From positions 2,418,001 through 2,482,000 of the forward strand of contig NZ_JHZX01000001.1 in the NCBI RefSeq assembly GCF_000688335.1: a DNA stretch of 64,000 nt, read 5' to 3'. Of the stretch, positions 1 through 64,000 are shown in pieces. The notes under the pieces were generated by a model, which made no database searches, had not been told where the DNA came from, and saw only the letters and a list, made by a program, of their open reading frames with translations. The position numbers and the translations under genes were made by a program. Source of the stretch: Sediminibacter sp. Hel_I_10 (GTDB taxonomy: Bacteria; Bacteroidota; Bacteroidia; Flavobacteriales; Flavobacteriaceae). Position 1 is the stretch's first letter, and each line of letters opens with the position of its first letter.

Positions 1-857
1 TTGGCAAGGTCAATAACATTAAGTCCGCCGGTTTTATTTAAAGGTTGAAGAGAGAGTGCGTCTTCGGGATCTCGAGTAAGTATCCGCATCCAGTTTGGAC
101 ATTCAAAAACACCATTTCCTTTGGAATAGGCCTGACTTAAAAGTTCGGTCATTCCATATTCGCTATGGATGTTATCAACTCCAAAGCCCCGTTTTAAAAT
201 GTGGTGCAACTCTTCTCTAATGAGTTCTTTTCGTCTGCCTTTCATCCCTCCAGTTTCCATCACAATTGTATTTTTAAGCTGAAATTGATGAAGCTCTACT
301 AAATCTAAAAGCGAGAAGGATACACCAATAAGCACTGTTTTTTTTCCTTCGGAATCTAAAGCGATCAAGCGTTCTTTCAATTCTGAAAGGTTGTCCAGAT
401 AAAATCCGCTCTCTTTATGATTGGAAGCGGTAATCATATCGTTGACCATATAGATTAATGAAGAGCCTTCCCGTTCTAAATAATTTGGCAATAGGGCAAG
501 GATGACATAGTCGTTAATATTTCCGTAGAAATGTTTGAAACCTTGTCTAAAACTGGTTTCGTATAGTCCTAAATCTGTCACCAAGTGTTTGCTTGTAGTG
601 CTACCTGTAGTGCCACTACTGGTAAAGGTATCTTGAAGATCTGCTTTAGAACTTAATACCCTATGACTCTTGAAAAATTGAATGGGTAAAAATGGGATGT
701 CTGCTATGGTTTTGACATCACTGGGATGTTTATAGAGCAAGTCGCAAAAGGACCGATACACGGGATTGTTTTCAAACTGAAATTTGAAAACCGCTAAGGC
801 CACCTTTTGAAAATCGTTTTCTGAGGTAATTGAAAAAATAGAGTCTGTTGCAATCAT
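1..857 (-). CDS. LuxE/PaaK-family acyl-protein synthetase-like protein (C-terminus beyond window)
   Basis: The minus strand is open for 285 codons from an ATG at 857-855 to the window edge, so the C-terminus is missing. The product starts MIATDSIFSITSEND and carries the adenylate-forming loop FTSSGTTGS near residue 80 and a later SEYGMTELLSQAY motif, both typical of the LuxE acyl-protein synthetase branch of the ANL superfamily. Such enzymes activate a carboxylate with ATP and pass it to a thiol. Substrate cannot be told from sequence; flavobacterial homologues are usually annotated simply as acyl transferase. The gene follows a secreted T9SS protein on the same strand, but a strong hairpin between them argues for separate transcripts. 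Confidence 0.8.
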   Translation of the reverse strand, partial: MIATDSIFSITSENDFQKVALAVFKFQFENNPVYRSFCDLLYKHPSDVKTIADIPFLPIQFFKSHRVLSSKADLQDTFTSSGTTGSTTSKHLVTDLGLYETSFRQGFKHFYGNINDYVILALLPNYLEREGSSLIYMVNDMITASNHKESGFYLDNLSELKERLIALDSEGKKTVLIGVSFSLLDLVELHQFQLKNTIVMETGGMKGRRKELIREELHHILKRGFGVDNIHSEYGMTELLSQAYSKGNGVFECPNWMRILTRDPEDALSLQPLNKTGGLNVIDLA

Positions 858-881
858 TATTGCAAAATTAACTAAAAACAA

Positions 882-909
882 AAAAGCGCTGTCTATTGAC
901 AGCGCTTTT
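882..909. terminator. Hairpin terminator after the T9SS protein gene
   Basis: AAAAGCGCTGTC-tatt-GACAGCGCTTTT is a perfect 12 bp stem with a 4 nt loop and T/A tracts on both sides. It lies between the stop of the T9SS gene and the start of the LuxE-like gene, both on the minus strand, so it should end the T9SS transcript. Confidence 0.85.
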
Positions 910-930
910 CAATATTAAAAAAAGAAGGAT

Positions 931-2595
931 TTATTTAACCACTAGTTTTTTAGTAGTTATGGCATCATTCTGTGAGATTTTCAAGATGTAAACACCGGTC
1001 TGCAATGCAGATACATTTAAACGATTAGCGTTTAATGTTTTTGTGATTACGTTTTTGCCAAGAATATCAAAAACAGATACAGTAATGGCATCATTAGAGC
1101 TGCTTGTAATGTTTACAAAACCGTTAGATACTGGGTTTGGATATATTTCAAAGTTAGCTGCGTTGAGGTCGTTGATTGCTAAAGTGGCACCTTCTACATC
1201 AGACGCATATCTTGGTAAAATTTGATATTCTCCATTAAACTCTCCACCTAAACCAATTACTGAGGACGCTGTAGTTGGGATACTAGCTCCAACTAAATCT
1301 TCATCTCCAAACGTTACTCTTGCAATGGTTGTAGGGTCTCCAGGAAGACCTGTAGCAGAAAGATTATAGTTGGTGTTATCTTCAAACTGACCAGTAACAT
1401 CAAAAATAACGTTATCGATTTTGATTAGCTCACTTTCATAAGTTTCTCCGTTTGCTAAAAAGTCTGCTAAAGAAATAACTTCTGGAGTAATTGTAGTTCC
1501 TGTAGAAGATGCAGAAGCCACGTTTGCTACAGGAGTGAATTGTAGAATGCCGTTAAATTCATTTAACTGACCTTGTAGTCCAGAAATACCGTCTCCAATA
1601 TTAAAGGTGGTAGATAAAACTCCAGACTGGTCATCAATCAAGATCCCAGCTGTAGCATCTTGGATGTATTTTTGATTTCTGCCATTATCAGTCACGATAT
1701 AAGTAATAATTGCTTCACCAGATAATTCATAAACTTCTCCTATAGTGCCAGCTCTTAAATCTGAAACTGTAGCTACTTGATTAACTGTAGCTATTGTAAA
1801 TGAAACGGAAGTGGTAGCTGCTGGATCTAAAGCATTACCATTATCATCAACTAATTCTAAGTTTACTGTGTGAGCTCCTTCTGAAAGATCACTTAAACTG
1901 ATGTTATCAAGGTCAAATTTATCAATAGTTGTGCCTCCATCAACGGAATATTCAATGTAGCCATCGCCATTTCCTTCAGCAGCAACCGCAAAATTTTGAA
2001 CACTTAATTCAATGTCAACAGCTGTAGTAGTTAAGGTTGCGCCATCTACTGGAGATACGACACTAATTGCTGGAGATGATGAAGTTTCAATAATTTGAAA
2101 ATTATCTACATAAAATAAAGAACCAGATACCCAATTGGCAGAAATATCATAGAAGCGCATACCGTAATCAAAATCTTCATCACTAGAAGCGGTATATTCA
2201 AATGATATGGTTTGCCATTGATTTAATAATGTTTCGTCTGAATATACACTAAGATTAAAATCATTACCATTAAATATTCTAGCTCTAGCCTCATTATTTG
2301 TTGCATATACATCTAAGCTCATCGTGTAAGTGCTACCGCCAGTAAGAGATACAGTTTGTCTAATATCAGTGTTTCCTTGAGATTGGGTCAAAACATTTAC
2401 TGAAGCAGAGCTGCTGCCTTCAGTAATAAAATTTGTATTGGTGTTTTCTGTTAAATCATCAGTGCTAAAGTCAATAGTAGTATAGCCATCTGGTACGCCA
2501 TCTGTCCAGTTTTCAAAGCCACCATTTGACACTAAATTTTGTCCGTAGCTCATCGATGCCACTAGTAAAAAAGTTAAAAAGTAAAGTTTTTTCAT
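931..2595 (-). CDS. T9SS type A sorting domain-containing secreted protein
   Basis: This 554-residue exported protein begins with a clear signal peptide (MKKLYFLTFLLVASMSYG, cleavage before QN). Residues about 20-165 (starting NLVSNGGFENW) look like a CBM4/9-type jelly-roll carbohydrate-binding module. The middle (about 180-270) is a Big/Ig-like linker, and residues about 275-455 resemble the OB-fold, DUF5689-like domain of flavobacterial surface proteins. The C-terminus (FEIYPNPVSNG... to KKLVVK) is a type A type IX secretion sorting domain, so the product is expected to cross the outer membrane through PorU-type T9SS. No catalytic domain is visible; a binding or adhesion role is an inference. 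Confidence 0.88.
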   Translation of the reverse strand: MKKLYFLTFLLVASMSYGQNLVSNGGFENWTDGVPDGYTTIDFSTDDLTENTNTNFITEGSSSASVNVLTQSQGNTDIRQTVSLTGGSTYTMSLDVYATNNEARARIFNGNDFNLSVYSDETLLNQWQTISFEYTASSDEDFDYGMRFYDISANWVSGSLFYVDNFQIIETSSSPAISVVSPVDGATLTTTAVDIELSVQNFAVAAEGNGDGYIEYSVDGGTTIDKFDLDNISLSDLSEGAHTVNLELVDDNGNALDPAATTSVSFTIATVNQVATVSDLRAGTIGEVYELSGEAIITYIVTDNGRNQKYIQDATAGILIDDQSGVLSTTFNIGDGISGLQGQLNEFNGILQFTPVANVASASSTGTTITPEVISLADFLANGETYESELIKIDNVIFDVTGQFEDNTNYNLSATGLPGDPTTIARVTFGDEDLVGASIPTTASSVIGLGGEFNGEYQILPRYASDVEGATLAINDLNAANFEIYPNPVSNGFVNITSSSNDAITVSVFDILGKNVITKTLNANRLNVSALQTGVYILKISQNDAITTKKLVVK

Positions 2596-2629
2596 AATTG
2601 TGTGATTAAGTAAATAATTAATGAGGTCA

Positions 2630-2637
2630 CAAATATA
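2630..2637 (-). promoter_or_regulatory. Putative -7 element for the T9SS protein gene
   Basis: On the minus strand TATATTTG lies 35 bp upstream of the ATG and matches the Bacteroidota -7 consensus TAnnTTTG. I see no convincing -33 TTG at the usual spacing. Confidence 0.4.
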
Positions 2638-3114
2638 ATTAGAAATTTAAGCTATTAGCGGGAGTTTACAATATGATAACACGACAGTTTAATCGTTTTG
2701 TTTTTAGAGTGTTAGATGTTGATAGTTTTCTTTTGTAAATTGTAGTAGAAAAGATACGATTGTATTTCTTTTGAGTTATGAAGCTGAGGTTTAAATAGCT
2801 CAGAGATTCTGTGGAACAGATAATCATTTTAATTTTAATTGTGTTTTAAGGTAAAAAGCTGTCAAAGTAAAGCTTGTAATTTTATCACCGTTAGAACTTA
2901 AGTAATAAAGAGCGAGTTGTAAATTAGCTCCGATGTCTAGGTGAACGAGATTATGATGTTGTATTGAACCAAAAGTTTAAATTAATACTCTAGAGAAGAC
3001 AGTAGGTGAGCAGTGGTCTTGCTAAAGTTAACTTAACGTTATTAATTTTTACCGAAGTATAAGCTTTTGTTATTAACCCTATATTTACTGCTTAATTTTT
3101 GTGTGACAGAACCT
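2638..3114. other. Intergenic region between divergent genes, no gene seen
   Basis: About 480 bp of AT-rich DNA lies between the T9SS protein gene and the response regulator gene. I find no credible reading frame, tRNA or terminator hairpin. Its 3' part must hold the promoter of the two-component operon; TAATTTTTG just before the regulator start is a near match to a -7 element but has one base too many. Confidence 0.5.
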
Positions 3115-3798
3115 ATGAAAAAGAAAGACATTACCATATTGTTGGTTGACGACGAGCCAGACATTTTAGAAATAGTTGGTTACAATTTATCAACAGAAGG
3201 CTATCATGTAATTACTGCCGAAAACGGACTTGAAGCAGTAAAAATGGCTAAAAAAGATAAGCCACAATTGATCATTTTAGATGTGATGATGCCAGAAATG
3301 GATGGGATAGAAGCCTGTGAGCAAATTAGAAAGATACCAGAACTCTCTGAAACCATCATTACATTTTTAACTGCCCGTGGCGAAGATTATTCTCAAATGG
3401 CTGGGTTTGATGCCGGTGCAGATGACTACATAACAAAACCTATCAAGCCAAAAGTTCTTGTGAGCAAGGTTAAGGCACTTTTGAGACGCTTAAAGGAGAA
3501 AGAAGGTAAGGAAGACATCATGAAAATTGGTAATCTTATCATCAATAGAGAAGAATATAAGATTTCATTAAAAGGAGAAGAGCTCATATTACCTAGAAAA
3601 GAATTTGAATTGTTATCTTTATTGGCAACAAAACCAAACAAGGTCTTTAAGCGTGAAGAAATCCTCGACAAGGTATGGGGCAATGAGGTTGTTGTAGGTG
3701 GCCGTACTATTGATGTGCACATTAGAAAACTTCGAGAAAAAATTGGAGACAAACGCTTTAAGACCATCAAAGGGGTGGGGTATAAGTTCGTTGATTAA
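3115..3798 (+). CDS. OmpR/PhoB-family response regulator
   Basis: The product is 227 residues if translation starts at the ATG at 3115 (MKKKDITILLVDDEPD). An upstream in-frame ATG at 3067 would add a hydrophobic tail with no counterpart in the family. The receiver domain has the acidic pair D12/D13, phosphoacceptor D56 (LIILDVMMP), T86 and K108. Residues about 130-227 form a winged-helix DNA-binding domain with the trans-activation/recognition pattern RTIDVHIRKLREKIG. The stop overlaps the start of the downstream kinase gene (TAATG), so the two are translationally coupled. It resembles PhoB, but whether the signal is phosphate or something else cannot be told. Confidence 0.93.
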   Translation: MKKKDITILLVDDEPDILEIVGYNLSTEGYHVITAENGLEAVKMAKKDKPQLIILDVMMPEMDGIEACEQIRKIPELSETIITFLTARGEDYSQMAGFDAGADDYITKPIKPKVLVSKVKALLRRLKEKEGKEDIMKIGNLIINREEYKISLKGEELILPRKEFELLSLLATKPNKVFKREEILDKVWGNEVVVGGRTIDVHIRKLREKIGDKRFKTIKGVGYKFVD

Positions 3799-4841
3799 TG
3801 CAAGTAAAATTAAAAAAGACATACAAGTTTGCCGTAAAGACTTCTTTGTACATCACTATATTTTTAACGCTCTTATCGAGTGTTTTTTTATACGTGATGC
3901 ACACCATAGATTTGCTTTACCAGTCTACCTTTGCTGTAGTCACTTATATTAGCTGCTTTTTTATCATTCAATATCGGGTAGAACGTTTCATCTATAGAAG
4001 GGTAAAAAAAATATATGATGATTTAACACTGCTAGAATCTACCTCCCTTCGCAAGCAGCCCATTACCACAGATATGGCTACTCTAACTAGGGAAATAGAC
4101 AAATATGCCAAAGACAAAAAATACGAAATAGAAACACTCAAGGTTCGTGAAGAATATCGAAAGGAGTTTTTAGGTAATGTTTCGCACGAATTAAAAACAC
4201 CATTATTTACTGTTCAAGGCTATCTTCTTACCTTGTTAGATGGTGCAAAAAATGACCCTAAGGTGAGCGAAAAATACCTGAATCGTGCCAACAAAGGGGT
4301 CGAGCGATTGATTTATATTGTAAAGGACTTGGACATGATCACCAAGTTAGAAGTTGGAGACCTTAGCCTGAAAATTGAGAGATTTGATATTGTAGAATTG
4401 GTACAGAGTGTGTTCGATCTTCTCGAAATGAAAGCTGCCAAGAAAAAAATATCCTTGGTTTTTGATATGGATTATGATAAGCCTATTATCGTTACGGCCG
4501 ATCGAGAACGCATTCAACAAGTATTGACCAACCTTATCGTTAACTCCATCAAATACGGCAGCGAAAAAGGCACCACAGAAATCAGTATCGAAAATCTTAT
4601 AAAAAACAAAGTCATTGTTCGGGTAACCGATAATGGAGAGGGCATTTCAGACCTAAATATACCGCGACTATTTGAGCGTTTTTACAGAGTAGACAAAAGT
4701 GGCTCTCGTAAAGAGGGCGGTTCTGGTCTTGGCCTGAGTATTGTAAAACATATCATTGAGGCGCACGATGAGAAAATCTATGTAGAAAGTGAACTTGGTG
4801 TTGGTAGCGAATTCTCATTTACCCTCGAAAAGACCGAATAG
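3798..4841 (+). CDS. PhoR-like membrane sensor histidine kinase
   Basis: The 347-residue protein has two N-terminal membrane helices (about 14-34 and 42-58) with almost no periplasmic loop, which suggests that it senses within the membrane or through a partner. A HAMP-like coiled linker leads to the H-box NVSHELKTPL with phosphoacceptor H130. The ATPase domain shows the N-box (LIVNSIKYG), G1 (VTDNGEGI), F (FERFYRVDKSGSR) and G2 (GGSGLGLSIVKHI) motifs. It overlaps the preceding regulator gene by one base and is its obvious partner. Its 3' end overlaps the convergent glycosyltransferase gene by 27 bp. Confidence 0.93.
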   Translation: MQVKLKKTYKFAVKTSLYITIFLTLLSSVFLYVMHTIDLLYQSTFAVVTYISCFFIIQYRVERFIYRRVKKIYDDLTLLESTSLRKQPITTDMATLTREIDKYAKDKKYEIETLKVREEYRKEFLGNVSHELKTPLFTVQGYLLTLLDGAKNDPKVSEKYLNRANKGVERLIYIVKDLDMITKLEVGDLSLKIERFDIVELVQSVFDLLEMKAAKKKISLVFDMDYDKPIIVTADRERIQQVLTNLIVNSIKYGSEKGTTEISIENLIKNKVIVRVTDNGEGISDLNIPRLFERFYRVDKSGSRKEGGSGLGLSIVKHIIEAHDEKIYVESELGVGSEFSFTLEKTE

Positions 4842-5885
4842 TTTTTTGTAATTAAGCTCATAGTTCATCGCGCTTAAACCAGTATAAGATGTTACCCGCT
4901 CCAATTGCTCTAGTTTGAAGTCTTTTTGACTGCAGGTAGGCACACATCCATTGTCATCCAAACGCTGCGCTAAGTATTCCTGTTCAAACTGTCCGGGAGT
5001 GGGTATAAAGAATGCCGTTTTGCTCAATTTTGCCAAATCCATAATCGTAGTATATCCAGAGCGCGAAATCACCAAATTACTCTCATTGATGGCACGTTCT
5101 AATTGAGCGCTGGTCATATAATTGTAGATCTTTATATTGTTTTCTTCGGAAATGTGCTGCGATGCTTCAATTTTGCCCTTTACAAATAATACCTGGCCTT
5201 TATACGGTTTCATTTCAGCAAGGAGCTTAGTTTCTAAAAGTGAACGTTGAGGTTCGGGTCCAGAGAGCAGTATCAAAATATCGTTTACCTTATCCAGTTC
5301 TTTTTTCTCAAATCGGCTAAGCGGTCCAATATATTTTATGGGCAGCTCTGTGATTCTTAAATGTCCCAATTTTCCACTCAAGTTGTCTTCGCCTACATTA
5401 TCCGGGACCCAACATTCGCGAAAACGTTTGATGATTTTTTGGTGTAATTTGGTGCTCAACCAAGTTGTATTACCACTTAACACTTGCAATTGGTGTGTGA
5501 TAAATACGCAAGGCAACTGTTTGTTATGTGCGCCTAGTCTATTGTCTGAAATGATCCCGTCAATATCAAAATCTTCAACAATCTTAGCAACCGCTTTCTT
5601 TTCGGCATTAATGGCCTTTACGATTTTTGGAGTGCTTTGAAGAAGTTTCAGTTTAAAATAGGATCCGTTTTTTGGGTAGACAATTTGGTAAGAGGGTAAA
5701 GTAGTGCTTTCTAAATAGGGAAATTCTTTTTTGAGTAAATCTAGGGCAATTCCATCGCTGGCTAAAACCGGTTCAAACCCGTGTAAGATTAAGGCATTTA
5801 TCAAAGGGATACAACGTGTGGCGTGACCTAAACCCCAATTGAGCGGAGCCACCAGAATGCGTTTTTTATGAGATTCAGATTTCAA
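4815..5885 (-). CDS. MurG-like glycosyltransferase (GT28-type fold)
   Basis: This 356-residue soluble protein has two Rossmann halves. The N-terminal half has the acceptor-side loop APLNWGLGHATRC, and the C-terminal half carries the nucleotide-sugar site SRSGYTTIMDLAKLSKTAFFIPTPGQFEQEY, equivalent to the MurG-type GGxxT/PxxxxQ region. It is probably a UDP-sugar-dependent transferase; donor and acceptor are unknown. It is not MurG itself, because the characteristic MurG segments are absent. The gene is convergent with the histidine kinase gene and divergent from trmB. Confidence 0.8.
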   Translation of the reverse strand: MKSESHKKRILVAPLNWGLGHATRCIPLINALILHGFEPVLASDGIALDLLKKEFPYLESTTLPSYQIVYPKNGSYFKLKLLQSTPKIVKAINAEKKAVAKIVEDFDIDGIISDNRLGAHNKQLPCVFITHQLQVLSGNTTWLSTKLHQKIIKRFRECWVPDNVGEDNLSGKLGHLRITELPIKYIGPLSRFEKKELDKVNDILILLSGPEPQRSLLETKLLAEMKPYKGQVLFVKGKIEASQHISEENNIKIYNYMTSAQLERAINESNLVISRSGYTTIMDLAKLSKTAFFIPTPGQFEQEYLAQRLDDNGCVPTCSQKDFKLEQLERVTSYTGLSAMNYELNYKKLFGLFEGK

Positions 5886-5920
5886 TGGCGCTTTGTTTTT
5901 TGTCGAGTCTTTAACAAAAA

Positions 5921-5928
5921 CAAATATA
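5921..5928 (-). promoter_or_regulatory. Putative -7 element for the glycosyltransferase gene
   Basis: The minus strand reads TATATTTG here, 36 bp upstream of the glycosyltransferase start, matching TAnnTTTG. The -33 element is not obvious. Confidence 0.4.
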
Positions 5929-5993
5929 ACCTTAAAATGTTTCCTTAATTTTACGCACGTAAATTTAAGAATAAGAAATCGTTAATTAATAAG

Positions 5994-6668
5994 GTGGGTA
6001 GTAAAAACAAACTTAAGAGATTTAAGGAGAACGAAACGTTTAGCAATGTATTTCAGCCAAAACGACCAGAATTGGTAGATGCTGATTACGAAATGAAAGG
6101 TTCTTGGAGAGAAAAATTTTTCAAAAACGATCATCCGTTGATTCTGGAATTAGGTTGTGGTAAAGGAGAGTACACTACAGCCTTGGCCGAACGATTTCCG
6201 AAGAAGAATTTTATTGGGATTGATATTAAAGGTGCAAGATTTTGGAGAGGCGCAAAAACGGCTGTAGAAAATGAGATGTCAAATGTGGCCTTTTTAAGAA
6301 CTCAAATTGAATTGGTAGATAAAGCTTTTGGTGAAAATGAAGTCGATGAGATTTGGATCACGTTTCCAGACCCACAAATTAAATATAAGCGCACTAAGCA
6401 TAGAATGACCAATAGTGATTTTCTAGAAAAATACAAACATATTTTGAAGCCTGAGGGCGTTGTCAACTTAAAGACAGATAGCGAGTTTATGCATGGTTAT
6501 ACGCTAGGTTTACTCCATGGCGCTGGTCATGAGGTTTTATATGCCAACCATAATGTATACCGACAAGAAGGAAGCCCTAAAGAAGTAACAGAGATTCAAA
6601 CTTATTATGAATCCCTATATTTGGAAAAGGATAAGCCCATTACCTACATAAAATTTAAAATACGTTAG
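5994..6668 (+). CDS. trmB: tRNA (guanine-N7-)-methyltransferase TrmB
   Basis: TrmB methylates G46 in the variable loop of tRNAs using S-adenosylmethionine. The 224-residue protein has the SAM-binding motif LELGCGKGEYT near residue 50, IGIDIKGAR after it, and the TrmB hallmark WITFPDPQIKYKRTKHR followed by the C-terminal TEIQTYYE signature. The start is a GTG (5994) directly behind an AAG-rich stretch; no ATG lies in a sensible position. The LysE-family gene follows three bases after the stop, so they are probably co-transcribed. Confidence 0.95.
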   Translation: MGSKNKLKRFKENETFSNVFQPKRPELVDADYEMKGSWREKFFKNDHPLILELGCGKGEYTTALAERFPKKNFIGIDIKGARFWRGAKTAVENEMSNVAFLRTQIELVDKAFGENEVDEIWITFPDPQIKYKRTKHRMTNSDFLEKYKHILKPEGVVNLKTDSEFMHGYTLGLLHGAGHEVLYANHNVYRQEGSPKEVTEIQTYYESLYLEKDKPITYIKFKIR

Positions 6669-6671
6669 ATT

Positions 6672-7301
6672 TTGAATATTACCGTCATCTTTCTATTGGG
6701 TCTGGTAATTGCGCTTATCGGTGTAATTCCTCCAGGCTTGTTAAACATGTCGGCAGCCAAAATCAGTTTAAAAGATGGTCACCCAGCCGGCATTGTCTTC
6801 TCAATTGGAGTTTGTATGGTGGTGTTTTTGCAAACTTATATTGCTGCAATGTTTGCGCGTTATCTAAGCAGCCATCAAAATGTTGTAGAAATTTTACAGC
6901 GGGTCGCTTTTGTGATCTTTATACTCATTACATTTTACTTTTTGGTTTTGGCAAAAGGGAAAGAGAAGCCAGAGGTAGACCCTAATGCAACTAGTAAACA
7001 CAGTCGGTTTTTTCAAGGTGTTTTTCTTTCGGCAATCAATGTGTTTCCTATTCCGTACCAATCGTATATGACCATTACTATTGCCACCTTCGGGTGGTTT
7101 GTTTTTGATACAACTAGCATTGTGGCCTATTGTGCCGGTGCCTCTACAGGAACTTTTGTGATGCTCTATGTCTATATTTTCTTTTTTGATAAAATAGACA
7201 ACAAGAAACTCACGTCTCAAAAAAACATGAACTTTAGTATTGGTATTGTTACGGGAATCGTGACAGTATTTACCCTGATAAATATCTTGATGGACCTTTA
7301 A
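6672..7301 (+). CDS. LysE-family transporter
   Basis: The 209-residue protein is almost wholly hydrophobic, with about six predicted membrane helices and the LysE/RhtB-like N-terminus LVIALIGVIPPGLLNMSAAKISLKDG. The family exports amino acids and related small molecules; the substrate here is unknown. The start used is TTG at 6672, just after the trmB stop. The alkyltransferase-like gene begins one base after its stop, so trmB, this gene and the next form a compact operon. Confidence 0.8.
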   Translation: MNITVIFLLGLVIALIGVIPPGLLNMSAAKISLKDGHPAGIVFSIGVCMVVFLQTYIAAMFARYLSSHQNVVEILQRVAFVIFILITFYFLVLAKGKEKPEVDPNATSKHSRFFQGVFLSAINVFPIPYQSYMTITIATFGWFVFDTTSIVAYCAGASTGTFVMLYVYIFFFDKIDNKKLTSQKNMNFSIGIVTGIVTVFTLINILMDL

Positions 7302-7302
7302 G

Positions 7303-7629
7303 ATGAGACCAGAGACTCTTAATTTTTTTGATAAGGTTTATGAAGTGGTAAGGCAAATCCCTGAGGGAAAAGTGACCAGTTATGGTGCTATTGCAAATTA
7401 CTTAGGGGCAAAACGAAGTGCGAGGTTGGTGGGTTATGCAATGAATGTTTCTCATGGTAAAGACATACCAGCACATCGCGTTGTCAATAGAAATGGGTTG
7501 CTTACTGGCAAGCACCATTTTGAGGGTACAAATTTGATGCAGCAATTACTAGAAAGTGAAGGGGTTGAGGTTATAGATCACCAAATTCAAAATTTCAAAC
7601 AGGTCTTTTGGGACCCAGCAGAGTTGTGA
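7303..7629 (+). CDS. Alkyltransferase-like (ATL) protein, MGMT family without the active cysteine
   Basis: This 108-residue protein is the DNA-binding domain of the O6-alkylguanine-DNA alkyltransferase family (IPEGKVTSYGAIANYLGAKRSARLVGYAMN). In place of the catalytic PCHRV it has IPAHRV, with alanine at position 57. Such ATL proteins bind and flip O6-alkylguanine and hand the lesion to nucleotide excision repair rather than repairing it directly. It is the last gene of the short trmB operon and is followed by a strong terminator. Confidence 0.9.
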   Translation: MRPETLNFFDKVYEVVRQIPEGKVTSYGAIANYLGAKRSARLVGYAMNVSHGKDIPAHRVVNRNGLLTGKHHFEGTNLMQQLLESEGVEVIDHQIQNFKQVFWDPAEL

Positions 7630-7632
7630 ATA

Positions 7633-7668
7633 GCGCTCTAAATAACGACTTAGAGCAGCGCTTTTTTT
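7633..7668 (+). terminator. Terminator of the trmB operon
   Basis: GCGCTCTAA and TTAGAGC-A-GCGC form a long stem with one bulge, followed by a run of seven T. Confidence 0.85.
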
Positions 7669-7819
7669 ATATTTAAATTCAACATGTACATTGAGTTGAC
7701 GTGTCGTTGTAGACAAATCACTTACCACATCTTTTTTATAGCCTGCGGGTTCATAACAAAGACAAATCACAGCATAAGAAATTGCAATTCTCCCGCTTTA
7801 ATCTTCAAGCTTTAATGAG

Positions 7820-7827
7820 TATATTTG
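7820..7827 (+). promoter_or_regulatory. Putative -7 promoter element for the mrp gene
   Basis: TATATTTG matches the TAnnTTTG consensus and lies about 50 bp before the mrp ATG; a -33 TTG at the usual distance is not evident. Confidence 0.45.
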
Positions 7828-7878
7828 CATTTTAGAATCATTCTATATAGAAAGCACTCTAAATCATAAAAAATTGCC

Positions 7879-9015
7879 ATGAAATTAAAAAAACAAGACA
7901 TACTAAAAGCACTTGAAACCATTTCAGCTCCGGGCGAAGGACAGAATATGGTAGAGAGTGGTGCCGTAACCAACGTTGTGACATTTGCAGATGAGGTTAT
8001 CGTGGATATTACCATAAAAAACCCGAGCCTACAGGCTAAGAAAAAGACAGAGGTAGAGATCATGCAGGTCATTCACAAAGCGGTGTATGAAAAGGCAAAG
8101 ATCACGGTTAATGTTAAGGTAGATGCACCTGCAAAGCAGACTTCTAACACGATTAAGGGAAAAGAAATTCCTGGTATTCAAAATATCATCGCTGTAGCTT
8201 CAGGTAAAGGCGGTGTAGGTAAATCAACCGTTACTGCAAACCTAGCGGTCACGCTTTCAAAAATGGGCTTCAAGGTTGGCGTTTTAGATGCTGATATTTA
8301 TGGTCCTTCAATGCCCATCATGTTTGATGTGGAGTTAGAAAGACCAGTTGCTGTAAACATTGATGGCAAGTCTAAAATGAAACCAGTAGAAAACTACGGG
8401 GTGAAATTACTGTCCATAGGGTTCTTTACAAAACCAGATCAGGCCGTCGTTTGGCGTGGTCCTATGGCTGCAAAAGCACTAAATCAAATGATTTTTGATG
8501 CGGCTTGGGGAGAATTGGATTTTTTATTAATTGATTTGCCTCCTGGTACAGGAGATATTCACTTAAGTATTATGCAATCTTTGCCTATTACAGGTGCTGT
8601 AGTGGTAAGTACACCTCAAAATGTAGCGTTAGCCGATGCTAAAAAGGGCGTGGCCATGTTTCAACAAGAAAGCATCAATGTTCCTGTTTTAGGAATCATC
8701 GAGAATATGGCTTACTTTACTCCAGAAGAATTGCCAGATAACAAATATTACATCTTTGGTAAAGAAGGAGCTAAACATTTGGCAGAAGACTTAAAAGTAC
8801 CATTCTTAGGAGATTTGCCATTGGTGCAAAGCATTAGAGAAGCTGGAGACATTGGTCGCCCGGCAGCAATGCAAACGGCAACACCTTTAGAAAATGCCTT
8901 TGAGGAATTAACAAGAAATGTTGTGCAAGAAGTCGTAAGAAGAAATGACAATCTTCCTCCAACCGAAGCTATCAAAATCACAACCATGGCTGGATGTTCA
9001 GCAGTAAAGAAATAA
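7879..9015 (+). CDS. Mrp/NBP35-family iron-sulfur cluster carrier ATPase
   Basis: The 378-residue protein has an N-terminal MIP18/DUF59 domain (about 1-85) and a deviant Walker A loop ASGKGGVGKST (about 108-117), then GVLDADIYGPSMP and a Walker B-like LIDLPPGTGD. Members of this ParA-like family (Mrp/ApbC) bind and transfer 4Fe-4S clusters as dimers. The usual internal CxxC is not seen; only a single cysteine near the C-terminus (AGCSAVKK) remains, so the cluster-binding mode is unclear. The Nfu-like gene starts three bases after the stop, supporting a joint role in Fe-S delivery. Confidence 0.92.
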   Translation: MKLKKQDILKALETISAPGEGQNMVESGAVTNVVTFADEVIVDITIKNPSLQAKKKTEVEIMQVIHKAVYEKAKITVNVKVDAPAKQTSNTIKGKEIPGIQNIIAVASGKGGVGKSTVTANLAVTLSKMGFKVGVLDADIYGPSMPIMFDVELERPVAVNIDGKSKMKPVENYGVKLLSIGFFTKPDQAVVWRGPMAAKALNQMIFDAAWGELDFLLIDLPPGTGDIHLSIMQSLPITGAVVVSTPQNVALADAKKGVAMFQQESINVPVLGIIENMAYFTPEELPDNKYYIFGKEGAKHLAEDLKVPFLGDLPLVQSIREAGDIGRPAAMQTATPLENAFEELTRNVVQEVVRRNDNLPPTEAIKITTMAGCSAVKK

Positions 9016-9018
9016 TAA

Positions 9019-9261
9019 ATGACCACAGAAGAATTGAGATTGAATATCGAAAAAGCGCTTGATGAAATCAGACCTTTTTTGCAAAGTGACGGTGGAGACA
9101 TCTCGTTGCTCGCTATTGAAGACGATAAATTAGTGAAAGTTCAACTTCAAGGCGCCTGTGTGGGTTGTAGTGTCAATCAAATGACCTTGAAATCTGGAGT
9201 AGAGATGACCATAAAAAAATACGCTCCACAAATAGAGCAGGTGATTAATATTGAGGCTTAA
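9019..9261 (+). CDS. NifU C-terminal domain (Nfu) iron-sulfur scaffold protein
   Basis: The 80-residue protein is a stand-alone Nfu domain with the cluster-binding CVGC motif (C47 and C50) and the family features LQSDGGDISL and QMTLKSGVE. Nfu dimers hold a 4Fe-4S cluster and pass it to target proteins. It is coupled to the upstream Mrp-type ATPase gene, a common pairing. Confidence 0.93.
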   Translation: MTTEELRLNIEKALDEIRPFLQSDGGDISLLAIEDDKLVKVQLQGACVGCSVNQMTLKSGVEMTIKKYAPQIEQVINIEA

Positions 9262-9262
9262 T

Positions 9263-9348
9263 AGGGCGTGACCACAAGGGTCGGGCTCTCGGCAGTCGCT
9301 CTCTTCGAGGAGCTCCAACAATGCCTCCATCCCTCACGCAAGCGCTCC
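9263..9348. repeat. GC-rich REP-like palindromic element
   Basis: This block is strikingly richer in G and C than its surroundings. It is bounded by the inverted hexamers GCGTGA (9266-9271) and TCACGC (9334-9339) and contains an internal hairpin GCTC-tcttcga-GGAGC. The phrases GGGTCGGGCT and CCATCCCTCACGC are, from memory, typical of a dispersed intergenic repeat in flavobacterial genomes. Only one copy lies in this window, so dispersal cannot be shown here. Confidence 0.6.
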
Positions 9349-9361
9349 AAGAACAAAAAAC

Positions 9362-10423
9362 ATGATTAAAACAGATATACTTATCATCGGTGCTGGCCCA
9401 ACAGGGCTTTTTGCCGTATTTGAAGCGGGATTACTCAAGTTGAAATGTCATTTAATTGACGCATTGCCGCAACCTGGCGGACAATGTTCAGAGATTTACC
9501 CTAAAAAACCCATTTATGATATTCCTGCCTATCCCGAAATTCTAGCAGGAGATCTTACCCATAAACTTATGGAACAATGTAAGCAGTTTGAACCCGGGTT
9601 TACCATGGGCGAACGAGCTGAAACCATTGAAAAGCAAGAAGACGGCAGTTTTATTGTAACCACCAATAAAGGGACAAAACATCACGCTCCAGTAGTGGCC
9701 ATTGCAGGCGGATTGGGTAGTTTTGAACCTAGAAAACCACTCATCCCAAACATTGCCTCTTTTGAAGATAAAGGCGTTGAATATTTTATCAAAGATCCAG
9801 AAGTTTATCGCGATAAACGTGTGGTGATTGCTGGTGGTGGAGATTCGGCATTAGATTGGAGCATCTTTTTAAGCAACATTGCCAAAGAGGTTACCCTAAT
9901 CCACAGACGTAACGAGTTTCGTGGCGCTTTAGATTCCGTAGAAAATGTACAAGAGCTTAAAAATCAAGGTAAGATCAATTTGGTTACCCCAGCTGAAGTG
10001 ACCAATGTTGTAGGTAAAAATAAGGTAGAAGCGGTCGTCGTTTCGCCATCAAAAGAGGATAAAAATGAGTTTGAATTGGAGTGTGATCATTTTATTCCAC
10101 TTTTCGGACTCTCTCCTAAGTTAGGTCCTATTGCAAACTGGGGTCTAGAAATTGAAAAGAATGCCATTAAGGTCAACAATTCTTTAGATTACCAAACCAA
10201 CATCCCTGGTATTTTTGCCATAGGAGATGTCAATACCTATCCAGGAAAACTCAAATTGATTCTTTGTGGGTTTCATGAGGCCACACTCATGTGTCAAGCG
10301 GCATATCAAATCATTAATCCCGGAAAACGTTACGTTTTAAAATATACCACGGTGAGTGGTGTTGATGGGTTTGATGGCTCTAGAAAAGAAGCCCCTAAGG
10401 CCGTAGTAAAATCTATAGACTAA
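9362..10423 (+). CDS. Ferredoxin-NADP+ reductase type 2 (thioredoxin reductase-like)
   Basis: This 353-residue flavoprotein has the FAD-binding dinucleotide fold IIGAGPTGL at the N-terminus and the NAD(P)H fold VVIAGGGDSALDWS near residue 160. The C-terminal FAD motif is GIFAIGDVNTYPGK. It lacks the CxxC of thioredoxin reductases, which fits the TrxR-like ferredoxin-NAD(P)H reductase family (YumC type). A 2Fe-2S ferredoxin gene follows 29 bp downstream and is a likely redox partner. Confidence 0.9.
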   Translation: MIKTDILIIGAGPTGLFAVFEAGLLKLKCHLIDALPQPGGQCSEIYPKKPIYDIPAYPEILAGDLTHKLMEQCKQFEPGFTMGERAETIEKQEDGSFIVTTNKGTKHHAPVVAIAGGLGSFEPRKPLIPNIASFEDKGVEYFIKDPEVYRDKRVVIAGGGDSALDWSIFLSNIAKEVTLIHRRNEFRGALDSVENVQELKNQGKINLVTPAEVTNVVGKNKVEAVVVSPSKEDKNEFELECDHFIPLFGLSPKLGPIANWGLEIEKNAIKVNNSLDYQTNIPGIFAIGDVNTYPGKLKLILCGFHEATLMCQAAYQIINPGKRYVLKYTTVSGVDGFDGSRKEAPKAVVKSID

Positions 10424-10452
10424 TGCCCTTTTCAAAATAACGACCTATTCTA

Positions 10453-10785
10453 ATGGATCAAGACATCAATATAAAAATTACCGATCGAGACGGCACTACT
10501 CATGACGTTCAGGCTCCCACAGATATGGCCATGAACCTTATGGAAGTGGTGCGCTCTTATGAGCTTGCTCCAGAGGGAACTATTGGGATTTGTGGCGGTA
10601 TGGCCATGTGTGCTTCATGTCAATGTTACGTACTATCCAACCATGAGTTACCAGAAATGCAAGATGAGGAGGAAGCCATGCTGAGCGAGGCCTTTAATGT
10701 AAAGGACAATTCGCGTTTAGGTTGCCAAATACAAATGACTCCCGCATTGGAAGGCCTAGAAATTGAATTGGCCCCAGAAGAATAG
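10453..10785 (+). CDS. 2Fe-2S ferredoxin (adrenodoxin type)
   Basis: The 110-residue protein has the vertebrate/putidaredoxin-type cysteine pattern C47-x5-C53-x2-C56 and C91 (GICGGMAMCASCQC, RLGCQI). It has the adrenodoxin-like acidic surface loop PEMQDEEEAMLSEA. It carries single electrons and is probably reduced by the upstream flavoprotein. Both genes end before a pair of inverted repeats. Confidence 0.93.
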   Translation: MDQDINIKITDRDGTTHDVQAPTDMAMNLMEVVRSYELAPEGTIGICGGMAMCASCQCYVLSNHELPEMQDEEEAMLSEAFNVKDNSRLGCQIQMTPALEGLEIELAPEE

Positions 10786-10797
10786 TAAAGTCGTAAA

Positions 10798-10822
10798 ACG
10801 TCCTTTTTGGTCAAAAGGACGT
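10798..10822 (+). terminator. Hairpin after the ferredoxin gene
   Basis: ACGTCCTTTT-tggtc-AAAAGGACGT is a perfect 10 bp stem, but it has no T-run behind it, so it may stabilise the 3' end rather than terminate. Confidence 0.5.
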
Positions 10823-10852
10823 GGGGAGACGTTATAAATTTACAAACTACAA

Positions 10853-10903
10853 AAGCGCCTTCAAACAGCAACTCAAAAAAGAAGTTTTTGCTTGAAGGCG
10901 CTT
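10853..10903. terminator. Inverted repeat between convergent genes, probable bidirectional terminator
   Basis: AAGCGCCTTCAA (10853-10864) is repeated in inverse as TTGAAGGCGCTT (10892-10903), a perfect 12 bp stem with a 27 nt loop. It lies between the convergent ferredoxin and DUF3050 genes. Confidence 0.6.
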
Positions 10904-10927
10904 CATGTTTATTAAGAATTCTGTTTA

Positions 10928-11725
10928 TTAATTTAAAACAGAAGCCTTCTCAAAAAGGAGCGTTTCAATGGCGTTCCATAATTGAATTCGTTTTTCTAAA
11001 GCGGTGATAGATACGGCTTCAACCTCTTTCCATTTTTGATCGTCATCACCACAAAGCTCTTCTATCATTTTCAAGGCCATTGGCCCATGTTCGTCTTCAT
11101 CAAGCTCAATATGGCGCTCGAAATAATACAATAGTTTTGATAGATTTTGCTCAGGGAAATTAGCCTCAAAGTTTTTTAAGATTTCCGTAAACATATTCGG
11201 AATCAAATCCTCACGACCAAAAGTAAAAGCCGCCGCAATCTCATGCGGTTTTCCATAAAAAGCGACCTCAAAGGTAAAGGTTAAGAACGCTTTTAAATCC
11301 TTTGGCAAATTGCTTTTCTTGATGGTGATAAAAATGTTTTTAGACGATTCGAGATCGGCTAAAAAACCAGTCATGTTTTCGGTATTTGCACCAGTCTCTT
11401 GCATGGCGTCCAAATACATCTCAAAGTGACTTTGGCGTTCACCATTACTATTGATATCTGTTTCTTCTGCAAGTACAATTTCGTTAATCAAATATCGTGT
11501 ATTTGGATTTCCAACGGGAACCCAAGGTGTGGTGGTACAAGTTAATTGATTTTGTAGGGCCTTTAGTAAAGACATAAAGTCCCAAACCGCAAATACATGA
11601 TTCTCTAAAAAGAGGTGCAGCTCTGATGGTGTCCCAATTTTTGCATAGAGCGGATGCTCTAAGAGTTGTTTTTGAAAGGGAGCAATGGTGCTTTCAATGG
11701 TTTTAATGGTCATAGCGCTTTTCAT
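10928..11725 (-). CDS. DUF3050 family protein (heme-oxygenase-like helical fold)
   Basis: The 265-residue protein matches DUF3050 throughout, with LFLENHVFAVWDFMSLLKALQ, INEIVLAEETDINSNG, FEMYLDAM and ERHIELDEDEHGPMAL. The spaced Glu/His residues (E and H in NEIVLAEE, HFEMY, ERHIELDEDEH) fit a helical-bundle metal site like that of heme-oxygenase-like diiron proteins. That fold assignment is from knowledge of the family, and the reaction is unknown. The gene is monocistronic as far as spacing shows, with an inverted repeat on each side. Confidence 0.8.
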   Translation of the reverse strand: MKSAMTIKTIESTIAPFQKQLLEHPLYAKIGTPSELHLFLENHVFAVWDFMSLLKALQNQLTCTTTPWVPVGNPNTRYLINEIVLAEETDINSNGERQSHFEMYLDAMQETGANTENMTGFLADLESSKNIFITIKKSNLPKDLKAFLTFTFEVAFYGKPHEIAAAFTFGREDLIPNMFTEILKNFEANFPEQNLSKLLYYFERHIELDEDEHGPMALKMIEELCGDDDQKWKEVEAVSITALEKRIQLWNAIETLLFEKASVLN

Positions 11726-11734
11726 ACAAAAATA

Positions 11735-11766
11735 AAAAATGCTTCCTAGATAGTGGAAGCATTTTT
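11735..11766. terminator. Terminator of the glutaryl-CoA dehydrogenase gene
   Basis: AAAAATGCTTCC and GGAAGCATTTTT form a perfect 12 bp stem with an 8 nt loop, about 50 bp after the acyl-CoA dehydrogenase stop and just upstream of the DUF3050 start. Confidence 0.8.
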
Positions 11767-11813
11767 AAAATTATCTGATATATTAACTTAGATTTCATCA
11801 CAAAACAAGGGCA

Positions 11814-12992
11814 TTATTTAAATGCATTGAGACCTGTAATGTCTAAGCCGGTAATTAATAAATGAATGTCATGCGTACCTTCATAGGTGACTACGCTTTC
11901 TAAATTCATCATATGTCTCATAATACTATATTCTCCGGTAATTCCCATACCGCCCAACATTTGTCTCGCTTCTCTCGCAACCTTTAGGGCCATATCTACA
12001 TTATTACGTTTGGCCATAGAAATTTGTGCTGTTGTTGCTTTATTTTCATTCTTGAGCTGGCCTAAGCGTAATGCCAATAATTGTGCTTTTGTGATTTCAG
12101 TAATCATCTCGGCCAATTTTTTCTGCTGCAATTGAAACTGTCCTATAGGTTTGCCAAATTGCATGCGCTGTTTGCTGTAACGCAAAGCAGTATCGTAGCA
12201 ATCCATTGCAGCACCAATAGCGCCCCAAGCAATTCCAAAACGAGCGGAGTCTAAGCAACCCAATGGTGCACCTAAACCAGACTTGTTAGGAAGCAGGTTT
12301 TCTTTTGGTACTTTGACGTCTTGAAAAATAAGCTCTCCTGTGGCACTGGCACGAAGCGACCATTTATTATGGGTCTCTGGTGTAGAGAATCCTTCCATGC
12401 CGCGCTCAACGATAAGGCCGTGAATACGTCCTTCTTCGTTTTTGGCCCAAACTACGGCCACGTTACAAAACGGAGAATTTGAGATCCATAGTTTTGCGCC
12501 GTTCAATAGATAATGGTCACCCATGTCTTTAAAGTTTGTGGTCATACCGCCAGGGTTTGAACCGTGATCTGGCTCTGTAAGTCCAAAAGAACCCATCCAC
12601 TCACCAGAGGCAAGTTTTGGAAGGTATTTTTGACGTTGGGCTTCGTTTCCATACTTCCAGATAGGATACATCACTAAAGAGGATTGTACAGAGGCTGTAC
12701 TTCTTACTCCAGAATCTCCACGCTCGATTTCTTGCATGATCAATCCGTATGATATCTGGTCAAGACCAGCACCACCGTATTCTTCAGGAATATACGGGCC
12801 AAACGCTCCAATTTCAGCTAAACCTCCAATAATTTGTTTAGGAAATTCTGCACGTTGGGCGTAGTCTTCAATAATAGGAGATACATCACGTTTTACCCAT
12901 TCTCTAGCAGCGTCTCTTATGAGTTTGTGCTCTTCGGTAAGTAAATCATCAATGTTATAATAATCGGGTGCTTCAAATAAATCTGGTCGCAT
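11814..12992 (-). CDS. Acyl-CoA dehydrogenase, glutaryl-CoA dehydrogenase type
   Basis: This 392-residue flavoenzyme has the full acyl-CoA dehydrogenase architecture: N-terminal helical domain with the GGAGLDQISYGLIMQEIERGDSG motif region, the FGLTEPDHGSNPGGM flavin loop and the C-terminal helical domain. The catalytic glutamate lies in SVVTYEGTHDI. The sequence RSTASVQSSLVMYPIWKYG is characteristic of the glutaryl-CoA dehydrogenase branch, which oxidises and decarboxylates glutaryl-CoA to crotonyl-CoA in lysine/tryptophan breakdown. Substrate choice is inferred from subfamily likeness. Confidence 0.88.
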   Translation of the reverse strand: MRPDLFEAPDYYNIDDLLTEEHKLIRDAAREWVKRDVSPIIEDYAQRAEFPKQIIGGLAEIGAFGPYIPEEYGGAGLDQISYGLIMQEIERGDSGVRSTASVQSSLVMYPIWKYGNEAQRQKYLPKLASGEWMGSFGLTEPDHGSNPGGMTTNFKDMGDHYLLNGAKLWISNSPFCNVAVVWAKNEEGRIHGLIVERGMEGFSTPETHNKWSLRASATGELIFQDVKVPKENLLPNKSGLGAPLGCLDSARFGIAWGAIGAAMDCYDTALRYSKQRMQFGKPIGQFQLQQKKLAEMITEITKAQLLALRLGQLKNENKATTAQISMAKRNNVDMALKVAREARQMLGGMGITGEYSIMRHMMNLESVVTYEGTHDIHLLITGLDITGLNAFK

Positions 12993-13055
12993 GTTTTATG
13001 TCAATTTAAGTCTTTGCAAAAATAACGAAAACGTTTGCAGTTGACAATTAAAGCG

Positions 13056-13769
13056 CTACATTTTCAGATAAAAGTCCTTAGTCAGTGAGGTATACGCTTC
13101 TGTATAATTGTGTCTGCTATTTTCAATAATCAAATCATGAGTCGTAACTTCGGTTTCTGAGAAGGTAAAGGTCATCAAACTTCGTTTTATTGCTGCAGAT
13201 GCAACGCCGCGAACATGACAAATCTGTTTTGGAAAAAGCCCAAAGTAATCTGCAAGTTTTATAAATCGATCTTCTTCTGAAAACGGAATCACTAAAGAAA
13301 AAAGTCCTTCCGCAGAAAGAAGTACCGAAACACTTTCTAATACATGCTCAAAAGGCATAGCATCTTGAAACCGTGCGAGATCCCGAAGCGGATCATTGGT
13401 TTTAAAGTCTTCTGCATAAAAAGGCGGGTTACAAATAATGAGATCGTAAGTATCTTCTATTTCATCTGCAAACTCTTCTAAAGAGGCATGGTAACAAAAT
13501 AAGCGGTCGCCCCATGGGGAGGATTCAAAATTGTCTACACATTGTTCGTAAGCCTTGTCATCTATTTCTAAAGCATCAATAGAAGGCGCATTGCTGCGTT
13601 GGGCCATCATAAGAGACAAAATACCAGTGCCGGCACCAATGTCTAAAATGTTTTGAGGGTGTCCTGTAAGTGGCGTCCAAGCACCAAGTAAGACACCATC
13701 TGTACCAATTTTCATGGCGCATTGGTCTTGGTTGACCTCAAACTGTTTGAATTTAAAGGGCTGCAGCAT
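13056..13769 (-). CDS. trmN6: tRNA1(Val) (adenine(37)-N6)-methyltransferase TrmN6
   Basis: The product is a Rossmann-fold methyltransferase with the nucleic-acid adenine-N6 motif NPPF (LIICNPPFYAEDF) and the family signature KQFEVNQDQCAMKIGTDG near its start. I place the start at the ATG at 13769 (MLQPFKFKQFEV), since the E. coli YfiC family begins just before that FKQF motif. An ATG at 13817 would add 16 residues and overlap rimM by 17 bp. It lies downstream of rpsP and rimM on the same strand, so it may share their transcript. Confidence 0.85.
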   Translation of the reverse strand: MLQPFKFKQFEVNQDQCAMKIGTDGVLLGAWTPLTGHPQNILDIGAGTGILSLMMAQRSNAPSIDALEIDDKAYEQCVDNFESSPWGDRLFCYHASLEEFADEIEDTYDLIICNPPFYAEDFKTNDPLRDLARFQDAMPFEHVLESVSVLLSAEGLFSLVIPFSEEDRFIKLADYFGLFPKQICHVRGVASAAIKRSLMTFTFSETEVTTHDLIIENSRHNYTEAYTSLTKDFYLKM

Positions 13770-13800
13770 GAGCGGTTGTGGTCTGGAATGTTTGAGATTG

Positions 13801-14325
13801 TTAGAGGTAGAGATCAATCAATCCCTCTGGAGTTTCAACAAATATGGTTTTGTTCTTTTTGTCGACTTTAGAGATGAATTCGTCATTCATAGGAATTAAA
13901 ATTTCAATACCATCCCTGTCAATTTCAAAAAGAGATTGTGCGGTAGAGTCATTAACTGATACAATGGTTCCCACGTGACCAAAATGCTTGTCTTCAACTT
14001 TAAAGCCAATGATCTCGTGAAAGTAGAATTTATCATCCTCAAGTTTGGGCAAAAATTCTATGGGGAGGTAGAGTCCGCATTTTAAAAGTGCATCTGCATC
14101 TTGCTCGGTTTCTACATCCTCAAATTTAATGCGTAGCAGTTCTGATTTGTGAAGTTGTGACGATTCTAAGAAAAAAGGAACGAGATTGCCTCTAAGGTCT
14201 ACAAAAATAGAATCTAATGCCTCGTAAAGTTCGGGCTCATCAGTATCTAATTTTGCTAGTAATTCACCTTTAAAGCTATATTTTTTTACAATTTTACCGA
14301 GATAAAAACAGTCTTCTTTTTGCAT
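13801..14325 (-). CDS. rimM: Ribosome maturation factor RimM
   Basis: The 174-residue protein has the two-domain RimM layout: an N-terminal beta-barrel (CFYLGKIVKKYSFKGELLAKLDTD) and a C-terminal PRC-barrel (FYFHEIIGFKVEDKHFGHVGTIVSVND, ILIPMNDEFI). RimM binds uS19 and helps assemble the 30S head. Its place right behind rpsP is conserved in bacteria. Confidence 0.95.
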   Translation of the reverse strand: MQKEDCFYLGKIVKKYSFKGELLAKLDTDEPELYEALDSIFVDLRGNLVPFFLESSQLHKSELLRIKFEDVETEQDADALLKCGLYLPIEFLPKLEDDKFYFHEIIGFKVEDKHFGHVGTIVSVNDSTAQSLFEIDRDGIEILIPMNDEFISKVDKKNKTIFVETPEGLIDLYL

Positions 14326-14381
14326 CGGGAATTTGAGTTTTGATTTCTAAATTGGTGTGAAGTTCTTTTTATGTCAAAAAA

Positions 14382-14421
14382 AAACTCCGATAATCCAGAT
14401 AAATATCGGGAATCGGAGTTT
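14382..14421. terminator. Hairpin between rpsP and rimM
   Basis: AAACTCCGAT and ATCGGAGTTT form a perfect 10 bp stem with a 20 nt loop and A/T tracts at both ends. On the minus strand it lies after rpsP and before rimM, so it could reduce read-through and set the ratio of ribosomal protein to RimM. Confidence 0.65.
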
Positions 14422-14443
14422 AAAAGAATAAAAAATAAGATTT

Positions 14444-14974
14444 TTATTCTTCTTCGTTTGTCGCTTTAGTTTCTTCTGTAGCTTCTGCTTCAGTATCCCC
14501 TTCAGCAGGAGTTTCTTCAACAACTTCAGGAGTAGCGGCAGCAATTCTTGCTTCGTTTACTGCTTTCTCAGCAGCAAGTGCTTCTGCTCTTTCTTTAGCT
14601 TCTGCTTCAGAAAGACCGTCTGCTTTGGCTTGAATCTTAGCTGTTTTTTCCTCTAACCAAGCGTTGAATTTTTCTTCAGCTTGTTCTTCGGTTAATGCGC
14701 CTTTGGCAACACCGCCAGCCAAATGATTTTTAAGCAAAGCACCTTTATAAGATAAAATAGCTTTTGCTGTGTCAGTTGGTTGTGCACCGTTTTGTAACCA
14801 AGTTACGGCAACATCAACATCCAACTCAATTGTTGCTGGGTTTGTGTTAGGATTGTAAGCACCAATTTTTTCTAGGTATTTACCATCTCTTGTTGCTCTT
14901 GCATCTGCTGCAACGATCCAGTAATAAGGTTTTCCTTTTTTACCGTGTCTCTGTAATCTAATTTTTACTGGCAT
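14444..14974 (-). CDS. rpsP: 30S ribosomal protein bS16 with long C-terminal extension
   Basis: Residues 1-80 are canonical bS16 ([31 protein letters not shown]). The protein then continues for almost 100 residues of Ala/Glu-rich, low-complexity helical sequence ending [13 protein letters not shown], giving 176 residues against about 80-90 in most bacteria. Such tails are common on bS16 of Bacteroidota; their function is not established. It heads the rpsP-rimM-trmN6 cluster and has a good promoter. Confidence 0.95.
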
Positions 14975-15022
14975 ATTGTGATTAAATTGCGAGGTTCTCG
15001 ACCTCTATTATTAATAAGTGCG

Positions 15023-15051
15023 CAAAGATAATACAATAATTTAATTTTCAA
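15023..15051 (-). promoter_or_regulatory. Promoter of rpsP
   Basis: On the minus strand TTG (15051-15049) and TATCTTTG (15030-15023) are separated by 18 bp, a good fit to the Bacteroidota -33/-7 promoter, about 50 bp upstream of the rpsP start. Confidence 0.65.
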
Positions 15052-15166
15052 CATTTTATTTCTTTTTAAGCAAATAGGAATTTTTATTATACTTTTAAGG
15101 CTTCAAAAACGTTATGATAACCTAAATTTGGTTCTTCTGAAATTCAAATCTAATCCCTCTAGGCCG

Positions 15167-16375
15167 ATGAAAAAACTTGCGATTTTATTAATAACCGCGT
15201 TAACTATATGTAGTTGTGGTGATGAAGTGGAGTTCAATACTCCTGCATTCCAAGGAAATAAAAATTATAATTTATGGAGAGCAGATTCGTTTAACGCAAC
15301 TATTGATGAGAATGGATATCTAACCTTAACAGGAAGAAATAGTACTGATGAGGTACAGTTAACCATACCAAGTGTTGCTGTTGGAACCTATACTATTGGA
15401 GAAATCGCAGGAAGAGAAGCTAAAGTCATTACCGCTGACGGAACGGTGTATTCTACAAACAATCGACCCGATGAAAGTGTTTCGGTTTATCCAGAACTAG
15501 GAGAGGTTAAAATTGAAGAGATTGGTCTAAATACATTTACAGGAACTTTCGAGTTTTTGGCTTTTGATGAATCTGGATTGAATTCTATAGGCTATAACGA
15601 AGGACTTTTTTACAGAGTGCCACTAGTTGCGGGAACCATACCTACTGATATTATCACTTGTGAAGATACAGGTGCTGGAGTTTCAGCTACACAATTGGCC
15701 TATGAAAATTCATTTGCTTCAGATTTAGAATATATTGATAGCGATGTCTATGCATCGGCTTGCGCTGCTTACACTACTGCTTTAGAAACACAATTTTTGT
15801 ATTGTGGTGATGAAGATAACGCCATTAGAGATATTATAGAAAGTCTTAATGCCTGTGAGTTTCCTTGTGAATATGCGCTTCAAAATACAACGACGGCTCA
15901 AATAGCCTATAGCCAAGCCACTATTGGTAACTTTATGGAAGCTTGCGGTACCTATCAGCTTTATTTAGAGCAACAACTGGAAATTTGTGGTGATGATGAC
16001 GAAGGGACTATTCAATTGGCGCTTGATGAGCTCAATTGTACGGATAGTGATGCAGACGGTATTCCTGATGTTTATGAAGATTTTGACGGTGATGGGATAT
16101 TGGATAATGATGATACAGATAACGACGGATTGGCCAATTATTTAGACGACGACGACGATGGTGACGGCGTGCTTACTATTTTTGAAGCGACAGATGAAGA
16201 TGGAAACCCCATTGATACCGATGGTGATACCGATGTAGATTACTTAGACGACGACGACGATGGTGATGGGATTCTTACCCAAGATGAAGGTGCAGATCCT
16301 AATATGGATGGCGATCCATCTGATGCGGTAGACACTGATGACAATGGTATCCCAGATTATTTAGATCCTATGTAA
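15167..16375 (+). CDS. Lipoprotein with thrombospondin type 3-like calcium-binding repeats
   Basis: I place the start at the ATG at 15167, giving a lipoprotein signal MKKLAILLITALTICSC with the lipidated cysteine at residue 15 or 17; a longer frame from 15128 would mask it. The middle holds several cysteine pairs in repeats of about 45-50 residues (ACAAYTTALETQFLYCGD, ACGTYQLYLEQQLEICGD). The last 110 residues are very acidic DxDxDG repeats (DSDADGIPDVYEDFDGDG, LDDDDDGDG twice) like TSP3 calcium-binding repeats. It is probably a surface-exposed Ca2+-binding protein; its role is unknown. Confidence 0.82.
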   Translation: MKKLAILLITALTICSCGDEVEFNTPAFQGNKNYNLWRADSFNATIDENGYLTLTGRNSTDEVQLTIPSVAVGTYTIGEIAGREAKVITADGTVYSTNNRPDESVSVYPELGEVKIEEIGLNTFTGTFEFLAFDESGLNSIGYNEGLFYRVPLVAGTIPTDIITCEDTGAGVSATQLAYENSFASDLEYIDSDVYASACAAYTTALETQFLYCGDEDNAIRDIIESLNACEFPCEYALQNTTTAQIAYSQATIGNFMEACGTYQLYLEQQLEICGDDDEGTIQLALDELNCTDSDADGIPDVYEDFDGDGILDNDDTDNDGLANYLDDDDDGDGVLTIFEATDEDGNPIDTDGDTDVDYLDDDDDGDGILTQDEGADPNMDGDPSDAVDTDDNGIPDYLDPM

Positions 16376-16402
16376 TCCTCTTTTTTGATATAAATACTTC
16401 TG

Positions 16403-16426
16403 AAAGCAGCTCTATGGGCTGCTTTT
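16403..16426 (+). terminator. Terminator after the calcium-repeat lipoprotein gene
   Basis: AAAGCAGC-tctatgg-GCTGCTTTT is an 8 bp stem ending in T's, 25 bp after the stop codon. Confidence 0.75.
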
Positions 16427-16561
16427 ATGTTAAATAGCTTTAAATTTTTGTTAAGGATGTTAATTTTTTCTTCTACGACCTCATTAACGGTTATATTAAG
16501 AATAACGATGTAAACAGTACGCATCCTAAAAAAAGATATTGAAATTTAAATGTAAAAGATT

Positions 16562-17011
16562 ATGAAGTATTCAGAAGAAATTTCAAATAAATTAAACACA
16601 CTACTCACTAAAAACTACGACGCTCAAAGAGGGTACGCTAATGCTATAGATAATGTAGAGAGCGATATGTTGAAGATGTATTTTAAAAGAAGATCTTCGG
16701 AGCGAGAAGTATTTGCGGACGAATTAAAAAAGGAAATCTTACAATATGGAGAAGAGCCTAAAGATTCTGGAAGTATCAAAGCTGCGGTGCACCGTAATTG
16801 GATGAGCTTGAAATCAACTTTCAGTTCAAACAATGAAGAATCTGTTTTAGAGGAAGCCATCCGTGGTGAAGAAGCAAGTTTAGAGGATTATAATGATCTT
16901 TTAAAAGAGCGTAATATGCCACCAAGTATTGACAGTCTATTATTAAGACAGAAAAATGCTATTCAATCTGCAATTAATACAGAAAAAGCGAAATTAGAGC
17001 TTATTTCATAA
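16562..17011 (+). CDS. PA2169/DUF2383 family four-helix-bundle protein
   Basis: The 149-residue protein is all helical, and its spacing (LNTLLTKNYDAQRGYANAIDNV, FKRRSSEREVFADEL, EEAIRGEEASLEDYNDLL) matches the PA2169-type DUF2383 family, a ferritin-like fold. No function is established. It is monocistronic, with hairpin terminators before and after. Confidence 0.8.
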   Translation: MKYSEEISNKLNTLLTKNYDAQRGYANAIDNVESDMLKMYFKRRSSEREVFADELKKEILQYGEEPKDSGSIKAAVHRNWMSLKSTFSSNNEESVLEEAIRGEEASLEDYNDLLKERNMPPSIDSLLLRQKNAIQSAINTEKAKLELIS

Positions 17012-17034
17012 TTTGCTTTTAAATAAAATTGCTA

Positions 17035-17066
17035 AAGCCAACTTTTTAAGTTGGCTTTTTTTTTTG
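17035..17066 (+). terminator. Terminator after the DUF2383 gene
   Basis: AAGCCAACTTTTTAAGTTGGCTT is a strong hairpin (17035-17057) followed by nine T's. Confidence 0.9.
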
Positions 17067-17216
17067 TTCAAAACTCTTTAAAATTTCATTTCTCAAAAGT
17101 GGATGTTCTTCGTAATTTTATGCCCTGCTTTTTTTTGATGCGTCTTTCAAAATAGAGCCCATACTTATTGTTTTCATTTTTTTGATTTCTGTCAGCAGAA
17201 TCCTTACACATCGCCT

Positions 17217-20200
17217 ATGTACTTAATTTTTGATACCGAAACTACAGGTTTGCCTAAACGTTGGGATGCTCCAATTACCGATACCGATAATTGGCCAAGA
17301 TGCATTCAAATTGCTTGGCAATTGCACGATGAGATGGGCAACTGTCTAGATCATCAAGATTACTTAGTGCGCCCAGAAGGTTTCAACATTCCTTATGACG
17401 CTGAAAAAATACACGGTATCTCTACAGAGTTGGCGCTTGAACAAGGTGTTCCGCTTCAAGAGGTTTTAGAGAAATTCAATGCCGCTTTAGAGCAAACCAC
17501 CTTTGTTGTGGGTCAAAATGTAAAGTTTGACCTCAATATCATGGGTGCAGAATTTGTTAGGGAAGACATGGCCAATTCGCTCCAAGAATTGCCGGTATTA
17601 GATACCTGTACCGAGCGTACGGCTGAGCTTTGTCAAATTCCTGGTGGGCGGGGCGGAAAATTCAAGCTTCCTACCCTAACAGAGTTACATGAGCATTTAT
17701 TTAACGAGCCTTTTGCAGAAGCACACAATGCTACTGCCGATGTAGAAGCTACGACGCGCTGTTTTTTGGAATTGGTGCGTTTAAAGGAGTTTACCAAAGA
17801 GCAACTTGACGTTCAGCCCGATTACTTTGAGCGATTTAATCGTGAAAATCCTCAAACGATTCAGCTCATTGGGTTAGAGCATATTAATCTCAAGCGAGAA
17901 AGTGCAAAGATTAATGCCAGACTCCAAAAATCCCAGGCAGATGATATTTCCGAAGCAGAGATAAAAGAGAATATTTCTGAGTTAAAAGAAGTAGACTTTG
18001 TACATCTCCACAATCATTCGCAATTTTCGGTATTACAATCTACGATTAGTATCTCAGATTTAGTGGCTTCGGCTGCTGAGCATAAAATGCCAGCGGTGGC
18101 TTTGACAGATCATGCGAACATGATGGGCGCTTTCCATTTTGTGAAAGCGGTCAATATGCATAATAAAACGGTTCAGGCAAAACAAGCCGAGGCCGAAGCT
18201 CGTGGCGAAATTTTTGAGCATAAAGAAATAAAGCCCATCTTGGGTTGTGAATTTTTTGTTTGTGAGGACCATACCGATAAATCCAGAAAGGATAATGGGT
18301 ACCAAATTGTTCTTATTGCTAAAAATAAAAAGGGATACCACAATTTGGCAAAACTGTCTTCTCACGCTTTTGTGGATGGCTTTTATTATTTGCCGAGAAT
18401 CGACAGAAAACTCATAGAAAAATACAAAGAAGATCTTATTGTATTAACAGGAAACCTTTATGGCGAAGTGCCTAGCAAGGTGTTGAATGTAGGTGAAAAT
18501 CAAGCTGAAGAAGCGCTGTTGTGGTGGAAAGAAACCTTTGGTGATGATCTTTATCTTGAAATCATGCGCCACAATCAAGAAGATGAAAATCGTGTGAACC
18601 CTGTGTTAATTGAGTTTGCGAAAAAACATCAGGTCAAACTAGTGGCTACTAATAATACTTATTATTGCAATAAAAAAGATGCCAATGCACACGATATTTT
18701 GTTATGTGTAAAAGATGGTGAAAAGCAAGCAACACCTATAGGTAGAGGTCGCGGCTACCGCTACGGATTGCCTAACCAAGAGTATTATTTTAAGTCTTCG
18801 GAAGAAATGAAAGCCTTGTTTAAGGATGTTCCTGAAGCTATCAGTAATATTCAAGAAGTTGTAGATAAAATTGAAGGCTTTGAGTTGGCAAGAGATGTAC
18901 TGTTACCTGCTTTTAGTATTCCAGAGGAATTTAAGGATGATGCCGATTTAGAGGACAAAGGAAAACGTGGAGAAAATGCGTATCTCAGGCATTTAACCTA
19001 TGTGGGAGCTAAAAAACGCTACGGTGAAGAACTGACCGATACCATTAAGGAACGTCTTGATTTTGAGCTAAGTGTTATTGAAAACACCGGTTATCCAGGG
19101 TACTTTTTGATTGTAGAAGATTTTATTCGGGAGGCTAGAAACATGGATGTTTCGGTGGGACCAGGACGTGGTTCGGCAGCAGGTTCTGTAGTGGCCTACT
19201 GTTTGTGGATTACCAATATTGACCCCCTAAAGTACGACTTGCTTTTTGAGCGTTTCTTAAACCCCGATCGTATTAGTATGCCCGATATTGATATTGATTT
19301 TGATGACGAAGGTCGAAGTCGGGTTATGGATTACGTGATTAAAAAGTACGGCGCAAATCAGGTTGCCCAAATTATCACCTATGGTACGATGGCAGCAAAA
19401 TCATCTATCCGTGACACTGCCCGCGTATTGGATTTGCCGCTTTTTGAAGCCGATAGGATAGCGAAGTTGATCCCTACCATGTCTAAGCTGAACAAGATCT
19501 TTGGCCTATCGGAAAAGGAATTGGGGAGCAAATTTCGTGCAGAAGATTTAGAAAAAGTCAATGAGCTTTTAAATATAGCAGAAGGAGATGGCTTAGATGC
19601 CGAAACCGTAAACTTGGCAAGAACGCTTGAAGGTTCTGTAAGAAATACGGGAATTCATGCCTGCGGTGTTATTATCACTCCCGATGATATTACCAAGTTC
19701 GTCCCAGTGTCTTTGGCTAAAGATTCTGATCTCTACGTCACGCAGTTTGACAACTCTGTTGTTGAAGATGCGGGTCTGCTAAAAATGGATTTTCTTGGAT
19801 TAAAGACCTTGACCTTAATTAAGGATACCGTTAAGATTGTTAAGGCCAAACATGATATTTTATTAGATCCCGATAGTTTTCCTTTGGATGATGAAAAAAC
19901 CTATGAGTTGTTTCAAAGAGGAGAGACGGTTGGGGTATTTCAATATGAATCTCCTGGGATGCAAAAACACCTCAAGGACTTAAAACCGACTGTCTTTGAA
20001 GATCTCATTGCCATGAATGCGCTCTATAGACCGGGACCAATGGAGTACATCCCGAGTTTTGTAAGAAGAAAACATGGCGAGGAAGAGATTGATTACGACC
20101 TTCCTGCAATGGAGGAGTATTTAAAGGAAACCTATGGTATTACGGTTTATCAAGAGCAAGTAATGTTGCTCTCACAAAAACTAGCAAACTTTACCAAAGG

Positions 20201-21605
20201 TGAGGCCGATGTTCTCCGTAAGGCCATGGGTAAAAAGCAAATTGCGGTTTTGGATAAAATGAAACCGAAATTTATTGAGCAATCGGCAGCCAACGGACAT
20301 GATGCTGATAAGCTTGAAAAGATTTGGAAAGACTGGGAAGCCTTTGCGAGTTATGCCTTTAACAAATCACACTCTACGTGTTATGCATGGATTGCTTATC
20401 AAACTGCCTATTTAAAAGCGCATTATCCCGCAGAATATATGGCAGCGGTACTCTCAAACAACATGAATGACATTAAACAGGTCACCTTCTTTATGGAAGA
20501 ATGTAAACGCATGCGTTTAGATGTTTTGGGGCCAGATGTGAATGAGTCGTACTATAAATTCTCGGTGAATCAAGCTGGCGCCGTTCGTTTTGGAATGGGC
20601 GCCATAAAAGGTGTTGGTCATGGTGCGGTAAAAACCATTGTCGAGAATCGAAAAAAAGATGGACATTACAAGTCCATATTTGATTTGGCAAAACGTATTG
20701 AATTGCGGGCAGCGAATAAAAAAGCCTTTGAAAACTTAGCATTGGCTGGTGGTTTTGACGGATTTGGAGATACACATCGCGCACAATATTTTCATGATGA
20801 TGGTGATGGCATTACCTTTTTAGAAAAAGCGATAAAATATGGCGCCAAGCACCAAGAGAATGAAAATTCTGCTCAGGTAAGCTTATTTGGTGCGGCAAGT
20901 GATGTGCAAATTGCAGAGCCTGTAGTGCCACCCTGTGAAGAATGGGGCACGATGGAAAAGCTAGCCCAAGAGAAGGAAGTGGTTGGAGTATATATTTCTG
21001 GTCATCCACTAGATGACTTTAAAACCGAGATGCGTGTTTTTTGTAACGGGAATTTGGCCATGTTCAACGATTTGCCAGCTTATGTCAATAGGGAGTTGAT
21101 TTTTGGTGGTGTAGTGACCGATATACAGCATCGGGTGAGTAAGCAAGGAAAAGGCTGGGCCATATTTTTAGTAGAGGATTATACCGATAGTTTTGAGTTC
21201 AGAATCTTTGGTGAAGAGTATTTGAAATTTCGTCATTTTCTCGTAAAAAACAGTTTTGTATTCGTTAAGGCCTTTGTGCGTGAAGGCTGGGTCAATCGAG
21301 ATACTGGGAAAAAGAGCGATCCAAGAATTCAGTTCAATAGCTTTCAGTTATTGCATGATGTCATGGATGCTTATGCAAAAAAACTTTCCATACAGTTAAA
21401 TATAAGCGATTTACAAGAGCAGAGAATTTCAGTATTAGAAGACATGTTCCGTATGCATCGCGGGGACCATGCGTTGAGTTTTATCATTTATGATAATGAT
21501 GAAAAGATAAAGCTCAATATGCCTAGCCGAAAACAGAAGGTAAAAATATCCCAAGAGCTTTTAGATCAATTAGAAACCAATGATGTGATGTACAAGCTGA
21601 ACTAA
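17217..21605 (+). CDS. dnaE: DNA polymerase III alpha subunit with fused N-terminal 3'-5' exonuclease
   Basis: This 1462-residue protein joins a DnaQ-like proofreading domain to replicative DnaE. Residues 1-190 hold exonuclease motifs FDTETTG, GQNVKFDLNIMG and HNATADVEAT. The PHP domain starts at DFVHLHNHSQFSVLQST. The polymerase core has GPGRGSAAGSVVAY and the catalytic aspartates in MPDIDIDFDDEGR. A C-terminal OB-fold (ELIFGGVVTDIQHRVSKQG) follows. A usual DnaE is about 1160 residues; the extra length is the exonuclease and a linker. The fusion would place proofreading in cis. I see no frameshift or missing key residue. Confidence 0.95.
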   Translation: MYLIFDTETTGLPKRWDAPITDTDNWPRCIQIAWQLHDEMGNCLDHQDYLVRPEGFNIPYDAEKIHGISTELALEQGVPLQEVLEKFNAALEQTTFVVGQNVKFDLNIMGAEFVREDMANSLQELPVLDTCTERTAELCQIPGGRGGKFKLPTLTELHEHLFNEPFAEAHNATADVEATTRCFLELVRLKEFTKEQLDVQPDYFERFNRENPQTIQLIGLEHINLKRESAKINARLQKSQADDISEAEIKENISELKEVDFVHLHNHSQFSVLQSTISISDLVASAAEHKMPAVALTDHANMMGAFHFVKAVNMHNKTVQAKQAEAEARGEIFEHKEIKPILGCEFFVCEDHTDKSRKDNGYQIVLIAKNKKGYHNLAKLSSHAFVDGFYYLPRIDRKLIEKYKEDLIVLTGNLYGEVPSKVLNVGENQAEEALLWWKETFGDDLYLEIMRHNQEDENRVNPVLIEFAKKHQVKLVATNNTYYCNKKDANAHDILLCVKDGEKQATPIGRGRGYRYGLPNQEYYFKSSEEMKALFKDVPEAISNIQEVVDKIEGFELARDVLLPAFSIPEEFKDDADLEDKGKRGENAYLRHLTYVGAKKRYGEELTDTIKERLDFELSVIENTGYPGYFLIVEDFIREARNMDVSVGPGRGSAAGSVVAYCLWITNIDPLKYDLLFERFLNPDRISMPDIDIDFDDEGRSRVMDYVIKKYGANQVAQIITYGTMAAKSSIRDTARVLDLPLFEADRIAKLIPTMSKLNKIFGLSEKELGSKFRAEDLEKVNELLNIAEGDGLDAETVNLARTLEGSVRNTGIHACGVIITPDDITKFVPVSLAKDSDLYVTQFDNSVVEDAGLLKMDFLGLKTLTLIKDTVKIVKAKHDILLDPDSFPLDDEKTYELFQRGETVGVFQYESPGMQKHLKDLKPTVFEDLIAMNALYRPGPMEYIPSFVRRKHGEEEIDYDLPAMEEYLKETYGITVYQEQVMLLSQKLANFTKGEADVLRKAMGKKQIAVLDKMKPKFIEQSAANGHDADKLEKIWKDWEAFASYAFNKSHSTCYAWIAYQTAYLKAHYPAEYMAAVLSNNMNDIKQVTFFMEECKRMRLDVLGPDVNESYYKFSVNQAGAVRFGMGAIKGVGHGAVKTIVENRKKDGHYKSIFDLAKRIELRAANKKAFENLALAGGFDGFGDTHRAQYFHDDGDGITFLEKAIKYGAKHQENENSAQVSLFGAASDVQIAEPVVPPCEEWGTMEKLAQEKEVVGVYISGHPLDDFKTEMRVFCNGNLAMFNDLPAYVNRELIFGGVVTDIQHRVSKQGKGWAIFLVEDYTDSFEFRIFGEEYLKFRHFLVKNSFVFVKAFVREGWVNRDTGKKSDPRIQFNSFQLLHDVMDAYAKKLSIQLNISDLQEQRISVLEDMFRMHRGDHALSFIIYDNDEKIKLNMPSRKQKVKISQELLDQLETNDVMYKLN

Positions 21606-21889
21606 ATTGACGAGGATGGTATTGGAATTAGAAAGGAGTTTCATTTTAATATACCTAACCAATCGGCAAGTTTTAAAATTTCAGTAGTGGTTTAAATTTT
21701 AAAGCGATTTTGAATTTAAGATTAAGGGAATAAAAGAGAAATTAAGGGGCGTAAAATACTTAGCGATACCGAGTATACCGCCACTCAATAGCCACATAAC
21801 CAAAACAAATGCAGGTGATGTAAGGTTTGGATGTTTTTTGACTAATTTTACGTTTTAAACGAAGTTCAACACATTTAGATAATATAATT

Positions 21890-22207
21890 ATGGCATTAGA
21901 AATAACAGATGCAAATTTTGACGAAACCGTATTAAAAAGTGACAAACCAGTAATGGTAGACTTTTGGGCGGCTTGGTGTGGACCATGTAGAATGGTAGGA
22001 CCAATTATTGATGAAATTAGTACAGAATATGATGGTAAAGCCATTGTAGGCAAAGTAGATGTAGATGCAAATCAAGAATTTGCAGCTAAATATGGCGTGC
22101 GTAACATTCCAACTGTTTTGGTATTCCACAATGGAGAGGTTGTTGGTCGCCAAGTAGGTGTTGCACCTAAAAATGCATATACTGAAGCTATCGATGCTTT
22201 GTTATAG
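21890..22207 (+). CDS. trxA: Thioredoxin
   Basis: The 105-residue protein has the active-site motif WAAWCGPCRMVGP and the cis-proline region VRNIPTVLVFHNGE. It reduces protein disulfides in the cytoplasm. The gene has its own terminator, and the 280 bp upstream hold no other gene, so it is probably monocistronic. Confidence 0.97.
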   Translation: MALEITDANFDETVLKSDKPVMVDFWAAWCGPCRMVGPIIDEISTEYDGKAIVGKVDVDANQEFAAKYGVRNIPTVLVFHNGEVVGRQVGVAPKNAYTEAIDALL

Positions 22208-22230
22208 TATATAATCCAAAAGAAATGATA

Positions 22231-22261
22231 AAAGGTTTGTCTTAATGGCAAACCTTTTTTT
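22231..22261 (+). terminator. Terminator of trxA
   Basis: AAAGGTTTG-tcttaatgg-CAAACCTTT is a perfect 9 bp stem followed by T's. An ATG in its loop (22245) would extend the next gene in frame but cannot be its real start. Confidence 0.9.
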
Positions 22262-22283
22262 ATTTTTAACCAAACAAATTATT

Positions 22284-22826
22284 ATGAGCAAGCAAGCAAA
22301 AGCACAAGATATAATAGATAGTAAGTTATTAGAAGATCGCAAAGTCTTTCTTTGGGGACAAGTAGATGACAAGTCGGCGAAACACGTTATAGACCGTTTG
22401 TTGTATTTAGATGCCTTAGAGACTAAGGATATTCATTTATACATTAACAGTCCTGGAGGTTATGTTACTTCTGGATTTGCAATCTATGATTGCATCCAGT
22501 CTCTAAATAGTGATGTTTCTACAATTTGCACAGGATTGGCAGCCTCTATGGGATCCATTTTGTTATCTGTAGGAACTAAAGGGAAACGTTTTATTCAGCC
22601 ACATGCTAAGGTAATGATTCACCAGCCAAGTGGCGGCGCAAGAGGGCCTGCAAGTGATATTGAAATTACTGCTCAAGAGATACTGAAAACTAAAGAACTC
22701 AGTGCTAAAATTTTAGCTGATAATTGCGGACAAGATCTAGAAAAAGTCTTGAAAGACTTTAACAGAGACCATTGGATGGACGCAGAAGAATCTTTGACTT
22801 ACGGTATTGTTGACAAAGTGATATAA
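22284..22826 (+). CDS. ClpP-family serine protease (short form)
   Basis: Started at the ATG at 22284 (MSKQAKAQDI), the product is 180 residues. It has the ClpP fold signatures LYINSPGGYVTSGFAIYD, the serine loop GLAASMGS (Ser88) and the histidine KVMIHQPSGG (His113), with an aspartate in DRDHWMDAEES. It is shorter at the N-terminus than housekeeping ClpP and has no clpX or tig neighbour, so it may be an accessory ClpP. Peptidase activity is expected because the triad residues are present. Confidence 0.88.
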   Translation: MSKQAKAQDIIDSKLLEDRKVFLWGQVDDKSAKHVIDRLLYLDALETKDIHLYINSPGGYVTSGFAIYDCIQSLNSDVSTICTGLAASMGSILLSVGTKGKRFIQPHAKVMIHQPSGGARGPASDIEITAQEILKTKELSAKILADNCGQDLEKVLKDFNRDHWMDAEESLTYGIVDKVI

Positions 22827-22880
22827 GTCATACTTGCTTATCAAGTATAATTAATTTAGGCTCCTGCCATAAATAAATTA

Positions 22881-22939
22881 CATAGAGATTGAACTTTCTA
22901 TCGCCATAATTATGGGTGTTTGAGGGTTCAGTCTCTATG
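22881..22939. other. Nested inverted repeat upstream of the DUF58 gene
   Basis: CATAGAGATTGAAC (22881-22894) pairs with GTTCAGTCTCTATG (22926-22939), a 14 bp stem with one G-U pair. Its loop contains the perfect palindrome CCATAATTATGG (22904-22915). It lies in the leader of the DUF58 gene and lacks a T-run, so a regulatory leader or cruciform is as likely as a terminator of the clpP transcript. Confidence 0.4.
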
Positions 22940-22979
22940 TTATCTATTAAAAAAGCGTAGCAGCTCAATACCTTGCCAC

Positions 22980-23909
22980 ATGAATCTACAGACAGAACTT
23001 AATAAAACCGGTGGATTTAAAAATCTAGAACTTCTTGCTAAACAAGTAGTAGAAGGATTTATAGCTGGTATGCATAAGAGTCCGTTTCATGGGTTTTCCG
23101 CAGAATTTGCAGAACATAAAATCTACAATCAAGGCGAAAGCACCCGGCATATCGATTGGAAGCTCTTTGCTAAAACAGATAAATTATATACCAAGCGCTA
23201 TGATGATGAGACCAATTTACGTTGTCATCTCATTTTAGACAATAGCAGCTCCATGCATTATCCTAAATTGAAGGAGTTTACTGTTGGAAATTTAAATAAA
23301 ATTGCATTTTCAGCTTTAGCGTCTGCAGCACTAATGCATATTTTGAAAAAGCAGCGCGATGCTGTAGGGATGAGTATTTACAGTGATGCTTATGATTACT
23401 ATGCCCCAGAGAAAGGAAGTGAGCGCCACCACCAGATGCTGTTAAATGAGCTCAACCAGATGGTTCTCTCGGCGCCTGAGGGCAAAACGACCGAAACCTA
23501 TACCTATTTGCATCAAATAGCAGAAAACATCCATAGACGCTCTCTCATCTTCTTTTTTACAGATATGTTTCAAACTAGCTCAGATGAGGTCAAGCTTTTT
23601 GAGGCAATTCGGCATTTAAAGCATAACAAGCACGAAGTGGTTTTATTTCATGTTATGGATAAAGAGAAGGAATTGCAATTTAATTTTGATAATACACCTA
23701 AGCGCTTTATTGATGTGGAGACCAATGAATACATTAATTTGTATCCTGACGCTATAAAAGATGACTATGAAGCTTCTGTTGCAGAGTATTTTAACAATAT
23801 TAGATTGAAATGCGGTCAGTATCAAATTAAATATGTTGAGGCAGACATCAATAAGAGCTTCGATAAAATCTTAACGACTTATATGGTAGAGCGTCAAAAG
23901 TTCGTTTAA
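22980..23909 (+). CDS. DUF58 domain protein (MoxR-associated, vWA-like fold)
   Basis: Starting at the ATG at 22980 (MNLQTELNKTGGF) the protein has 309 residues. The DUF58 core is NQGESTRHIDWKLFAKTDKLYTKRYDDETNL, followed by a vWA-like metal site LILDNSSSMH. DUF58 proteins usually work with MoxR AAA+ ATPases in envelope or stress functions, but no moxR gene is visible next to it here. An upstream in-frame ATG (22920) lies inside a hairpin and is unlikely. Confidence 0.85.
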   Translation: MNLQTELNKTGGFKNLELLAKQVVEGFIAGMHKSPFHGFSAEFAEHKIYNQGESTRHIDWKLFAKTDKLYTKRYDDETNLRCHLILDNSSSMHYPKLKEFTVGNLNKIAFSALASAALMHILKKQRDAVGMSIYSDAYDYYAPEKGSERHHQMLLNELNQMVLSAPEGKTTETYTYLHQIAENIHRRSLIFFFTDMFQTSSDEVKLFEAIRHLKHNKHEVVLFHVMDKEKELQFNFDNTPKRFIDVETNEYINLYPDAIKDDYEASVAEYFNNIRLKCGQYQIKYVEADINKSFDKILTTYMVERQKFV

Positions 23910-23937
23910 AATTTTATTAAAAAAATTCCTATAAATA

Positions 23938-23968
23938 TTTGTGTTATTAAAAATCGAATGTATATTTG
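23938..23968 (+). promoter_or_regulatory. Promoter of tRNA-Asp
   Basis: TTTG (23938-23941), a 19 bp spacer and TATATTTG (23961-23968) form a textbook Bacteroidota promoter; the tRNA begins 19 bp after the -7 element. Confidence 0.8.
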
Positions 23969-23986
23969 CCCTCGCAATAAAGCAAC

Positions 23987-24060
23987 GGTCTGGTAGTTCA
24001 GTTGGTTAGAATGTCGCCCTGTCACGGCGAAGGTCGCGGGTTCGAGTCCCGTCCAGACCG
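23987..24060 (+). tRNA. tRNA-Asp (anticodon GTC)
   Basis: This is a 74 nt cloverleaf with acceptor stem GGTCTGG/CCAGACC, discriminator G and no encoded CCA. The anticodon loop is CTGTCAC on the stem TCGCC/GGCGA (anticodon 24021-24023), and the T arm contains GGGTTCGAGTCCC. It is the attachment site of the integrative element to its right. The left copy keeps an intact gene, so integration has not harmed it. Confidence 0.97.
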
Positions 24061-24065
24061 CTCAA

Positions 24066-24108
24066 TTGCTAAAAAGCTTCAATGTAAATTGGGGCTTTTT
24101 TTTAGCAA
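24066..24108 (+). terminator. Terminator of tRNA-Asp (inside attL)
   Basis: TTGCTAAAAAGC pairs with GC-TTTTTTTTAGCAA in a hairpin right after the tRNA. The same structure is repeated at 46751-46793 in the right copy. Confidence 0.7.
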
Positions 24109-24128
24109 TATAATGACGTTGTGTTGTT

Positions 24129-24231
24129 CCCATAGAGATATGGGAGTTGTAAATACCCAATGCGATTGGGTGCTTACCAATGAAAGGCTTTCCTTTTCCG
24201 AATCTTCGGAATTGGGATGCTTTTTTGTTTT
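24129..24231. other. Three tandem perfect hairpins plus T-run inside attL
   Basis: CCCATA-gaga-TATGGG (24129-24144), ACCCAAT-gcg-ATTGGGT (24155-24171) and TTCCGA-atct-TCGGAA (24196-24211) follow one another and end in a T-rich tract (24221-24231). The block is present again at 46814-46916. It looks like a structured RNA or a relic of another mobile repeat rather than coding DNA. Confidence 0.45.
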
Positions 24232-24277
24232 AGGGCAGTTACTAAAATGTCAACTTACCAAGTTTTTTACCAGAAAT

Positions 24278-24317
24278 GGTGTGCCATAGGGTGTCCTAAA
24301 AATACTAAAGGTGTACC
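24278..24317. repeat. Three GGTGTnCC repeats beside attL, candidate integrase arm sites
   Basis: GGTGTGCC (24278-24285), GGTGTCC (24290-24296) and GGTGTACC (24310-24317) lie just inside the left end. Related copies GGTGTTC (46686-46692) and, inverted, GAACACTTA (46637-46645) lie just inside the right end. Position and sharing suggest arm-type recombinase or excisionase sites; this is an inference. Confidence 0.45.
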
Positions 24318-24333
24318 ATTTTACATGAGTAGG

Positions 24334-24699
24334 TCAATACATCATTTTACTTGGAATAACACCTCTTACACCACCTTCAGGATGTTCTATATCATCTTTA
24401 TATCTTGGAATTATATGACAATGAAAGTGAAAAATAGTTTGACCAGCTGCCAAACCACAATTCATTCCGATGTTGTAGCCATTAGGAGAATGATTTTTCT
24501 CTATGATCGTCTTAGCTTTGTCTATAATATTTGGTAATTGTAATTTAGCGTCATTTGATAATTCAAAAAAATCCTCATTTAGATCATTGGAAACAATTAA
24601 TAAATGACCAGGAGAAACAGGGTAAGCATCTTCTATGATGAAGAAAAATGATCCCTGATATAATTTCTTATTTCTCGGAATTTCTAAAAAATCCTTCAT
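24334..24699 (-). CDS. HIT-family nucleotide hydrolase/transferase
   Basis: The 121-residue protein is a single HIT domain with the histidine triad HFHCHIIPR at its C-terminal side and the N-terminal SPGHLLIVSND strand. HIT enzymes cleave nucleoside-phosphate or phosphoramidate bonds (Hint, Fhit, galT branches). It is the second gene of a minus-strand pair, starting two bases after the HNH nuclease gene ends, which implies joint function. Being next to the element boundary and paired with a nuclease suggests a defence or conflict role rather than housekeeping. Confidence 0.88.
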   Translation of the reverse strand: MKDFLEIPRNKKLYQGSFFFIIEDAYPVSPGHLLIVSNDLNEDFFELSNDAKLQLPNIIDKAKTIIEKNHSPNGYNIGMNCGLAAGQTIFHFHCHIIPRYKDDIEHPEGGVRGVIPSKMMY

Positions 24700-24701
24700 A
24701 A

Positions 24702-25727
24702 TTATAGATATTGGAAACCGTTATTATGTGCTATGGTTAACATAGGTTGAATATGATCTTGGAATTTGGATTTATCAAAATTTAGTTGCGGGAAGATATT
24801 AAGGTAATCTTGAAGAAATTTATTTTTTGGTTTACTCCTTTTAATGATCTTAAAACCTTCATTTTGTAAAGCACAAAAATCATGAAAATATTTTTCAAAT
24901 GATGGAAGCTTATCTCTCTTAGCTGAATTAAATAGAGTTTCTGCCGGAATTAAATTCCACATTAAATCATGAGCTACAAATTGGTGTGGTAGAAAATGCT
25001 CAATTATATAATTTCCAACAACCAATTTTTCGCCAGTGTAAATGCAATTTACATAACCAAGTTCATCTAACACTAGATCCCAAAATTCACGTTTATGTTT
25101 AATTAAGCTGCCCCTGATGATAGGTCTGTGTATTTTATTTGGTATTTCTGGAACATTGGGATTTCTGTTTTGTAGAAATAAAGAAAGATTCCAAAAACAA
25201 AACGACTTTAAGACTCCAAGATTGTTTCTAAGAAAAACAAACCACCTATCGTCAATCTTGATTTGGTCACTGTATAGTTTATAAGGAGCGTTATTATCCT
25301 TGTCTAAGGATGATGCGTAGACTTTAGACTTAGAACCAGTGCCGACCCAAGGGCTTAAAAATTTGTGAGGAACATTGTTATTGAAATGATTGAGTAATGC
25401 TATGGTTTTGGGATTTTTGGTTTCCATCAATGATCGTAATATTAAACTGTGTTTAGCGTCAATATCTAAATTTTCTAATTCTTTCACATTAAATATTGCA
25501 TTCTGAATTAAGTCTTGCTTACCAAAGGAAAGTTGAAAGTAATTTACAGTGTGCCAAGAAAGGGTCAGCATCCTGGCAAATAACTCTCTTTTGTTGATTG
25601 CTTTATTGCCATTTTCAACTGATTCTAAAATAGACCAGAACCAATAGAATTTATAGGTAGCACTTGTATTTTTAAAAACCGATGAGATTTTTGAAAAAGA
25701 CTCGTCATAATTAATTAAGTGCATCAT
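24702..25727 (-). CDS. HNH endonuclease domain protein
   Basis: The 341-residue protein has an uncharacterised helical N-terminal region (about 1-220) and a C-terminal HNH nuclease module. The module shows CIYTGEKL, the metal-binding EHFLPHQFVAHDLMWN and the asparagine/lysine tail ETLFNSAKRDKLP, matching the HNH pattern of defence-island nucleases. The first histidine is preceded by Glu rather than the common Asp. It is divergent from the integrase and coupled to the HIT gene. The pair looks like a two-gene system; I do not know an established name for it. Confidence 0.75.
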   Translation of the reverse strand: MMHLINYDESFSKISSVFKNTSATYKFYWFWSILESVENGNKAINKRELFARMLTLSWHTVNYFQLSFGKQDLIQNAIFNVKELENLDIDAKHSLILRSLMETKNPKTIALLNHFNNNVPHKFLSPWVGTGSKSKVYASSLDKDNNAPYKLYSDQIKIDDRWFVFLRNNLGVLKSFCFWNLSLFLQNRNPNVPEIPNKIHRPIIRGSLIKHKREFWDLVLDELGYVNCIYTGEKLVVGNYIIEHFLPHQFVAHDLMWNLIPAETLFNSAKRDKLPSFEKYFHDFCALQNEGFKIIKRSKPKNKFLQDYLNIFPQLNFDKSKFQDHIQPMLTIAHNNGFQYL

Positions 25728-25774
25728 AAAACTGAATTTTAATCTAAAATTAAAACACTAAAACTAAAACAAAT

Positions 25775-26968
25775 ATGAAACTGAATATATTATTTTTACT
25801 ATCTAAGTCAAAAATCAATTCAACAGGCAACGCTCCAGTTAGATGCAGGCTAACCTTTCAAAAAATGAGAAAAGAGTTTTCCACTGGAGTATTTATAAAT
25901 GCTAAATTTTGGAAAAGTAAGCAACAACTAATAGATACCCAAGAACCCGACGCTGAATTAAAAAACACTCAATTGAGCCTGATAAGAACAAATCTTAGTC
26001 AGGCTTTTTTATTTTTACAGGTTAAAGGAACTCAATTTACAGCAGATGACATTTATAAAAAATATAAAGGAGAGACACCTAAAAAAGATTTTGGTGTTAT
26101 GGAAGTCTATAACTTGCACAGTGATAGAATTAAGAAGCTTGTAGGCATAGATATCAAGGAAGTAACCTATTCAAAATACATAGAATCTGGTAGACATCTA
26201 AAATCATTTATTAAATTCAATTTTAAATCTAATGATATCCAATTAAAGGCTCTTAAGAGTAGTTTTCTAAAACATTATGAATACTTCCTTAAAACTGAAA
26301 AGAAGTTCCAGCAAAGCACACTAAACAAGGCTATACAAAGGTTTAGGAAGGTGATTAAATATGCTGTTTCTGAAGATTACTTAGACAAAGATCCATTTAT
26401 ACTTTATAGGGCTAAACGTATTAAAAAGGAAGTTATATTTCTTTCTCCTGAACAATTAAAAAATCTGGAAGAAACAAAGTTTGAAATTAAAAGGATAGAG
26501 CAGATTAAGGATATGTTTGTTTTTTGTTGTTATACAGGTCTTGGTTTTAGTGAAATGAAAGAATTGAAGAAAAGAGATGTGTCAATTGGATTTGATGGTG
26601 AAGTTTGGTTAAATGTCAGAAGATCCAAGACAAATAGGAGATATAATGTACCATTATTGCCTAAAGCTAGAGAGATAAAAGATAAATATTATGATGAGGC
26701 TTCGGATTATGTATTTCAAAGCATATCCAATGCTAAATTCAACGCTTATCTAAAAGAGATCGCTGATATTGTAGGGATTGAATTTAATTTAACCCATCAT
26801 ATAGCCAGAAAGACTTTTGCAAGTACCGTGTTGCTTTATAATAATGTGCCAATTGAGATTGTAAGTAAGTTACTTGGGCATTCTAAAATACAAACAACAC
26901 AGGATAGTTATGGAAAAATAGTAGAGAAACAGATTAGTCTAGAGATGAAAAAATTAAAGGGGAGGTAA
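25775..26968 (+). CDS. Tyrosine recombinase (integrase) of the element
   Basis: The 397-residue protein has an N-terminal arm-binding region, a SAM-like core-binding domain (about 110-210) and a catalytic domain. The catalytic lysine is in RRSKTNRRYNVPL, the HxxR motif in LTHHIARKTFAS, the third histidine in LGHSKIQTTQDSYGKI, and the tyrosine nucleophile follows in the same motif. The first catalytic arginine is not present: the region reads CCYTGLGFSEMKEL. Loss of that Arg is known in IntDOT-type recombinases of Bacteroidota. It is expected to integrate and excise the element at tRNA-Asp. Confidence 0.93.
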   Translation: MKLNILFLLSKSKINSTGNAPVRCRLTFQKMRKEFSTGVFINAKFWKSKQQLIDTQEPDAELKNTQLSLIRTNLSQAFLFLQVKGTQFTADDIYKKYKGETPKKDFGVMEVYNLHSDRIKKLVGIDIKEVTYSKYIESGRHLKSFIKFNFKSNDIQLKALKSSFLKHYEYFLKTEKKFQQSTLNKAIQRFRKVIKYAVSEDYLDKDPFILYRAKRIKKEVIFLSPEQLKNLEETKFEIKRIEQIKDMFVFCCYTGLGFSEMKELKKRDVSIGFDGEVWLNVRRSKTNRRYNVPLLPKAREIKDKYYDEASDYVFQSISNAKFNAYLKEIADIVGIEFNLTHHIARKTFASTVLLYNNVPIEIVSKLLGHSKIQTTQDSYGKIVEKQISLEMKKLKGR

Positions 26969-26970
26969 CA

Positions 26971-27123
26971 TTACTTTCCCTTTAATCTTTTTATTTGAAT
27001 TAGTATATCAGTAATTGGGTAGATTAAACCAATAACTATAATCCCTATGCCAGCAGAGGGTTGTTTTTGCTCTATAAAAAGGATTACTATAATTGACAGG
27101 ATGTAATAACATATATATCCCAC
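26971..27123 (-). CDS. Small two-helix membrane protein, possibly a frameshifted remnant
   Basis: A 50-codon frame from a GTG at 27123 encodes two hydrophobic helices separated by IEQKQPSAG, ending IQIKRLKGK. Its stop lies two bases after the integrase stop. In another frame, an ATG at 27157 begins MVYLICILTVTGGIY, and removing one base in the ATATATATG run would join both into a 61-residue three-segment membrane protein. So this is either a short GTG-started gene or a pseudogene with a +1 slip. Confidence 0.4.
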   Translation of the reverse strand: MGYICYYILSIIVILFIEQKQPSAGIGIIVIGLIYPITDILIQIKRLKGK

Positions 27124-27234
27124 CAGTTACCGTAAGAATACAGATCAAGTAAACCATAATTTTAAATGATATATTTATTATATTACTAATAAGAAAGGCT
27201 TTTGTTGATCGTTAATATTCTAGGATTTAAATTT

Positions 27235-27441
27235 CTAGTTTCTATTGTTTTTCTGTTTTAATGGAGCAATCAATAAATAGAAAATCCAAGCAAACCAAGA
27301 GATGAAGAGTACAGCTAATACCCAAGCAAGCTTCTCACTTCCTTTCGTCTTACTTGAAAAAATAATAGAGATTAATGGAATTAACCAAATAACTGCAATT
27401 ATGATAAGGATTAATAAAGGGAATCCAACGGAATTATTCAT
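27235..27441 (-). CDS. PLDc_N domain small membrane protein
   Basis: The 68-residue protein has two membrane helices separated by the basic loop SSKTKGSEKLAWVLAVLF and the C-terminal FAWIFYLLIAP. This is the pattern of the phospholipase D/nuclease N-terminal (PLDc_N) domain found alone as a small membrane protein. Function is unknown; such genes are frequent cargo in Bacteroidota elements. Confidence 0.7.
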   Translation of the reverse strand: MNNSVGFPLLILIIIAVIWLIPLISIIFSSKTKGSEKLAWVLAVLFISWFAWIFYLLIAPLKQKNNRN

Positions 27442-27483
27442 AGTTATCTTCTCAACTGCGTTTTTTAATTGATATGGGTTATC

Positions 27484-28215
27484 TTAAAATAATGTTTCCT
27501 TTTGAACTTCATCTATAATATACGGCTGATTTGAATCAATCCCTTTTTTATACAAATCCCTACTTACAGGGTAAGCCTTAAACTCATTATTTGTAAATCC
27601 AGTTGCCATCAGTTCATTAACGCTCTGTTCTGAACGACCAGTATCTAGCCAGTCCTGAAGATAATTCTCATCTAGCACAAGAGGCATACGTTTTTTTTTG
27701 TTGTGTACTCCTGCAAAAAAATCATTTGCTTCAGTTGTTAGAATTGTGGCAGTAAAAAGTTCTGAATCTAGATCATTATAAAGCCCTGCAAAGAGAAATA
27801 AATCTCCCTTGGGATATTTGGAAGATGGTTGGTAGCAAAAATATGGTATCGATACTGCGTTTTCATGATGAGGCTCAAAAAAGCCATCGGCTAAAATCAG
27901 ACACCTTTTATTGATTGCGCTTTTTTTAAAGGATGATTTCTCAAATATTGTTTCAGATCTCGCATTCAAAGTATTACTTTTTTTTCTGAAACCCTCTGGA
28001 TTTGTTTTGGCCCAATCAGGAACTAAGCCCCATGATGCTGGAAAAATTTTTTCAGTATCATCCATTTTTATTATTTGCAAGTTTCCGTTTGAAAATCCAT
28101 TGAGATGGTAGTAAGGGGAGTATTCTCCTGAGATATCAAAAGTTGCATTAAAGTGTTTAAGCATTGATTGTTCTATCTCCTCTTTTTCTTTCCGAAGTGA
28201 TATAGAATAGCACAT
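27484..28215 (-). CDS. SRAP domain protein (SOS response-associated peptidase, YedK/HMCES family)
   Basis: The 243-residue protein starts MCYSISL, so removal of Met1 would expose the catalytic Cys2 that forms a thiazolidine link with abasic sites in single-stranded DNA. Other family marks are NARSET, the glutamate in ADGFFEPHH and the MPLVL motif after a lysine-rich loop. SRAP proteins shield abasic sites at replication forks. Presence within a mobile element, near DNA-modification-like genes, suggests a role in protecting or processing damaged element DNA. Confidence 0.9.
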   Translation of the reverse strand: MCYSISLRKEKEEIEQSMLKHFNATFDISGEYSPYYHLNGFSNGNLQIIKMDDTEKIFPASWGLVPDWAKTNPEGFRKKSNTLNARSETIFEKSSFKKSAINKRCLILADGFFEPHHENAVSIPYFCYQPSSKYPKGDLFLFAGLYNDLDSELFTATILTTEANDFFAGVHNKKKRMPLVLDENYLQDWLDTGRSEQSVNELMATGFTNNEFKAYPVSRDLYKKGIDSNQPYIIDEVQKETLF

Positions 28216-28277
28216 AGATTTAAATTTAGTTTCTAAGATATAAATAAAACGTCAAAGTAAAATTTAGATAAAAGCTA

Positions 28278-28553
28278 TTAATTTTCAAATTTTGATTGAT
28301 TCAACATATACTTCATTATATTTTTTGGGCTATTTTCCATAGTTAACCAATGAAGCGTTTCTTTTAGTTCAAATATTCTAATTTTTAATTTGTATTTACG
28401 GCCATTATTGGTTTCTTTATCCTTTAGCCTATATAATTCATCAATTCTTGACTCAAGAGTAATAATATTGAAGAGTTTTGAATACTCATTTGTGTTTATT
28501 TGAGGAATTCCGTTGTTTTTAATTGTAGCTGAAAAATATCTAGTGAACTTCAT
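28278..28553 (-). CDS. Hypothetical protein, charged helical
   Basis: The 91-residue protein is not recognised. After an N-terminal segment (MKFTRYFSATIKNNG) it is predicted to be mostly helical with a coiled-coil-like stretch ITLESRIDELYRLKDKETN and KIRIFELKETLHWL. It lies upstream of the SRAP gene on the same strand with a 62 bp gap, so the two may be co-transcribed. Confidence 0.5.
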   Translation of the reverse strand: MKFTRYFSATIKNNGIPQINTNEYSKLFNIITLESRIDELYRLKDKETNNGRKYKLKIRIFELKETLHWLTMENSPKNIMKYMLNQSKFEN

Positions 28554-28706
28554 AGCACTAAATTACTATTATTTGCAGGTGAGTATTGCTATGAAATTTA
28601 GCGAACTGTCATATTTGTAATTATATGTACTAATTTATTTATTACTTTAGTTGAATATCGATACAACTTATTATAAACATGTAATTTAGCGGATGGCTGA
28701 AAATAA

Positions 28707-29756
28707 ATGACATACTATAAAACATCACATCAAGTCAACTATGGCAAAAGAATAATACCTCTTAAGATGATTGAACATATGTCGTTTGATGATTGGGAAG
28801 AATTTATTGAAGAATGGATTGAAATAAAAAAATCCGAGTATAATGAAGCTGAAAGGTTTGGAGGTGCTGGTGATAAGGGAAGAGACGTGGTTGGATATGT
28901 TTCTGACAAGCACAAAGCCAACTATATTTGGGATTGTTATCAATGTAAACATTACGATAGTGCATTAACTCCAACTCAAGTATATAAAGAATTTGGTAAA
29001 ATTTTATATCACACTTTTCAAAAAGAATATCCTAAACCTAGAAAATTTTATTTCGTTTCGCCTAAAGGTTGCGGAACTTCCCTCTCCAAATTATTGCAGA
29101 ATCCCACGGAATTAAAGGAAGCTATCAAAAAAAATTGGGTTAGGTATTGTGAAAATGATATATCTAGCAAACAAGTTATATTAGAAGGGGAACTACTGAA
29201 ATGGGTAAATAATTTTGATTTTTCAATATTTAAAAAAATTCACACCAAAAACATTTTAAAAGAACACATTAATCATCCAAATCATCTGATAAGGTTTGGT
29301 GGAGGGTTACCAGAACGTGAAAAATTAGATACGAGCACAATTCCTAGCTCGATTCAAAATTCTGAAACGATATATGTAAATCAATTACTATCTGCTTATG
29401 CTTCTGAAAGCAATGAAAATTATAAAAAGGTAGAAGAACTAGATACAAAAAAGCTTTATAAAAATCATTTTAATAGGGCAAGAATCAGCTTTCATCACGC
29501 AGAACAATTAAGAAATTTCTCTAGAGATAGTTTACCTATTGACACTTTTGAAGACTTTCAAAAAGAAATATTAGGTGGTATTATTGATATTGTTGAAGAC
29601 GAACACTCTAATAGTTTTATAAAAGTAAAAGAAGCGGAAAAGGAGGCTCGTAAAATTGTAATCTCTTCAAATCCTTTAAAGGATGTAAGTATTATCAATG
29701 ACCGAAGCGGAGTATGTCATCAATTAGTTAATGATAAAAAAATTAAATGGATATAA
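28707..29756 (+). CDS. ABC-3C system protein with N-terminal PD-(D/E)xK nuclease-like domain
   Basis: This 349-residue protein is the first gene of a three-gene operon. Residues about 20-140 carry the Mrr/PD-(D/E)xK-like signature: a glutamate-rich helix FIEEWIEI, GAGDKGRDVVG (Asp60) and CYQCKHY (Gln79, Lys81). The remaining region (about 200-349) fits the C-terminal domain typical of the signalling/effector component of ABC-three-component systems. Its expected job is to cut nucleic acid when the coupled ATPase senses invasion. The stop overlaps the next start as TAATG. Confidence 0.8.
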   Translation: MTYYKTSHQVNYGKRIIPLKMIEHMSFDDWEEFIEEWIEIKKSEYNEAERFGGAGDKGRDVVGYVSDKHKANYIWDCYQCKHYDSALTPTQVYKEFGKILYHTFQKEYPKPRKFYFVSPKGCGTSLSKLLQNPTELKEAIKKNWVRYCENDISSKQVILEGELLKWVNNFDFSIFKKIHTKNILKEHINHPNHLIRFGGGLPEREKLDTSTIPSSIQNSETIYVNQLLSAYASESNENYKKVEELDTKKLYKNHFNRARISFHHAEQLRNFSRDSLPIDTFEDFQKEILGGIIDIVEDEHSNSFIKVKEAEKEARKIVISSNPLKDVSIINDRSGVCHQLVNDKKIKWI

Positions 29757-30238
29757 TGGAAAATAGTAAAAATATAAATCCATTCAATAACAGTGTTGAA
29801 TCTGGTCTTAGAATGTTAACTATTTTGAATGAAGCATTTCCTAAATCATTTGATTTACAAAACCTTGTTTATCTAGATTATCTAACAATTCATTCCGCAG
29901 ATATTGATAAATCAGCAAAAAGCCTTCATCCTGCGGTACCTTATCGTTCAGGTGAAATAATGGTTAGAGGTTCAATTATTGAGAAAGGACTCAGCCTTTT
30001 TGTCGCAAAGAATTTAATCGAAAAACAATATAATATCAATGGCATAGAGTATAAGGCAACAGAGAATGCAATGCCATTTCTCGAGTCACTTGAAGAAACA
30101 TATTCAATTGAACTTCAAAATAGAGCAAAATGGGCTATTGATAAATTTTCAAAGCACACTAAACAAGAACTAAAAAACATTATGACTCCAAAATTATCAG
30201 AGATAGACAATGAGTTTAATATTGAAATTTTACAATAA
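29756..30238 (+). CDS. ABC-3C system middle component
   Basis: The 160-residue protein (start at 29756; an in-frame ATG at 29747 is less likely, since TAATG coupling recurs at the next junction) has the middle-component pattern NSVESGLRMLTILNEAFPKSFDLQNLVYLDYL and IHSADI...LHPAVPYRSGEI. That signature is known from the MC2 type of ABC-three-component systems, where it is thought to bridge ATPase and effector. Its winged-helix-like fold is an inference. One-base overlaps on both sides show strict coupling. Confidence 0.8.
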   Translation: MENSKNINPFNNSVESGLRMLTILNEAFPKSFDLQNLVYLDYLTIHSADIDKSAKSLHPAVPYRSGEIMVRGSIIEKGLSLFVAKNLIEKQYNINGIEYKATENAMPFLESLEETYSIELQNRAKWAIDKFSKHTKQELKNIMTPKLSEIDNEFNIEILQ

Positions 30239-32049
30239 TGAAAACAGGGTTTATTTTAAAAGAGTTAAGACTGGCAGGGGATTCTGTTGAAAAAGCAAGT
30301 ATAGTTTTTGAAAAAGGTGTTAACATCATTACCGGTCCTTCCAATGTAGGCAAGACTTTTATATTTCAATGCTTAAACTATATGTTTGGCGGTTCAAAAC
30401 CTCCAAAGCCTATTAAACAAGCAAGAACCTATGATTTTATATATCTGGAAATTATAGATTCCCAAAATGACCATTTTACTTTATTAAGTGATTTAAAAGG
30501 TGGGAATTTTAAACTCTACAATTCAAGTATTGATAACATTAAAGAATCTGAAGAATTTGAAATACTTGATAGAAAACACAATCCATCTAGCGAGAAAACT
30601 GTTTCTGCTTTTTTACTAAAATTAAATAATTTAACTGGTAAAAAAATCAGAACGAATCAAAAAGGTAAAACTAGACAAATTTCATATCGAGATATTGTCA
30701 AATTCTCTATGGTTAATGAAACTCAAATAACTACGGAGGATTCTTTAATAGTTAGTCATTATACCAAAGTAACGGAAGAGTCTAATGTTTTGAAATTAAT
30801 TGCAACAGGCAGAGACGATAGTACCGTTATTGAATCTCTATCTCAAAATCAACTAGCAAATAGAAAAGGGAAATTAGAAATACTTAAAGAATTTATAATT
30901 GAAAATGAAAAAGAACTTAAAACTTATAAAGTTGAACCTTCTTTAATTCTCGCAGAAACTAATTCCGTAATAGAAAAATTAAGCGAAAAACACTCTAGCC
31001 TTCAAAATAAATATAACGAAATAGAGAGCAAAAGAATGGAAGCCTTAGAAATACTGTACATAAGGCAATCAAGAAGGAGAGTAATTGAGGAATTGTATAA
31101 AAGAACAGACCTTTTAAAGTCACATTATCATTCAGATGTTGCCCGTTTAAAATCAACCATAGAAACAAGTGTTTTATTAAACGAAGAGAACCACTCTGCT
31201 AACGGTAATTGTCCACTTTGTAATGGAGAAATTAAACAAGAATGTTCAATTGCTGATATCAAGAAAATAATCGATTCTTGTAGCACAGAAATACAGAAAA
31301 TTGAAACATTACTTCAAGAACTAATTGAATCAGAAAAAGTTCTTAAGGAAGAGTTTAATGATATCTCCAAGGCTGTTTTAAGTTTAGAAAAAAACATAGC
31401 CGACTATACTTTAGAACTTGATAAAGGTGTTGGGTTAGAAATGGGTTTTATCATTGAACAAATTAATCTAGAAAACGAAAAGAAAAGTATAGTTCTTGGG
31501 GCATTGTATAAATTTGAACAATTAGAGAAATTTAAAAAAGAAAAAGAAAAATTAGAAAATTCACTACCTAGTCCTAGTTCTAAAGAATCTTTTGAACATA
31601 TCACAACTGCATCATTAACAACACTTTCAAAAGCCTTAAAATCAGTACTTGAGGGCTATAATTATCCGAACTTAACGGATGTTAGTTATAGTGAGGAACA
31701 AAATGATTTTATTATATCTGGAGAGAATAGAAATCTATCTGGTAAAGGTTATCGAGCAATTATTTATTCCGCATTTATTGTAGCTCTACAAGAGTTAATA
31801 TCTCAAAAAGACTACTCAATAGGTGTACCCATTTTGGACTCTCCGTTAGTCACATATCGTAAACCTGAAAATGAAGGAGAGATTACAATAAGTGATGATT
31901 TAGCAATGGATTTTTATAGATATGTAACCTCTAAAAACGAATTAGATCAGATAATAATAATTGAGAACGAGGAACCACCAATAGATATAATAGATAAAAT
32001 AAATCACATAAAGTATAGCAAAAAGAATGGATTTATTCCCCAGAAATAA
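30238..32049 (+). CDS. ABC-3C system ATPase (Rad50/SbcC-like)
   Basis: The 603-residue protein has a Walker A loop GPSNVGKT (33-40), a long coiled-coil insertion with a CPLC zinc-hook-like motif (Cys325, Cys328), a signature-like segment NLSGKGYRAI and a Walker B GVPILDSPL (Asp534). This is the SMC/Rad50-type architecture of the ABC-ATPase of three-component conflict systems. It probably recognises foreign DNA structure and licenses the nuclease encoded two genes upstream. It is the last gene of the operon. Confidence 0.85.
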   Translation: MKTGFILKELRLAGDSVEKASIVFEKGVNIITGPSNVGKTFIFQCLNYMFGGSKPPKPIKQARTYDFIYLEIIDSQNDHFTLLSDLKGGNFKLYNSSIDNIKESEEFEILDRKHNPSSEKTVSAFLLKLNNLTGKKIRTNQKGKTRQISYRDIVKFSMVNETQITTEDSLIVSHYTKVTEESNVLKLIATGRDDSTVIESLSQNQLANRKGKLEILKEFIIENEKELKTYKVEPSLILAETNSVIEKLSEKHSSLQNKYNEIESKRMEALEILYIRQSRRRVIEELYKRTDLLKSHYHSDVARLKSTIETSVLLNEENHSANGNCPLCNGEIKQECSIADIKKIIDSCSTEIQKIETLLQELIESEKVLKEEFNDISKAVLSLEKNIADYTLELDKGVGLEMGFIIEQINLENEKKSIVLGALYKFEQLEKFKKEKEKLENSLPSPSSKESFEHITTASLTTLSKALKSVLEGYNYPNLTDVSYSEEQNDFIISGENRNLSGKGYRAIIYSAFIVALQELISQKDYSIGVPILDSPLVTYRKPENEGEITISDDLAMDFYRYVTSKNELDQIIIIENEEPPIDIIDKINHIKYSKKNGFIPQK

Positions 32050-32194
32050 AGCCAAACGCTATTATAATTTATAAAAAACGTGAGAAATAGTAATGATATC
32101 TAGGATTTTGGCTCTTGAGAAAGTTAGGGTTTAACCGATAATTGAGTTCCTCTAAACTTCTTGTTTTTCAGTTATTAACCGATACTTTTATTTT

Positions 32195-32749
32195 ATGAAA
32201 AAGACGACTAAAAAAATAATTGCAAGAGAGTTTTTAATTTTAATTGTTGGGATTATTTTCTTTTTTGTCTTGCTGGTTACATGGCTTAAACTTCATGAAA
32301 CCAATGCTCAAAAAGAGCAAAAACTTGAACGACAAATAACTGAAATAATTAATGTTGAACCTTTGAATTTGTTAAATGACTTTGTCAAGAATCTAAATAA
32401 AGAAGAGTTCAGGTGGGAAGATATAAATCCTAAATTGAAAAAATACAAAAGGCAATCTTTAATGGATTTTGTAGTCACATTGAATAGTGGAAAATACAAG
32501 AAATTAACTGATTTATATTCTAAATTTCCAGAATTTGGATTTAATGAAAAAGGACTGCCAAAGAAAGTAGACGAAATTTTATATTTTGAAAAACTGGATC
32601 ATTTGGAAAATATCCAAAGTTCTTTTTTTAATAAAACAATCAATAGTAACGACGTATACAGATTAGCTTTTATAATTTTTTCTGCTTTTTTTGTTTTGAG
32701 ATATTTGATTTATGCAGTAAGATGGAGTTTATTACAACTAAAAAATTAA
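32195..32749 (+). CDS. Hypothetical membrane protein with two terminal helices
   Basis: The 184-residue protein has a membrane helix at about 13-33 (FLILIVGIIFFFVLLVTWL) and another at about 155-175 (RLAFIIFSAFFVLRYLIYAV), with a charged helical region between that would face one side of the membrane. I do not recognise the family. It stands 145 bp after the ABC-3C operon and may be separate from it. Confidence 0.6.
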   Translation: MKKTTKKIIAREFLILIVGIIFFFVLLVTWLKLHETNAQKEQKLERQITEIINVEPLNLLNDFVKNLNKEEFRWEDINPKLKKYKRQSLMDFVVTLNSGKYKKLTDLYSKFPEFGFNEKGLPKKVDEILYFEKLDHLENIQSSFFNKTINSNDVYRLAFIIFSAFFVLRYLIYAVRWSLLQLKN

Positions 32750-32998
32750 AGTTATATGTTGAAAAGCAGATAATAATCATTAGCGGTACCGTAGATGATT
32801 TAATATTCGTTCTAAACAGCTTGATAAAATTCTTAAGGATTTTCTTTTTGGTGTGTATTTGCCAAATTAGTCCTAACAAACCAACCATATTTTACAAAAA
32901 CTGATGCTGTTTGAATTGAAAATTATGAATCTCAGATGTTTTAAATAGATAGACGGCTTTATAATTATGTGATTCCCCCTAAATAGATGCTTTTAAAC

Positions 32999-33247
32999 CT
33001 ATTTATTTATTAGCATTGATGCAATGCTATCACATATAATTAATTGTTCATTTAAAGCCATATTCTCAGCATCAAGATATTCGATTTGGTCTTCTAAATT
33101 TGAAAGCCTTTTTTCTAAATCTCTGTATTCTGAAGTTTGTTCAATGTCTAATAAATCATTTTGAATCACAGTTTGAGATTTTTGATTAGAATCACAGCTG
33201 TAAAATAGTATTGTTATTAAGATGGTAGTTTCACTAAATCTATTCAT
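32999..33247 (-). CDS. Small coiled-coil lipoprotein
   Basis: The 82-residue product has a short hydrophobic N-terminus ending in a lipobox-like ILFYSC, then a helical coiled coil (YRDLEKRLSNLEDQIEYLDAENMALNEQL). It is probably a membrane-anchored lipoprotein. It lies 30 bp downstream of the XRE repressor gene on the same strand, which suggests co-transcription. Function unknown. Confidence 0.55.
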   Translation of the reverse strand: MNRFSETTILITILFYSCDSNQKSQTVIQNDLLDIEQTSEYRDLEKRLSNLEDQIEYLDAENMALNEQLIICDSIASMLINK

Positions 33248-33277
33248 ATGTAAATATATGAATAATAGTCCATTAGT

Positions 33278-33511
33278 TTATTTTTGATTTAGATTAAAAA
33301 ACATATTTATGTCGACATCAAGAACTGAAGAAATTTGTTTTATTGTTAAAATAGATGTGTTAATTACACCGCGTTCTATTCTGCTAATTTGGGAAATCTC
33401 AATTCCAATATCATTAGCTAAATCCGCTTGGGTAAATCCCTTTGATTTTCTAAGTCTTCTAAGGTTTTGACCGAAACTTATTAAAAACTCTTGATTTTCT
33501 ATCTGATTCAC
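33278..33511 (-). CDS. XRE-family transcriptional regulator
   Basis: The 77-residue protein is a single HTH_3 domain (FGQNLRRLRKSKGFTQADLANDIGIEISQISRIERGVINTS) with a short C-terminal segment. It is likely the repressor that controls the divergent gene at 33585 and perhaps the replication module beyond. A perfect 7 bp-arm palindrome in the divergent intergenic region (33544-33561) is a good operator candidate. Confidence 0.88.
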   Translation of the reverse strand: MNQIENQEFLISFGQNLRRLRKSKGFTQADLANDIGIEISQISRIERGVINTSILTIKQISSVLDVDINMFFNLNQK

Positions 33512-33543
33512 GGCTAAAAATCGGATAGTAAAACAATCAAATC

Positions 33544-33561
33544 ATAGGCAAATATGCCTAT
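33544..33561. promoter_or_regulatory. Palindromic operator candidate between XRE gene and divergent gene
   Basis: ATAGGCA-aata-TGCCTAT is a perfect inverted repeat in the 73 bp between the divergent genes. It adjoins TATATTTA on the plus strand, a near -7 element for the rightward gene. Confidence 0.5.
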
Positions 33562-33584
33562 ATTTATAAATTAAATTCAAGAAA

Positions 33585-34550
33585 ATGATCACAGTTATAA
33601 TAATTATAGTACTAATAATAATTAGTAAGTTTATTTATGATTCCTATCTGACCAGTAATACTGAGAAGAGATGGAGCGAGTTCAAAAGCTCTAACCCTTT
33701 AGAGGCATCAAAAGTTGAAAATTCTAGTTTGGGTGTTAAATCATCGTATTCTAAATTTCCAAGTGTATCACAGAGTAACTACCCTGGGCCCAAGAGATAC
33801 TCAAAAATTGTTGAAGTACTTAATAAGAATTTATTAGATTCAAAAGGAATCATAAAAATATTAGATGGTAGGAGTTTTAAGCTTTATAGTAATTATGCTA
33901 ATTGCAGTTTTGTATTTAGATATGCCATGCAGGAATTGACCCTCACGATGTTTGATAAATCTCAGAATAATGATTTTAGTTGGACAAAAAACTATAATGA
34001 AAATCAAGTATTCACCGACCAAACGGAATTTGCAAGTGATTTTGTAAAACAAGTGAAATACAAACTTCAGGAAAGAGCAATTACCAACGTCATTAAACAA
34101 GAGACTCAAAAACAGCAATCAAATGGTTTGAGCATACCCAAAGACCATGAAAAATACATACCAAATTCCAAGAGAGAATCTTTAGACTATAACAGTCATC
34201 GTAAAATGGAAACTAAATCTTATAGAGAGGACTATAAAAATTTAACTAAAGAGCTTAAAATTCTGATTAATGATTTTCTAATTATTAATTCAAAAATTAA
34301 TACTAGAATCAATAAAGAGGGACTAGCTTTGACTGGCCTTGCCATGGATTTAATTGATTTGTCTAAAGACAAAATAAAAATTTTAGAAAATTTTGAATCC
34401 TTTAGCTATGTGGCTCATGAAGTACATAGACTTAGATTTAATAGCTTAATGAATTCTCTAAGAGAAAATATTCTGACTTTAAAATCAGCAGATGATGATT
34501 ATCTATTTTTAAATGATGTTACACCTGATTTTATGAAATTAAGGTTTTAA
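33585..34550 (+). CDS. Hypothetical membrane-anchored protein
   Basis: The 321-residue protein starts with one very hydrophobic helix (ITVIIIIVLIIISKFIYDSYL) and is otherwise hydrophilic. A compact region at about 75-160 is followed by a charged linker and a helical C-terminal domain (about 215-321: YKNLTKELKILINDFLIINSKINTRINKEG). I do not recognise the family. It is transcribed divergently from the XRE repressor gene and is probably repressed by it. Confidence 0.6.
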   Translation: MITVIIIIVLIIISKFIYDSYLTSNTEKRWSEFKSSNPLEASKVENSSLGVKSSYSKFPSVSQSNYPGPKRYSKIVEVLNKNLLDSKGIIKILDGRSFKLYSNYANCSFVFRYAMQELTLTMFDKSQNNDFSWTKNYNENQVFTDQTEFASDFVKQVKYKLQERAITNVIKQETQKQQSNGLSIPKDHEKYIPNSKRESLDYNSHRKMETKSYREDYKNLTKELKILINDFLIINSKINTRINKEGLALTGLAMDLIDLSKDKIKILENFESFSYVAHEVHRLRFNSLMNSLRENILTLKSADDDYLFLNDVTPDFMKLRF

Positions 34551-34562
34551 ATATAATTATGA

Positions 34563-34736
34563 ATGAATCAGATTCAATTTCAAAACAAATTGTTAATATC
34601 AATATGTAATTTTGATATAGGGATTTTAAATTATTTCGAAGAAGATGCTGACTACCAATTTGATGACAGAGAATTCCTAATTGAAAGTTTTGATTATGTA
34701 TTTAAAAAATTAAAAAGTGAAGGTTTATTTATCTAA
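34563..34736 (+). CDS. Small hypothetical protein, possibly truncated by frameshift
   Basis: A 57-residue frame starts at the ATG at 34563 (MNQIQFQNKLLISICNFD) and ends KSEGLFI. In a second frame the DNA stays open for another 37 codons (SKDTRSKYKYCLNSNTFGF...) to a TAA at about 34845, and the join GLFI/SKDTRSK reads as natural protein. The intact gene may therefore have been about 95 residues, with an indel near 34731. No family recognised. Confidence 0.4.
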   Translation: MNQIQFQNKLLISICNFDIGILNYFEEDADYQFDDREFLIESFDYVFKKLKSEGLFI

Positions 34737-35099
34737 AGATACTAGATCAAAATACAAATACTGTCTTAACTCAAACACATTTGGCTTTTATGATATTGTA
34801 AATAAAGAGTTTATAATGAGTCGAATAATTTACAAAATTTGCTAAGAAAAAATATGTAGTTGCAAAATGTAATAACATCATCTTACGAGATTTTAAAAAT
34901 GGTGATCCCCTTTAATTTTTTTTAAATTTTTTTCTAGTCGAGTTAATTGTTATTTGAGATATAATATATCAAAAAGACACCCCCTACCTTTTTTTACACA
35001 AGAGTTACAGAGATATAAGGAGCCTACCAACACCCCCACGCTTTGTTAGCATTGGGCAAATAGCCCTTACTAAATGTATAATCTAAAAATTAAAAAACT
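34737..35099. other. AT-rich intergenic stretch before the replication-type module
   Basis: After the possible frameshifted tail (to about 34845) there is very AT-rich DNA including TTTAATTTTTTTTAAATTTT around 34912, two copies of ACACCCCC (near 34977 and 35031), and a small hairpin GGGC-aaata-GCCC (about 35054-35066) before the next gene. It must hold the promoter of the 35100 gene and could contain an origin; neither is proven. Confidence 0.4.
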
Positions 35100-35444
35100 A
35101 TGGTAACAATTGTGGATTACAAAAACTATCAATCAGCAGAAGGCAAAGACTTTTGTGTTTTAATCGTACAGGGAAGTCTTGAAGCTGTAAAGAGTCAAGA
35201 AACGGACAGAATTTATTTTACTGCAAGAACCGCTAAAGTTCCTTGTACTTTCAATGAAGAAATGTGCAAGAAGATCATTGGCACTGATATCGCAGGAAGT
35301 ATTAAAAAAGTTAAGGTTGAACCTTACGACTACACCATTCCAGAGACTAGTGAGATCATAACACTTGAGCATCGCTATGAATTTGTTGAAGAAGAAAACA
35401 GTGTATTAGAAAACAACGTTCTAGAGGAAGAAGAAGTATTCTAG
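35100..35444 (+). CDS. Hypothetical 114-residue protein of the replication-type module
   Basis: The protein is predicted to be beta-rich in its first 90 residues (MVTIVDYKNYQSAEGKDFCVLIVQGS...) with an acidic tail ENSVLENNVLEEEEVF. The acidic C-terminus and position directly before a Sak4/RecA-like ATPase gene recall single-stranded DNA-binding proteins of phage recombination modules, but no OB-fold motif is conclusive. It is followed by its own terminator. Confidence 0.6.
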   Translation: MVTIVDYKNYQSAEGKDFCVLIVQGSLEAVKSQETDRIYFTARTAKVPCTFNEEMCKKIIGTDIAGSIKKVKVEPYDYTIPETSEIITLEHRYEFVEEENSVLENNVLEEEEVF

Positions 35445-35470
35445 AAAACGGAATTTAAATGAAAAAATTA

Positions 35471-35499
35471 AAGCCTTGGTTTATTCCAGGGCTTTTTTA
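35471..35499 (+). terminator. Terminator after the 114-residue protein gene
   Basis: AAGCC-TTGG-tttatt-CCA-GGGCTTTTTT folds into a hairpin followed by a T-run, 27 bp after the stop. Confidence 0.75.
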
Positions 35500-35501
35500 T
35501 T

Positions 35502-35526
35502 GACTGTACTATTTATTTATACAGTC
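35502..35526. promoter_or_regulatory. Inverted repeat upstream of the RecA-like ATPase gene
   Basis: GACTGTA (35502-35508) and TACAGTC (35520-35526) form a perfect 7 bp inverted repeat with an 11 bp gap, 40 bp before the ATPase start; an operator or transcript hairpin. Confidence 0.4.
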
Positions 35527-35565
35527 TATCAAATTCAATAATTATAAAATATAAAAATTAAAAAT

Positions 35566-36459
35566 ATGATACTAGAACAAGCCAAGAGGCATCAAGTAAA
35601 ATTAAGATTGGGTCTAAGTGGTGCAAGTGGTTTTGGTAAGAGCTACAGTGCTTTACTTTTAGCTTATGGAATTACCAATGATTGGAATAAGATTGCAGTT
35701 ATTGACACAGAGAATGGAAGTGCAAGTTTGTATGCCCATTTAGGAGGTTATAACGTATTATCTCTAAATGACCCATACAGTCCAGAAAGATATATTCAAG
35801 CAATTAAAGCTTGTGAAGAATCAGATATAGCGGTCATAATTATCGATAGCATAACACATGAATGGAACGGAAAAGGAGGATGTCTTCAAATTCATGAGCA
35901 ATTGGGAGGACGCTTTCAGGACTGGGGTAAAGTAAGTCCTAGGCACCAATCTTTTATAGATGCTATTCTAAAATCTAAATGTCATGTAATTACCACTACA
36001 AGACGTAAAGTTGACTACTCAATAGATAGCACCCAAAATGGACCAGCAAAAGTTGTCAAACATGGCACCAAAGAAATTACTCGTGAAGGTTTTGAGTATG
36101 AGTTGACAGTGAATTTTGAACTTATAAACGATAGTCATCTATGTAAGGCTTCTAAGGATAGAACCGGACTTTTCATGGATAAACCTGAGTTTATTATAAA
36201 TGCGGCTACAGGGAGAAAATTAATTGCATGGTGCAATGAAGGTATTTCAATCGATGACATAAGGCAAGAAATAGAAAACTGCATCAAAATAGAAGGTTTA
36301 AAGCACTTATACGCTAAATATTCATCTGTTAAGAATGAGATAAAGCCTTTAATTATTAAACGCAAGCAAGAACTGGAGGCTCTAAGCAATCAGCTTGTTG
36401 AAACAAAAGATATTGTAGAATCACAAAACACAGAAATCAATGGAACTGATAGCAAATAA
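35566..36459 (+). CDS. AAA-family ATPase, Sak4/RecA-like phage recombinase type
   Basis: The 297-residue protein has a Walker A loop GASGFGKS (19-26), IAVIDTENGSASLYA after it, and a Walker B IAVIIIDSITHEW. It has the phage-type AAA_24 region LQIHEQLGGRFQDWGKVSPRH and TTTRRKVDY. Such RecA-core proteins act with single-strand-binding proteins in phage and element recombination or annealing. The stop lies 20 bp inside the DUF3871 gene, an overlap that shows coupling. Confidence 0.85.
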   Translation: MILEQAKRHQVKLRLGLSGASGFGKSYSALLLAYGITNDWNKIAVIDTENGSASLYAHLGGYNVLSLNDPYSPERYIQAIKACEESDIAVIIIDSITHEWNGKGGCLQIHEQLGGRFQDWGKVSPRHQSFIDAILKSKCHVITTTRRKVDYSIDSTQNGPAKVVKHGTKEITREGFEYELTVNFELINDSHLCKASKDRTGLFMDKPEFIINAATGRKLIAWCNEGISIDDIRQEIENCIKIEGLKHLYAKYSSVKNEIKPLIIKRKQELEALSNQLVETKDIVESQNTEINGTDSK

Positions 36460-37423
36460 CAATATAGAACAGATGGTTCTAAACAATTCAGAAGTAATGA
36501 ATTCAAACACTTCTAATTTTATAGAAGCAAATACGGAAAAAGTCACTTTAAAACATTTAAAAGAGAAATGCACAATCCCAGTTTTTGCTAAGGATAATGA
36601 GACTACCATAAGCCATTTTCAATTCATAGATGAAACATTGGATGTTATAAAGCGCCAGTTTCCAGATGTGGTTGCAAAAGAACCTGAGATACGCGTAAGT
36701 CATGTGGTGAAGGGTAGAGTTCCAAGCGCTATTGGGAAGCCTGTAAAAGAGCTATTAGAGAGTGAAAAGACAATATATTATGAGCGTTGTGCATTTGTTG
36801 TTGAACTACCTCAGTTTAAACAGTTAATCAATGGAAATGAACTAGCATTATGTGTTGGTGGTGTAAGAGCATATAATCAAGAAAATCTATACAGCAAAAA
36901 AAGCTTAGAAAAATTTAAAATGTTTATAGGTTATCAAAATCGGATATGTACAAATTTATGCATAAGTACTGATGGTTTTAGTAACGAAATAAAAATAGGT
37001 TCTATACTGGATTTAAATCAGAATATAATAAGTCTAATGGATAACTATGATAGAAGTTCTCACCTGAAATCTTTGGAGTCCATGTCAAAATACAACCTAT
37101 CTGAAAATCAATTTGCTCATTTAATCGGTAAGCTCAGAATGTTTCAACATCTGGACAAATTGAACCGTCAAGATAAATATCCAATCACTTTGAATGATTC
37201 ACAGATCAACAACGTTGTTAAAGACTACTATAATTGTCAAAACTTTGGAAGAAGTGATGATGGTAGCATTGACTTGTGGAATTTGTACAATCTATTCACA
37301 GAAGCCAATAAAAATTCTTACATAGATTCAAATTTTGAGAGAAACGTTAATTGTTTTGAATACGTAAATCACCTAGTAGAAACCATCAAAAACGACTCAA
37401 TAAGTTGGTACCTTCATAATTAA
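36440..37423 (+). CDS. DUF3871 family protein
   Basis: The 327-residue protein matches DUF3871 of Bacteroidota mobile elements, with EPEIRVSHVVKGRVPSAIGKP, ERCAFVVELP, LCVGGVRAYNQENLYSKKSLEKFKMFIGYQNRICTNLCIST and LIGKLRMFQ as landmarks. The region resembles phage DUF932-like proteins that accompany recombination genes, so a role in element DNA replication or repair is likely but unproven. It overlaps the ATPase gene by 20 bp. Confidence 0.85.
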   Translation: MELIANNNIEQMVLNNSEVMNSNTSNFIEANTEKVTLKHLKEKCTIPVFAKDNETTISHFQFIDETLDVIKRQFPDVVAKEPEIRVSHVVKGRVPSAIGKPVKELLESEKTIYYERCAFVVELPQFKQLINGNELALCVGGVRAYNQENLYSKKSLEKFKMFIGYQNRICTNLCISTDGFSNEIKIGSILDLNQNIISLMDNYDRSSHLKSLESMSKYNLSENQFAHLIGKLRMFQHLDKLNRQDKYPITLNDSQINNVVKDYYNCQNFGRSDDGSIDLWNLYNLFTEANKNSYIDSNFERNVNCFEYVNHLVETIKNDSISWYLHN

Positions 37424-37479
37424 TATATAGCTAATGCATGAATTTTGGAGCATTAGTAATGATAAAATATATATTGATA

Positions 37480-37728
37480 ATGGACGATAAACAATTAACA
37501 GAATTACTTAAATATAGCTCCCCTAAGGAGTTATACATAGTGTCTTGGAATCATTTACTAAAAGTATTGTTTTGTCCTTTTGAAGTAATCACAATTGAAG
37601 GAGTAGGAGAGCTTAGAAAGGGTGAAAAAGTATTGGTTTATGAGGTTAAGGTGACACGCCAACTGCAAACCGTTTATATAATTAGAGATATACCCTATTA
37701 CTATTATCATTTCGATATAATAATTTAG
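37480..37728 (+). CDS. Small hypothetical protein after DUF3871
   Basis: I take the ATG at 37480 (MDDKQLTELLKYSSPKEL), giving 82 residues; in-frame ATGs at 37438 and 37459 would add a hydrophobic leader. The middle (CPFEVITIEGVGELRKGEKVLVYEVKVTRQLQTVYIIRDIPY) looks like a small beta-barrel. I do not recognise it. The short gap to DUF3871 puts it in the same transcript. Confidence 0.5.
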   Translation: MDDKQLTELLKYSSPKELYIVSWNHLLKVLFCPFEVITIEGVGELRKGEKVLVYEVKVTRQLQTVYIIRDIPYYYYHFDIII

Positions 37729-38119
37729 GGATGTTTCTTTTGATATAATCTATCAAATTTGATTTGACCTTTATGATGTATTTTCTTTACTCGATTCTTT
37801 TGAGACTTTTTTTGGTCATTAAATAAAAAACACTGAAAAGTAATCAAACTAACTGTGCTGATATGTTGTTATCGGTACAGTTTTTAACACAGAATCATCA
37901 GTAAAATACGTTTTTTATAAATAATAGTCAAAAAATTAGGAAAAATCAATAATATTTCGTATCATTGCAAGATTTTATTAATGGTTAGAATGATGAAGAG
38001 AGATGATGAAAAGCCGAAAAGACTGCACAATTAAGTTATTTGGACATGAACTCTACTCATGTTTTTCTAAATAACTATCCCATTAAAGAACTTAATAAAA
38101 AAAATCAAGTTGATAGTTT
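37729..38119. other. Intergenic region before the polymerase-like gene
   Basis: No reading frame of note lies here. Near its end is a long imperfect hairpin (38034-38076), described separately. The stretch is extremely AT-rich around 37900-37980 and probably carries the promoter of the next gene. Confidence 0.45.
38034..38076 (+). promoter_or_regulatory. Structured leader upstream of the polymerase-like gene
   Basis: An outer stem AGTTATTT/AAATAACT (38034-38041, 38069-38076) encloses an inner stem ACATGA/TCATGT (38044-38049, 38057-38062) with T's in between. It ends 43 bp before the gene start and could attenuate or control copy number. Confidence 0.4.
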
Positions 38120-39655
38120 GTGATTTTAATTACCCTATATAGCACATTTATTTTGTGTGCCATAGGTAGGGTAGTATTAAAAATTATTATTAAAGTGAAT
38201 AAAGAAAATGAAAAAGAAGATGATGAGGATCTATTAATTAATTACAATTTTCAAACTAATATAAGTTCTAATAATCCTATCAATTATGTTACTGACCAAA
38301 ACTATCAATGTGAATTTGAAAGTAGATCAGATATAACAGGTAATTCAAGAGATTTTGAAACTAATAACCAGGTTGAAAATGATGTCACTTTCCCGATATA
38401 TTTATCAGATTATAAATGTATTCAAATCCCGAGGGGTATTAGAAGAGCTCTTAATAGATTACCAAAGAAGGTATTAAGAAAAATAAATTCAGATAAAGAT
38501 TTAGCCATTGAGAAATGTTTTATATTTATTTCAAACCTTACTTATAGTGTTTTTAGAGAAGATGAATTTTGGAAAAATCTTTCTTCAAAAATATTACATG
38601 ACCAATTAAAAACAGGTTCAGATAATACCTATACATATAAAAGAGTAATAGAAGCTCTATCCTATTGTACTAATACTACTTTTCCGATTATAGAATGTAG
38701 AAAAAACTCTTCTAATAACGATACCTATCAGGAGGGTAAGTATTCAAAACAATATAGACTTCATTATTCTTTCAAAAATCAAAATTTAGAGAGTATTAAT
38801 CTTGTTTATGATGATAATTTAAAAAAACGAAGAAAATATCATGTTGCTCAATGTAGTCAAGCTATTCAAAATTCAATTGGAAAAAATTTGATTAATGTAT
38901 ATTCAAAAATCACGTTACCAACAACTAATGAAATTCAAGAAAGAGCAAAAGAATTAATAAAATCGGGATATAAAAGCAAAAAAGGTAAGCTTCTCACATT
39001 TCTCAATAAGAAATCAAAAAATTATTATAAAGATGTTGAAAGTAGAACCTTTGTGGAGGAAAACTTGAAGCAATTTGAATATTTAGTTGGGAGTAACTAC
39101 CTAATTCCTAAAATTGGAGATTACAAGTCTGGCGGTAGAGTTGTGGATAGTTTTAACTTAATGCCCTCTTGGATAAGATCGATGGTTAAAATCGATTCTG
39201 AGCCAATCGTTGAATTAGATTTTATGGCTTTGCATCCAAACATAGCAATGTCATTATACGGCGGTGTGAAATATCAAATCACACATGAGGAAATTGCAAA
39301 TGATCTGAATAGAGAAAAAAATGAGGTGAAATTGGAACATCTGTCATTTTTTAATAAACGAGTGGAGGATATGAAGAGAAGTCCATTATTTGAATATTAT
39401 TTTAAAAGAGAAAAAAATATTTTACAAAAAATAATTATTGATAAAAAGTCAAATGGTTATAAAATTACATCTCAAAAATTATTCAAGAAGGAAGTAGAAA
39501 TTATGACCACTTGTGTTGAAGCAATAAATAGGCATAATATATATGTTCTATATGTTTACGATGCCTTATACTGTAAAGTTTCCGATAAGGTACAAGTATC
39601 TGAAATTATGAAGAGAAGCATAGAGAGCCATTTAATACATACTACAATTGGATAA
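38120..39655 (+). CDS. Large element protein with polymerase-like aspartate motifs
   Basis: The 511-residue product (GTG start at 38120) begins with a hydrophobic segment and an acidic, Asn-rich linker (to about 95). Residues about 95-260 look like a replication-initiator winged-helix domain (YKRVIEALSYC, YQEGKYSKQYRLHYSF). The C-terminal half has VELDFMALHPNIAMSLYGG and VLYVYDALYCKV. These resemble motifs A and C of palm-domain polymerases (Dx2SLYP-like and YD/HD). It is therefore a candidate replication protein, perhaps a minimal family A/B-like polymerase. It may end early: 27 more codons in another frame (39657-39740) could be its lost tail. Confidence 0.55.
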   Translation: MILITLYSTFILCAIGRVVLKIIIKVNKENEKEDDEDLLINYNFQTNISSNNPINYVTDQNYQCEFESRSDITGNSRDFETNNQVENDVTFPIYLSDYKCIQIPRGIRRALNRLPKKVLRKINSDKDLAIEKCFIFISNLTYSVFREDEFWKNLSSKILHDQLKTGSDNTYTYKRVIEALSYCTNTTFPIIECRKNSSNNDTYQEGKYSKQYRLHYSFKNQNLESINLVYDDNLKKRRKYHVAQCSQAIQNSIGKNLINVYSKITLPTTNEIQERAKELIKSGYKSKKGKLLTFLNKKSKNYYKDVESRTFVEENLKQFEYLVGSNYLIPKIGDYKSGGRVVDSFNLMPSWIRSMVKIDSEPIVELDFMALHPNIAMSLYGGVKYQITHEEIANDLNREKNEVKLEHLSFFNKRVEDMKRSPLFEYYFKREKNILQKIIIDKKSNGYKITSQKLFKKEVEIMTTCVEAINRHNIYVLYVYDALYCKVSDKVQVSEIMKRSIESHLIHTTIG

Positions 39656-39775
39656 AATGAAAGCAGATATTGTAGGCAAGTTTAAATTATCAAGAAATTT
39701 GATTAATAGAATGAAATATATTAGCGCTAATAGATTTTAAACGTTTGTTAGGGCATTATTTAACAAAAAATAGTA

Positions 39776-40453
39776 ATGATAAAAATGAAGATGGAGATGA
39801 TGAAAGAAAATTATATTATTTATAAAGTATGCAATACTGTAAATGAATCAATTTATGTCGGTGCAACAAAAATATCGATCGATCAACGGCGGTTAGATCA
39901 TTTAAGTAGGGCTGAAAGAGATCATCAAAATAAATTTCAAAATGCTATCCGGACTTATGGTGATGAAGCTTTTGTATGGGAGCAGATAGACACAGCGCAA
40001 ACTGTAAATGAATTAGCTGAAAAAGAAAAGAAATATATTCTAGAATTTAAAGCTAAAGAAGATGGCTATAATTCTGACTCTGGTGGTGGTTTCAAAAAAT
40101 CAGTTTATAGATATGATTTGGAGGAAGGACATCTATTTGGGTCTTATAATTCCCTTGAAGAAGCTGGCAAAGTTATCGGTGCAACCAAACAGCAAATATC
40201 AAGAGCTTGTCTGAGTGTTAATAATATTTTTGGTGGCTACTATTGGAGTTATAATTTTATTGAACCTTTTGAGCCAAATTTAGATAGCAGAAAAAAACGC
40301 GTAGTACAATCTAATTCAGATGGGGAAGAATTAAGGGATTATATGTCAATTATGGAAGCATCAGAAGTTACTGGTGTAAATAGATCAAGTATAGCCAAAG
40401 TATGCCGAGGAGAACGTAATCATGCGGGAGGATTTGATTGGAGTTATAAATAA
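39776..40453 (+). CDS. GIY-YIG homing endonuclease with NUMOD1 repeats
   Basis: The 225-residue protein starts at one of several close ATGs (39776 to 39800). Its N-terminal GIY-YIG nuclease core has YIIYKVCN, YVGATK and the arginine-bearing helix RRLDHL, with a glutamate near EKEKKYI. Two NUMOD1-like DNA-binding repeats follow (SVYRYDLEEGHLFGSYNSLEEAG and VVQSNSDGEELRDYMSIMEASEVTGVNRSSIAKVCRG). This is the I-TevI/I-BmoI-type layout of phage homing endonucleases. It sits 120 bp behind the polymerase-like gene, a classical target neighbourhood. Confidence 0.88.
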   Translation: MIKMKMEMMKENYIIYKVCNTVNESIYVGATKISIDQRRLDHLSRAERDHQNKFQNAIRTYGDEAFVWEQIDTAQTVNELAEKEKKYILEFKAKEDGYNSDSGGGFKKSVYRYDLEEGHLFGSYNSLEEAGKVIGATKQQISRACLSVNNIFGGYYWSYNFIEPFEPNLDSRKKRVVQSNSDGEELRDYMSIMEASEVTGVNRSSIAKVCRGERNHAGGFDWSYK

Positions 40454-40478
40454 GTGTAAAATAGAGTATAATTTAAAA

Positions 40479-40503
40479 AAAGGGCATCTAATAGGTGTCC
40501 TTT
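40479..40503 (+). terminator. Hairpin after the homing endonuclease gene
   Basis: AAAGGGCATC and GGTGTCCTTT form a 10 bp stem with two G-U pairs and a 5 nt loop, followed by a weak T-rich tract. Confidence 0.6.
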
Positions 40504-40601
40504 GTTATTATATCTAGAATATTCTTGTGATTGCTGGGTACTGAAGATTTAGTTGCGGTCTAATAAAGACTAGTTATGGGGGTTTTAATAGAATCTTTGG
40601 A

Positions 40602-40629
40602 ATTTTGGAAATCCAAATCTTTCCAAAAT
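40602..40629. terminator. Inverted repeat between convergent genes
   Basis: ATTTTGGAAA (40602-40611) and TTTCCAAAAT (40620-40629) form a perfect 10 bp stem just after the end of the minus-strand kinase operon. Confidence 0.5.
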
Positions 40630-40640
40630 CAAAAAGAATA

Positions 40641-41192
40641 TTAATACCTTGATAAAAGATTAGATATTTGTTTCTGAATATCTGGTTTTGCACTAGGTAC
40701 TAAAATCAATTCACAATATTGCTTCAGAGATTTAATTTCAATTTCAACAATATGCTCATTGATTTTTATAAAATCTTCAAAAACAACATTTCTATCAATA
40801 TCTTTTTCTCTCAAAATATAACGTTTATATCTAATATCAATAGGCTCATCAATAAAAATAGACTTAAAATTCTCAAAGTTTTTTTTTAGTGAAAAAAAAA
40901 TATCGGTATGCCTTATTCCTTCAAACAATAAAATTTGACGTGGGTGAGGATTATAGTGCTCAATAACGTCTTTTAAAAACATATCCGCATCCTTTTGAAT
41001 AAAAGATTGCCCAATATCCTGAAGGATTTTACGGTTTTTCTCGTAAGAAATATTATTATTTTTACAATATTCCTTTAGGTAATCCCCAAAAGAAATAGTA
41101 AGGCAATTTGGATCTAATTCTTTTATTTTTTCTGCTATAGTAGATTTGCCAGAGCAAATTTCTCCTATTATTGCTATAACAATATTCTTCAT
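40641..41192 (-). CDS. P-loop nucleotide kinase-like protein (last gene of the seven-gene operon)
   Basis: The 183-residue protein is a small P-loop kinase: Walker A GEICSGKST (10-18), an early FGDYLKEYCK segment, LLFEGIRHTD after the second strand and a LID-like basic stretch RYKRYILREKDIDR. The layout recalls dephospho-CoA kinase or phage deoxynucleotide monophosphate kinases. In an operon with an ASCH protein and a methyltransferase-like enzyme, a modified-nucleotide kinase is a reasonable guess. Its start overlaps the ASCH stop by one base. Confidence 0.78.
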   Translation of the reverse strand: MKNIVIAIIGEICSGKSTIAEKIKELDPNCLTISFGDYLKEYCKNNNISYEKNRKILQDIGQSFIQKDADMFLKDVIEHYNPHPRQILLFEGIRHTDIFFSLKKNFENFKSIFIDEPIDIRYKRYILREKDIDRNVVFEDFIKINEHIVEIEIKSLKQYCELILVPSAKPDIQKQISNLLSRY

Positions 41193-41716
41193 TATTGCAT
41201 TAGATTAAAGAATGTAGGCTTATTAGCCTGTTTAATAACAGACCAAGATGTTCTGTCTTTTTTCATAATATTGAAGCTATTAAAAGTAAACACTTTTTTA
41301 ACTTCAATTAATGTTATATATTTTGAAGTAGCTCTTTTTTGCCAAAAATTTTCATCTAGGCTAGCACAAATCTTATCATTATATTTTTCTTTTATCTGCT
41401 CTAGACGTAGCTTGTTGTTTATCCAATATTCTGTTCTACCAGCAACAAAAAAACCCATTATCAAACCTCCAGACTCTTTGATTAAAATTATATCTTTCTC
41501 ATAAACTTTTCTAAACGGATCTATTCGATTAACAGAAAATCTTGATTCTATTGTTTTCCTTTCTTCAAGAATAGCACTTAAAAAAGGTTCATTAAATATT
41601 GCAAGATGTACGCCTATTCCGCTGTTTTTTAAAACATCTTCTTTTATTAATTTCCAATCGTCATTTTCATTAAATAATACAATTAACTTATTAATTAGCG
41701 TCTCTTTCCATTTCAT
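41192..41716 (-). CDS. ASCH domain protein
   Basis: The 174-residue protein contains an ASCH domain at about 35-150: GVHLAIFNEPFLSAILEERKTIESRFSVNRIDPF followed by YEKDIILIKESGGLIMGFFVAG. The K-T-x-E-x-R core matches the group. ASCH domains are PUA-like; some bind RNA or modified bases and some (YqfB type) hydrolyse N4-acetylcytidine. It overlaps the upstream gene by 26 bp and the downstream kinase gene by one base. Confidence 0.85.
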   Translation of the reverse strand: MKWKETLINKLIVLFNENDDWKLIKEDVLKNSGIGVHLAIFNEPFLSAILEERKTIESRFSVNRIDPFRKVYEKDIILIKESGGLIMGFFVAGRTEYWINNKLRLEQIKEKYNDKICASLDENFWQKRATSKYITLIEVKKVFTFNSFNIMKKDRTSWSVIKQANKPTFFNLMQ

Positions 41717-42932
41717 AATATATATGAGCTAAGTAATCTTTATATTCTTTATCTTCTAAATTTATTATCATTTCAAACCAATCACAAACAAAATGGTTCT
41801 CTTCTTTAATTAGAATATTCCAGAATTTTTTAGGGTTATTTACCTTAAAAATCCTATTTCCGGTAGTCCAAACATTAGCTTCGTCTCTTATTTTTGTACT
41901 TCTACTTACGCTTGGTAATATATCTCCTTCTACCAGACTAGTAATTTTAATTTCCTCATCTTTTTCAATTTGATTTGAGTTAATTTTAACTCTTAATCTC
42001 ATAGATTCGATTTGCAGTTCTTCCCAATTATTTTTTTCTACTTCCAATTTAGGTCTTTTCGAATTTGTTTGCTCAACTTTTCTAAAAAACGCTAAGTCTC
42101 CTTTTCTCCAAAAAGGTAAAGTGTTGCTAACACCTGCTTGTCTGAAGGCATTGAATTCAAAAAAAGGCATTGCATATTCCAGTTTTTCTGGTTCTAATTT
42201 CTCTATACATAAGCCTTGTTTTTGACAATATGAAAACCAATCGATTCTCTCTTTATCGATTCTTTCTCTAGTATTAATTGGAGGTATGCTTATAACTAAT
42301 ACTCCACCTGGTAACAAACATTTGGATGCTAACCATACAAACTGATATAAAAAATTACTATACCATGGAGGATCCATAATAACACTATAAAATTTGCCTA
42401 TTTTATCTGGTTTTGCAGAAAAAATATCTTCTAGTATTATTTTAGAATTTTTCTTACTAAATTTTTCTAATGCTTCAACAATTGGTTTGTTTCTTTCTAC
42501 CAAGGTTACATTCTGAGGAATATTACGTTGATTACAGTTGGCATATAATGTAGGCATACCAAGCAAAAGGACTTTATCCGTTTTTCCGTTTAGATTCTCA
42601 ATTAGATCTGTTAAAAAATTTAAACTTTTCGCTGTATTTCTCCATTCAAAATCTAAAGGATGAGGATTTTTCAAGAAATTAAAATACCCCATATGTTTTT
42701 TTAAGTACAATTCTGAATCTTGATCAATTAAATCTAAGAATAATTCTTCATTTTTTATTTTGATAGACCAATACCCGTCTTTTTTAAAAATTTTATTTTC
42801 CTTTTCAAGCTCTTTAAGTAAATGGGAAATCTTAATTGGATCAAGTCCTCCCATTTTTTTTGATATAAACTCTAATGTTCTCGGCTGAGAACAAATCCTT
42901 ATGAGTGTATTTTTTAAATGATCCTTTTTCAT
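41691..42932 (-). CDS. Winged-helix plus Rossmann enzyme with DPPW motif (methyltransferase-like)
   Basis: The 413-residue protein has an N-terminal winged-helix domain (1-60), then a Rossmann-type domain with VLLLGMPTLYA, a ribose-binding-like VTLVERN and the catalytic-type motif DPPWYS (187-191). This is followed by LLPGGVLVISIPP. DPPW is typical of MT-A70-type adenine-N6 methyltransferases. The winged-helix plus DPP layout also recalls BpsA-type aminopropyltransferases, so aminopropyl transfer cannot be ruled out. The C-terminal 120 residues are unfamiliar. It overlaps the radical SAM gene by 4 bp. Confidence 0.72.
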   Translation of the reverse strand: MKKDHLKNTLIRICSQPRTLEFISKKMGGLDPIKISHLLKELEKENKIFKKDGYWSIKIKNEELFLDLIDQDSELYLKKHMGYFNFLKNPHPLDFEWRNTAKSLNFLTDLIENLNGKTDKVLLLGMPTLYANCNQRNIPQNVTLVERNKPIVEALEKFSKKNSKIILEDIFSAKPDKIGKFYSVIMDPPWYSNFLYQFVWLASKCLLPGGVLVISIPPINTRERIDKERIDWFSYCQKQGLCIEKLEPEKLEYAMPFFEFNAFRQAGVSNTLPFWRKGDLAFFRKVEQTNSKRPKLEVEKNNWEELQIESMRLRVKINSNQIEKDEEIKITSLVEGDILPSVSRSTKIRDEANVWTTGNRIFKVNNPKKFWNILIKEENHFVCDWFEMIINLEDKEYKDYLAHIYYEMERDAN

Positions 42933-43924
42933 AAACTAATCTCTGTAATAGGTTTTTCTAGAAGATTAATATCATATCGTTTGTTCAGCTCCTTAGTCCA
43001 AACTTTAATTGCATCATACTGGCCTTTGATTAAATCTCTATTTTGATCATTCATCCTAGATATGACTGGTGTAAACTCAAATACTTCTAACGGGACTATT
43101 TTTAGAGGTAAATTTTCATGAATAGATTGAAGTTTATCCATAAAATATGGAATTACTTTATTAAAATTTGTTTTTGAAGAGGCGGTCAAAGTAATGTAAA
43201 AATACAAGTCAATTTTAAGTTCGATTAGCCTTTTAGCTAGTTCAAGTTGGTTGTTAAATAATGCAGGGGAGGCTTGCGTATTTAAGCTAAAAGAGTTGTC
43301 GTCTATTCCCTTAAAACAGCAAACTCTACCGTACATTTTATAATTTTTGATAAGATCAATGTTCTTATTGGTTAAAAACCTCCAGAAATAATCATTACTT
43401 AAATTATCATCAGACCATAAATAAATATCATTATCTAAACCTCTTTCGATTAGTGAATTCATCATCCAAGGAATCCACTCTGGTGTTAAGTCAGGCTGAC
43501 CTCCTGTTAAATCGATAACCTTTGACGGATTTTCTTCCTTTAAATATAGGTCCAATAATTCATCACAAGTCTTAAAATTAGAATATTTAGGACTTCCAGA
43601 AAGCAACTTAAAGTCTACAAAACAATACCAACACCTCCAATTGCAAACGGAGTTTTGGAAAACTTGTGCTCTAATTTCTTTGTTTGCATTTATGCCTAAA
43701 GCTCTGGAGGCAGGGAGAATGGGTAGGGGGTTATCTGGCCAATGTTCATTTCTATAATATTTAAAGTGTCTTACTCGACCGAAGCCCTCACAATTAGGTT
43801 TGTCTTTAATGTCCTTTTCTTGTTCAGAATTGTAAAAGTTAGTTATAGACACGGATTTTCTCTCTATATCTATACCTTTAATTCGTAAATTTTTTGAAAG
43901 TAAATCTGTGTCTATCAATTTCAT
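42929..43924 (-). CDS. Radical SAM enzyme
   Basis: The 331-residue protein has the cluster motif C94-x3-C98-x2-C101 (CNWRCWYC) and the SAM-binding GGQPDLTPEW. It has a long N-terminal region of over 90 residues (with KPNCEGFGRVRHFKYYRNEHW) before the cluster, and LKIVPLEVFEFTP near the end. The subfamily is unknown to me. Radical SAM enzymes do difficult C-H chemistry such as methylation, thiolation or ring formation. It lies between the DUF4186 and DPPW genes with a 1 bp gap and a 4 bp overlap. Confidence 0.85.
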   Translation of the reverse strand: MKLIDTDLLSKNLRIKGIDIERKSVSITNFYNSEQEKDIKDKPNCEGFGRVRHFKYYRNEHWPDNPLPILPASRALGINANKEIRAQVFQNSVCNWRCWYCFVDFKLLSGSPKYSNFKTCDELLDLYLKEENPSKVIDLTGGQPDLTPEWIPWMMNSLIERGLDNDIYLWSDDNLSNDYFWRFLTNKNIDLIKNYKMYGRVCCFKGIDDNSFSLNTQASPALFNNQLELAKRLIELKIDLYFYITLTASSKTNFNKVIPYFMDKLQSIHENLPLKIVPLEVFEFTPVISRMNDQNRDLIKGQYDAIKVWTKELNKRYDINLLEKPITEISL

Positions 43925-43925
43925 A

Positions 43926-44522
43926 TTAGTTTTCTAGAAGGTTAGGAATTCGATCTTTGGCATATAATAGAACAAGCTCTTTGAAAAATTCCAACTGTTC
44001 TTCAGTTAATTCATCTTCAGGTGGAATATTATGCCAAATTTCTATGCATTTTCTACAACAAGTGGCTGTGGCATGTTGAGCATAATTTATGATATCACCA
44101 TTTCCCATGGGAGTTTGTCTTCCATCCCAGAATGAATTATGTTTACCAACTTTTGACTTAAGAACTTTTCTTACTCTAATTTCTAGCTTTTCCATTCCCT
44201 CTTTTACGGCTTCATCTCTAGCTTGATCATCAATGTCAGTATGCCAAAAGACATGTCGAATTAATTCAGTCTTCATTTGGGAAAATATAAATTTCACATC
44301 CTTTAGATCTCTTTTATGAAGTCTATTCCAATCTATCAGATCTGTTCCGCATTCTCTGCAGACTCCTTTTTTGCCAAACTTTTTTATTGACGATTTCTTT
44401 AAACTAAAACAATGTAGTTTAGATTCACATTTTGTGCTTCCACACGTAATATCTAAAGGTGTTAAACTTTGGACTGGCACTTCAGCTGGAACCCTTGTGA
44501 ACTTTCCTCTTTTATTTCTCAT
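43926..44522 (-). CDS. DUF4186 family zinc-binding protein
   Basis: The 198-residue protein has two Cys clusters in its N-terminal part (CGSTKCESKLHC and CRECGTDL), which could bind zinc. The C-terminal DUF4186 signature is NYAQHATATCCRKCIEIWH with TEEQ after it. DUF4186 has no known function; its His/Cys-rich core suggests a metal site. The gene overlaps the peptidase gene by 4 bp (ATGA) and precedes the radical SAM gene by one base. Confidence 0.82.
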   Translation of the reverse strand: MRNKRGKFTRVPAEVPVQSLTPLDITCGSTKCESKLHCFSLKKSSIKKFGKKGVCRECGTDLIDWNRLHKRDLKDVKFIFSQMKTELIRHVFWHTDIDDQARDEAVKEGMEKLEIRVRKVLKSKVGKHNSFWDGRQTPMGNGDIINYAQHATATCCRKCIEIWHNIPPEDELTEEQLEFFKELVLLYAKDRIPNLLEN

Positions 44523-45721
44523 ATTGTATTAATTGCTTTAGAAAGCATATGTCTTTCTAATTTATTTAAATGATTATAATTAATTTTATCTATTAACTGA
44601 TCTTTTACTATTTTATATGGTAGAGGCTTTGTTATCTGTAATGAATTAGCAGTCCCCCACCAATTATCCCCTTCGATATTTAACCTGTAGGCAATATAAT
44701 TAGCCAGGAAATCTGGTCTAATATTCTCTTCTTCAGCAACACGAAGAACTGACTGTTTTAATCCTTGAATCCTTCCATTAGCGTTATCTACACATTTTTG
44801 TGCTAATTCCTCTGCTTTATTTCCAAATATTATTCCATTAGCAAAGGCATTAGCCTCTCTCTCCTCAATAGAATCATTAGCTTGTAATGGTGAAATTTCC
44901 TGTTCTTCAATAACTGATGAATTAGAATCTTCTAAGTGAACAAAGACATGATATAACTCATGCAGTAGATCAAATATCCATTTAGCATGAGAATCTGTTT
45001 TCTGTTTAAGAACAATGATATGTCTTTCTTCTATATTCCAACTAGCTCCATGAAATACTCCAGAGTCATTTAATGGTACTACACAAATGCCTAAATCCCA
45101 AACTGCTTTAAGTATAGATTCAATATCAAAATCCCCTTCTTTATTTGTGATTATAGCCTTAAATTCTTTAATGTCTTTTGGATATTCCTTTATGATGATG
45201 TCTTTACATCCAACAGATACAGTTTTTGCAATAAACTGTGCATAATGTGAATATGCATTTATTTGATGTATATTGGTATTAATAGGTTTTTTGAAAAATG
45301 CTTGACGCATTGGTGCTGTTGATATGCTTAAAACTTCATCGTTAATCAGAGATTCTCTACTAAAACCAAATATTTGAGATAAACAATCAATAGTCAATTC
45401 TAAATCCTCTGTGCTTCCTGTATTTGACGAAGGATAATTTGGGATAATTTTGTTTTTAATCAATTGACTAGGGAGACCATTTTTTGATAACTTTTTAAAT
45501 AATTCTTTCCAAGTAAATTTTATTTCGATTTTTGAACTTTGAGTTAAATCAATATTTGAAATAAATTCTAAGGCTTCATTCTCTAATTCTTCAATATCGT
45601 AGCCATTTTCAATCAAAATTGATTGAGCTGTATTTAAATCGGAACTTATTAAAGAAGATTCCGAGATAAAATATTTCTTTAAATCAGCTGTTTTTATTTT
45701 TTGGTTTTTATTTTTTTTCAT
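44519..45721 (-). CDS. ImmA/IrrE-family metallopeptidase
   Basis: The 400-residue protein has the zinc-peptidase motif HELYH at 254-258 and the third-ligand region EEREANAFANG (286-296), as in ImmA/IrrE proteases. The 200-residue N-terminal part is not a normal HTH, though it is probably helical. ImmA-type proteases cut XRE repressors to switch on elements, and IrrE-type ones cut DdrO. Here it is the second gene of the operon, six bases behind a sigma-like factor, so it may act on a regulator of this operon or on the element's XRE repressor. Confidence 0.85.
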   Translation of the reverse strand: MKKNKNQKIKTADLKKYFISESSLISSDLNTAQSILIENGYDIEELENEALEFISNIDLTQSSKIEIKFTWKELFKKLSKNGLPSQLIKNKIIPNYPSSNTGSTEDLELTIDCLSQIFGFSRESLINDEVLSISTAPMRQAFFKKPINTNIHQINAYSHYAQFIAKTVSVGCKDIIIKEYPKDIKEFKAIITNKEGDFDIESILKAVWDLGICVVPLNDSGVFHGASWNIEERHIIVLKQKTDSHAKWIFDLLHELYHVFVHLEDSNSSVIEEQEISPLQANDSIEEREANAFANGIIFGNKAEELAQKCVDNANGRIQGLKQSVLRVAEEENIRPDFLANYIAYRLNIEGDNWWGTANSLQITKPLPYKIVKDQLIDKINYNHLNKLERHMLSKAINTI

Positions 45722-45727
45722 GACATC

Positions 45728-46273
45728 TTAATTTAAGTTAGTGATTACTTTAATCTGCCTTCTTAATCTTTTTTGAATATTTCTTACTTCTTTTATATCT
45801 ATATCATACTTATCTGGTATATCTGATGGCTTCATTCCTTCAATTAGGGATTTGAATACCAGCCACATAGGTTCATCCTGAAATAAAGTTTCTTCAATTC
45901 TATCAATTAAATCATTCGTTATTATAATATCTTCTAATATTTCATCAAAAAATATTGAATCATTAAAATTTAGCATAATGGAATCCGAAAGTTTCTCTCT
46001 CTCCTTAGATTTCATTAGATTCCATATGAGACTGTTAACAACATTCTTTAGAAAATTCAATAGATCTGGTTCTTTGCTGGCATCCCATTTTCTTTTACCT
46101 TCAAAAAGTAATGTAACAGCTTCATGGGCAAAATCTTTATACTGTTTTCCCTGCATCCTAGATTCAGAATTCAACCTGAACCAGTTTAATCTATACACAG
46201 AATGGGCATATAGTTTTTTCATTATACAAACCCAATCGTGTTCTATTAATTGTTGCTTGAATTGCTCGTCCAT
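45728..46273 (-). CDS. Sigma-70-like (ECF-type) factor heading the seven-gene operon
   Basis: The 181-residue protein shows a sigma region 2-like helix set (YKDFAHEAVTLLFEGKRKWDASKEPDLLNFLKNVVNSLIWNLMKSKEREK) and a C-terminal region 4-like HTH (GMKPSDIPDKYDIDIKEVRNIQKRLRRQI). It is weakly similar to ECF sigma factors, and could be a sigma-derived DNA-binding regulator rather than a true sigma. It is the first gene of the operon, preceded by AGAGGAAAG as a fair ribosome-binding site. Confidence 0.65.
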   Translation of the reverse strand: MDEQFKQQLIEHDWVCIMKKLYAHSVYRLNWFRLNSESRMQGKQYKDFAHEAVTLLFEGKRKWDASKEPDLLNFLKNVVNSLIWNLMKSKEREKLSDSIMLNFNDSIFFDEILEDIIITNDLIDRIEETLFQDEPMWLVFKSLIEGMKPSDIPDKYDIDIKEVRNIQKRLRRQIKVITNLN

Positions 46274-46718
46274 TCTAAATAATTTATAATATTATCTTTC
46301 CTCTAATATTAATTGCTCTGGAGAATACACAATTTGCCATAACTTCAAAAAAAACAAAATAAGGTAAACGCAACAAAAAGGGAATTAAGGATATTACTTA
46401 CTACATATTTAGGGTATGTTGTCTTGTAAGGAATGTTTAAAAATAATAAAAATTTGGATACTGTAAGGAATTTCATTTATTCTAAATCGCTTAAATAAGG
46501 CTTATTAGAAGTTGTAGAAATTATTATGAATAATAAATTTTTTTCATGGAGTTATAATGGAATATAGGAATTTATTTGGTGTTTGATTTTTAAAATAAAA
46601 TTGAGCTAATTTGTTTAATTCATTAAATGAACTCAAGAACACTTAGTCAAATATTTGAATACGATAATTTTGCGTAATTAAATAAGGTGTTCTAACAAAA
46701 ATAAATTGTGAAATATTA
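46274..46718. other. Intergenic region between the operon and attR
   Basis: About 445 bp of very AT-rich DNA has no credible gene. It must hold the promoter of the seven-gene operon. Near the right end are GAACACTTA (46637-46645) and AAGGTGTTC (46684-46692), an inverted pair related to the GGTGTnC repeats at the left end. Confidence 0.5.
46637..46692. repeat. Inverted GGTGTTC-type repeats beside attR, candidate recombinase sites
   Basis: GAACACTTA and its near inverse TAAGGTGTTC flank about 40 bp directly inside the right end and share GGTGTnC with the three repeats inside the left end (24278-24317). Confidence 0.4.
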
Positions 46719-46916
46719 TCGCGGGTTCGAGTCCCGTCCAGACCGCTCAATTGCTAAAAAGCTTCAATGTAAATTGGGGCTTTTTTTTAGCAATATAATG
46801 ACGTTGTGTTGTTCCCATAGAGATATGGGAGTTGTAAATACCCAATGCGATTGGGTGCTTACCAATGAAAGGCTTTCCTTTTCCGAATCTTCGGAATTGG
46901 GATGCTTTTTTGTTTT
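46719..46916. repeat. attR: right 198 bp direct repeat
   Basis: This is the exact copy of 24034-24231. It starts with the last 27 bases of tRNA-Asp, without the 5' two thirds, so it is a tRNA fragment and not a gene. It includes the tRNA terminator and the three-hairpin block. It directly abuts the terminator of the DUF6607 gene. Confidence 0.9.
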
Positions 46917-46935
46917 GGGACTATGCCTAAAAAAG

Positions 46936-46967
46936 AAAACCACCTCCATTAAAATGAAGATGGTTTT
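46936..46967 (-). terminator. Terminator of the DUF6607 gene
   Basis: AAAACCACCTCCAT and ATGAAGATGGTTTT form a 14 bp stem with two mismatches; on the minus strand a T-run follows. It lies between the gene and attR. Confidence 0.7.
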
Positions 46968-46988
46968 TCTAAAAACGACGTACGGTTT

Positions 46989-47897
46989 TTATTCTATCAC
47001 ATAAGAGTCTATCACGTCGTTTACAGTCTTGGTGTTAAATGTAAAGTCTTCTGAAAAGAAATGCGCGTATAAAGGCTTATGATCAACCTTATGCTCTAAT
47101 TTTAAATCTGACGCCCTTTCAAATACATTATCCCATTTGGCTCTAACAATAGCCCAATTTTTTTGGTTGTTCGCCCAATAGTCTTGCGCCACTTTACATT
47201 TGCTGTCTGCAACTTTTTTGTAAGTGTTGAGGCCTTTCTCCTGCGCCAGTAACACATCCTCTTTACCTTCGGTACGGATGACTTTATCATTGTCTTGATC
47301 ATGAATCCATCCTTCTTTAGTAATGGCATGTCTATTTCTTCTCACGGTGAGATTGTAGTCGTTTCTTTGGGTATACTCACGTCTTGGCAGTGGGGCAGAA
47401 GTGGTGTTTTCCCAAAAACTTTTGCCGTCTACATGCACCCAAGTAGCCGAACCTTCATATCTCGGGCTATCATCTACTTGAAAGACTTTTTGACTCCACT
47501 GTCCTTTAACGTCTTGCTTAGGCAATTGGGTATAGACCCATTGGTTATTGGCGTCATAGGTATACAATTGAGTATTTTCATACAGCCAATCCTGTCGCCA
47601 ATGTTTAACAACGCTAGGGGCACTAGGATTTCCAACAACAAGTAAATGCTGCATTACAATTTTATCGTTACTGTCCTCTACCAGTTCCACCCATTCTAAG
47701 GCTTTGTCGTGCTTTACTTCTGAACCTTTGTAGAGGGAATCATTAGAATATTCGAATGTTTCGGCAAAATCAAAGTTGACTTCAAAACAACCGCACATCT
47801 TTTTTATGGCCTCTTGATCTTTCTCTTTTTTGTCTTGTGCATGTCCAGTTAAGATGAACGCAAAAAGGCATACAGCTGATAATGTGATTTGTTTCAT
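46989..47897 (-). CDS. DUF6607 family exported protein
   Basis: From the ATG at 47897 the 302-residue protein starts with a signal peptide MKQITLSAVCLFAFILTGHAQ (an in-frame ATG at 47915 is possible). The mature part has KKMCGCFEVNFDFAETF, VKHWRQDWLYEN and GSATWVHVDGKSFWENTT, the pattern of DUF6607, a flavobacterial family usually found beside TonB receptors. It is divergent from the heme receptor gene and shares its control region, so a role in heme or iron uptake is likely. Confidence 0.85.
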   Translation of the reverse strand: MKQITLSAVCLFAFILTGHAQDKKEKDQEAIKKMCGCFEVNFDFAETFEYSNDSLYKGSEVKHDKALEWVELVEDSNDKIVMQHLLVVGNPSAPSVVKHWRQDWLYENTQLYTYDANNQWVYTQLPKQDVKGQWSQKVFQVDDSPRYEGSATWVHVDGKSFWENTTSAPLPRREYTQRNDYNLTVRRNRHAITKEGWIHDQDNDKVIRTEGKEDVLLAQEKGLNTYKKVADSKCKVAQDYWANNQKNWAIVRAKWDNVFERASDLKLEHKVDHKPLYAHFFSEDFTFNTKTVNDVIDSYVIE

Positions 47898-47945
47898 TTT
47901 TGATAGGTGATTCATAGTGATTAAATAATTAAAAATTTACTATTC

Positions 47946-47980
47946 TTATTTAGATTGAATTAAAATAACTTATATATTTG
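47946..47980. promoter_or_regulatory. Fur-like palindrome and -7 element before the heme receptor gene
   Basis: Bases 47946-47968 form an imperfect palindrome about a central G (TTATTT arm, AAATAA arm, with ATT/AAT inside), resembling an AT-rich Fur box. It directly precedes TATATTTG (47973-47980), the -7 element of the receptor gene. Iron-dependent repression is an inference. Confidence 0.5.
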
Positions 47981-47998
47981 CAGCAAATCTAATCAAGA

Positions 47999-50083
47999 AT
48001 GAGTCTAAATAAAAATAATATTACTCTTTATTTTGTATTTTTTTTCGTCACACTCGCTTTCTCGCAAGAACAGAAGAAGATCGATTCAGATACTATTCCT
48101 GCAGAACATTTAGAGGAAGTATTGATTACCGCTACACGAACTGTTAGACAACTATCATCATTGCCATTGCCCGTTCAAATTATTTCAAAAAAGGAGATAC
48201 AGGGTTCCAATAACTTGCGCTTAAGCGATATTTTAGGAGAGCAAACCGGATTAATTACTGTTCCCGATTTTGGAGGTGGAGAGGGCATTCAACTTCAAGG
48301 CCTTGATTCGCAATATACCCTGATTCTGGTGGACGGCGTCCCACTTATTGGCCGCTCCGCAGGAACATTAGACTTGAGTAGAGTGACCGTTGGAAACGTT
48401 CAGCAAATAGAAATTGTGAAAGGCGCTTCTTCTAGTCTGTATGGCAGTGAGGCCTTGGGTGGCGTTATAAATATTATTACAGATAAACCAAAAAAAGGAT
48501 TTGGCGGTCACCTAAATTATCGTTTAGGAACTTTTAACACCCATGACATCAGTAGTGCCATCAACTACAAAAAAGATAAGTTGGGAGCCAGTATATTTAT
48601 TAATCGGTTCAGTAGTGATGGTTATGACCTTTTCGATACTGATGCGCTCAACACGGTTGAGCCCTTTAGTAATTATACCTTAAACACAAAACTCACCTAT
48701 GATCTTACAGAATCTACAGATATTTTTATGTCTGCCAGATACTACTCCCAAAATCAGGATTTAATTGCTTCGGAAACATCCGCGGGAGAGAGTGATCTTA
48801 GGGAATGGAATACACATCTACAACTCAATCATAAGTACAGTGAGAAATGGAGCAGTTATTTTGAATTTTATGCCACGAGATATAAAGCGGACGAATTTTT
48901 AAATCAAACGGATGGCTCCAGGCTAAGTTCCTCTTTTTTTAATCAATTATTGATAAGGCCAGAAATTAGGGCCACCTATAAACCTAAAGCCAATAGGACT
49001 TTTATTGGCGGAGTTGGGTTTAATCATGAAACTCTTGACCGTACCGACTTTACAGATAAGCCCATCTTTAACTCGCCTTATGCCTATTTGCAATATGACA
49101 CCAACCCCACGAATAAGCTGAATATTATTTTAGGTGCTCGTTTTGATAGCCATAATGCCTATGCCTCACAATTTAGTCCCAAAGCAGCCTTAAGGTATGA
49201 GTTTAACGATAGACTAGCGGTGAAAGGATCTGTAGGTTATGGTTTTAAAGCCCCAGATTTTAGACAGCTCTATTTTAATTTTAGCAACGCTACTGTGGGT
49301 TATACCGTCTTAGGTTATAATGCGGTAAGTACAACCATTCCTCTGTTACAAGAGCAGGGACAAATTGCCAATATCATTGTTCCAATTTCAGAATTTGAAG
49401 ACCAATTAAAAACGGAAAGTTCCATAGGGATCAACTTAGGCGCAGATTATAAATTAAGCGCTTCCCTAACGTTGGGCCTAAATCTATTTAGAAATGCTAT
49501 TGATCATCTCATTGATACTCGGGTGATAGCCAATAAGACCAATGGACAAAACGTCTTTAGTTATTTTAATGTAGATCAAGTGTATACCCAAGGTCTAGAA
49601 TTTAATACAGCCTGGAAACCCAATAACCGTCTAAAAATTACAGGAGGTTATCAACTGCTATATGCTAAAGACAAGGGAGCTGAAAAAGCATTTGATAATG
49701 GGGAGGTTTTTGCCAGAGCGAGTCCGTCATCATCATCCTTTCAGCTTAACAAAAAAGATTACTTCGGTCTTTACAATAGGTCTCGGCACATGGCCAATTT
49801 AAAACTGTTTTATGCCATTCCCAAATTTAAACTAGACGCAAATATTAGAGCGACTTACAGAAGTAAATATGGTCTTATCGATAGCAATGGAAACGGATAT
49901 CTTGATAGCTACGATAGTTTTGTTTCGGGCTATTCGATTGTTGATGTGGCTCTCAACAAAAATATATTTCAAAACTATAAGCTTGGCTTTGGTTTTGAAA
50001 ACATCTTCGACTTCAAAGATCCACAAAACATAACCAATGTGCCAGGTCGAATTATCTACGGAAAACTTAATATTAAATTTTAA
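47999..50083 (+). CDS. TonB-dependent outer-membrane receptor, probably for heme (HmuR-like)
   Basis: The 694-residue protein has a signal peptide, a TonB box region (EEVLITATRTVRQ), the plug domain (LPLPVQIISKKEI, LDSQYTLILVDGVPLIGR, IEIVKGASSSLYGSEALGGVINIIT) and a 22-strand-type barrel with LGARFDSHN and FKAPDFRQLYFNFSN. It ends with an aromatic residue (KLNIKF), as barrels do. An HmuY gene follows 11 bp later, which points to heme as the ligand. Confidence 0.92.
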   Translation: MSLNKNNITLYFVFFFVTLAFSQEQKKIDSDTIPAEHLEEVLITATRTVRQLSSLPLPVQIISKKEIQGSNNLRLSDILGEQTGLITVPDFGGGEGIQLQGLDSQYTLILVDGVPLIGRSAGTLDLSRVTVGNVQQIEIVKGASSSLYGSEALGGVINIITDKPKKGFGGHLNYRLGTFNTHDISSAINYKKDKLGASIFINRFSSDGYDLFDTDALNTVEPFSNYTLNTKLTYDLTESTDIFMSARYYSQNQDLIASETSAGESDLREWNTHLQLNHKYSEKWSSYFEFYATRYKADEFLNQTDGSRLSSSFFNQLLIRPEIRATYKPKANRTFIGGVGFNHETLDRTDFTDKPIFNSPYAYLQYDTNPTNKLNIILGARFDSHNAYASQFSPKAALRYEFNDRLAVKGSVGYGFKAPDFRQLYFNFSNATVGYTVLGYNAVSTTIPLLQEQGQIANIIVPISEFEDQLKTESSIGINLGADYKLSASLTLGLNLFRNAIDHLIDTRVIANKTNGQNVFSYFNVDQVYTQGLEFNTAWKPNNRLKITGGYQLLYAKDKGAEKAFDNGEVFARASPSSSSFQLNKKDYFGLYNRSRHMANLKLFYAIPKFKLDANIRATYRSKYGLIDSNGNGYLDSYDSFVSGYSIVDVALNKNIFQNYKLGFGFENIFDFKDPQNITNVPGRIIYGKLNIKF

Positions 50084-50094
50084 ATACTTAACAC

Positions 50095-50733
50095 ATGAAA
50101 ACTATTAAAACCATTCAATCACTCGCATTAGCAGTACTATTTATAGGATTTAGTTCTTGTAGTAATGATGATGACAACGCAGCAGCTTTACTTGAGGTAG
50201 AATCTGAAAACGTTTCAAACCTTTATGCGCCGCAGTCTGGCGGACAGGGACAACCCGTAGGCGGTGACTTTACAAAATTTGATTTTGCTACCGGGCAAAC
50301 CACAACAAGCAATACCGATTGGGATATTGCCTTTAGGGGGACTGCAATTATTGTAAATGGCGGTACGTCTTTAGGTACTGCAGATGAGCCAGAACGCACT
50401 GGAGAAGCAGCTGCCTATATTATTGGAGGTACATTGGCCTCTGTTTCGCAAGTAGACCTTGCTTTGTTTGAACAGGATGATGAGACTGGATACGCCATTC
50501 CATCAGGTAGTAATAATGGCTGGTACAGTTATGCTGGAGAACCAACCCATTTAATCAACCCGATACCAGGAAAGATCTTGGTGTTTAAAACAAGAGACGG
50601 GCAATTTGCAAAAGTTGAAATATTGAGTTATTATGAAAATGCTCCAGAAAGTCCAAGCGCTTTTGAAGATGCAACGCCATATTATACATTCAACTATGTA
50701 TACCAACCTAACGCGGGTCTTACAACGTTTTAG
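50095..50733 (+). CDS. HmuY-family heme-binding lipoprotein
   Basis: The 212-residue protein has a lipoprotein signal ending FSSCSNDDDN. The HmuY fold is seen in the region FTKFDFATGQTTTSNTDWDIAFRGTAIIVNGG and GWYSYAGEPTHLINPIPGKILVFKTRDGQFAKVEILSYY. HmuY scavenges heme at the surface and gives it to the TonB receptor encoded just upstream. It is the last gene of the operon, followed by a terminator. Confidence 0.93.
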   Translation: MKTIKTIQSLALAVLFIGFSSCSNDDDNAAALLEVESENVSNLYAPQSGGQGQPVGGDFTKFDFATGQTTTSNTDWDIAFRGTAIIVNGGTSLGTADEPERTGEAAAYIIGGTLASVSQVDLALFEQDDETGYAIPSGSNNGWYSYAGEPTHLINPIPGKILVFKTRDGQFAKVEILSYYENAPESPSAFEDATPYYTFNYVYQPNAGLTTF

Positions 50734-50806
50734 GGCATTGAATTACTGAGCAGTGCCAATACTTATTGTTAATTTTCATTGACTTTAAATAGAATTCATT
50801 TAATTG

Positions 50807-50836
50807 AAACCCTCACCTTATTGTGAGGGTTTTTCT
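50807..50836 (+). terminator. Terminator of the heme uptake operon
   Basis: AAACCCTCAC-cttatt-GTGAGGGTTT is a perfect 10 bp stem with a T-run. Confidence 0.9.
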
Positions 50837-51373
50837 TTGATAGGAAGATTTTGCGAACATTTATGCACCTATCAAAAGGCGCATGGAAGTTGTTGATGGA
50901 TTTATGACTTAGGGTCTATGCCGAAAACGTCCTTCCAGAATTACAAATCTTCAAATCATTTTTTGTAAAAAATATGAAATTTTAGAGGTAAGGGCAGTTT
51001 ATTTATGGTGCTGATAATACTCTTTTTAGAAATATCGGCATCCTAAAATCTAAGTTATCAACAATTAATCAACATAAATTTACTTAAAAAATGCATTTCA
51101 TCGATAAAATAGTATGTTTTATGGATAATCGTTTGGTAGTTTCTGAAATTACTTATACTTTGCACCTGTCTTGAGATTCCCTAATTTACTTTCAAGATAT
51201 TATTAATCCATTTTGTTTAGACGTTGTTCAACGTCGGAAGTATTCCCTCAAAAGTTTGGGTTTTTTTATGCCCAATAATTAATGATCCGTTTTCCCTTTT
51301 GGCTACAATTATTGTTGCCAATGTGATAAGAACATAATTAAACTTTGATAATAATCCCTAAAAAACCAACAAA
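50837..51373. other. Long intergenic region holding a probable small RNA
   Basis: No protein frame is credible between the HmuY terminator and the small secreted peptide gene. The right half holds a promoter-like sequence (TTTG near 51130, TATACTTTG near 51157-51165) and two hairpins ending in a T-run, listed as a small RNA. The left part shows nothing I can name. Confidence 0.5.
51168..51267 (+). ncRNA. Candidate small RNA or leader transcript
   Basis: A near-consensus promoter lies just upstream (TTTG, about 20 bp, TATACTTTG). The putative transcript contains the perfect hairpin GACGTTG-tt-CAACGTC (51220-51235) and ends at the terminator CCC-t-CAAA-ag-TTTGGG plus seven T's (about 51246-51267). 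There is no reading frame inside. It could be a stand-alone RNA or an attenuated leader of the peptide gene at 51374. Confidence 0.45.
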
Positions 51374-51544
51374 ATGAGATCTTTAAAAATTACTTTATTA
51401 GTGTTAGTCGTATTATTTCTAACTGTTTCAGGACAGAGCAGCGACGTTGTTGTTGAAAATAATCAACCTACTTACAAAACTCATAAACAATACGATTTGA
51501 TGGCACACGCTAAAAAGAAAGTTGAAGTAACCGGCCAAGGCTAA
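51374..51544 (+). CDS. Small secreted peptide gene (56 residues)
   Basis: The frame starts at the ATG at 51374 with the signal peptide MRSLKITLLVLVVLFLTVSG (cleavage before QS). It leaves a mature peptide of about 36 residues that ends KKVEVTGQG. A strong terminator follows directly. It sits between a probable small RNA and a sensor kinase gene whose periplasmic or cytoplasmic TPR region might sense it. I do not recognise a family; a signal or stress peptide is speculative. Confidence 0.7.
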   Translation: MRSLKITLLVLVVLFLTVSGQSSDVVVENNQPTYKTHKQYDLMAHAKKKVEVTGQG

Positions 51545-51565
51545 AATTCTTATGACTTAATACTC

Positions 51566-51592
51566 AAGCACCATGAATTCATGGTGCTTTTT
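51566..51592 (+). terminator. Terminator of the small peptide gene
   Basis: AGCACCATGAATTCATGGTGCT is a perfect palindrome followed by T's. It contains an ATG (51581) in frame with the next gene that is unlikely to be used. Confidence 0.9.
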
Positions 51593-51646
51593 TGTTTCCT
51601 TAAATTACTTTTTTTTAAAGTAAATTTAGCATTCATAAATTGTGAT

Positions 51647-53680
51647 ATGATGAAGTTAAGGTGTTTTATATTTTTAATAATAGTGTCATTTAAAAGTTAC
51701 GGGCAAGAGACTTCAAGAAGAACTGATTTTGATAAAATTCAAGATTTAAGAGCGCAGTCCAATAAGAGTTCTAATAAATTTCAGGAAAAATTAAACTTTG
51801 CTAAGCAGGCATTAGAATTATCTACAAAAATAGGTGTAGACTCATCAATCATATCAGATTATAAAAATATTTCTTTACTCTATCTTTATGATGGTCGCTA
51901 TGAAAACTATCGTAAATACGCGCATAAGGGCCTGTCTCTGGGAAAAAAGATAAAAGATACTTTGGCCATGGCGTCTGCTCACTTCAATGTTGGTCAATCC
52001 CATTATATAGAATTTCGTAATGATAGTGCTTACTATCACTTTTCAAAGTCTTTTGAATTATATGATTATCTGCAAGATCAAAATCGTAAAGCAAAAATAT
52101 TACTAAATCTCGCAGACATTCAGGACACTGAACAAGACTATATTGGAAGCGAGACCAATGCCATAAAAGCGCTTAAACTCTATGAAATTCTACCCAAAAC
52201 AGAGGTGAATCTTGACCGAACCTGGATGTTGAATAACTTGCTTGGTATTGTTTCCATGAAATTGGGGTTTAATGAAAAGTCACTAGAGTACCATACTGAG
52301 GCGCAGAACGTTGCTGAAGACATGAGGCAAGAGGGATTCTACAACAAGGTTTTTTCTATCAACAACATTGCCTTTGTGTATCGTAAACAAAAAGATTACG
52401 ATAAATCATTAGAACTCTATCAGAGCTTGGTGGATATTCGGGAGGATTATGATGATTATGATCCTACTTTTTATCCGCTAGTTCTTGAGAATATGGCCTA
52501 CACTAAGCTCATTGCGGGGCACACCGATTATGAGGCTATGGAGCGTAACTTTAAAGAGGCCTACCGCATTAGCGATAGCCTCGATGATCCCATTACCAAA
52601 ATAGCAGTAAGTATCGATCTCTCTAAATATTATTTTCAACGTCACCAACCTGATTCTTCTCTTAAATATGCCAACATAACCTATGATCTAGCCAAAGAAA
52701 CCTCTTCAAACGAAATCTTATTAGATGCGATTAAAGTATTGTCGAAATTAAAATCAGGTGAAGAAGGGAAAGCATATCTCGAGGAGCATATTGCCCTGAG
52801 TGACAGTTTGCTTAATGTAGAGCGAAATGTGAGAAATAAGTTTGCCCGCATCGAGTTTGAAACTGATAAAATTGAGGAAGAAAATGAACGAATGACCGTG
52901 CAACGCAAATGGCTACTCATCGTTTCCGTTGTATTGCTGTTAACGCTATTTTTACTCTACATTATCATTACCCAAAGAAATAAAAATAGGGAACTCCAAT
53001 TTGAGAAAGATCAACAAAAAGTAAATGAAGAGATTTATAACTTGATGTTGACCCAACAAGATAAGGTGGATGAAGCTAGAGCTTACGAGAAAAAAAGAAT
53101 TTCCCAAGAAATGCATGATGGTGTTTTGGGGCGTTTGTTCGGTACGAGACTAAGCTTAGATAGTTTGAATTTTTCCGAAGGGAAAGATGCCATGATGTCT
53201 CGTGCCAATTATATTAGTGAGCTCAAGACCATTGAGGAAGATATTAGAAAGATTTCTCATGATCTTAATACAGATTTTGTTTCTGGATCTAACTTTATGG
53301 CGATTGTTTCTGAACTTATTAATAAGCAAACAAAAGCTTACCAATTAAAGTACCATTTTGATTATGCAGATGATTTGAGCTGGGAAGAGGTGTCCAATAA
53401 AACAAAGATCAATCTCTATAGAATAATTCAAGAGGGATTGCAGAACATTTACAAACATGCCGAGGCAAATGAAGTTGAGATTGGTTTTAAAGAAAAAAAT
53501 GGGCATATTTGTTTAACCATTTCAGATGATGGTAAAGGTTTTGATGTGCATAAAAGCAAAAAAGGTATCGGCTTAAAAAACATCAATAATCGGGTTTCTG
53601 AACTTGACGGTCAAGTCACTTTCGACTCCCAAAAAAAGAAGGGTACCACAGTTCGTATTCTAATCCCCTATAAAAACTAA
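51647..53680 (+). CDS. TPR-containing sensor histidine kinase (HisKA_3/NarX type)
   Basis: The product is 677 residues from the ATG at 51647 (or 676 from 51650), with signal peptide KLRCFIFLIIVSFKSYGQE. Residues about 25-400 are TPR repeats (for example MASAHFNVGQSHYIEFRNDSAYYHF, NNIAFVYRKQKDYDKSLELY), which would lie in the periplasm. One membrane helix follows (WLLIVSVVLLLTLFLLYIII). The cytoplasmic part has a coiled linker, the HisKA_3 phosphoacceptor region KKRISQEMHDGVLGRLFGTR and an ATPase domain ending DDGKGF, GIGLKNINNR, KGTTVRILIPY. The partner regulator is 8 bp downstream. Confidence 0.92.
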   Translation: MMKLRCFIFLIIVSFKSYGQETSRRTDFDKIQDLRAQSNKSSNKFQEKLNFAKQALELSTKIGVDSSIISDYKNISLLYLYDGRYENYRKYAHKGLSLGKKIKDTLAMASAHFNVGQSHYIEFRNDSAYYHFSKSFELYDYLQDQNRKAKILLNLADIQDTEQDYIGSETNAIKALKLYEILPKTEVNLDRTWMLNNLLGIVSMKLGFNEKSLEYHTEAQNVAEDMRQEGFYNKVFSINNIAFVYRKQKDYDKSLELYQSLVDIREDYDDYDPTFYPLVLENMAYTKLIAGHTDYEAMERNFKEAYRISDSLDDPITKIAVSIDLSKYYFQRHQPDSSLKYANITYDLAKETSSNEILLDAIKVLSKLKSGEEGKAYLEEHIALSDSLLNVERNVRNKFARIEFETDKIEEENERMTVQRKWLLIVSVVLLLTLFLLYIIITQRNKNRELQFEKDQQKVNEEIYNLMLTQQDKVDEARAYEKKRISQEMHDGVLGRLFGTRLSLDSLNFSEGKDAMMSRANYISELKTIEEDIRKISHDLNTDFVSGSNFMAIVSELINKQTKAYQLKYHFDYADDLSWEEVSNKTKINLYRIIQEGLQNIYKHAEANEVEIGFKEKNGHICLTISDDGKGFDVHKSKKGIGLKNINNRVSELDGQVTFDSQKKKGTTVRILIPYKN

Positions 53681-53687
53681 CCGAAAC

Positions 53688-54356
53688 ATGGAGCACATTC
53701 ACATCTTAATGGTAGATGATCACCCTATTATCATAGAGGGGTATCAAAATACGCTCATGGCCACAAAAAAAGAGCATCAAACCCTCATCATTGACACTGC
53801 AAATAATTGCGATACTGCAAATATCTTATTGCGAAAGGCGGCAGATGAACGTCCCTATGACGTTTGTTTTTTTGATATTAGTCTGCCCGCTTCTTCAGAT
53901 GGTACCATTACTTCAGGTGAAGATTTGGCGAAGATTTGTAGAGCGCTCATGCCGACTACCAAAGTTGTGATTTTAACCATGTTTAATGAGTCTTTTAGAA
54001 TCCATGGTATTGTTAAAGAAATTAACCCAGATGGGTTTTTAATTAAAAGTGACTTGACCTCTTTGGAACTCTCTGAGGCCTTTCAACACATTTTATTTGA
54101 CCCACCATATTATAGTAGTACAGTAAGCAGTTTTCTAAAAAAAGCCATCTCAAATGATGAGTACGTCGATGAGATTAATAGAAAAATTTTGTATCTCCTC
54201 TCACAAGGGATTAAAACCCGAAGCCTTACCGATCATATCGATCTTTCAATGAGTGCTATTGAAAAACGAAAAAAACAACTGAAGAGTTTATTTAAAGTTG
54301 AAGATGGAAGGGACGAAACTTTAATTATGAAAGCAAAAGAAAAAGGCTTAGTCTAA
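53688..54356 (+). CDS. NarL/FixJ-type response regulator
   Basis: The 222-residue protein has a receiver domain with the acidic pair in LMVDDHPIIIEGY, the phosphoaspartate in DVCFFDISLPASSDG, and a conserved lysine in DGFLIKSDL. The C-terminal LuxR-type HTH is divergent (INRKILYLLSQGIKTRSLTDHIDLSMSAIEKRKKQLKSLF), with serine-threonine in place of the usual NKEIA segment. It is coupled to the TPR kinase gene. A tandem repeat upstream of a small-RNA-like unit right behind it is a good candidate target. Confidence 0.9.
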   Translation: MEHIHILMVDDHPIIIEGYQNTLMATKKEHQTLIIDTANNCDTANILLRKAADERPYDVCFFDISLPASSDGTITSGEDLAKICRALMPTTKVVILTMFNESFRIHGIVKEINPDGFLIKSDLTSLELSEAFQHILFDPPYYSSTVSSFLKKAISNDEYVDEINRKILYLLSQGIKTRSLTDHIDLSMSAIEKRKKQLKSLFKVEDGRDETLIMKAKEKGLV

Positions 54357-54411
54357 TTTTTTTTCGAATTTTAGATTTATTTTTTGCTTCGGAAGATGCC
54401 GTCCTTATTGA

Positions 54412-54456
54412 GAACTACGGTTTTTACGTAACGGAACTACGGTTTTTCCGTAAACG
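54412..54456. promoter_or_regulatory. Tandem 22 bp repeat, candidate response-regulator binding sites
   Basis: The phrase GAACTACGGTTTTT-n-CGTAA occurs twice, at 54412 and 54434, with a 22 bp period (two helical turns). The second copy has the perfect inverted core TACGG-ttttt-CCGTA; the first has TACG/CGTA. They end 18 bp before a TATATTTG -7 element (54475-54482), where an activator would sit. Confidence 0.6.
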
Positions 54457-54487
54457 AGATTAGATTGAATTTCGTATATTTGAACTT

Positions 54488-54573
54488 TCAACACAGTTTA
54501 GTCCCTCTAAATGATTTGTTGATTTAATAGCAAGGCAGACCCGACATTCTCTCATTATGTCGGGTTTTTTTTG
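54488..54573 (+). ncRNA. Candidate small RNA after the two-component genes
   Basis: A transcript starting just behind TATATTTG (54475-54482) would run about 85 nt and end at the hairpin CCCGACAT-tctctcatt-ATGTCGGG (54540-54564) with eight T's. It has no reading frame longer than three codons from an ATG. The tandem repeats at 54412-54456 would control it. Confidence 0.5.
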
Positions 54574-54736
54574 TTTAGGCCTTAAATAAGCAAATGCCGT
54601 GCTGTCAACTTTCACCATAAGACAAAATTCCTAAAATGACTATCCATTCGCTTTTCCAATAAAAGCAATGGACGTTTGTATGACGTCTTCCATAGAGCGT
54701 CAGGTGCGTATCATGTATCGTTTTTACCAATTATTG
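54574..54736. other. Intergenic DNA upstream of the BlaI operator
   Basis: No reading frame or clear structure is seen between the small-RNA terminator and the operator palindromes of the blaI-like gene, apart from GACGT-n6-GACGTC near 54672. Confidence 0.4.
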
Positions 54737-54777
54737 AACTAAATAATTAGTTTGAACTAAAATTTTAGTTATATTTG
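54737..54777 (+). promoter_or_regulatory. Twin operator palindromes and promoter of the BlaI/BlaR1-type operon
   Basis: AACTAAATAATTAGTT (54737-54752; six-base arms) and AACTAAAATTTTAGTT (54755-54770; a perfect 16 bp palindrome) lie 2 bp apart. The last base of the second is the first base of the -7 element TATATTTG (54770-54777). A BlaI/MecI-type dimer on each palindrome would block RNA polymerase. Confidence 0.7.
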
Positions 54778-54840
54778 ATAACTTCAAGTGCTGAATGATA
54801 TCGCGTTTTAGCAAGAGGTAACGGATACACAACTACACCA

Positions 54841-55200
54841 ATGAAACAACTTACAAAGGCCGAAGAAGAAATCATGCAAGTGTTATGGCAATTGCAAAAA
54901 GCAGCCGTCAAGGACATTTTAGAAGAGCTTCCCGAGCCAAAACCAGCGTACAATACCGTCTCTACCATTGTACGGATTCTCGAAAATAAAGGCTTCGTGG
55001 ATTATGAAAAACAAGGAAAAGGACATTTGTATTTTCCCTTAGTGCTCAAGCAAGATTATAGTAACGCTTCTATTACCAATTTGGTAGATAACTATTTTCA
55101 GGGCTCGTTTAAGAGTATGGTATCGTTTTTTGTTAAAAAGAATGATATGGACTTAAAGGAGATGGAGGCCATTTTAAAAGACATCAACAAAACAAATTAA
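54841..55200 (+). CDS. BlaI/MecI/CopY-family repressor
   Basis: The 119-residue protein starts MKQLTKAEEEIMQVLWQLQKAAVKDILEEL and has the winged-helix motif PAYNTVSTIVRILENKGFVDYEKQGKGHLYFPLV, the standard BlaI/MecI family signature. These dimeric repressors bind palindromic operators and are cleaved or released when the partner membrane protease is activated. The partner gene starts five bases downstream. Confidence 0.93.
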   Translation: MKQLTKAEEEIMQVLWQLQKAAVKDILEELPEPKPAYNTVSTIVRILENKGFVDYEKQGKGHLYFPLVLKQDYSNASITNLVDNYFQGSFKSMVSFFVKKNDMDLKEMEAILKDINKTN

Positions 55201-55205
55201 GAGCC

Positions 55206-57209
55206 ATGGTACATTATTATTTACAGGTTGTCGCGTTTCAGTTGTTTTTTCTAATCATCTACGATCTCTTTCTTAAAAAGGAAACGTTTTTTAATTGGAA
55301 TCGTGCGTATTTACTCGTAACCGCGCTGTTGTCTGTGGTATTGCCTTTTATTAAAATAGACCGTTTGTCTACCTTGTCTTCAGAAGAATTTATAGTAAGA
55401 TTACCAGAGGTAGTTATCGGTAAAACAACGACCTCGATAGATCCTGCCATAGCGGATTATGCAGGAATCACTTTGAGCGAACCAACCACACCCACATGGC
55501 AAATTTTATTATGGATAGGGATGGGTGTTGCCGCACTTGTCTTTTTAATCAAGATTTCGAAATTGGCTTTGATTTATATAAAAAACCAACAGCACTGGAG
55601 AGGACCTTTACTTATTATTAAACTGATGAATAGTTCTGCGGCATTTTCATTTTTTCATTACGTGTTCCTGGGAGAAAAAATTCAAGATCAAGAAAAAGAC
55701 GCCATTTTAGAACATGAATTGGTGCATGTTAAACAAAAACACACTTTTGACTTGTTGTTTTTTGAATTGATGCGCATTGCTTTTTGGTTCAATCCGTTGG
55801 TGTATATGTATCAGTCCCGAATGACCATACTTCATGAATACATTGCAGATCATAAAGCTGTAAAATTTCAGAATAAAACACAGTATTATAATCAACTACT
55901 GTCGCAGGTTTTTGAAACCCGCCAATTTTCTTTTGTCAATCCCTTCTTCAAACAATCATTAATTAAAAAACGAATCGTTATGTTAAATCAAGCCAAATCA
56001 AAACAAAAAAATATCTTTAAGTACGCGCTATTGGTGCCTTTAGTCTTGGGTATGTTGTTTTACGTGTCTTGCCATAAAGAGTCCTTGGCAGAAGATGATC
56101 CTGCGACTTTTGACTTGAGTCAATATTCTTATTCTATGGAAAAAGGAACTACAGAAATGACCAAGGAAACCAAGGTCATTCATGAAGCCTATGAGAATTT
56201 TTTAATATCACACCCCAATTATGTGAGTTGGGCTGTTATTGATAAGGAATTCAATCGAGTATTCTATTCGGTTCACCCTGTGGATGAAGCAGTGCCCGAA
56301 GGTTTCTCAAGAATGGAATTTCATTCAAAAGAAAAAGGATCTTATGTGATATTCATGAATTTAGGATCATCTAATGACACCATTGTTCAGATGGATGAAA
56401 TTGATGTCAAAGATTATGATGGTGCTATAGAAGTTCCTTTCTCTGTGATTGATGAAGTGCCTACGCTTTTGGAATGCACAGAGCAATTTGTAAGCAGGAC
56501 AGCTCTTAAGCAATGTACCTCTGATTTTATAACTAGTCACGTTAGCAATAACTTAAATACAGATTTAGCTTCTCAGCTAGGTTTAACTGGTCGACAGAGA
56601 ATTAATGTCATCTTTAAAATTGATACCCAAGGTCATGTTGTAGATGTGAGATCAAGAGCTCCTGACGCAGGCCCCGAAAAAAAATCAATTTTAGAAGAAG
56701 AGGCCATAAGAGTGATCAATACCTTACCTCAATTTATACCAGGCAAGCAAAAAGGTAAAGCCGTAGTGGTTCCCTATTCTTTGCCAATTTTATTTCAAGT
56801 GAATGAAAATGCCAATACCGCAAATTCATCTTCACAACCTCAAGATTTAGATGAAATCCCATTCTCGGTGGTAGACCAAGCTCCAAGATTTCAAGGCTGT
56901 GAGTCTTTTACAAACAACAACGACGTACAAAAATGTACCACAGAGATGGTTTCAAACTATGTGAGCAAGAATTTTAATAGACAGATTGCCAAACAAAATG
57001 GGCTGACAGGTCGTCAACGTATCCAAGTTATCTTTAAGATTGACAAGCAAGGAAATATTACCGGTGCAAGAGCAAGAGCGCCTCATCCTGCTTTAGAAAA
57101 AGAAGCCTTACGCGTGGTCAATAGTCTGCCTAATTTTCAAGCGGGTGAACACAATGGGCAACCTGTAACTGTACTTTATTCTTTACCAATATTGTTTAAC
57201 GTAGACTAA
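55206..57209 (+). CDS. BlaR1/M56-family metalloprotease with two TonB C-terminal-like domains
   Basis: The 667-residue protein has an M56 membrane peptidase region with the zinc motif HELVH (EHELVHVKQKHTFD), a later glutamate-side EYIADHKAVKF, and membrane helices near the start, at about 100-115 and about 270-290. Instead of a penicillin-sensing domain, the periplasmic part holds two TonB_C-like repeats, each with a C-x9-13-C pair, LTGRQRI-V-FKID-QG and RAPxP..E-EA-RV-N-LP. This sensor/protease-TonB form is typical of Bacteroidota. The signal is unknown. Confidence 0.88.
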   Translation: MVHYYLQVVAFQLFFLIIYDLFLKKETFFNWNRAYLLVTALLSVVLPFIKIDRLSTLSSEEFIVRLPEVVIGKTTTSIDPAIADYAGITLSEPTTPTWQILLWIGMGVAALVFLIKISKLALIYIKNQQHWRGPLLIIKLMNSSAAFSFFHYVFLGEKIQDQEKDAILEHELVHVKQKHTFDLLFFELMRIAFWFNPLVYMYQSRMTILHEYIADHKAVKFQNKTQYYNQLLSQVFETRQFSFVNPFFKQSLIKKRIVMLNQAKSKQKNIFKYALLVPLVLGMLFYVSCHKESLAEDDPATFDLSQYSYSMEKGTTEMTKETKVIHEAYENFLISHPNYVSWAVIDKEFNRVFYSVHPVDEAVPEGFSRMEFHSKEKGSYVIFMNLGSSNDTIVQMDEIDVKDYDGAIEVPFSVIDEVPTLLECTEQFVSRTALKQCTSDFITSHVSNNLNTDLASQLGLTGRQRINVIFKIDTQGHVVDVRSRAPDAGPEKKSILEEEAIRVINTLPQFIPGKQKGKAVVVPYSLPILFQVNENANTANSSSQPQDLDEIPFSVVDQAPRFQGCESFTNNNDVQKCTTEMVSNYVSKNFNRQIAKQNGLTGRQRIQVIFKIDKQGNITGARARAPHPALEKEALRVVNSLPNFQAGEHNGQPVTVLYSLPILFNVD

Positions 57210-57220
57210 TCAATTATTTT

Positions 57221-58381
57221 ATGCTTATAAAAACTTGCGGGTTGATCCCCATGATTTTTTTATTCGGAAATGCACTCTGCTCAGCACAATCGCCTTCAGT
57301 GAGAGAGGCAGATAGTCTTTTTGTTAACGGAAATTACAGTCGTGCCATTTCCATTTATGAAGATCTTGAAAGCGCAACCGAAGTATATGATAATATTGCT
57401 CGGGCATATATGGCCATTGGCAATTATGATGCCGCCTTAAAGTATTATCGATTAAATGTAGAAGCTCATCCTGATGATGCATTGAGCAAGTACGAATATG
57501 CCAGACTACTTTCAAAAACAAAGCATTTTGATGAAGCGGTTTCCCAATTTAACGATCTCATGAATATTGATTATCGCAACCCAAATTATCACTATGAAAT
57601 GGGCCTGGCCTTAGAGCAACTTAAAGATTCTACTGCAATAAATCGCTTTCAAATTGCTTATGACCTCGATAGCAGTCACCAAAAAGCAATATTTAAGATA
57701 GCTAAAAATCACCTTCAAGAGGGAAGGTTTGAGGCCTCTCATTTTTATATTGATAAAGGCCTAGAGACTTACGCCAATAATGTAGAGCTTATAAGTTTAA
57801 AAGCTCAAAATTATTACCATCAAAAGTATTATAAAAAGGCAAAACCTTGGTTTTTAAAACTGATTGCTTTAGGAGAATCTTCTGAATTTATTCATGAGAA
57901 ATTAAGTCTTATTCATGCCGAGTTATATGAATTTGAAGACGCCATTGCCCAAAGAAAATTGGTGCTAAGCTATAGCCCTTTTGATGCCACTTCAGTATTT
58001 GTAATTGGCACGTATTATGAACAACTTGAAGATTATGAACAAGCGGAAAACTATTATCTCACGGCTTTAAATCTTAAGGATAAGCCCCTAGACTTTGAAT
58101 ATCAAAAATTAGGGTATGTTTATAATCGACAGAAAAAGTATGGAGAGGCTATTGCCGCATTTCAAAGATCTCTTAAAGAAAACCCTGATAATTTTAACTC
58201 TGCATTTTTCTTGCTTAGTACTAAGGATGTTTATTACGCCGATGTCGATTCAAAAATTGCACTCTATGAGAATTTTATAGACACTTATAAGGATGAAAAA
58301 ATGTTTGCCGGTTATGGAACTATTGCCAAAAAACGTTTAAAGGAATTAAAAGAAGAGAAGTTTTTAGACAAAAAGCAATAA
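57221..58381 (+). CDS. Exported tetratricopeptide repeat protein
   Basis: The 386-residue protein has a signal peptide (IPMIFLFGNALCSAQ) and about nine TPR units, for example AISIYEDLESATEVYDNIARAYMAIGNYDAALKYY and YEQLEDYEQAENYYLTALNL. It is likely periplasmic and acts as a scaffold. It begins 11 bp after the M56 gene and is probably in the same operon, so it may assist or modulate the sensor protease. Confidence 0.85.
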   Translation: MLIKTCGLIPMIFLFGNALCSAQSPSVREADSLFVNGNYSRAISIYEDLESATEVYDNIARAYMAIGNYDAALKYYRLNVEAHPDDALSKYEYARLLSKTKHFDEAVSQFNDLMNIDYRNPNYHYEMGLALEQLKDSTAINRFQIAYDLDSSHQKAIFKIAKNHLQEGRFEASHFYIDKGLETYANNVELISLKAQNYYHQKYYKKAKPWFLKLIALGESSEFIHEKLSLIHAELYEFEDAIAQRKLVLSYSPFDATSVFVIGTYYEQLEDYEQAENYYLTALNLKDKPLDFEYQKLGYVYNRQKKYGEAIAAFQRSLKENPDNFNSAFFLLSTKDVYYADVDSKIALYENFIDTYKDEKMFAGYGTIAKKRLKELKEEKFLDKKQ

Positions 58382-58499
58382 AGTAAGAAACGTCATTAAG
58401 ATGATCACATTAAAAACTTGGTTCAACTCTTAAAGCCAGAGCGTCTATTTCTGTTTTATTTTTTAAAAAATTGTACATTTCGCTTTCATAACCAATGAC

Positions 58500-58976
58500 A
58501 TGAAGCGGTTTCTGATTTTTATGGTACTGATGTGTTTTTTCTCTTGCGAATATTTCGACAAGAAAAAAGTACATACCGAAGATTTATTGGAAGAAGAGCT
58601 TAAAACCTTTAATTGGAAAGACGTCGATCAATATCCGTCATTCGCAACTTGTGACACTACTTCAGCAAAGGAAAACAGAAAACTGTGCTTTGAAAATACA
58701 CTAAGGTCTATTCTTAATGCAAATTTAGCAGCGCATCTTATTGTGGCTTCCGAAGCGGTTCAAGATACGGTGTATCTTAAGATTACTATAGATAATAAAG
58801 GGCGGTTTAGCATTGATGATATCAAAAAATCACATCGTACGTTAGAGGTTATTCCAGAACTGGATAGTTTGTTGAGAACCAGTCTCGATTCTTTGCCCAA
58901 AATTTACCCCGCCATCAAACGAAGTCAAGAAGTGGCTACTCAGTTTACCTTGCCCGTTTTAGTCAAGATTGAGTAA
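58500..58976 (+). CDS. Lipoprotein with TonB_C-like domain
   Basis: The 158-residue protein has a lipoprotein signal (RFLIFMVLMCFFSC, lipidated Cys at 16) and a domain that keeps the pattern of the TonB_C repeats in the M56 protein: YPSFATCD, CFENTL, LKITIDNKGRFSIDDI, SLPKIYPAIKRSQEVATQFTLPVL. It is probably a paralogue of those repeats. Placement behind the same cluster (118 bp gap) suggests related function. Confidence 0.7.
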   Translation: MKRFLIFMVLMCFFSCEYFDKKKVHTEDLLEEELKTFNWKDVDQYPSFATCDTTSAKENRKLCFENTLRSILNANLAAHLIVASEAVQDTVYLKITIDNKGRFSIDDIKKSHRTLEVIPELDSLLRTSLDSLPKIYPAIKRSQEVATQFTLPVLVKIE

Positions 58977-59015
58977 GCGCTCTATCCCAGTGCTCCAATA
59001 AGCTTTGCTTTTTAT

Positions 59016-59867
59016 CTAGAACTGAAACCGATATCCTAAAGTGATATTTGTTGAAAAATTACCCTGGTTCTCTAAATTACCCGCAAAAAGCTCGTTGTAA
59101 TTTAAGGTGAGATAGCCATTTGAGCATATCTTATAATCTGCTCCAATACCAAAGATAAAAGGCACATCAAAAGCAGTATCATTAAATGTTTTTTCGCTGA
59201 TAACGCCGTCTTCGTCGGCAACGTTGAGAGTGGCACTTGTAAAATTAAGTGTGGTGAATTTTACATCGGCAAACACGTTGATGTTCTCTTTTTTAATCAC
59301 TCTGTAGCGGTATCCCAAAGCAATTTCGGTGGTAGAGTAATCTAAATCTTCATTAGATAACACGTGACGTACTTTTACAAACAGAGCAGAACGGGGAGAA
59401 GTCTTATTTTCTCGAAATTCAAGTTCGGCACCAAACTGTCCGAAGAGAAGATTATCGTCGTTGGTGATAAATGGGTTATTGGTAATTCCGGCAAAAGGCA
59501 TCAAGAAAAATTCGATTTGGCTAGTGTCTGTCGCTACATAATCGGCATTGGCTCTTCTGTTATAGGCGTCAATGTATTTTTTAAGTCCAACTCGGGTAAA
59601 TTTTACTTTATCGGTAGATAGGTTGGTGTCGCTGGTCAAATTATCGAGTACGGCTTTATAATCTTCACCTTTTAGCTCAATGATGGTATTGTCTTCGGTT
59701 CTTACAAAGTAGCGAAAATCACGATCATTGATCATCCACAAAAAATCCAGTTTGCCGTCGGCTTCCATTTTAAGCTCCAAGGTTTCGTCATTAACAGTAT
59801 ATTGCTCTTGCGCATTCATGGTAGAAATAGAAACTAGACAGCATAATAAACAGGCTAATATTTTCAT
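59016..59867 (-). CDS. Exported hypothetical protein, probable outer-membrane beta-barrel
   Basis: The 283-residue protein has a signal peptide (CLLCCLVSISTMNAQ) and an N-terminal soluble part (to about 115) resembling a small adaptor. The second half shows alternating hydrophobic strands (FFLMPFAGITNNPFI, FGQFGAELEFRENK, EIALGYRYRVI) and ends with LGYRFQF, an aromatic C-terminus typical of barrels. I do not recognise a named family. Confidence 0.65.
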   Translation of the reverse strand: MKILACLLCCLVSISTMNAQEQYTVNDETLELKMEADGKLDFLWMINDRDFRYFVRTEDNTIIELKGEDYKAVLDNLTSDTNLSTDKVKFTRVGLKKYIDAYNRRANADYVATDTSQIEFFLMPFAGITNNPFITNDDNLLFGQFGAELEFRENKTSPRSALFVKVRHVLSNEDLDYSTTEIALGYRYRVIKKENINVFADVKFTTLNFTSATLNVADEDGVISEKTFNDTAFDVPFIFGIGADYKICSNGYLTLNYNELFAGNLENQGNFSTNITLGYRFQF

Positions 59868-59920
59868 CGGAAACGTGATTTTAATTCGAGTAAATCTAAC
59901 AAAAATAAATTAAAGACCCA

Positions 59921-61057
59921 TTATTTTTTATAGGATCGGCCTTTCCATTTATAGCTTGAAAATAAAGAGAGACAAGCGATGTAAACGCTAAAGAAAGGAT
60001 ATAAAAAACTTGAAAAAATATAGGAGGGTAAGACTGTTTCTTGTTCGAAAAAACGTGCTGTTTTAAAGAGGAGTAAAAAATCGATGGCCAGTTTAATGAG
60101 CCAGATGTAAATCAATGTCTTCAGTGAAATAATGGTTGCTAAGCAAAGCAGCGGTAAACAGACCAAAGTGCCATTCATTGCAAACACTAACAAGCCGGTC
60201 AATTTTCCGAAGTTGTTTTTATAATTTGTGGTTTTTGCTGCCCATCTAAGCCGTTGGGAAATCAGTGTTTTTAGGTTAGGCTGAGGGTTAGTGGTTACGA
60301 TGGCCTTTGGACTTTTTAGGTACATTACGCTTTCCTTTTGATGCTTTAAAAATTTCTCTAAAAGAAAAATATCGTCTCCGCTAGAAATAGAGCTATTGCC
60401 TTCAAAGCCTTTAACGCTTATAAAAGCCGATTTACGATAAGCAAAATTGGCACCATTGCACAAAAAAGGTTTGTTGACTCCAAAACCACCAATGGTGGCA
60501 CCTTGAAGGCTTAAGAGATCTAAAGCCTGAAAACGGCTTAAAAAACTGCCGAGGTTGGTATAACTTACAGGAAGTGCTACGCAATTTGCCGTGGTATTCT
60601 GTAAAAAAGCATCTAGGGTATCCAACCAAAATTGAGGCAGCTTGCAATCGGCATCGGTGGTTACCATCCAATCGTATTTGGCCTGTTTTACGGCAAGGGC
60701 AATGGCATCTTTTTTTGGTGCGTTGGTCAGCTGTTCATTTTGAAGGATTTTAAAATCAAATTGCTGTTGAGATTTGTGAGTTCTGAAAAAATCGCTGATG
60801 ATGGTCTCAGATTCATCTGTTGAAGCATCATTTATAAAGAGGAGCTCAAATTTAGACATGGGATATTCTAAATTAGCCATTGAGGCCAATAAAGCAGGTA
60901 GGTTTTCGGCTTCATCACGAAACGGAATGATTACGGAGAAGCAATGTTTTGGCGTGACATCGGTCAACTGAAAGGTGTTGACTTTATCAAACCCGTAGAT
61001 AAAACTACCGATGATGCCAAGATATAAAATGGTAATTACAAGAAGAATTACAAGCAT
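59921..61057 (-). CDS. Family 2 glycosyltransferase, membrane-bound
   Basis: The 378-residue protein has an N-terminal helix, the GT-A fold with FSVIIPFRDEAENLPALLAS, the DxD-type TTDADCKLP, SGDDIFLLEKFL and the processive-type QRLRWAAKT. Three or four C-terminal membrane helices follow. It probably transfers a sugar to a lipid or polymer on the inner face of the membrane. It starts two bases after the upstream flippase-like gene ends, so they form an operon. Confidence 0.88.
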   Translation of the reverse strand: MLVILLVITILYLGIIGSFIYGFDKVNTFQLTDVTPKHCFSVIIPFRDEAENLPALLASMANLEYPMSKFELLFINDASTDESETIISDFFRTHKSQQQFDFKILQNEQLTNAPKKDAIALAVKQAKYDWMVTTDADCKLPQFWLDTLDAFLQNTTANCVALPVSYTNLGSFLSRFQALDLLSLQGATIGGFGVNKPFLCNGANFAYRKSAFISVKGFEGNSSISSGDDIFLLEKFLKHQKESVMYLKSPKAIVTTNPQPNLKTLISQRLRWAAKTTNYKNNFGKLTGLLVFAMNGTLVCLPLLCLATIISLKTLIYIWLIKLAIDFLLLFKTARFFEQETVLPSYIFSSFLYPFFSVYIACLSLFSSYKWKGRSYKK

Positions 61058-61059
61058 GT

Positions 61060-62031
61060 CTAGTTGTTGTTTTGAGGAATGCTAAAATTAAGAACAAAAT
61101 AACTCCCAAATAGGGCTGGAAGCACAAAGTTGAAAAGCCACATGAGAGTCACCACACTTAAAATGATCAAACTGTTTAGTCCTGCAAAACTAAATAAGTA
61201 CAAGGCAACGCTTCCTTTAACCACGACATCAAATAAAAATAGCGATGGAATAACAGAGGTCAAAAGATACATTGCAGAAATAATGGTCATTGCATCCAGA
61301 TAACCTAAAGGAGAATTTAAAAGGCGCAGCAATATATAAAACTGAAATGAGAAAATAAGATAGCGGCATAAGGATAAGGAGAACCCGATCACGTAGCTTC
61401 GTTTTGGCAGCGTTTGATAAAAATGTCTTAGTTTTTCTAGAGAAAATCCTTTTATTTTTATTGATTTCCTCTTAAGATAAAGGGTCATCATCACGATCGC
61501 AACGACTAGGAGAAAAACCATAAGGTATGGATCAATCTGCAACAGGTTGGTCTTGTAGCTTGTTTGAAAGAGCATCAAACCAATGACGCCAAATAATGTT
61601 GTGACGCTCATTTGCATCATGTTTCCTAAAAAATTAAGTACTACTACTGGTTTGCGGTGCTGTTTTTTAAAGTAAATGGCTTTGGCGCCATATTCCCCAA
61701 TACGATTAGGGGTAAACAAAGACGCGGTGAGTGCAGCTAAACTTTGTTCTGCTGCTTTTTTGATGGAAATGTCGACGATAGATTTGACCAGAACACGCCA
61801 TTTTACAATTTCAAGATACCAGTTACACGCACTAAGAATGACTAAGAAACTAAGGTTTTTTATAGAGATCAAATTATTTGCTCTCAAAATTTGATGGAAG
61901 CTATCAAGGTCTAAATTAGAATTGTAAACCAGCTTTTTATAGATAAAATAAAAAGCCAAGACCACGATGCCTATTTTGATAAGTACAAAAAAGAATTGCT
62001 TAGTTTTGTATGAAAGGCGCCCTATAACCAC
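61060..62031 (-). CDS. Lysylphosphatidylglycerol synthetase/flippase transmembrane-domain family protein
   Basis: The 323-residue protein has about eight membrane helices and the family marks ASLFTPNRIGEYGAKAIYFKK and SVIPSLFLFDVVVKGSVALYLF. It corresponds to the membrane half of MprF-type proteins (UPF0104) without the synthetase domain. Such stand-alone forms are thought to flip or export glycolipids. Coupling to a GT2 glycosyltransferase fits glycolipid synthesis and transport. Confidence 0.82.
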   Translation of the reverse strand: MVIGRLSYKTKQFFFVLIKIGIVVLAFYFIYKKLVYNSNLDLDSFHQILRANNLISIKNLSFLVILSACNWYLEIVKWRVLVKSIVDISIKKAAEQSLAALTASLFTPNRIGEYGAKAIYFKKQHRKPVVVLNFLGNMMQMSVTTLFGVIGLMLFQTSYKTNLLQIDPYLMVFLLVVAIVMMTLYLKRKSIKIKGFSLEKLRHFYQTLPKRSYVIGFSLSLCRYLIFSFQFYILLRLLNSPLGYLDAMTIISAMYLLTSVIPSLFLFDVVVKGSVALYLFSFAGLNSLIILSVVTLMWLFNFVLPALFGSYFVLNFSIPQNNN

Positions 62032-62057
62032 GTCGCAAATTAAACCTTTATAATGAT

Positions 62058-62693
62058 ATGACCTCTAATCAACGATTTCAAAAATGGGTACTCGTTGTGC
62101 TAATTTGTTTATGTTCAGAATTTGGATTTGCACAACGCATTGCCAATCAATGGAAAGCACAGGTGGCACTTGGTGTTAATAGTCCGTCGCAATCTGGATT
62201 TGTAGAAGGATTTGAGGCCAAATCTGTCAATTTTCCTACCGTAAATCTTGGCATTCAGTACATGTTCAAACGGCAGTTGGGCGGTAAATTAGACTTTGGT
62301 TTTAATAGGTTTTCAAGCACAGATAATTCCGTAGAATTTAAAACCAACTATAGCAGGATCAATGCCCAGTTGGTGTATGATCCCACAACATCACTTTCGT
62401 TTTTACCAGTGCGATTGGGCGTTGTTGCCCATGCCGGACCAGGCTATTCTATAATAAAGCCTTTAGGCGAGTTTCGGGATAATAATTTAAGTTTTTTAAA
62501 CGTCATGGGTGGCGCCGAGTTTCATTACGGCTTGTCTGAGCGTGCCTCAATTTATACTGATGTATCCTATATTATGGGGTTTGCAAAGGATTTTGATCCA
62601 GAAATAGAAGGGTTTGGTGCCTTTAACGGAAACTTGTTGACCATTACCTTTGGCATTACCTTTTCATTAACTGGCTGCGAATATTGCAATTAA
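62058..62693 (+). CDS. Outer-membrane beta-barrel protein (OmpA N-terminal-like)
   Basis: The 211-residue protein has a signal peptide (VLICLCSEFGFAQ) and repeated amphipathic strands (WKAQVALGVNSPSQSG, FPTVNLGIQYMFKRQLGGKLDFGFNRF, LPVRLGVVAHAGPGYSII) of an eight-strand barrel, ending LTITFGITFSL. The stop overlaps the ruvC start (TAATG). Function unknown. Confidence 0.75.
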   Translation: MTSNQRFQKWVLVVLICLCSEFGFAQRIANQWKAQVALGVNSPSQSGFVEGFEAKSVNFPTVNLGIQYMFKRQLGGKLDFGFNRFSSTDNSVEFKTNYSRINAQLVYDPTTSLSFLPVRLGVVAHAGPGYSIIKPLGEFRDNNLSFLNVMGGAEFHYGLSERASIYTDVSYIMGFAKDFDPEIEGFGAFNGNLLTITFGITFSLTGCEYCN

Positions 62694-63247
62694 TGGCACA
62701 AGAAAAAATCATATTGGGTATTGATCCAGGAACTACGATCATGGGCTTTGGCCTTATTAAGGTGGTAGGCAAAAAAATGGAATTTCTCCAATTGAATGAG
62801 TTGGACCTTAAAAAATATTCGGATCATTACCTTAAGCTCAAACTTATTTTTGAGCGCACTATAGAACTTATTGATACCCATCACCCAGATGAAATTGCGA
62901 TTGAAGCGCCTTTCTTCGGAAAAAATGTACAAAGCATGCTCAAATTAGGTCGTGCCCAAGGGGTGGCTATGGCAGCAGGCTTATCTCGTGAAGTTCCCAT
63001 AACGGAATATTCTCCCAAAAAAATCAAGATGGCCATTACAGGTAATGGAAACGCCAGTAAAGAGCAAGTTGCCAAAATGCTACAGAGTTTGTTGGGCTTA
63101 AAGACCTTGCCAAAAAATTTGGATGCGACTGATGGTCTTGCTGCTGCAGTGTGTCATTTCTATAATGAAGGCCGTGTTGAGATAGGTAAAAGTTACTCGG
63201 GTTGGGGAGCTTTTGTGAAGCAGAATGAAGATAGAGTAAAAAAATGA
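62693..63247 (+). CDS. ruvC: Holliday junction resolvase RuvC
   Basis: Started at the ATG at 62693 (MAQEKIILGIDPGTT), the protein has 184 residues. The four acidic catalytic residues are visible: Asp in GIDPGT, Glu in AIEAPFFGKN, and the pair in NLDATDGLAAAVCH. RuvC cuts four-way DNA junctions during recombination repair. A longer in-frame start at 62684 would lie inside the preceding gene. It overlaps hemW by ATGA. Confidence 0.96.
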   Translation: MAQEKIILGIDPGTTIMGFGLIKVVGKKMEFLQLNELDLKKYSDHYLKLKLIFERTIELIDTHHPDEIAIEAPFFGKNVQSMLKLGRAQGVAMAAGLSREVPITEYSPKKIKMAITGNGNASKEQVAKMLQSLLGLKTLPKNLDATDGLAAAVCHFYNEGRVEIGKSYSGWGAFVKQNEDRVKK

Positions 63248-64000
63248 GCGGCATCTACATCCATATTCCTTTTTGTAAACAAGCTTGCCATTATTGTGAT
63301 TTTCATTTTTCAACGTCCCTAAAATCAAGAGATGCCATGGTTCTCGCTCTGGCCAAGGAGATGAGACTTAGAAAAGAAGAACTCCCAGAACAAAAGGTAG
63401 AGACCATTTATTTCGGTGGCGGCACACCTTCACTGTTGCGTGTTGACGAATTGGACTTTCTGATTCAAGAAGTCTACAAGAATTATAAGGTTTCCGAAGC
63501 ACCAGAAATCACCTTAGAGGCCAACCCAGACGATTTGATCAAGGCACAATCCCTTTCAAAACATCAATCTGAAGTCTTGAATTCTACATCAATATTTGAG
63601 GCTTACAAACACATTGGAATCAATCGGCTTTCTATAGGCATCCAATCCTTTTATGAGCAAGATCTTAAATTAATGAACCGCGCCCATAATGCCAGAGAGG
63701 CCAAGCAATGTTTAGAAGAGGCCACTGTGTATTTTGATAACATTTCATTAGACTTAATTTATGGCATCCCAGGACTAACTCACGAGCGTTGGCAACACAA
63801 TATTGATACGGCGCTAAGTTTTGGTGTCTCACACATATCAAGCTACGCACTCACCATAGAGCCCAAGACCGCATTAAAAGCTTTTATAGAAAAAGGCATT
63901 GTAGATGATGTGGATGACGAGCAGGCGCAAGCCCAATTTATGATGCTGATTGCTGCTCTAGAAGCCCATGATTTTGTACATTATGAACTGTCTAATTTTG
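63244..64000 (+). CDS. hemW: HemW-like radical SAM protein (3' part beyond window)
   Basis: The frame starts MSGIYIHIPFCKQACHYCDFHFST with the CxxxCxxC cluster motif. It continues with the HemW/HemN family marks YFGGGTPSLL, ITLEANPDDL, INRLSIGIQSFYEQDLKLMNRAHNA and SLDLIYGIPGLT, open to the window end (252 codons). HemW is a heme chaperone; coproporphyrinogen oxidase activity is not expected for this short-cluster form. A short insertion (SLSKHQSEVLNSTSIFEAYK) follows the NPDDL motif. Confidence 0.93.
   Translation, partial: MSGIYIHIPFCKQACHYCDFHFSTSLKSRDAMVLALAKEMRLRKEELPEQKVETIYFGGGTPSLLRVDELDFLIQEVYKNYKVSEAPEITLEANPDDLIKAQSLSKHQSEVLNSTSIFEAYKHIGINRLSIGIQSFYEQDLKLMNRAHNAREAKQCLEEATVYFDNISLDLIYGIPGLTHERWQHNIDTALSFGVSHISSYALTIEPKTALKAFIEKGIVDDVDDEQAQAQFMMLIAALEAHDFVHYELSNF

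Follow-up and report, generated by a model that had tools for sequence, protein, structure and literature searches.

Prokaryotic viperins (pVips) are systems in which a radical SAM (rSAM) enzyme, sometimes accompanied by a nucleotide kinase, makes an antiviral nucleotide. Viperin converts an NTP to its ddhNTP, and to our knowledge no other radical SAM enzyme has a firmly established immune role. Defence systems based on dCTP deaminase and dGTPase also exist. The cassette described here, located in a 64,000-nucleotide stretch of Sediminibacter sp. Hel_I_10 (the window, meaning the whole stretch analysed), is like pVip in its radical SAM enzyme and differs from it by several additional conserved genes. 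Enzymes similar to those of the dCTP deaminase and dGTPase systems are optional here and lie outside the common core. With Dpd, Dnd and Ssp the cassette may share the general idea of multi-gene nucleic-acid modification, and an earlier note on this DNA had proposed a comparison with them; in the PADLOC library, which presumably includes Dnd, Ssp and Dpd models, the seven window proteins match none of these at E<=1.

A small gene followed by an HTH-M78 gene leads the operon in PD-lambda-2, in RmrA-type HTH-M78 modules and in CapH-CapP of CBASS, and likewise in the cassette. The downstream enzymes of those systems are unrelated to the present ones, and the window has a sigma-like gene in the place of the HTH. 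In PD-lambda-2, a small HigB-like gene (A) precedes an Xre-peptidase fusion (B), which was toxic on its own, a toxicity relieved by the first gene (PMC9519451). The M78 peptidase of the window matches the PADLOC models PD-Lambda-2_B (E 2e-8), RmrA and capP (E 4e-5). From the full PD-lambda-2 set (HigB-like A, HTH-M78 B, and C) the seven window proteins match the B model alone, and from CBASS capP alone, no CD-NTase model being listed for them. The PADLOC candidate PDC-M63 is matched from another locus: a DUF6932 protein encoded beside a related cassette (L020, the one scanned) matches PDC-M63A (E 2e-12), whereas the seven window proteins match no PDC-M63 model. Part of the regulatory half may therefore be on record as a defence candidate already. 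Apart from this partner, and as had been supposed, no named system for the whole set was found in PADLOC-DB 2.0.0 or in the literature searched, outside which lie most subscription papers and preprints.

The operon and its integrative element

All seven ORFs of the operon (40641..46273) are present on the minus strand, and the junctions of +6, -4, +1, -4, -26 and -1 bp given in the earlier note were reproduced exactly. The first gene (45728..46273) encodes a 181-aa sigma-70/ECF-like protein, whose sole family match, TIGR02937, is under its cut-off (19.3 bits; cut-off 42.9; E 7e-4). It is followed by an M78 (ImmA/IrrE-type) peptidase (44519..45721) that retains HExxH, scores 22.6 bits with the Peptidase_M78 profile (cut-off 22) and gave no HTH match in the domain-family search. 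The third gene (43926..44522) encodes a DUF4186 protein, which passes PF13811 (79 bits; cut-off 25) and has an extra N-terminal Cys/His region and an invariant CCxxC. The rSAM enzyme (42929..43924) contains CxxxCxxC, its family score being slightly below the cut-off (27.4 against 29.5 bits). The DPPW gene (41691..42932), also slightly below the cut-off of its profile, PF10237 (21.8 against 23.2 bits), encodes a winged-helix and class I SAM-dependent transferase with a BpsA-like fold and a conserved C-terminal extension. The last two genes encode an ASCH-like protein (41192..41716; ASCH profile 14.2 bits, below the cut-off of 21.2), plasmid-borne orthologues of which carry the annotation 'ASCH domain-containing', and a P-loop NMP-kinase-like protein (40641..41192; AAA_18, PF13238, 35.8 bits, cut-off 29.4).

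The DPPW enzyme had been taken for an adenine methylase of MT-A70 type. This assignment was rejected, as the MT-A70 Pfam matches 0 of 32 family members (E<=0.01). PF10237 matches 16 of the 32; BpsA_C matches one (E 0.0046), which is not the window protein. The nearest solved fold is that of BpsA, the branched-chain polyamine synthase, which transfers aminopropyl groups to polyamines, and both the winged helix and the transferase fold are present; identity is 13%, and the cassette enzyme has its own C-terminal extension. The profile of the kinase resembles the AdkA-like structure 3lw7 and UPF0200 3h0k over almost its full length, and weakly a PADLOC dCTPase model (E 9e-4). The rSAM enzyme matches the viperin model NF038283 (NCBIfam) in the rSAM core only and does not reach its cut-off (22.1 against 180 bits). 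Among 28 rSAM relatives this model matches 13 (E<=0.001, best 2e-5), the most of any NCBIfam model, and ArsS matches 12. The PADLOC pVip model matches the window rSAM with E 3e-5.

The cassette forms the final genes of a 22.7-kb integrative element in tRNA-Asp (23987-24061). The left attachment repeat (24034..24231) begins within the tRNA gene, and the right repeat (46719..46916) is perfectly identical to it over 198 bp; the element has a tyrosine integrase on the plus strand (25775..26968, PF00589). The genes of the right flank (46989-50733) are found together in two congeneric genomes, and in the stretches of 39.8 and 19.5 kb around them neither any gene of the element nor its left flank was found. 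The rSAM gene is absent from all 22 congeners searched. Two further matches of the rSAM query among 77 relatives, partial and with 25-29% identity (E 6e-4 and 7e-4), we take for other rSAM proteins.

The same element carries an HNH_4 protein between left repeat and integrase (24702-25727), a SRAP-family protein close to the integrase (27484-28215) and an ABC-three-component system (CTD6, MC2, AAA_23; 28707-32049), likely a second defence module. A 511-aa ORF at 38120-39655, without a Pfam match above cut-off or any match to PDB sequences, adjoins a GIY-YIG/NUMOD endonuclease-like gene (39776-40453).

Recurrence and variation of the gene set

Loci were collected from GTDB genomes with the rSAM query (n=54); by record titles they come from many phyla, the single archaeal one (L022) being a contig of a metagenome bin. 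Core genes were counted in the 36 loci whose flanks reach 5 kb or more upstream and 4 kb or more downstream, 18 loci with short flanks being dropped. Within 6 kb of rSAM these contain DUF4186 in 30, M78 in 30, DPPW in 30, ASCH in 33 and the kinase in 25 loci, the last being a lower bound because distant kinases escape a single-query search. The co-occurrence that the earlier note had suggested looking for is thus found in other genomes, with all six genes within 6 kb in 18 of the 36 loci. The constancy of rSAM itself is built in, since the loci were collected with it. In the reverse direction, DUF4186 was found in 5 of 395 Bacteroidota genomes. Four of these have rSAM, in each case at a distance of 40-900 bases from DUF4186, and the fifth lacks it. 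One of the four pairs has a dCTP-deaminase-like gene in between; as this deaminase is identical to that of L008, the genome is that of L008 or a very close one and does not count as an independent case.

Gene order and distances repeat across phyla, mostly on the strand of rSAM. For example, the overlap of 26 bases between DPPW and ASCH seen in the window also occurs in seven other loci (L002, L003, L004, L007-L010), and joined ORFs are found for DPPW-ASCH (L035, L039) and ASCH-kinase (L024). Pairwise divergence is correlated between the six genes (r 0.48-0.79; Mantel p 0.001 in each of 15 pairs), which fits joint inheritance, to which host kinship alone could contribute. Counting the window, the motifs are kept in 47/48 rSAM (CxxxCxxC), 44/47 M78 (HExxH), 37/37 kinase (P-loop), 42/42 DUF4186 (CCxxC) and 35/38 DPPW proteins. 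Alignments of five enzyme families put rSAM first in conservation, with a mean column identity of 54% (28 sequences) against 34-42% for DPPW, DUF4186, ASCH and kinase, whose sequence sets differ from that of rSAM. With this agreement of co-occurrence, order, joined ORFs and divergence, it is near certain that the cassette is a functional unit, as its coupled genes had suggested.

The set is rare. In the genomes sampled, rSAM was found in 4 of 395 Bacteroidota (its own genome counted), in 1 of 244 cyanobacteria (the centre genome itself) and on 7 of 72,556 plasmid records, 6 of the 7 plasmids being predicted conjugative. That the gene set is real, recurs and moves horizontally can be regarded as practically established.

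The genes leading the operon vary. The sigma-like gene is limited to the window, L005 and L006 (52-55% identity), where the M78 protein has 400-404 aa. Elsewhere M78 proteins, where complete, have mostly 465-530 aa, and both longer examples scanned (n=2) contain an Xre-type HTH; the gene ahead of M78 is of DUF6932 type in 25 loci and of DUF4160 type in 11. The sigma-like gene may be a local substitute for the HTH domain, one DNA-binding regulator replacing another. In the sigma/protease switch put forward previously, it is hence the peptidase that recurs and the sigma factor that does not extend beyond these three loci.

Other genes may be missing. L005, on a 1.37-Mb contig, has only sigma, M78, DUF4186 and rSAM. 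DPPW was not found with the window query in L005, L017, L027, L029, L030, L036, L041, L044, L045 and L046, in all of which sequence extends past the rSAM gene. DUF4186 had no match in 4 of 20 genomes searched (those of L039, L040, L042 and L052) and was not found within 6 kb of rSAM in L034 and L051. The rSAM match stands alone in L052 and L054, and the rSAM ORF called in L054 is without CxxxCxxC. These exceptions place rSAM, mostly with DUF4186, at the centre of the cassette, the other genes being frequent and not obligatory.

Neighbouring genes and possible functions

Nucleotide enzymes accompany a minority of the loci, the cyanobacterial cases being related to one another. A dCTP-deaminase-like gene is located between DUF4186 and rSAM in L008; in L025 one follows the kinase after about 450 bases, and in L037 a partial match of this kind adjoins the DPPW gene. 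An HD dGTPase-like gene lies directly downstream of the cassette in L014, L015, L016 and L021. A Nostoc plasmid (L059) has one on the opposite strand, with the annotation dGTP triphosphohydrolase. A MazG-like gene is found between rSAM and DPPW in L039. Three distinct nucleotide-enzyme families as optional partners point to nucleotide chemistry, and judged from gene content it is rather likely that the cassette acts on nucleotides.

The flanks of the cassette match 166 PADLOC families against 9 in controls from the same genomes (E<=1e-10; 129 proteins each, 16 loci), a count of families rather than proteins, in which several models overlap, one Argonaute matches many of them, and L013 and L016 are related; even so, the difference is large. 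The controls were arbitrary, not random, 13-17-kb stretches of the same 16 genomes; 4 of 20 intended stretches did not exist, and the loci concerned were left out. The ORFs used were 129 of 150 from flanks and 129 of 182 from controls, those of >1200 aa being excluded and the rest sampled. The small genes just upstream of most cassettes, which are likely partners, and one kinase homologue of L050 were left out of the flank set, and an M78 homologue (L050:16399-17838) was kept in it. Controls also match defence models, including a pVip. Among the flank matches listed (25 of the 166) are an Argonaute with a Cas4-like nuclease, type II methyltransferases, PD-Lambda-5_A and TnsB/TnsC/TniQ; for L013 the adjoining Argonaute and TnsB were both confirmed against the PDB. 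The gene set is probably a defence system.

Several neighbours recur or are otherwise distinctive. A conserved Argonaute-type gene stands beside the cassette in cyanobacterial loci L013 (where it is confirmed), L014, L015 and L016, with TnsB/TnsC-type transposon genes near the cassette in L013 and L016. VapBC genes and an annotated N-6 DNA methylase are found near L061, on a Rhizobium plasmid, where a DUF763 gene (L061:12330-13589) overlaps the end of the kinase gene, and CHAT-domain proteins near L062. In two actinobacteria, a longer kinase homologue and a RES-domain gene, divergent from the rSAM gene, are present (L042:7132-7812, by Pfam match, and its homologue L051:7254-7919).

The earlier note had also considered self/non-self marking; rSAM and DPPW would in that case hypermodify host DNA or RNA bases, ASCH would read them, and the kinase would recycle or supply the nucleotide. 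ASCH/PUA domains are described as readers of modified bases (PMC12839542), DPPW carries a winged helix, and such a scheme could include the methylase found near L061 and, near L003, an HNH_5 protein. However, the core has no recognised nuclease, protease control of the operon would fit induction better than constant marking, and the MT-A70, Dnd, Ssp and Dpd comparisons described above were negative; modification or marking of this kind is considered rather unlikely. The other part of the earlier proposal, nucleotide chemistry, is the one favoured by the optional partners.

The cassette could instead be a non-defence accessory pathway for a cofactor, a polyamine-like compound or a stress metabolite, which rides on mobile elements. 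BpsA, the fold nearest to DPPW, is a polyamine synthase, and DUF4186 also exists without rSAM (in 1 of 5 Bacteroidota matches and as E. coli yneG). Against this stand the rare and patchy distribution, the flanks richer in defence models than controls, and an HTH-M78 switch of the kind found in PD-lambda-2, and the accessory pathway is judged unlikely. An addiction module, with the upstream small gene and M78 as the toxin-antitoxin pair and the enzymes as toxin or antidote, would agree with the toxic and rescuing pair described for PD-lambda-2 and with the RES-domain genes beside L042 and L051; yet up to five more conserved enzymes with their catalytic motifs kept are more than addiction requires, and this origin is very improbable.

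The preferred reading, a regulated and probably antiviral mobile cassette for making or processing a modified nucleotide, comes as a whole to slightly less than an even chance, its defence role and its nucleotide chemistry being linked. In the putative order of steps, a protease switch responding to some presumed signal would control the operon, through the sigma-like factor and HTH-less M78 in the window and through HTH-M78 with DUF6932 or DUF4160 at other loci. The rSAM enzyme, mostly with DUF4186, would perform the central radical step, with a nucleotide or nucleoside as the most likely substrate, and the BpsA-fold transferase may attach a methyl or alkyl-amine group. The modified species would be bound or hydrolysed by ASCH and phosphorylated by the P-loop kinase, the final product interfering with replication of the invader. 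More tentatively, the cassette can be viewed as an undescribed immune system of many bacterial phyla and one archaeal bin, in which rSAM and DUF4186, under the protease switch, would make a modified nucleotide of a new type, perhaps carrying a methyl or amino-alkyl group, that blocks replication of the invader. If true, this would be a second radical-SAM-centred immune system, with a kinase, a transferase and DUF4186, moving between phyla, and would suggest the existence of a new antiviral small molecule or of a new mark on nucleic acids.

For DUF4186, a family of unknown function by annotation, the cassette also provides a context; the E. coli member, yneG, shares an operon with a glutaminase. 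The predicted structure of the DUF4186 protein has a pLDDT of 90.8, and no solved relative was found. By structure match, the DUF4186 model m46689b00572c resembles an uncharacterised protein of Pithovirus LCPAC001 (E 6e-5, TM 0.52).
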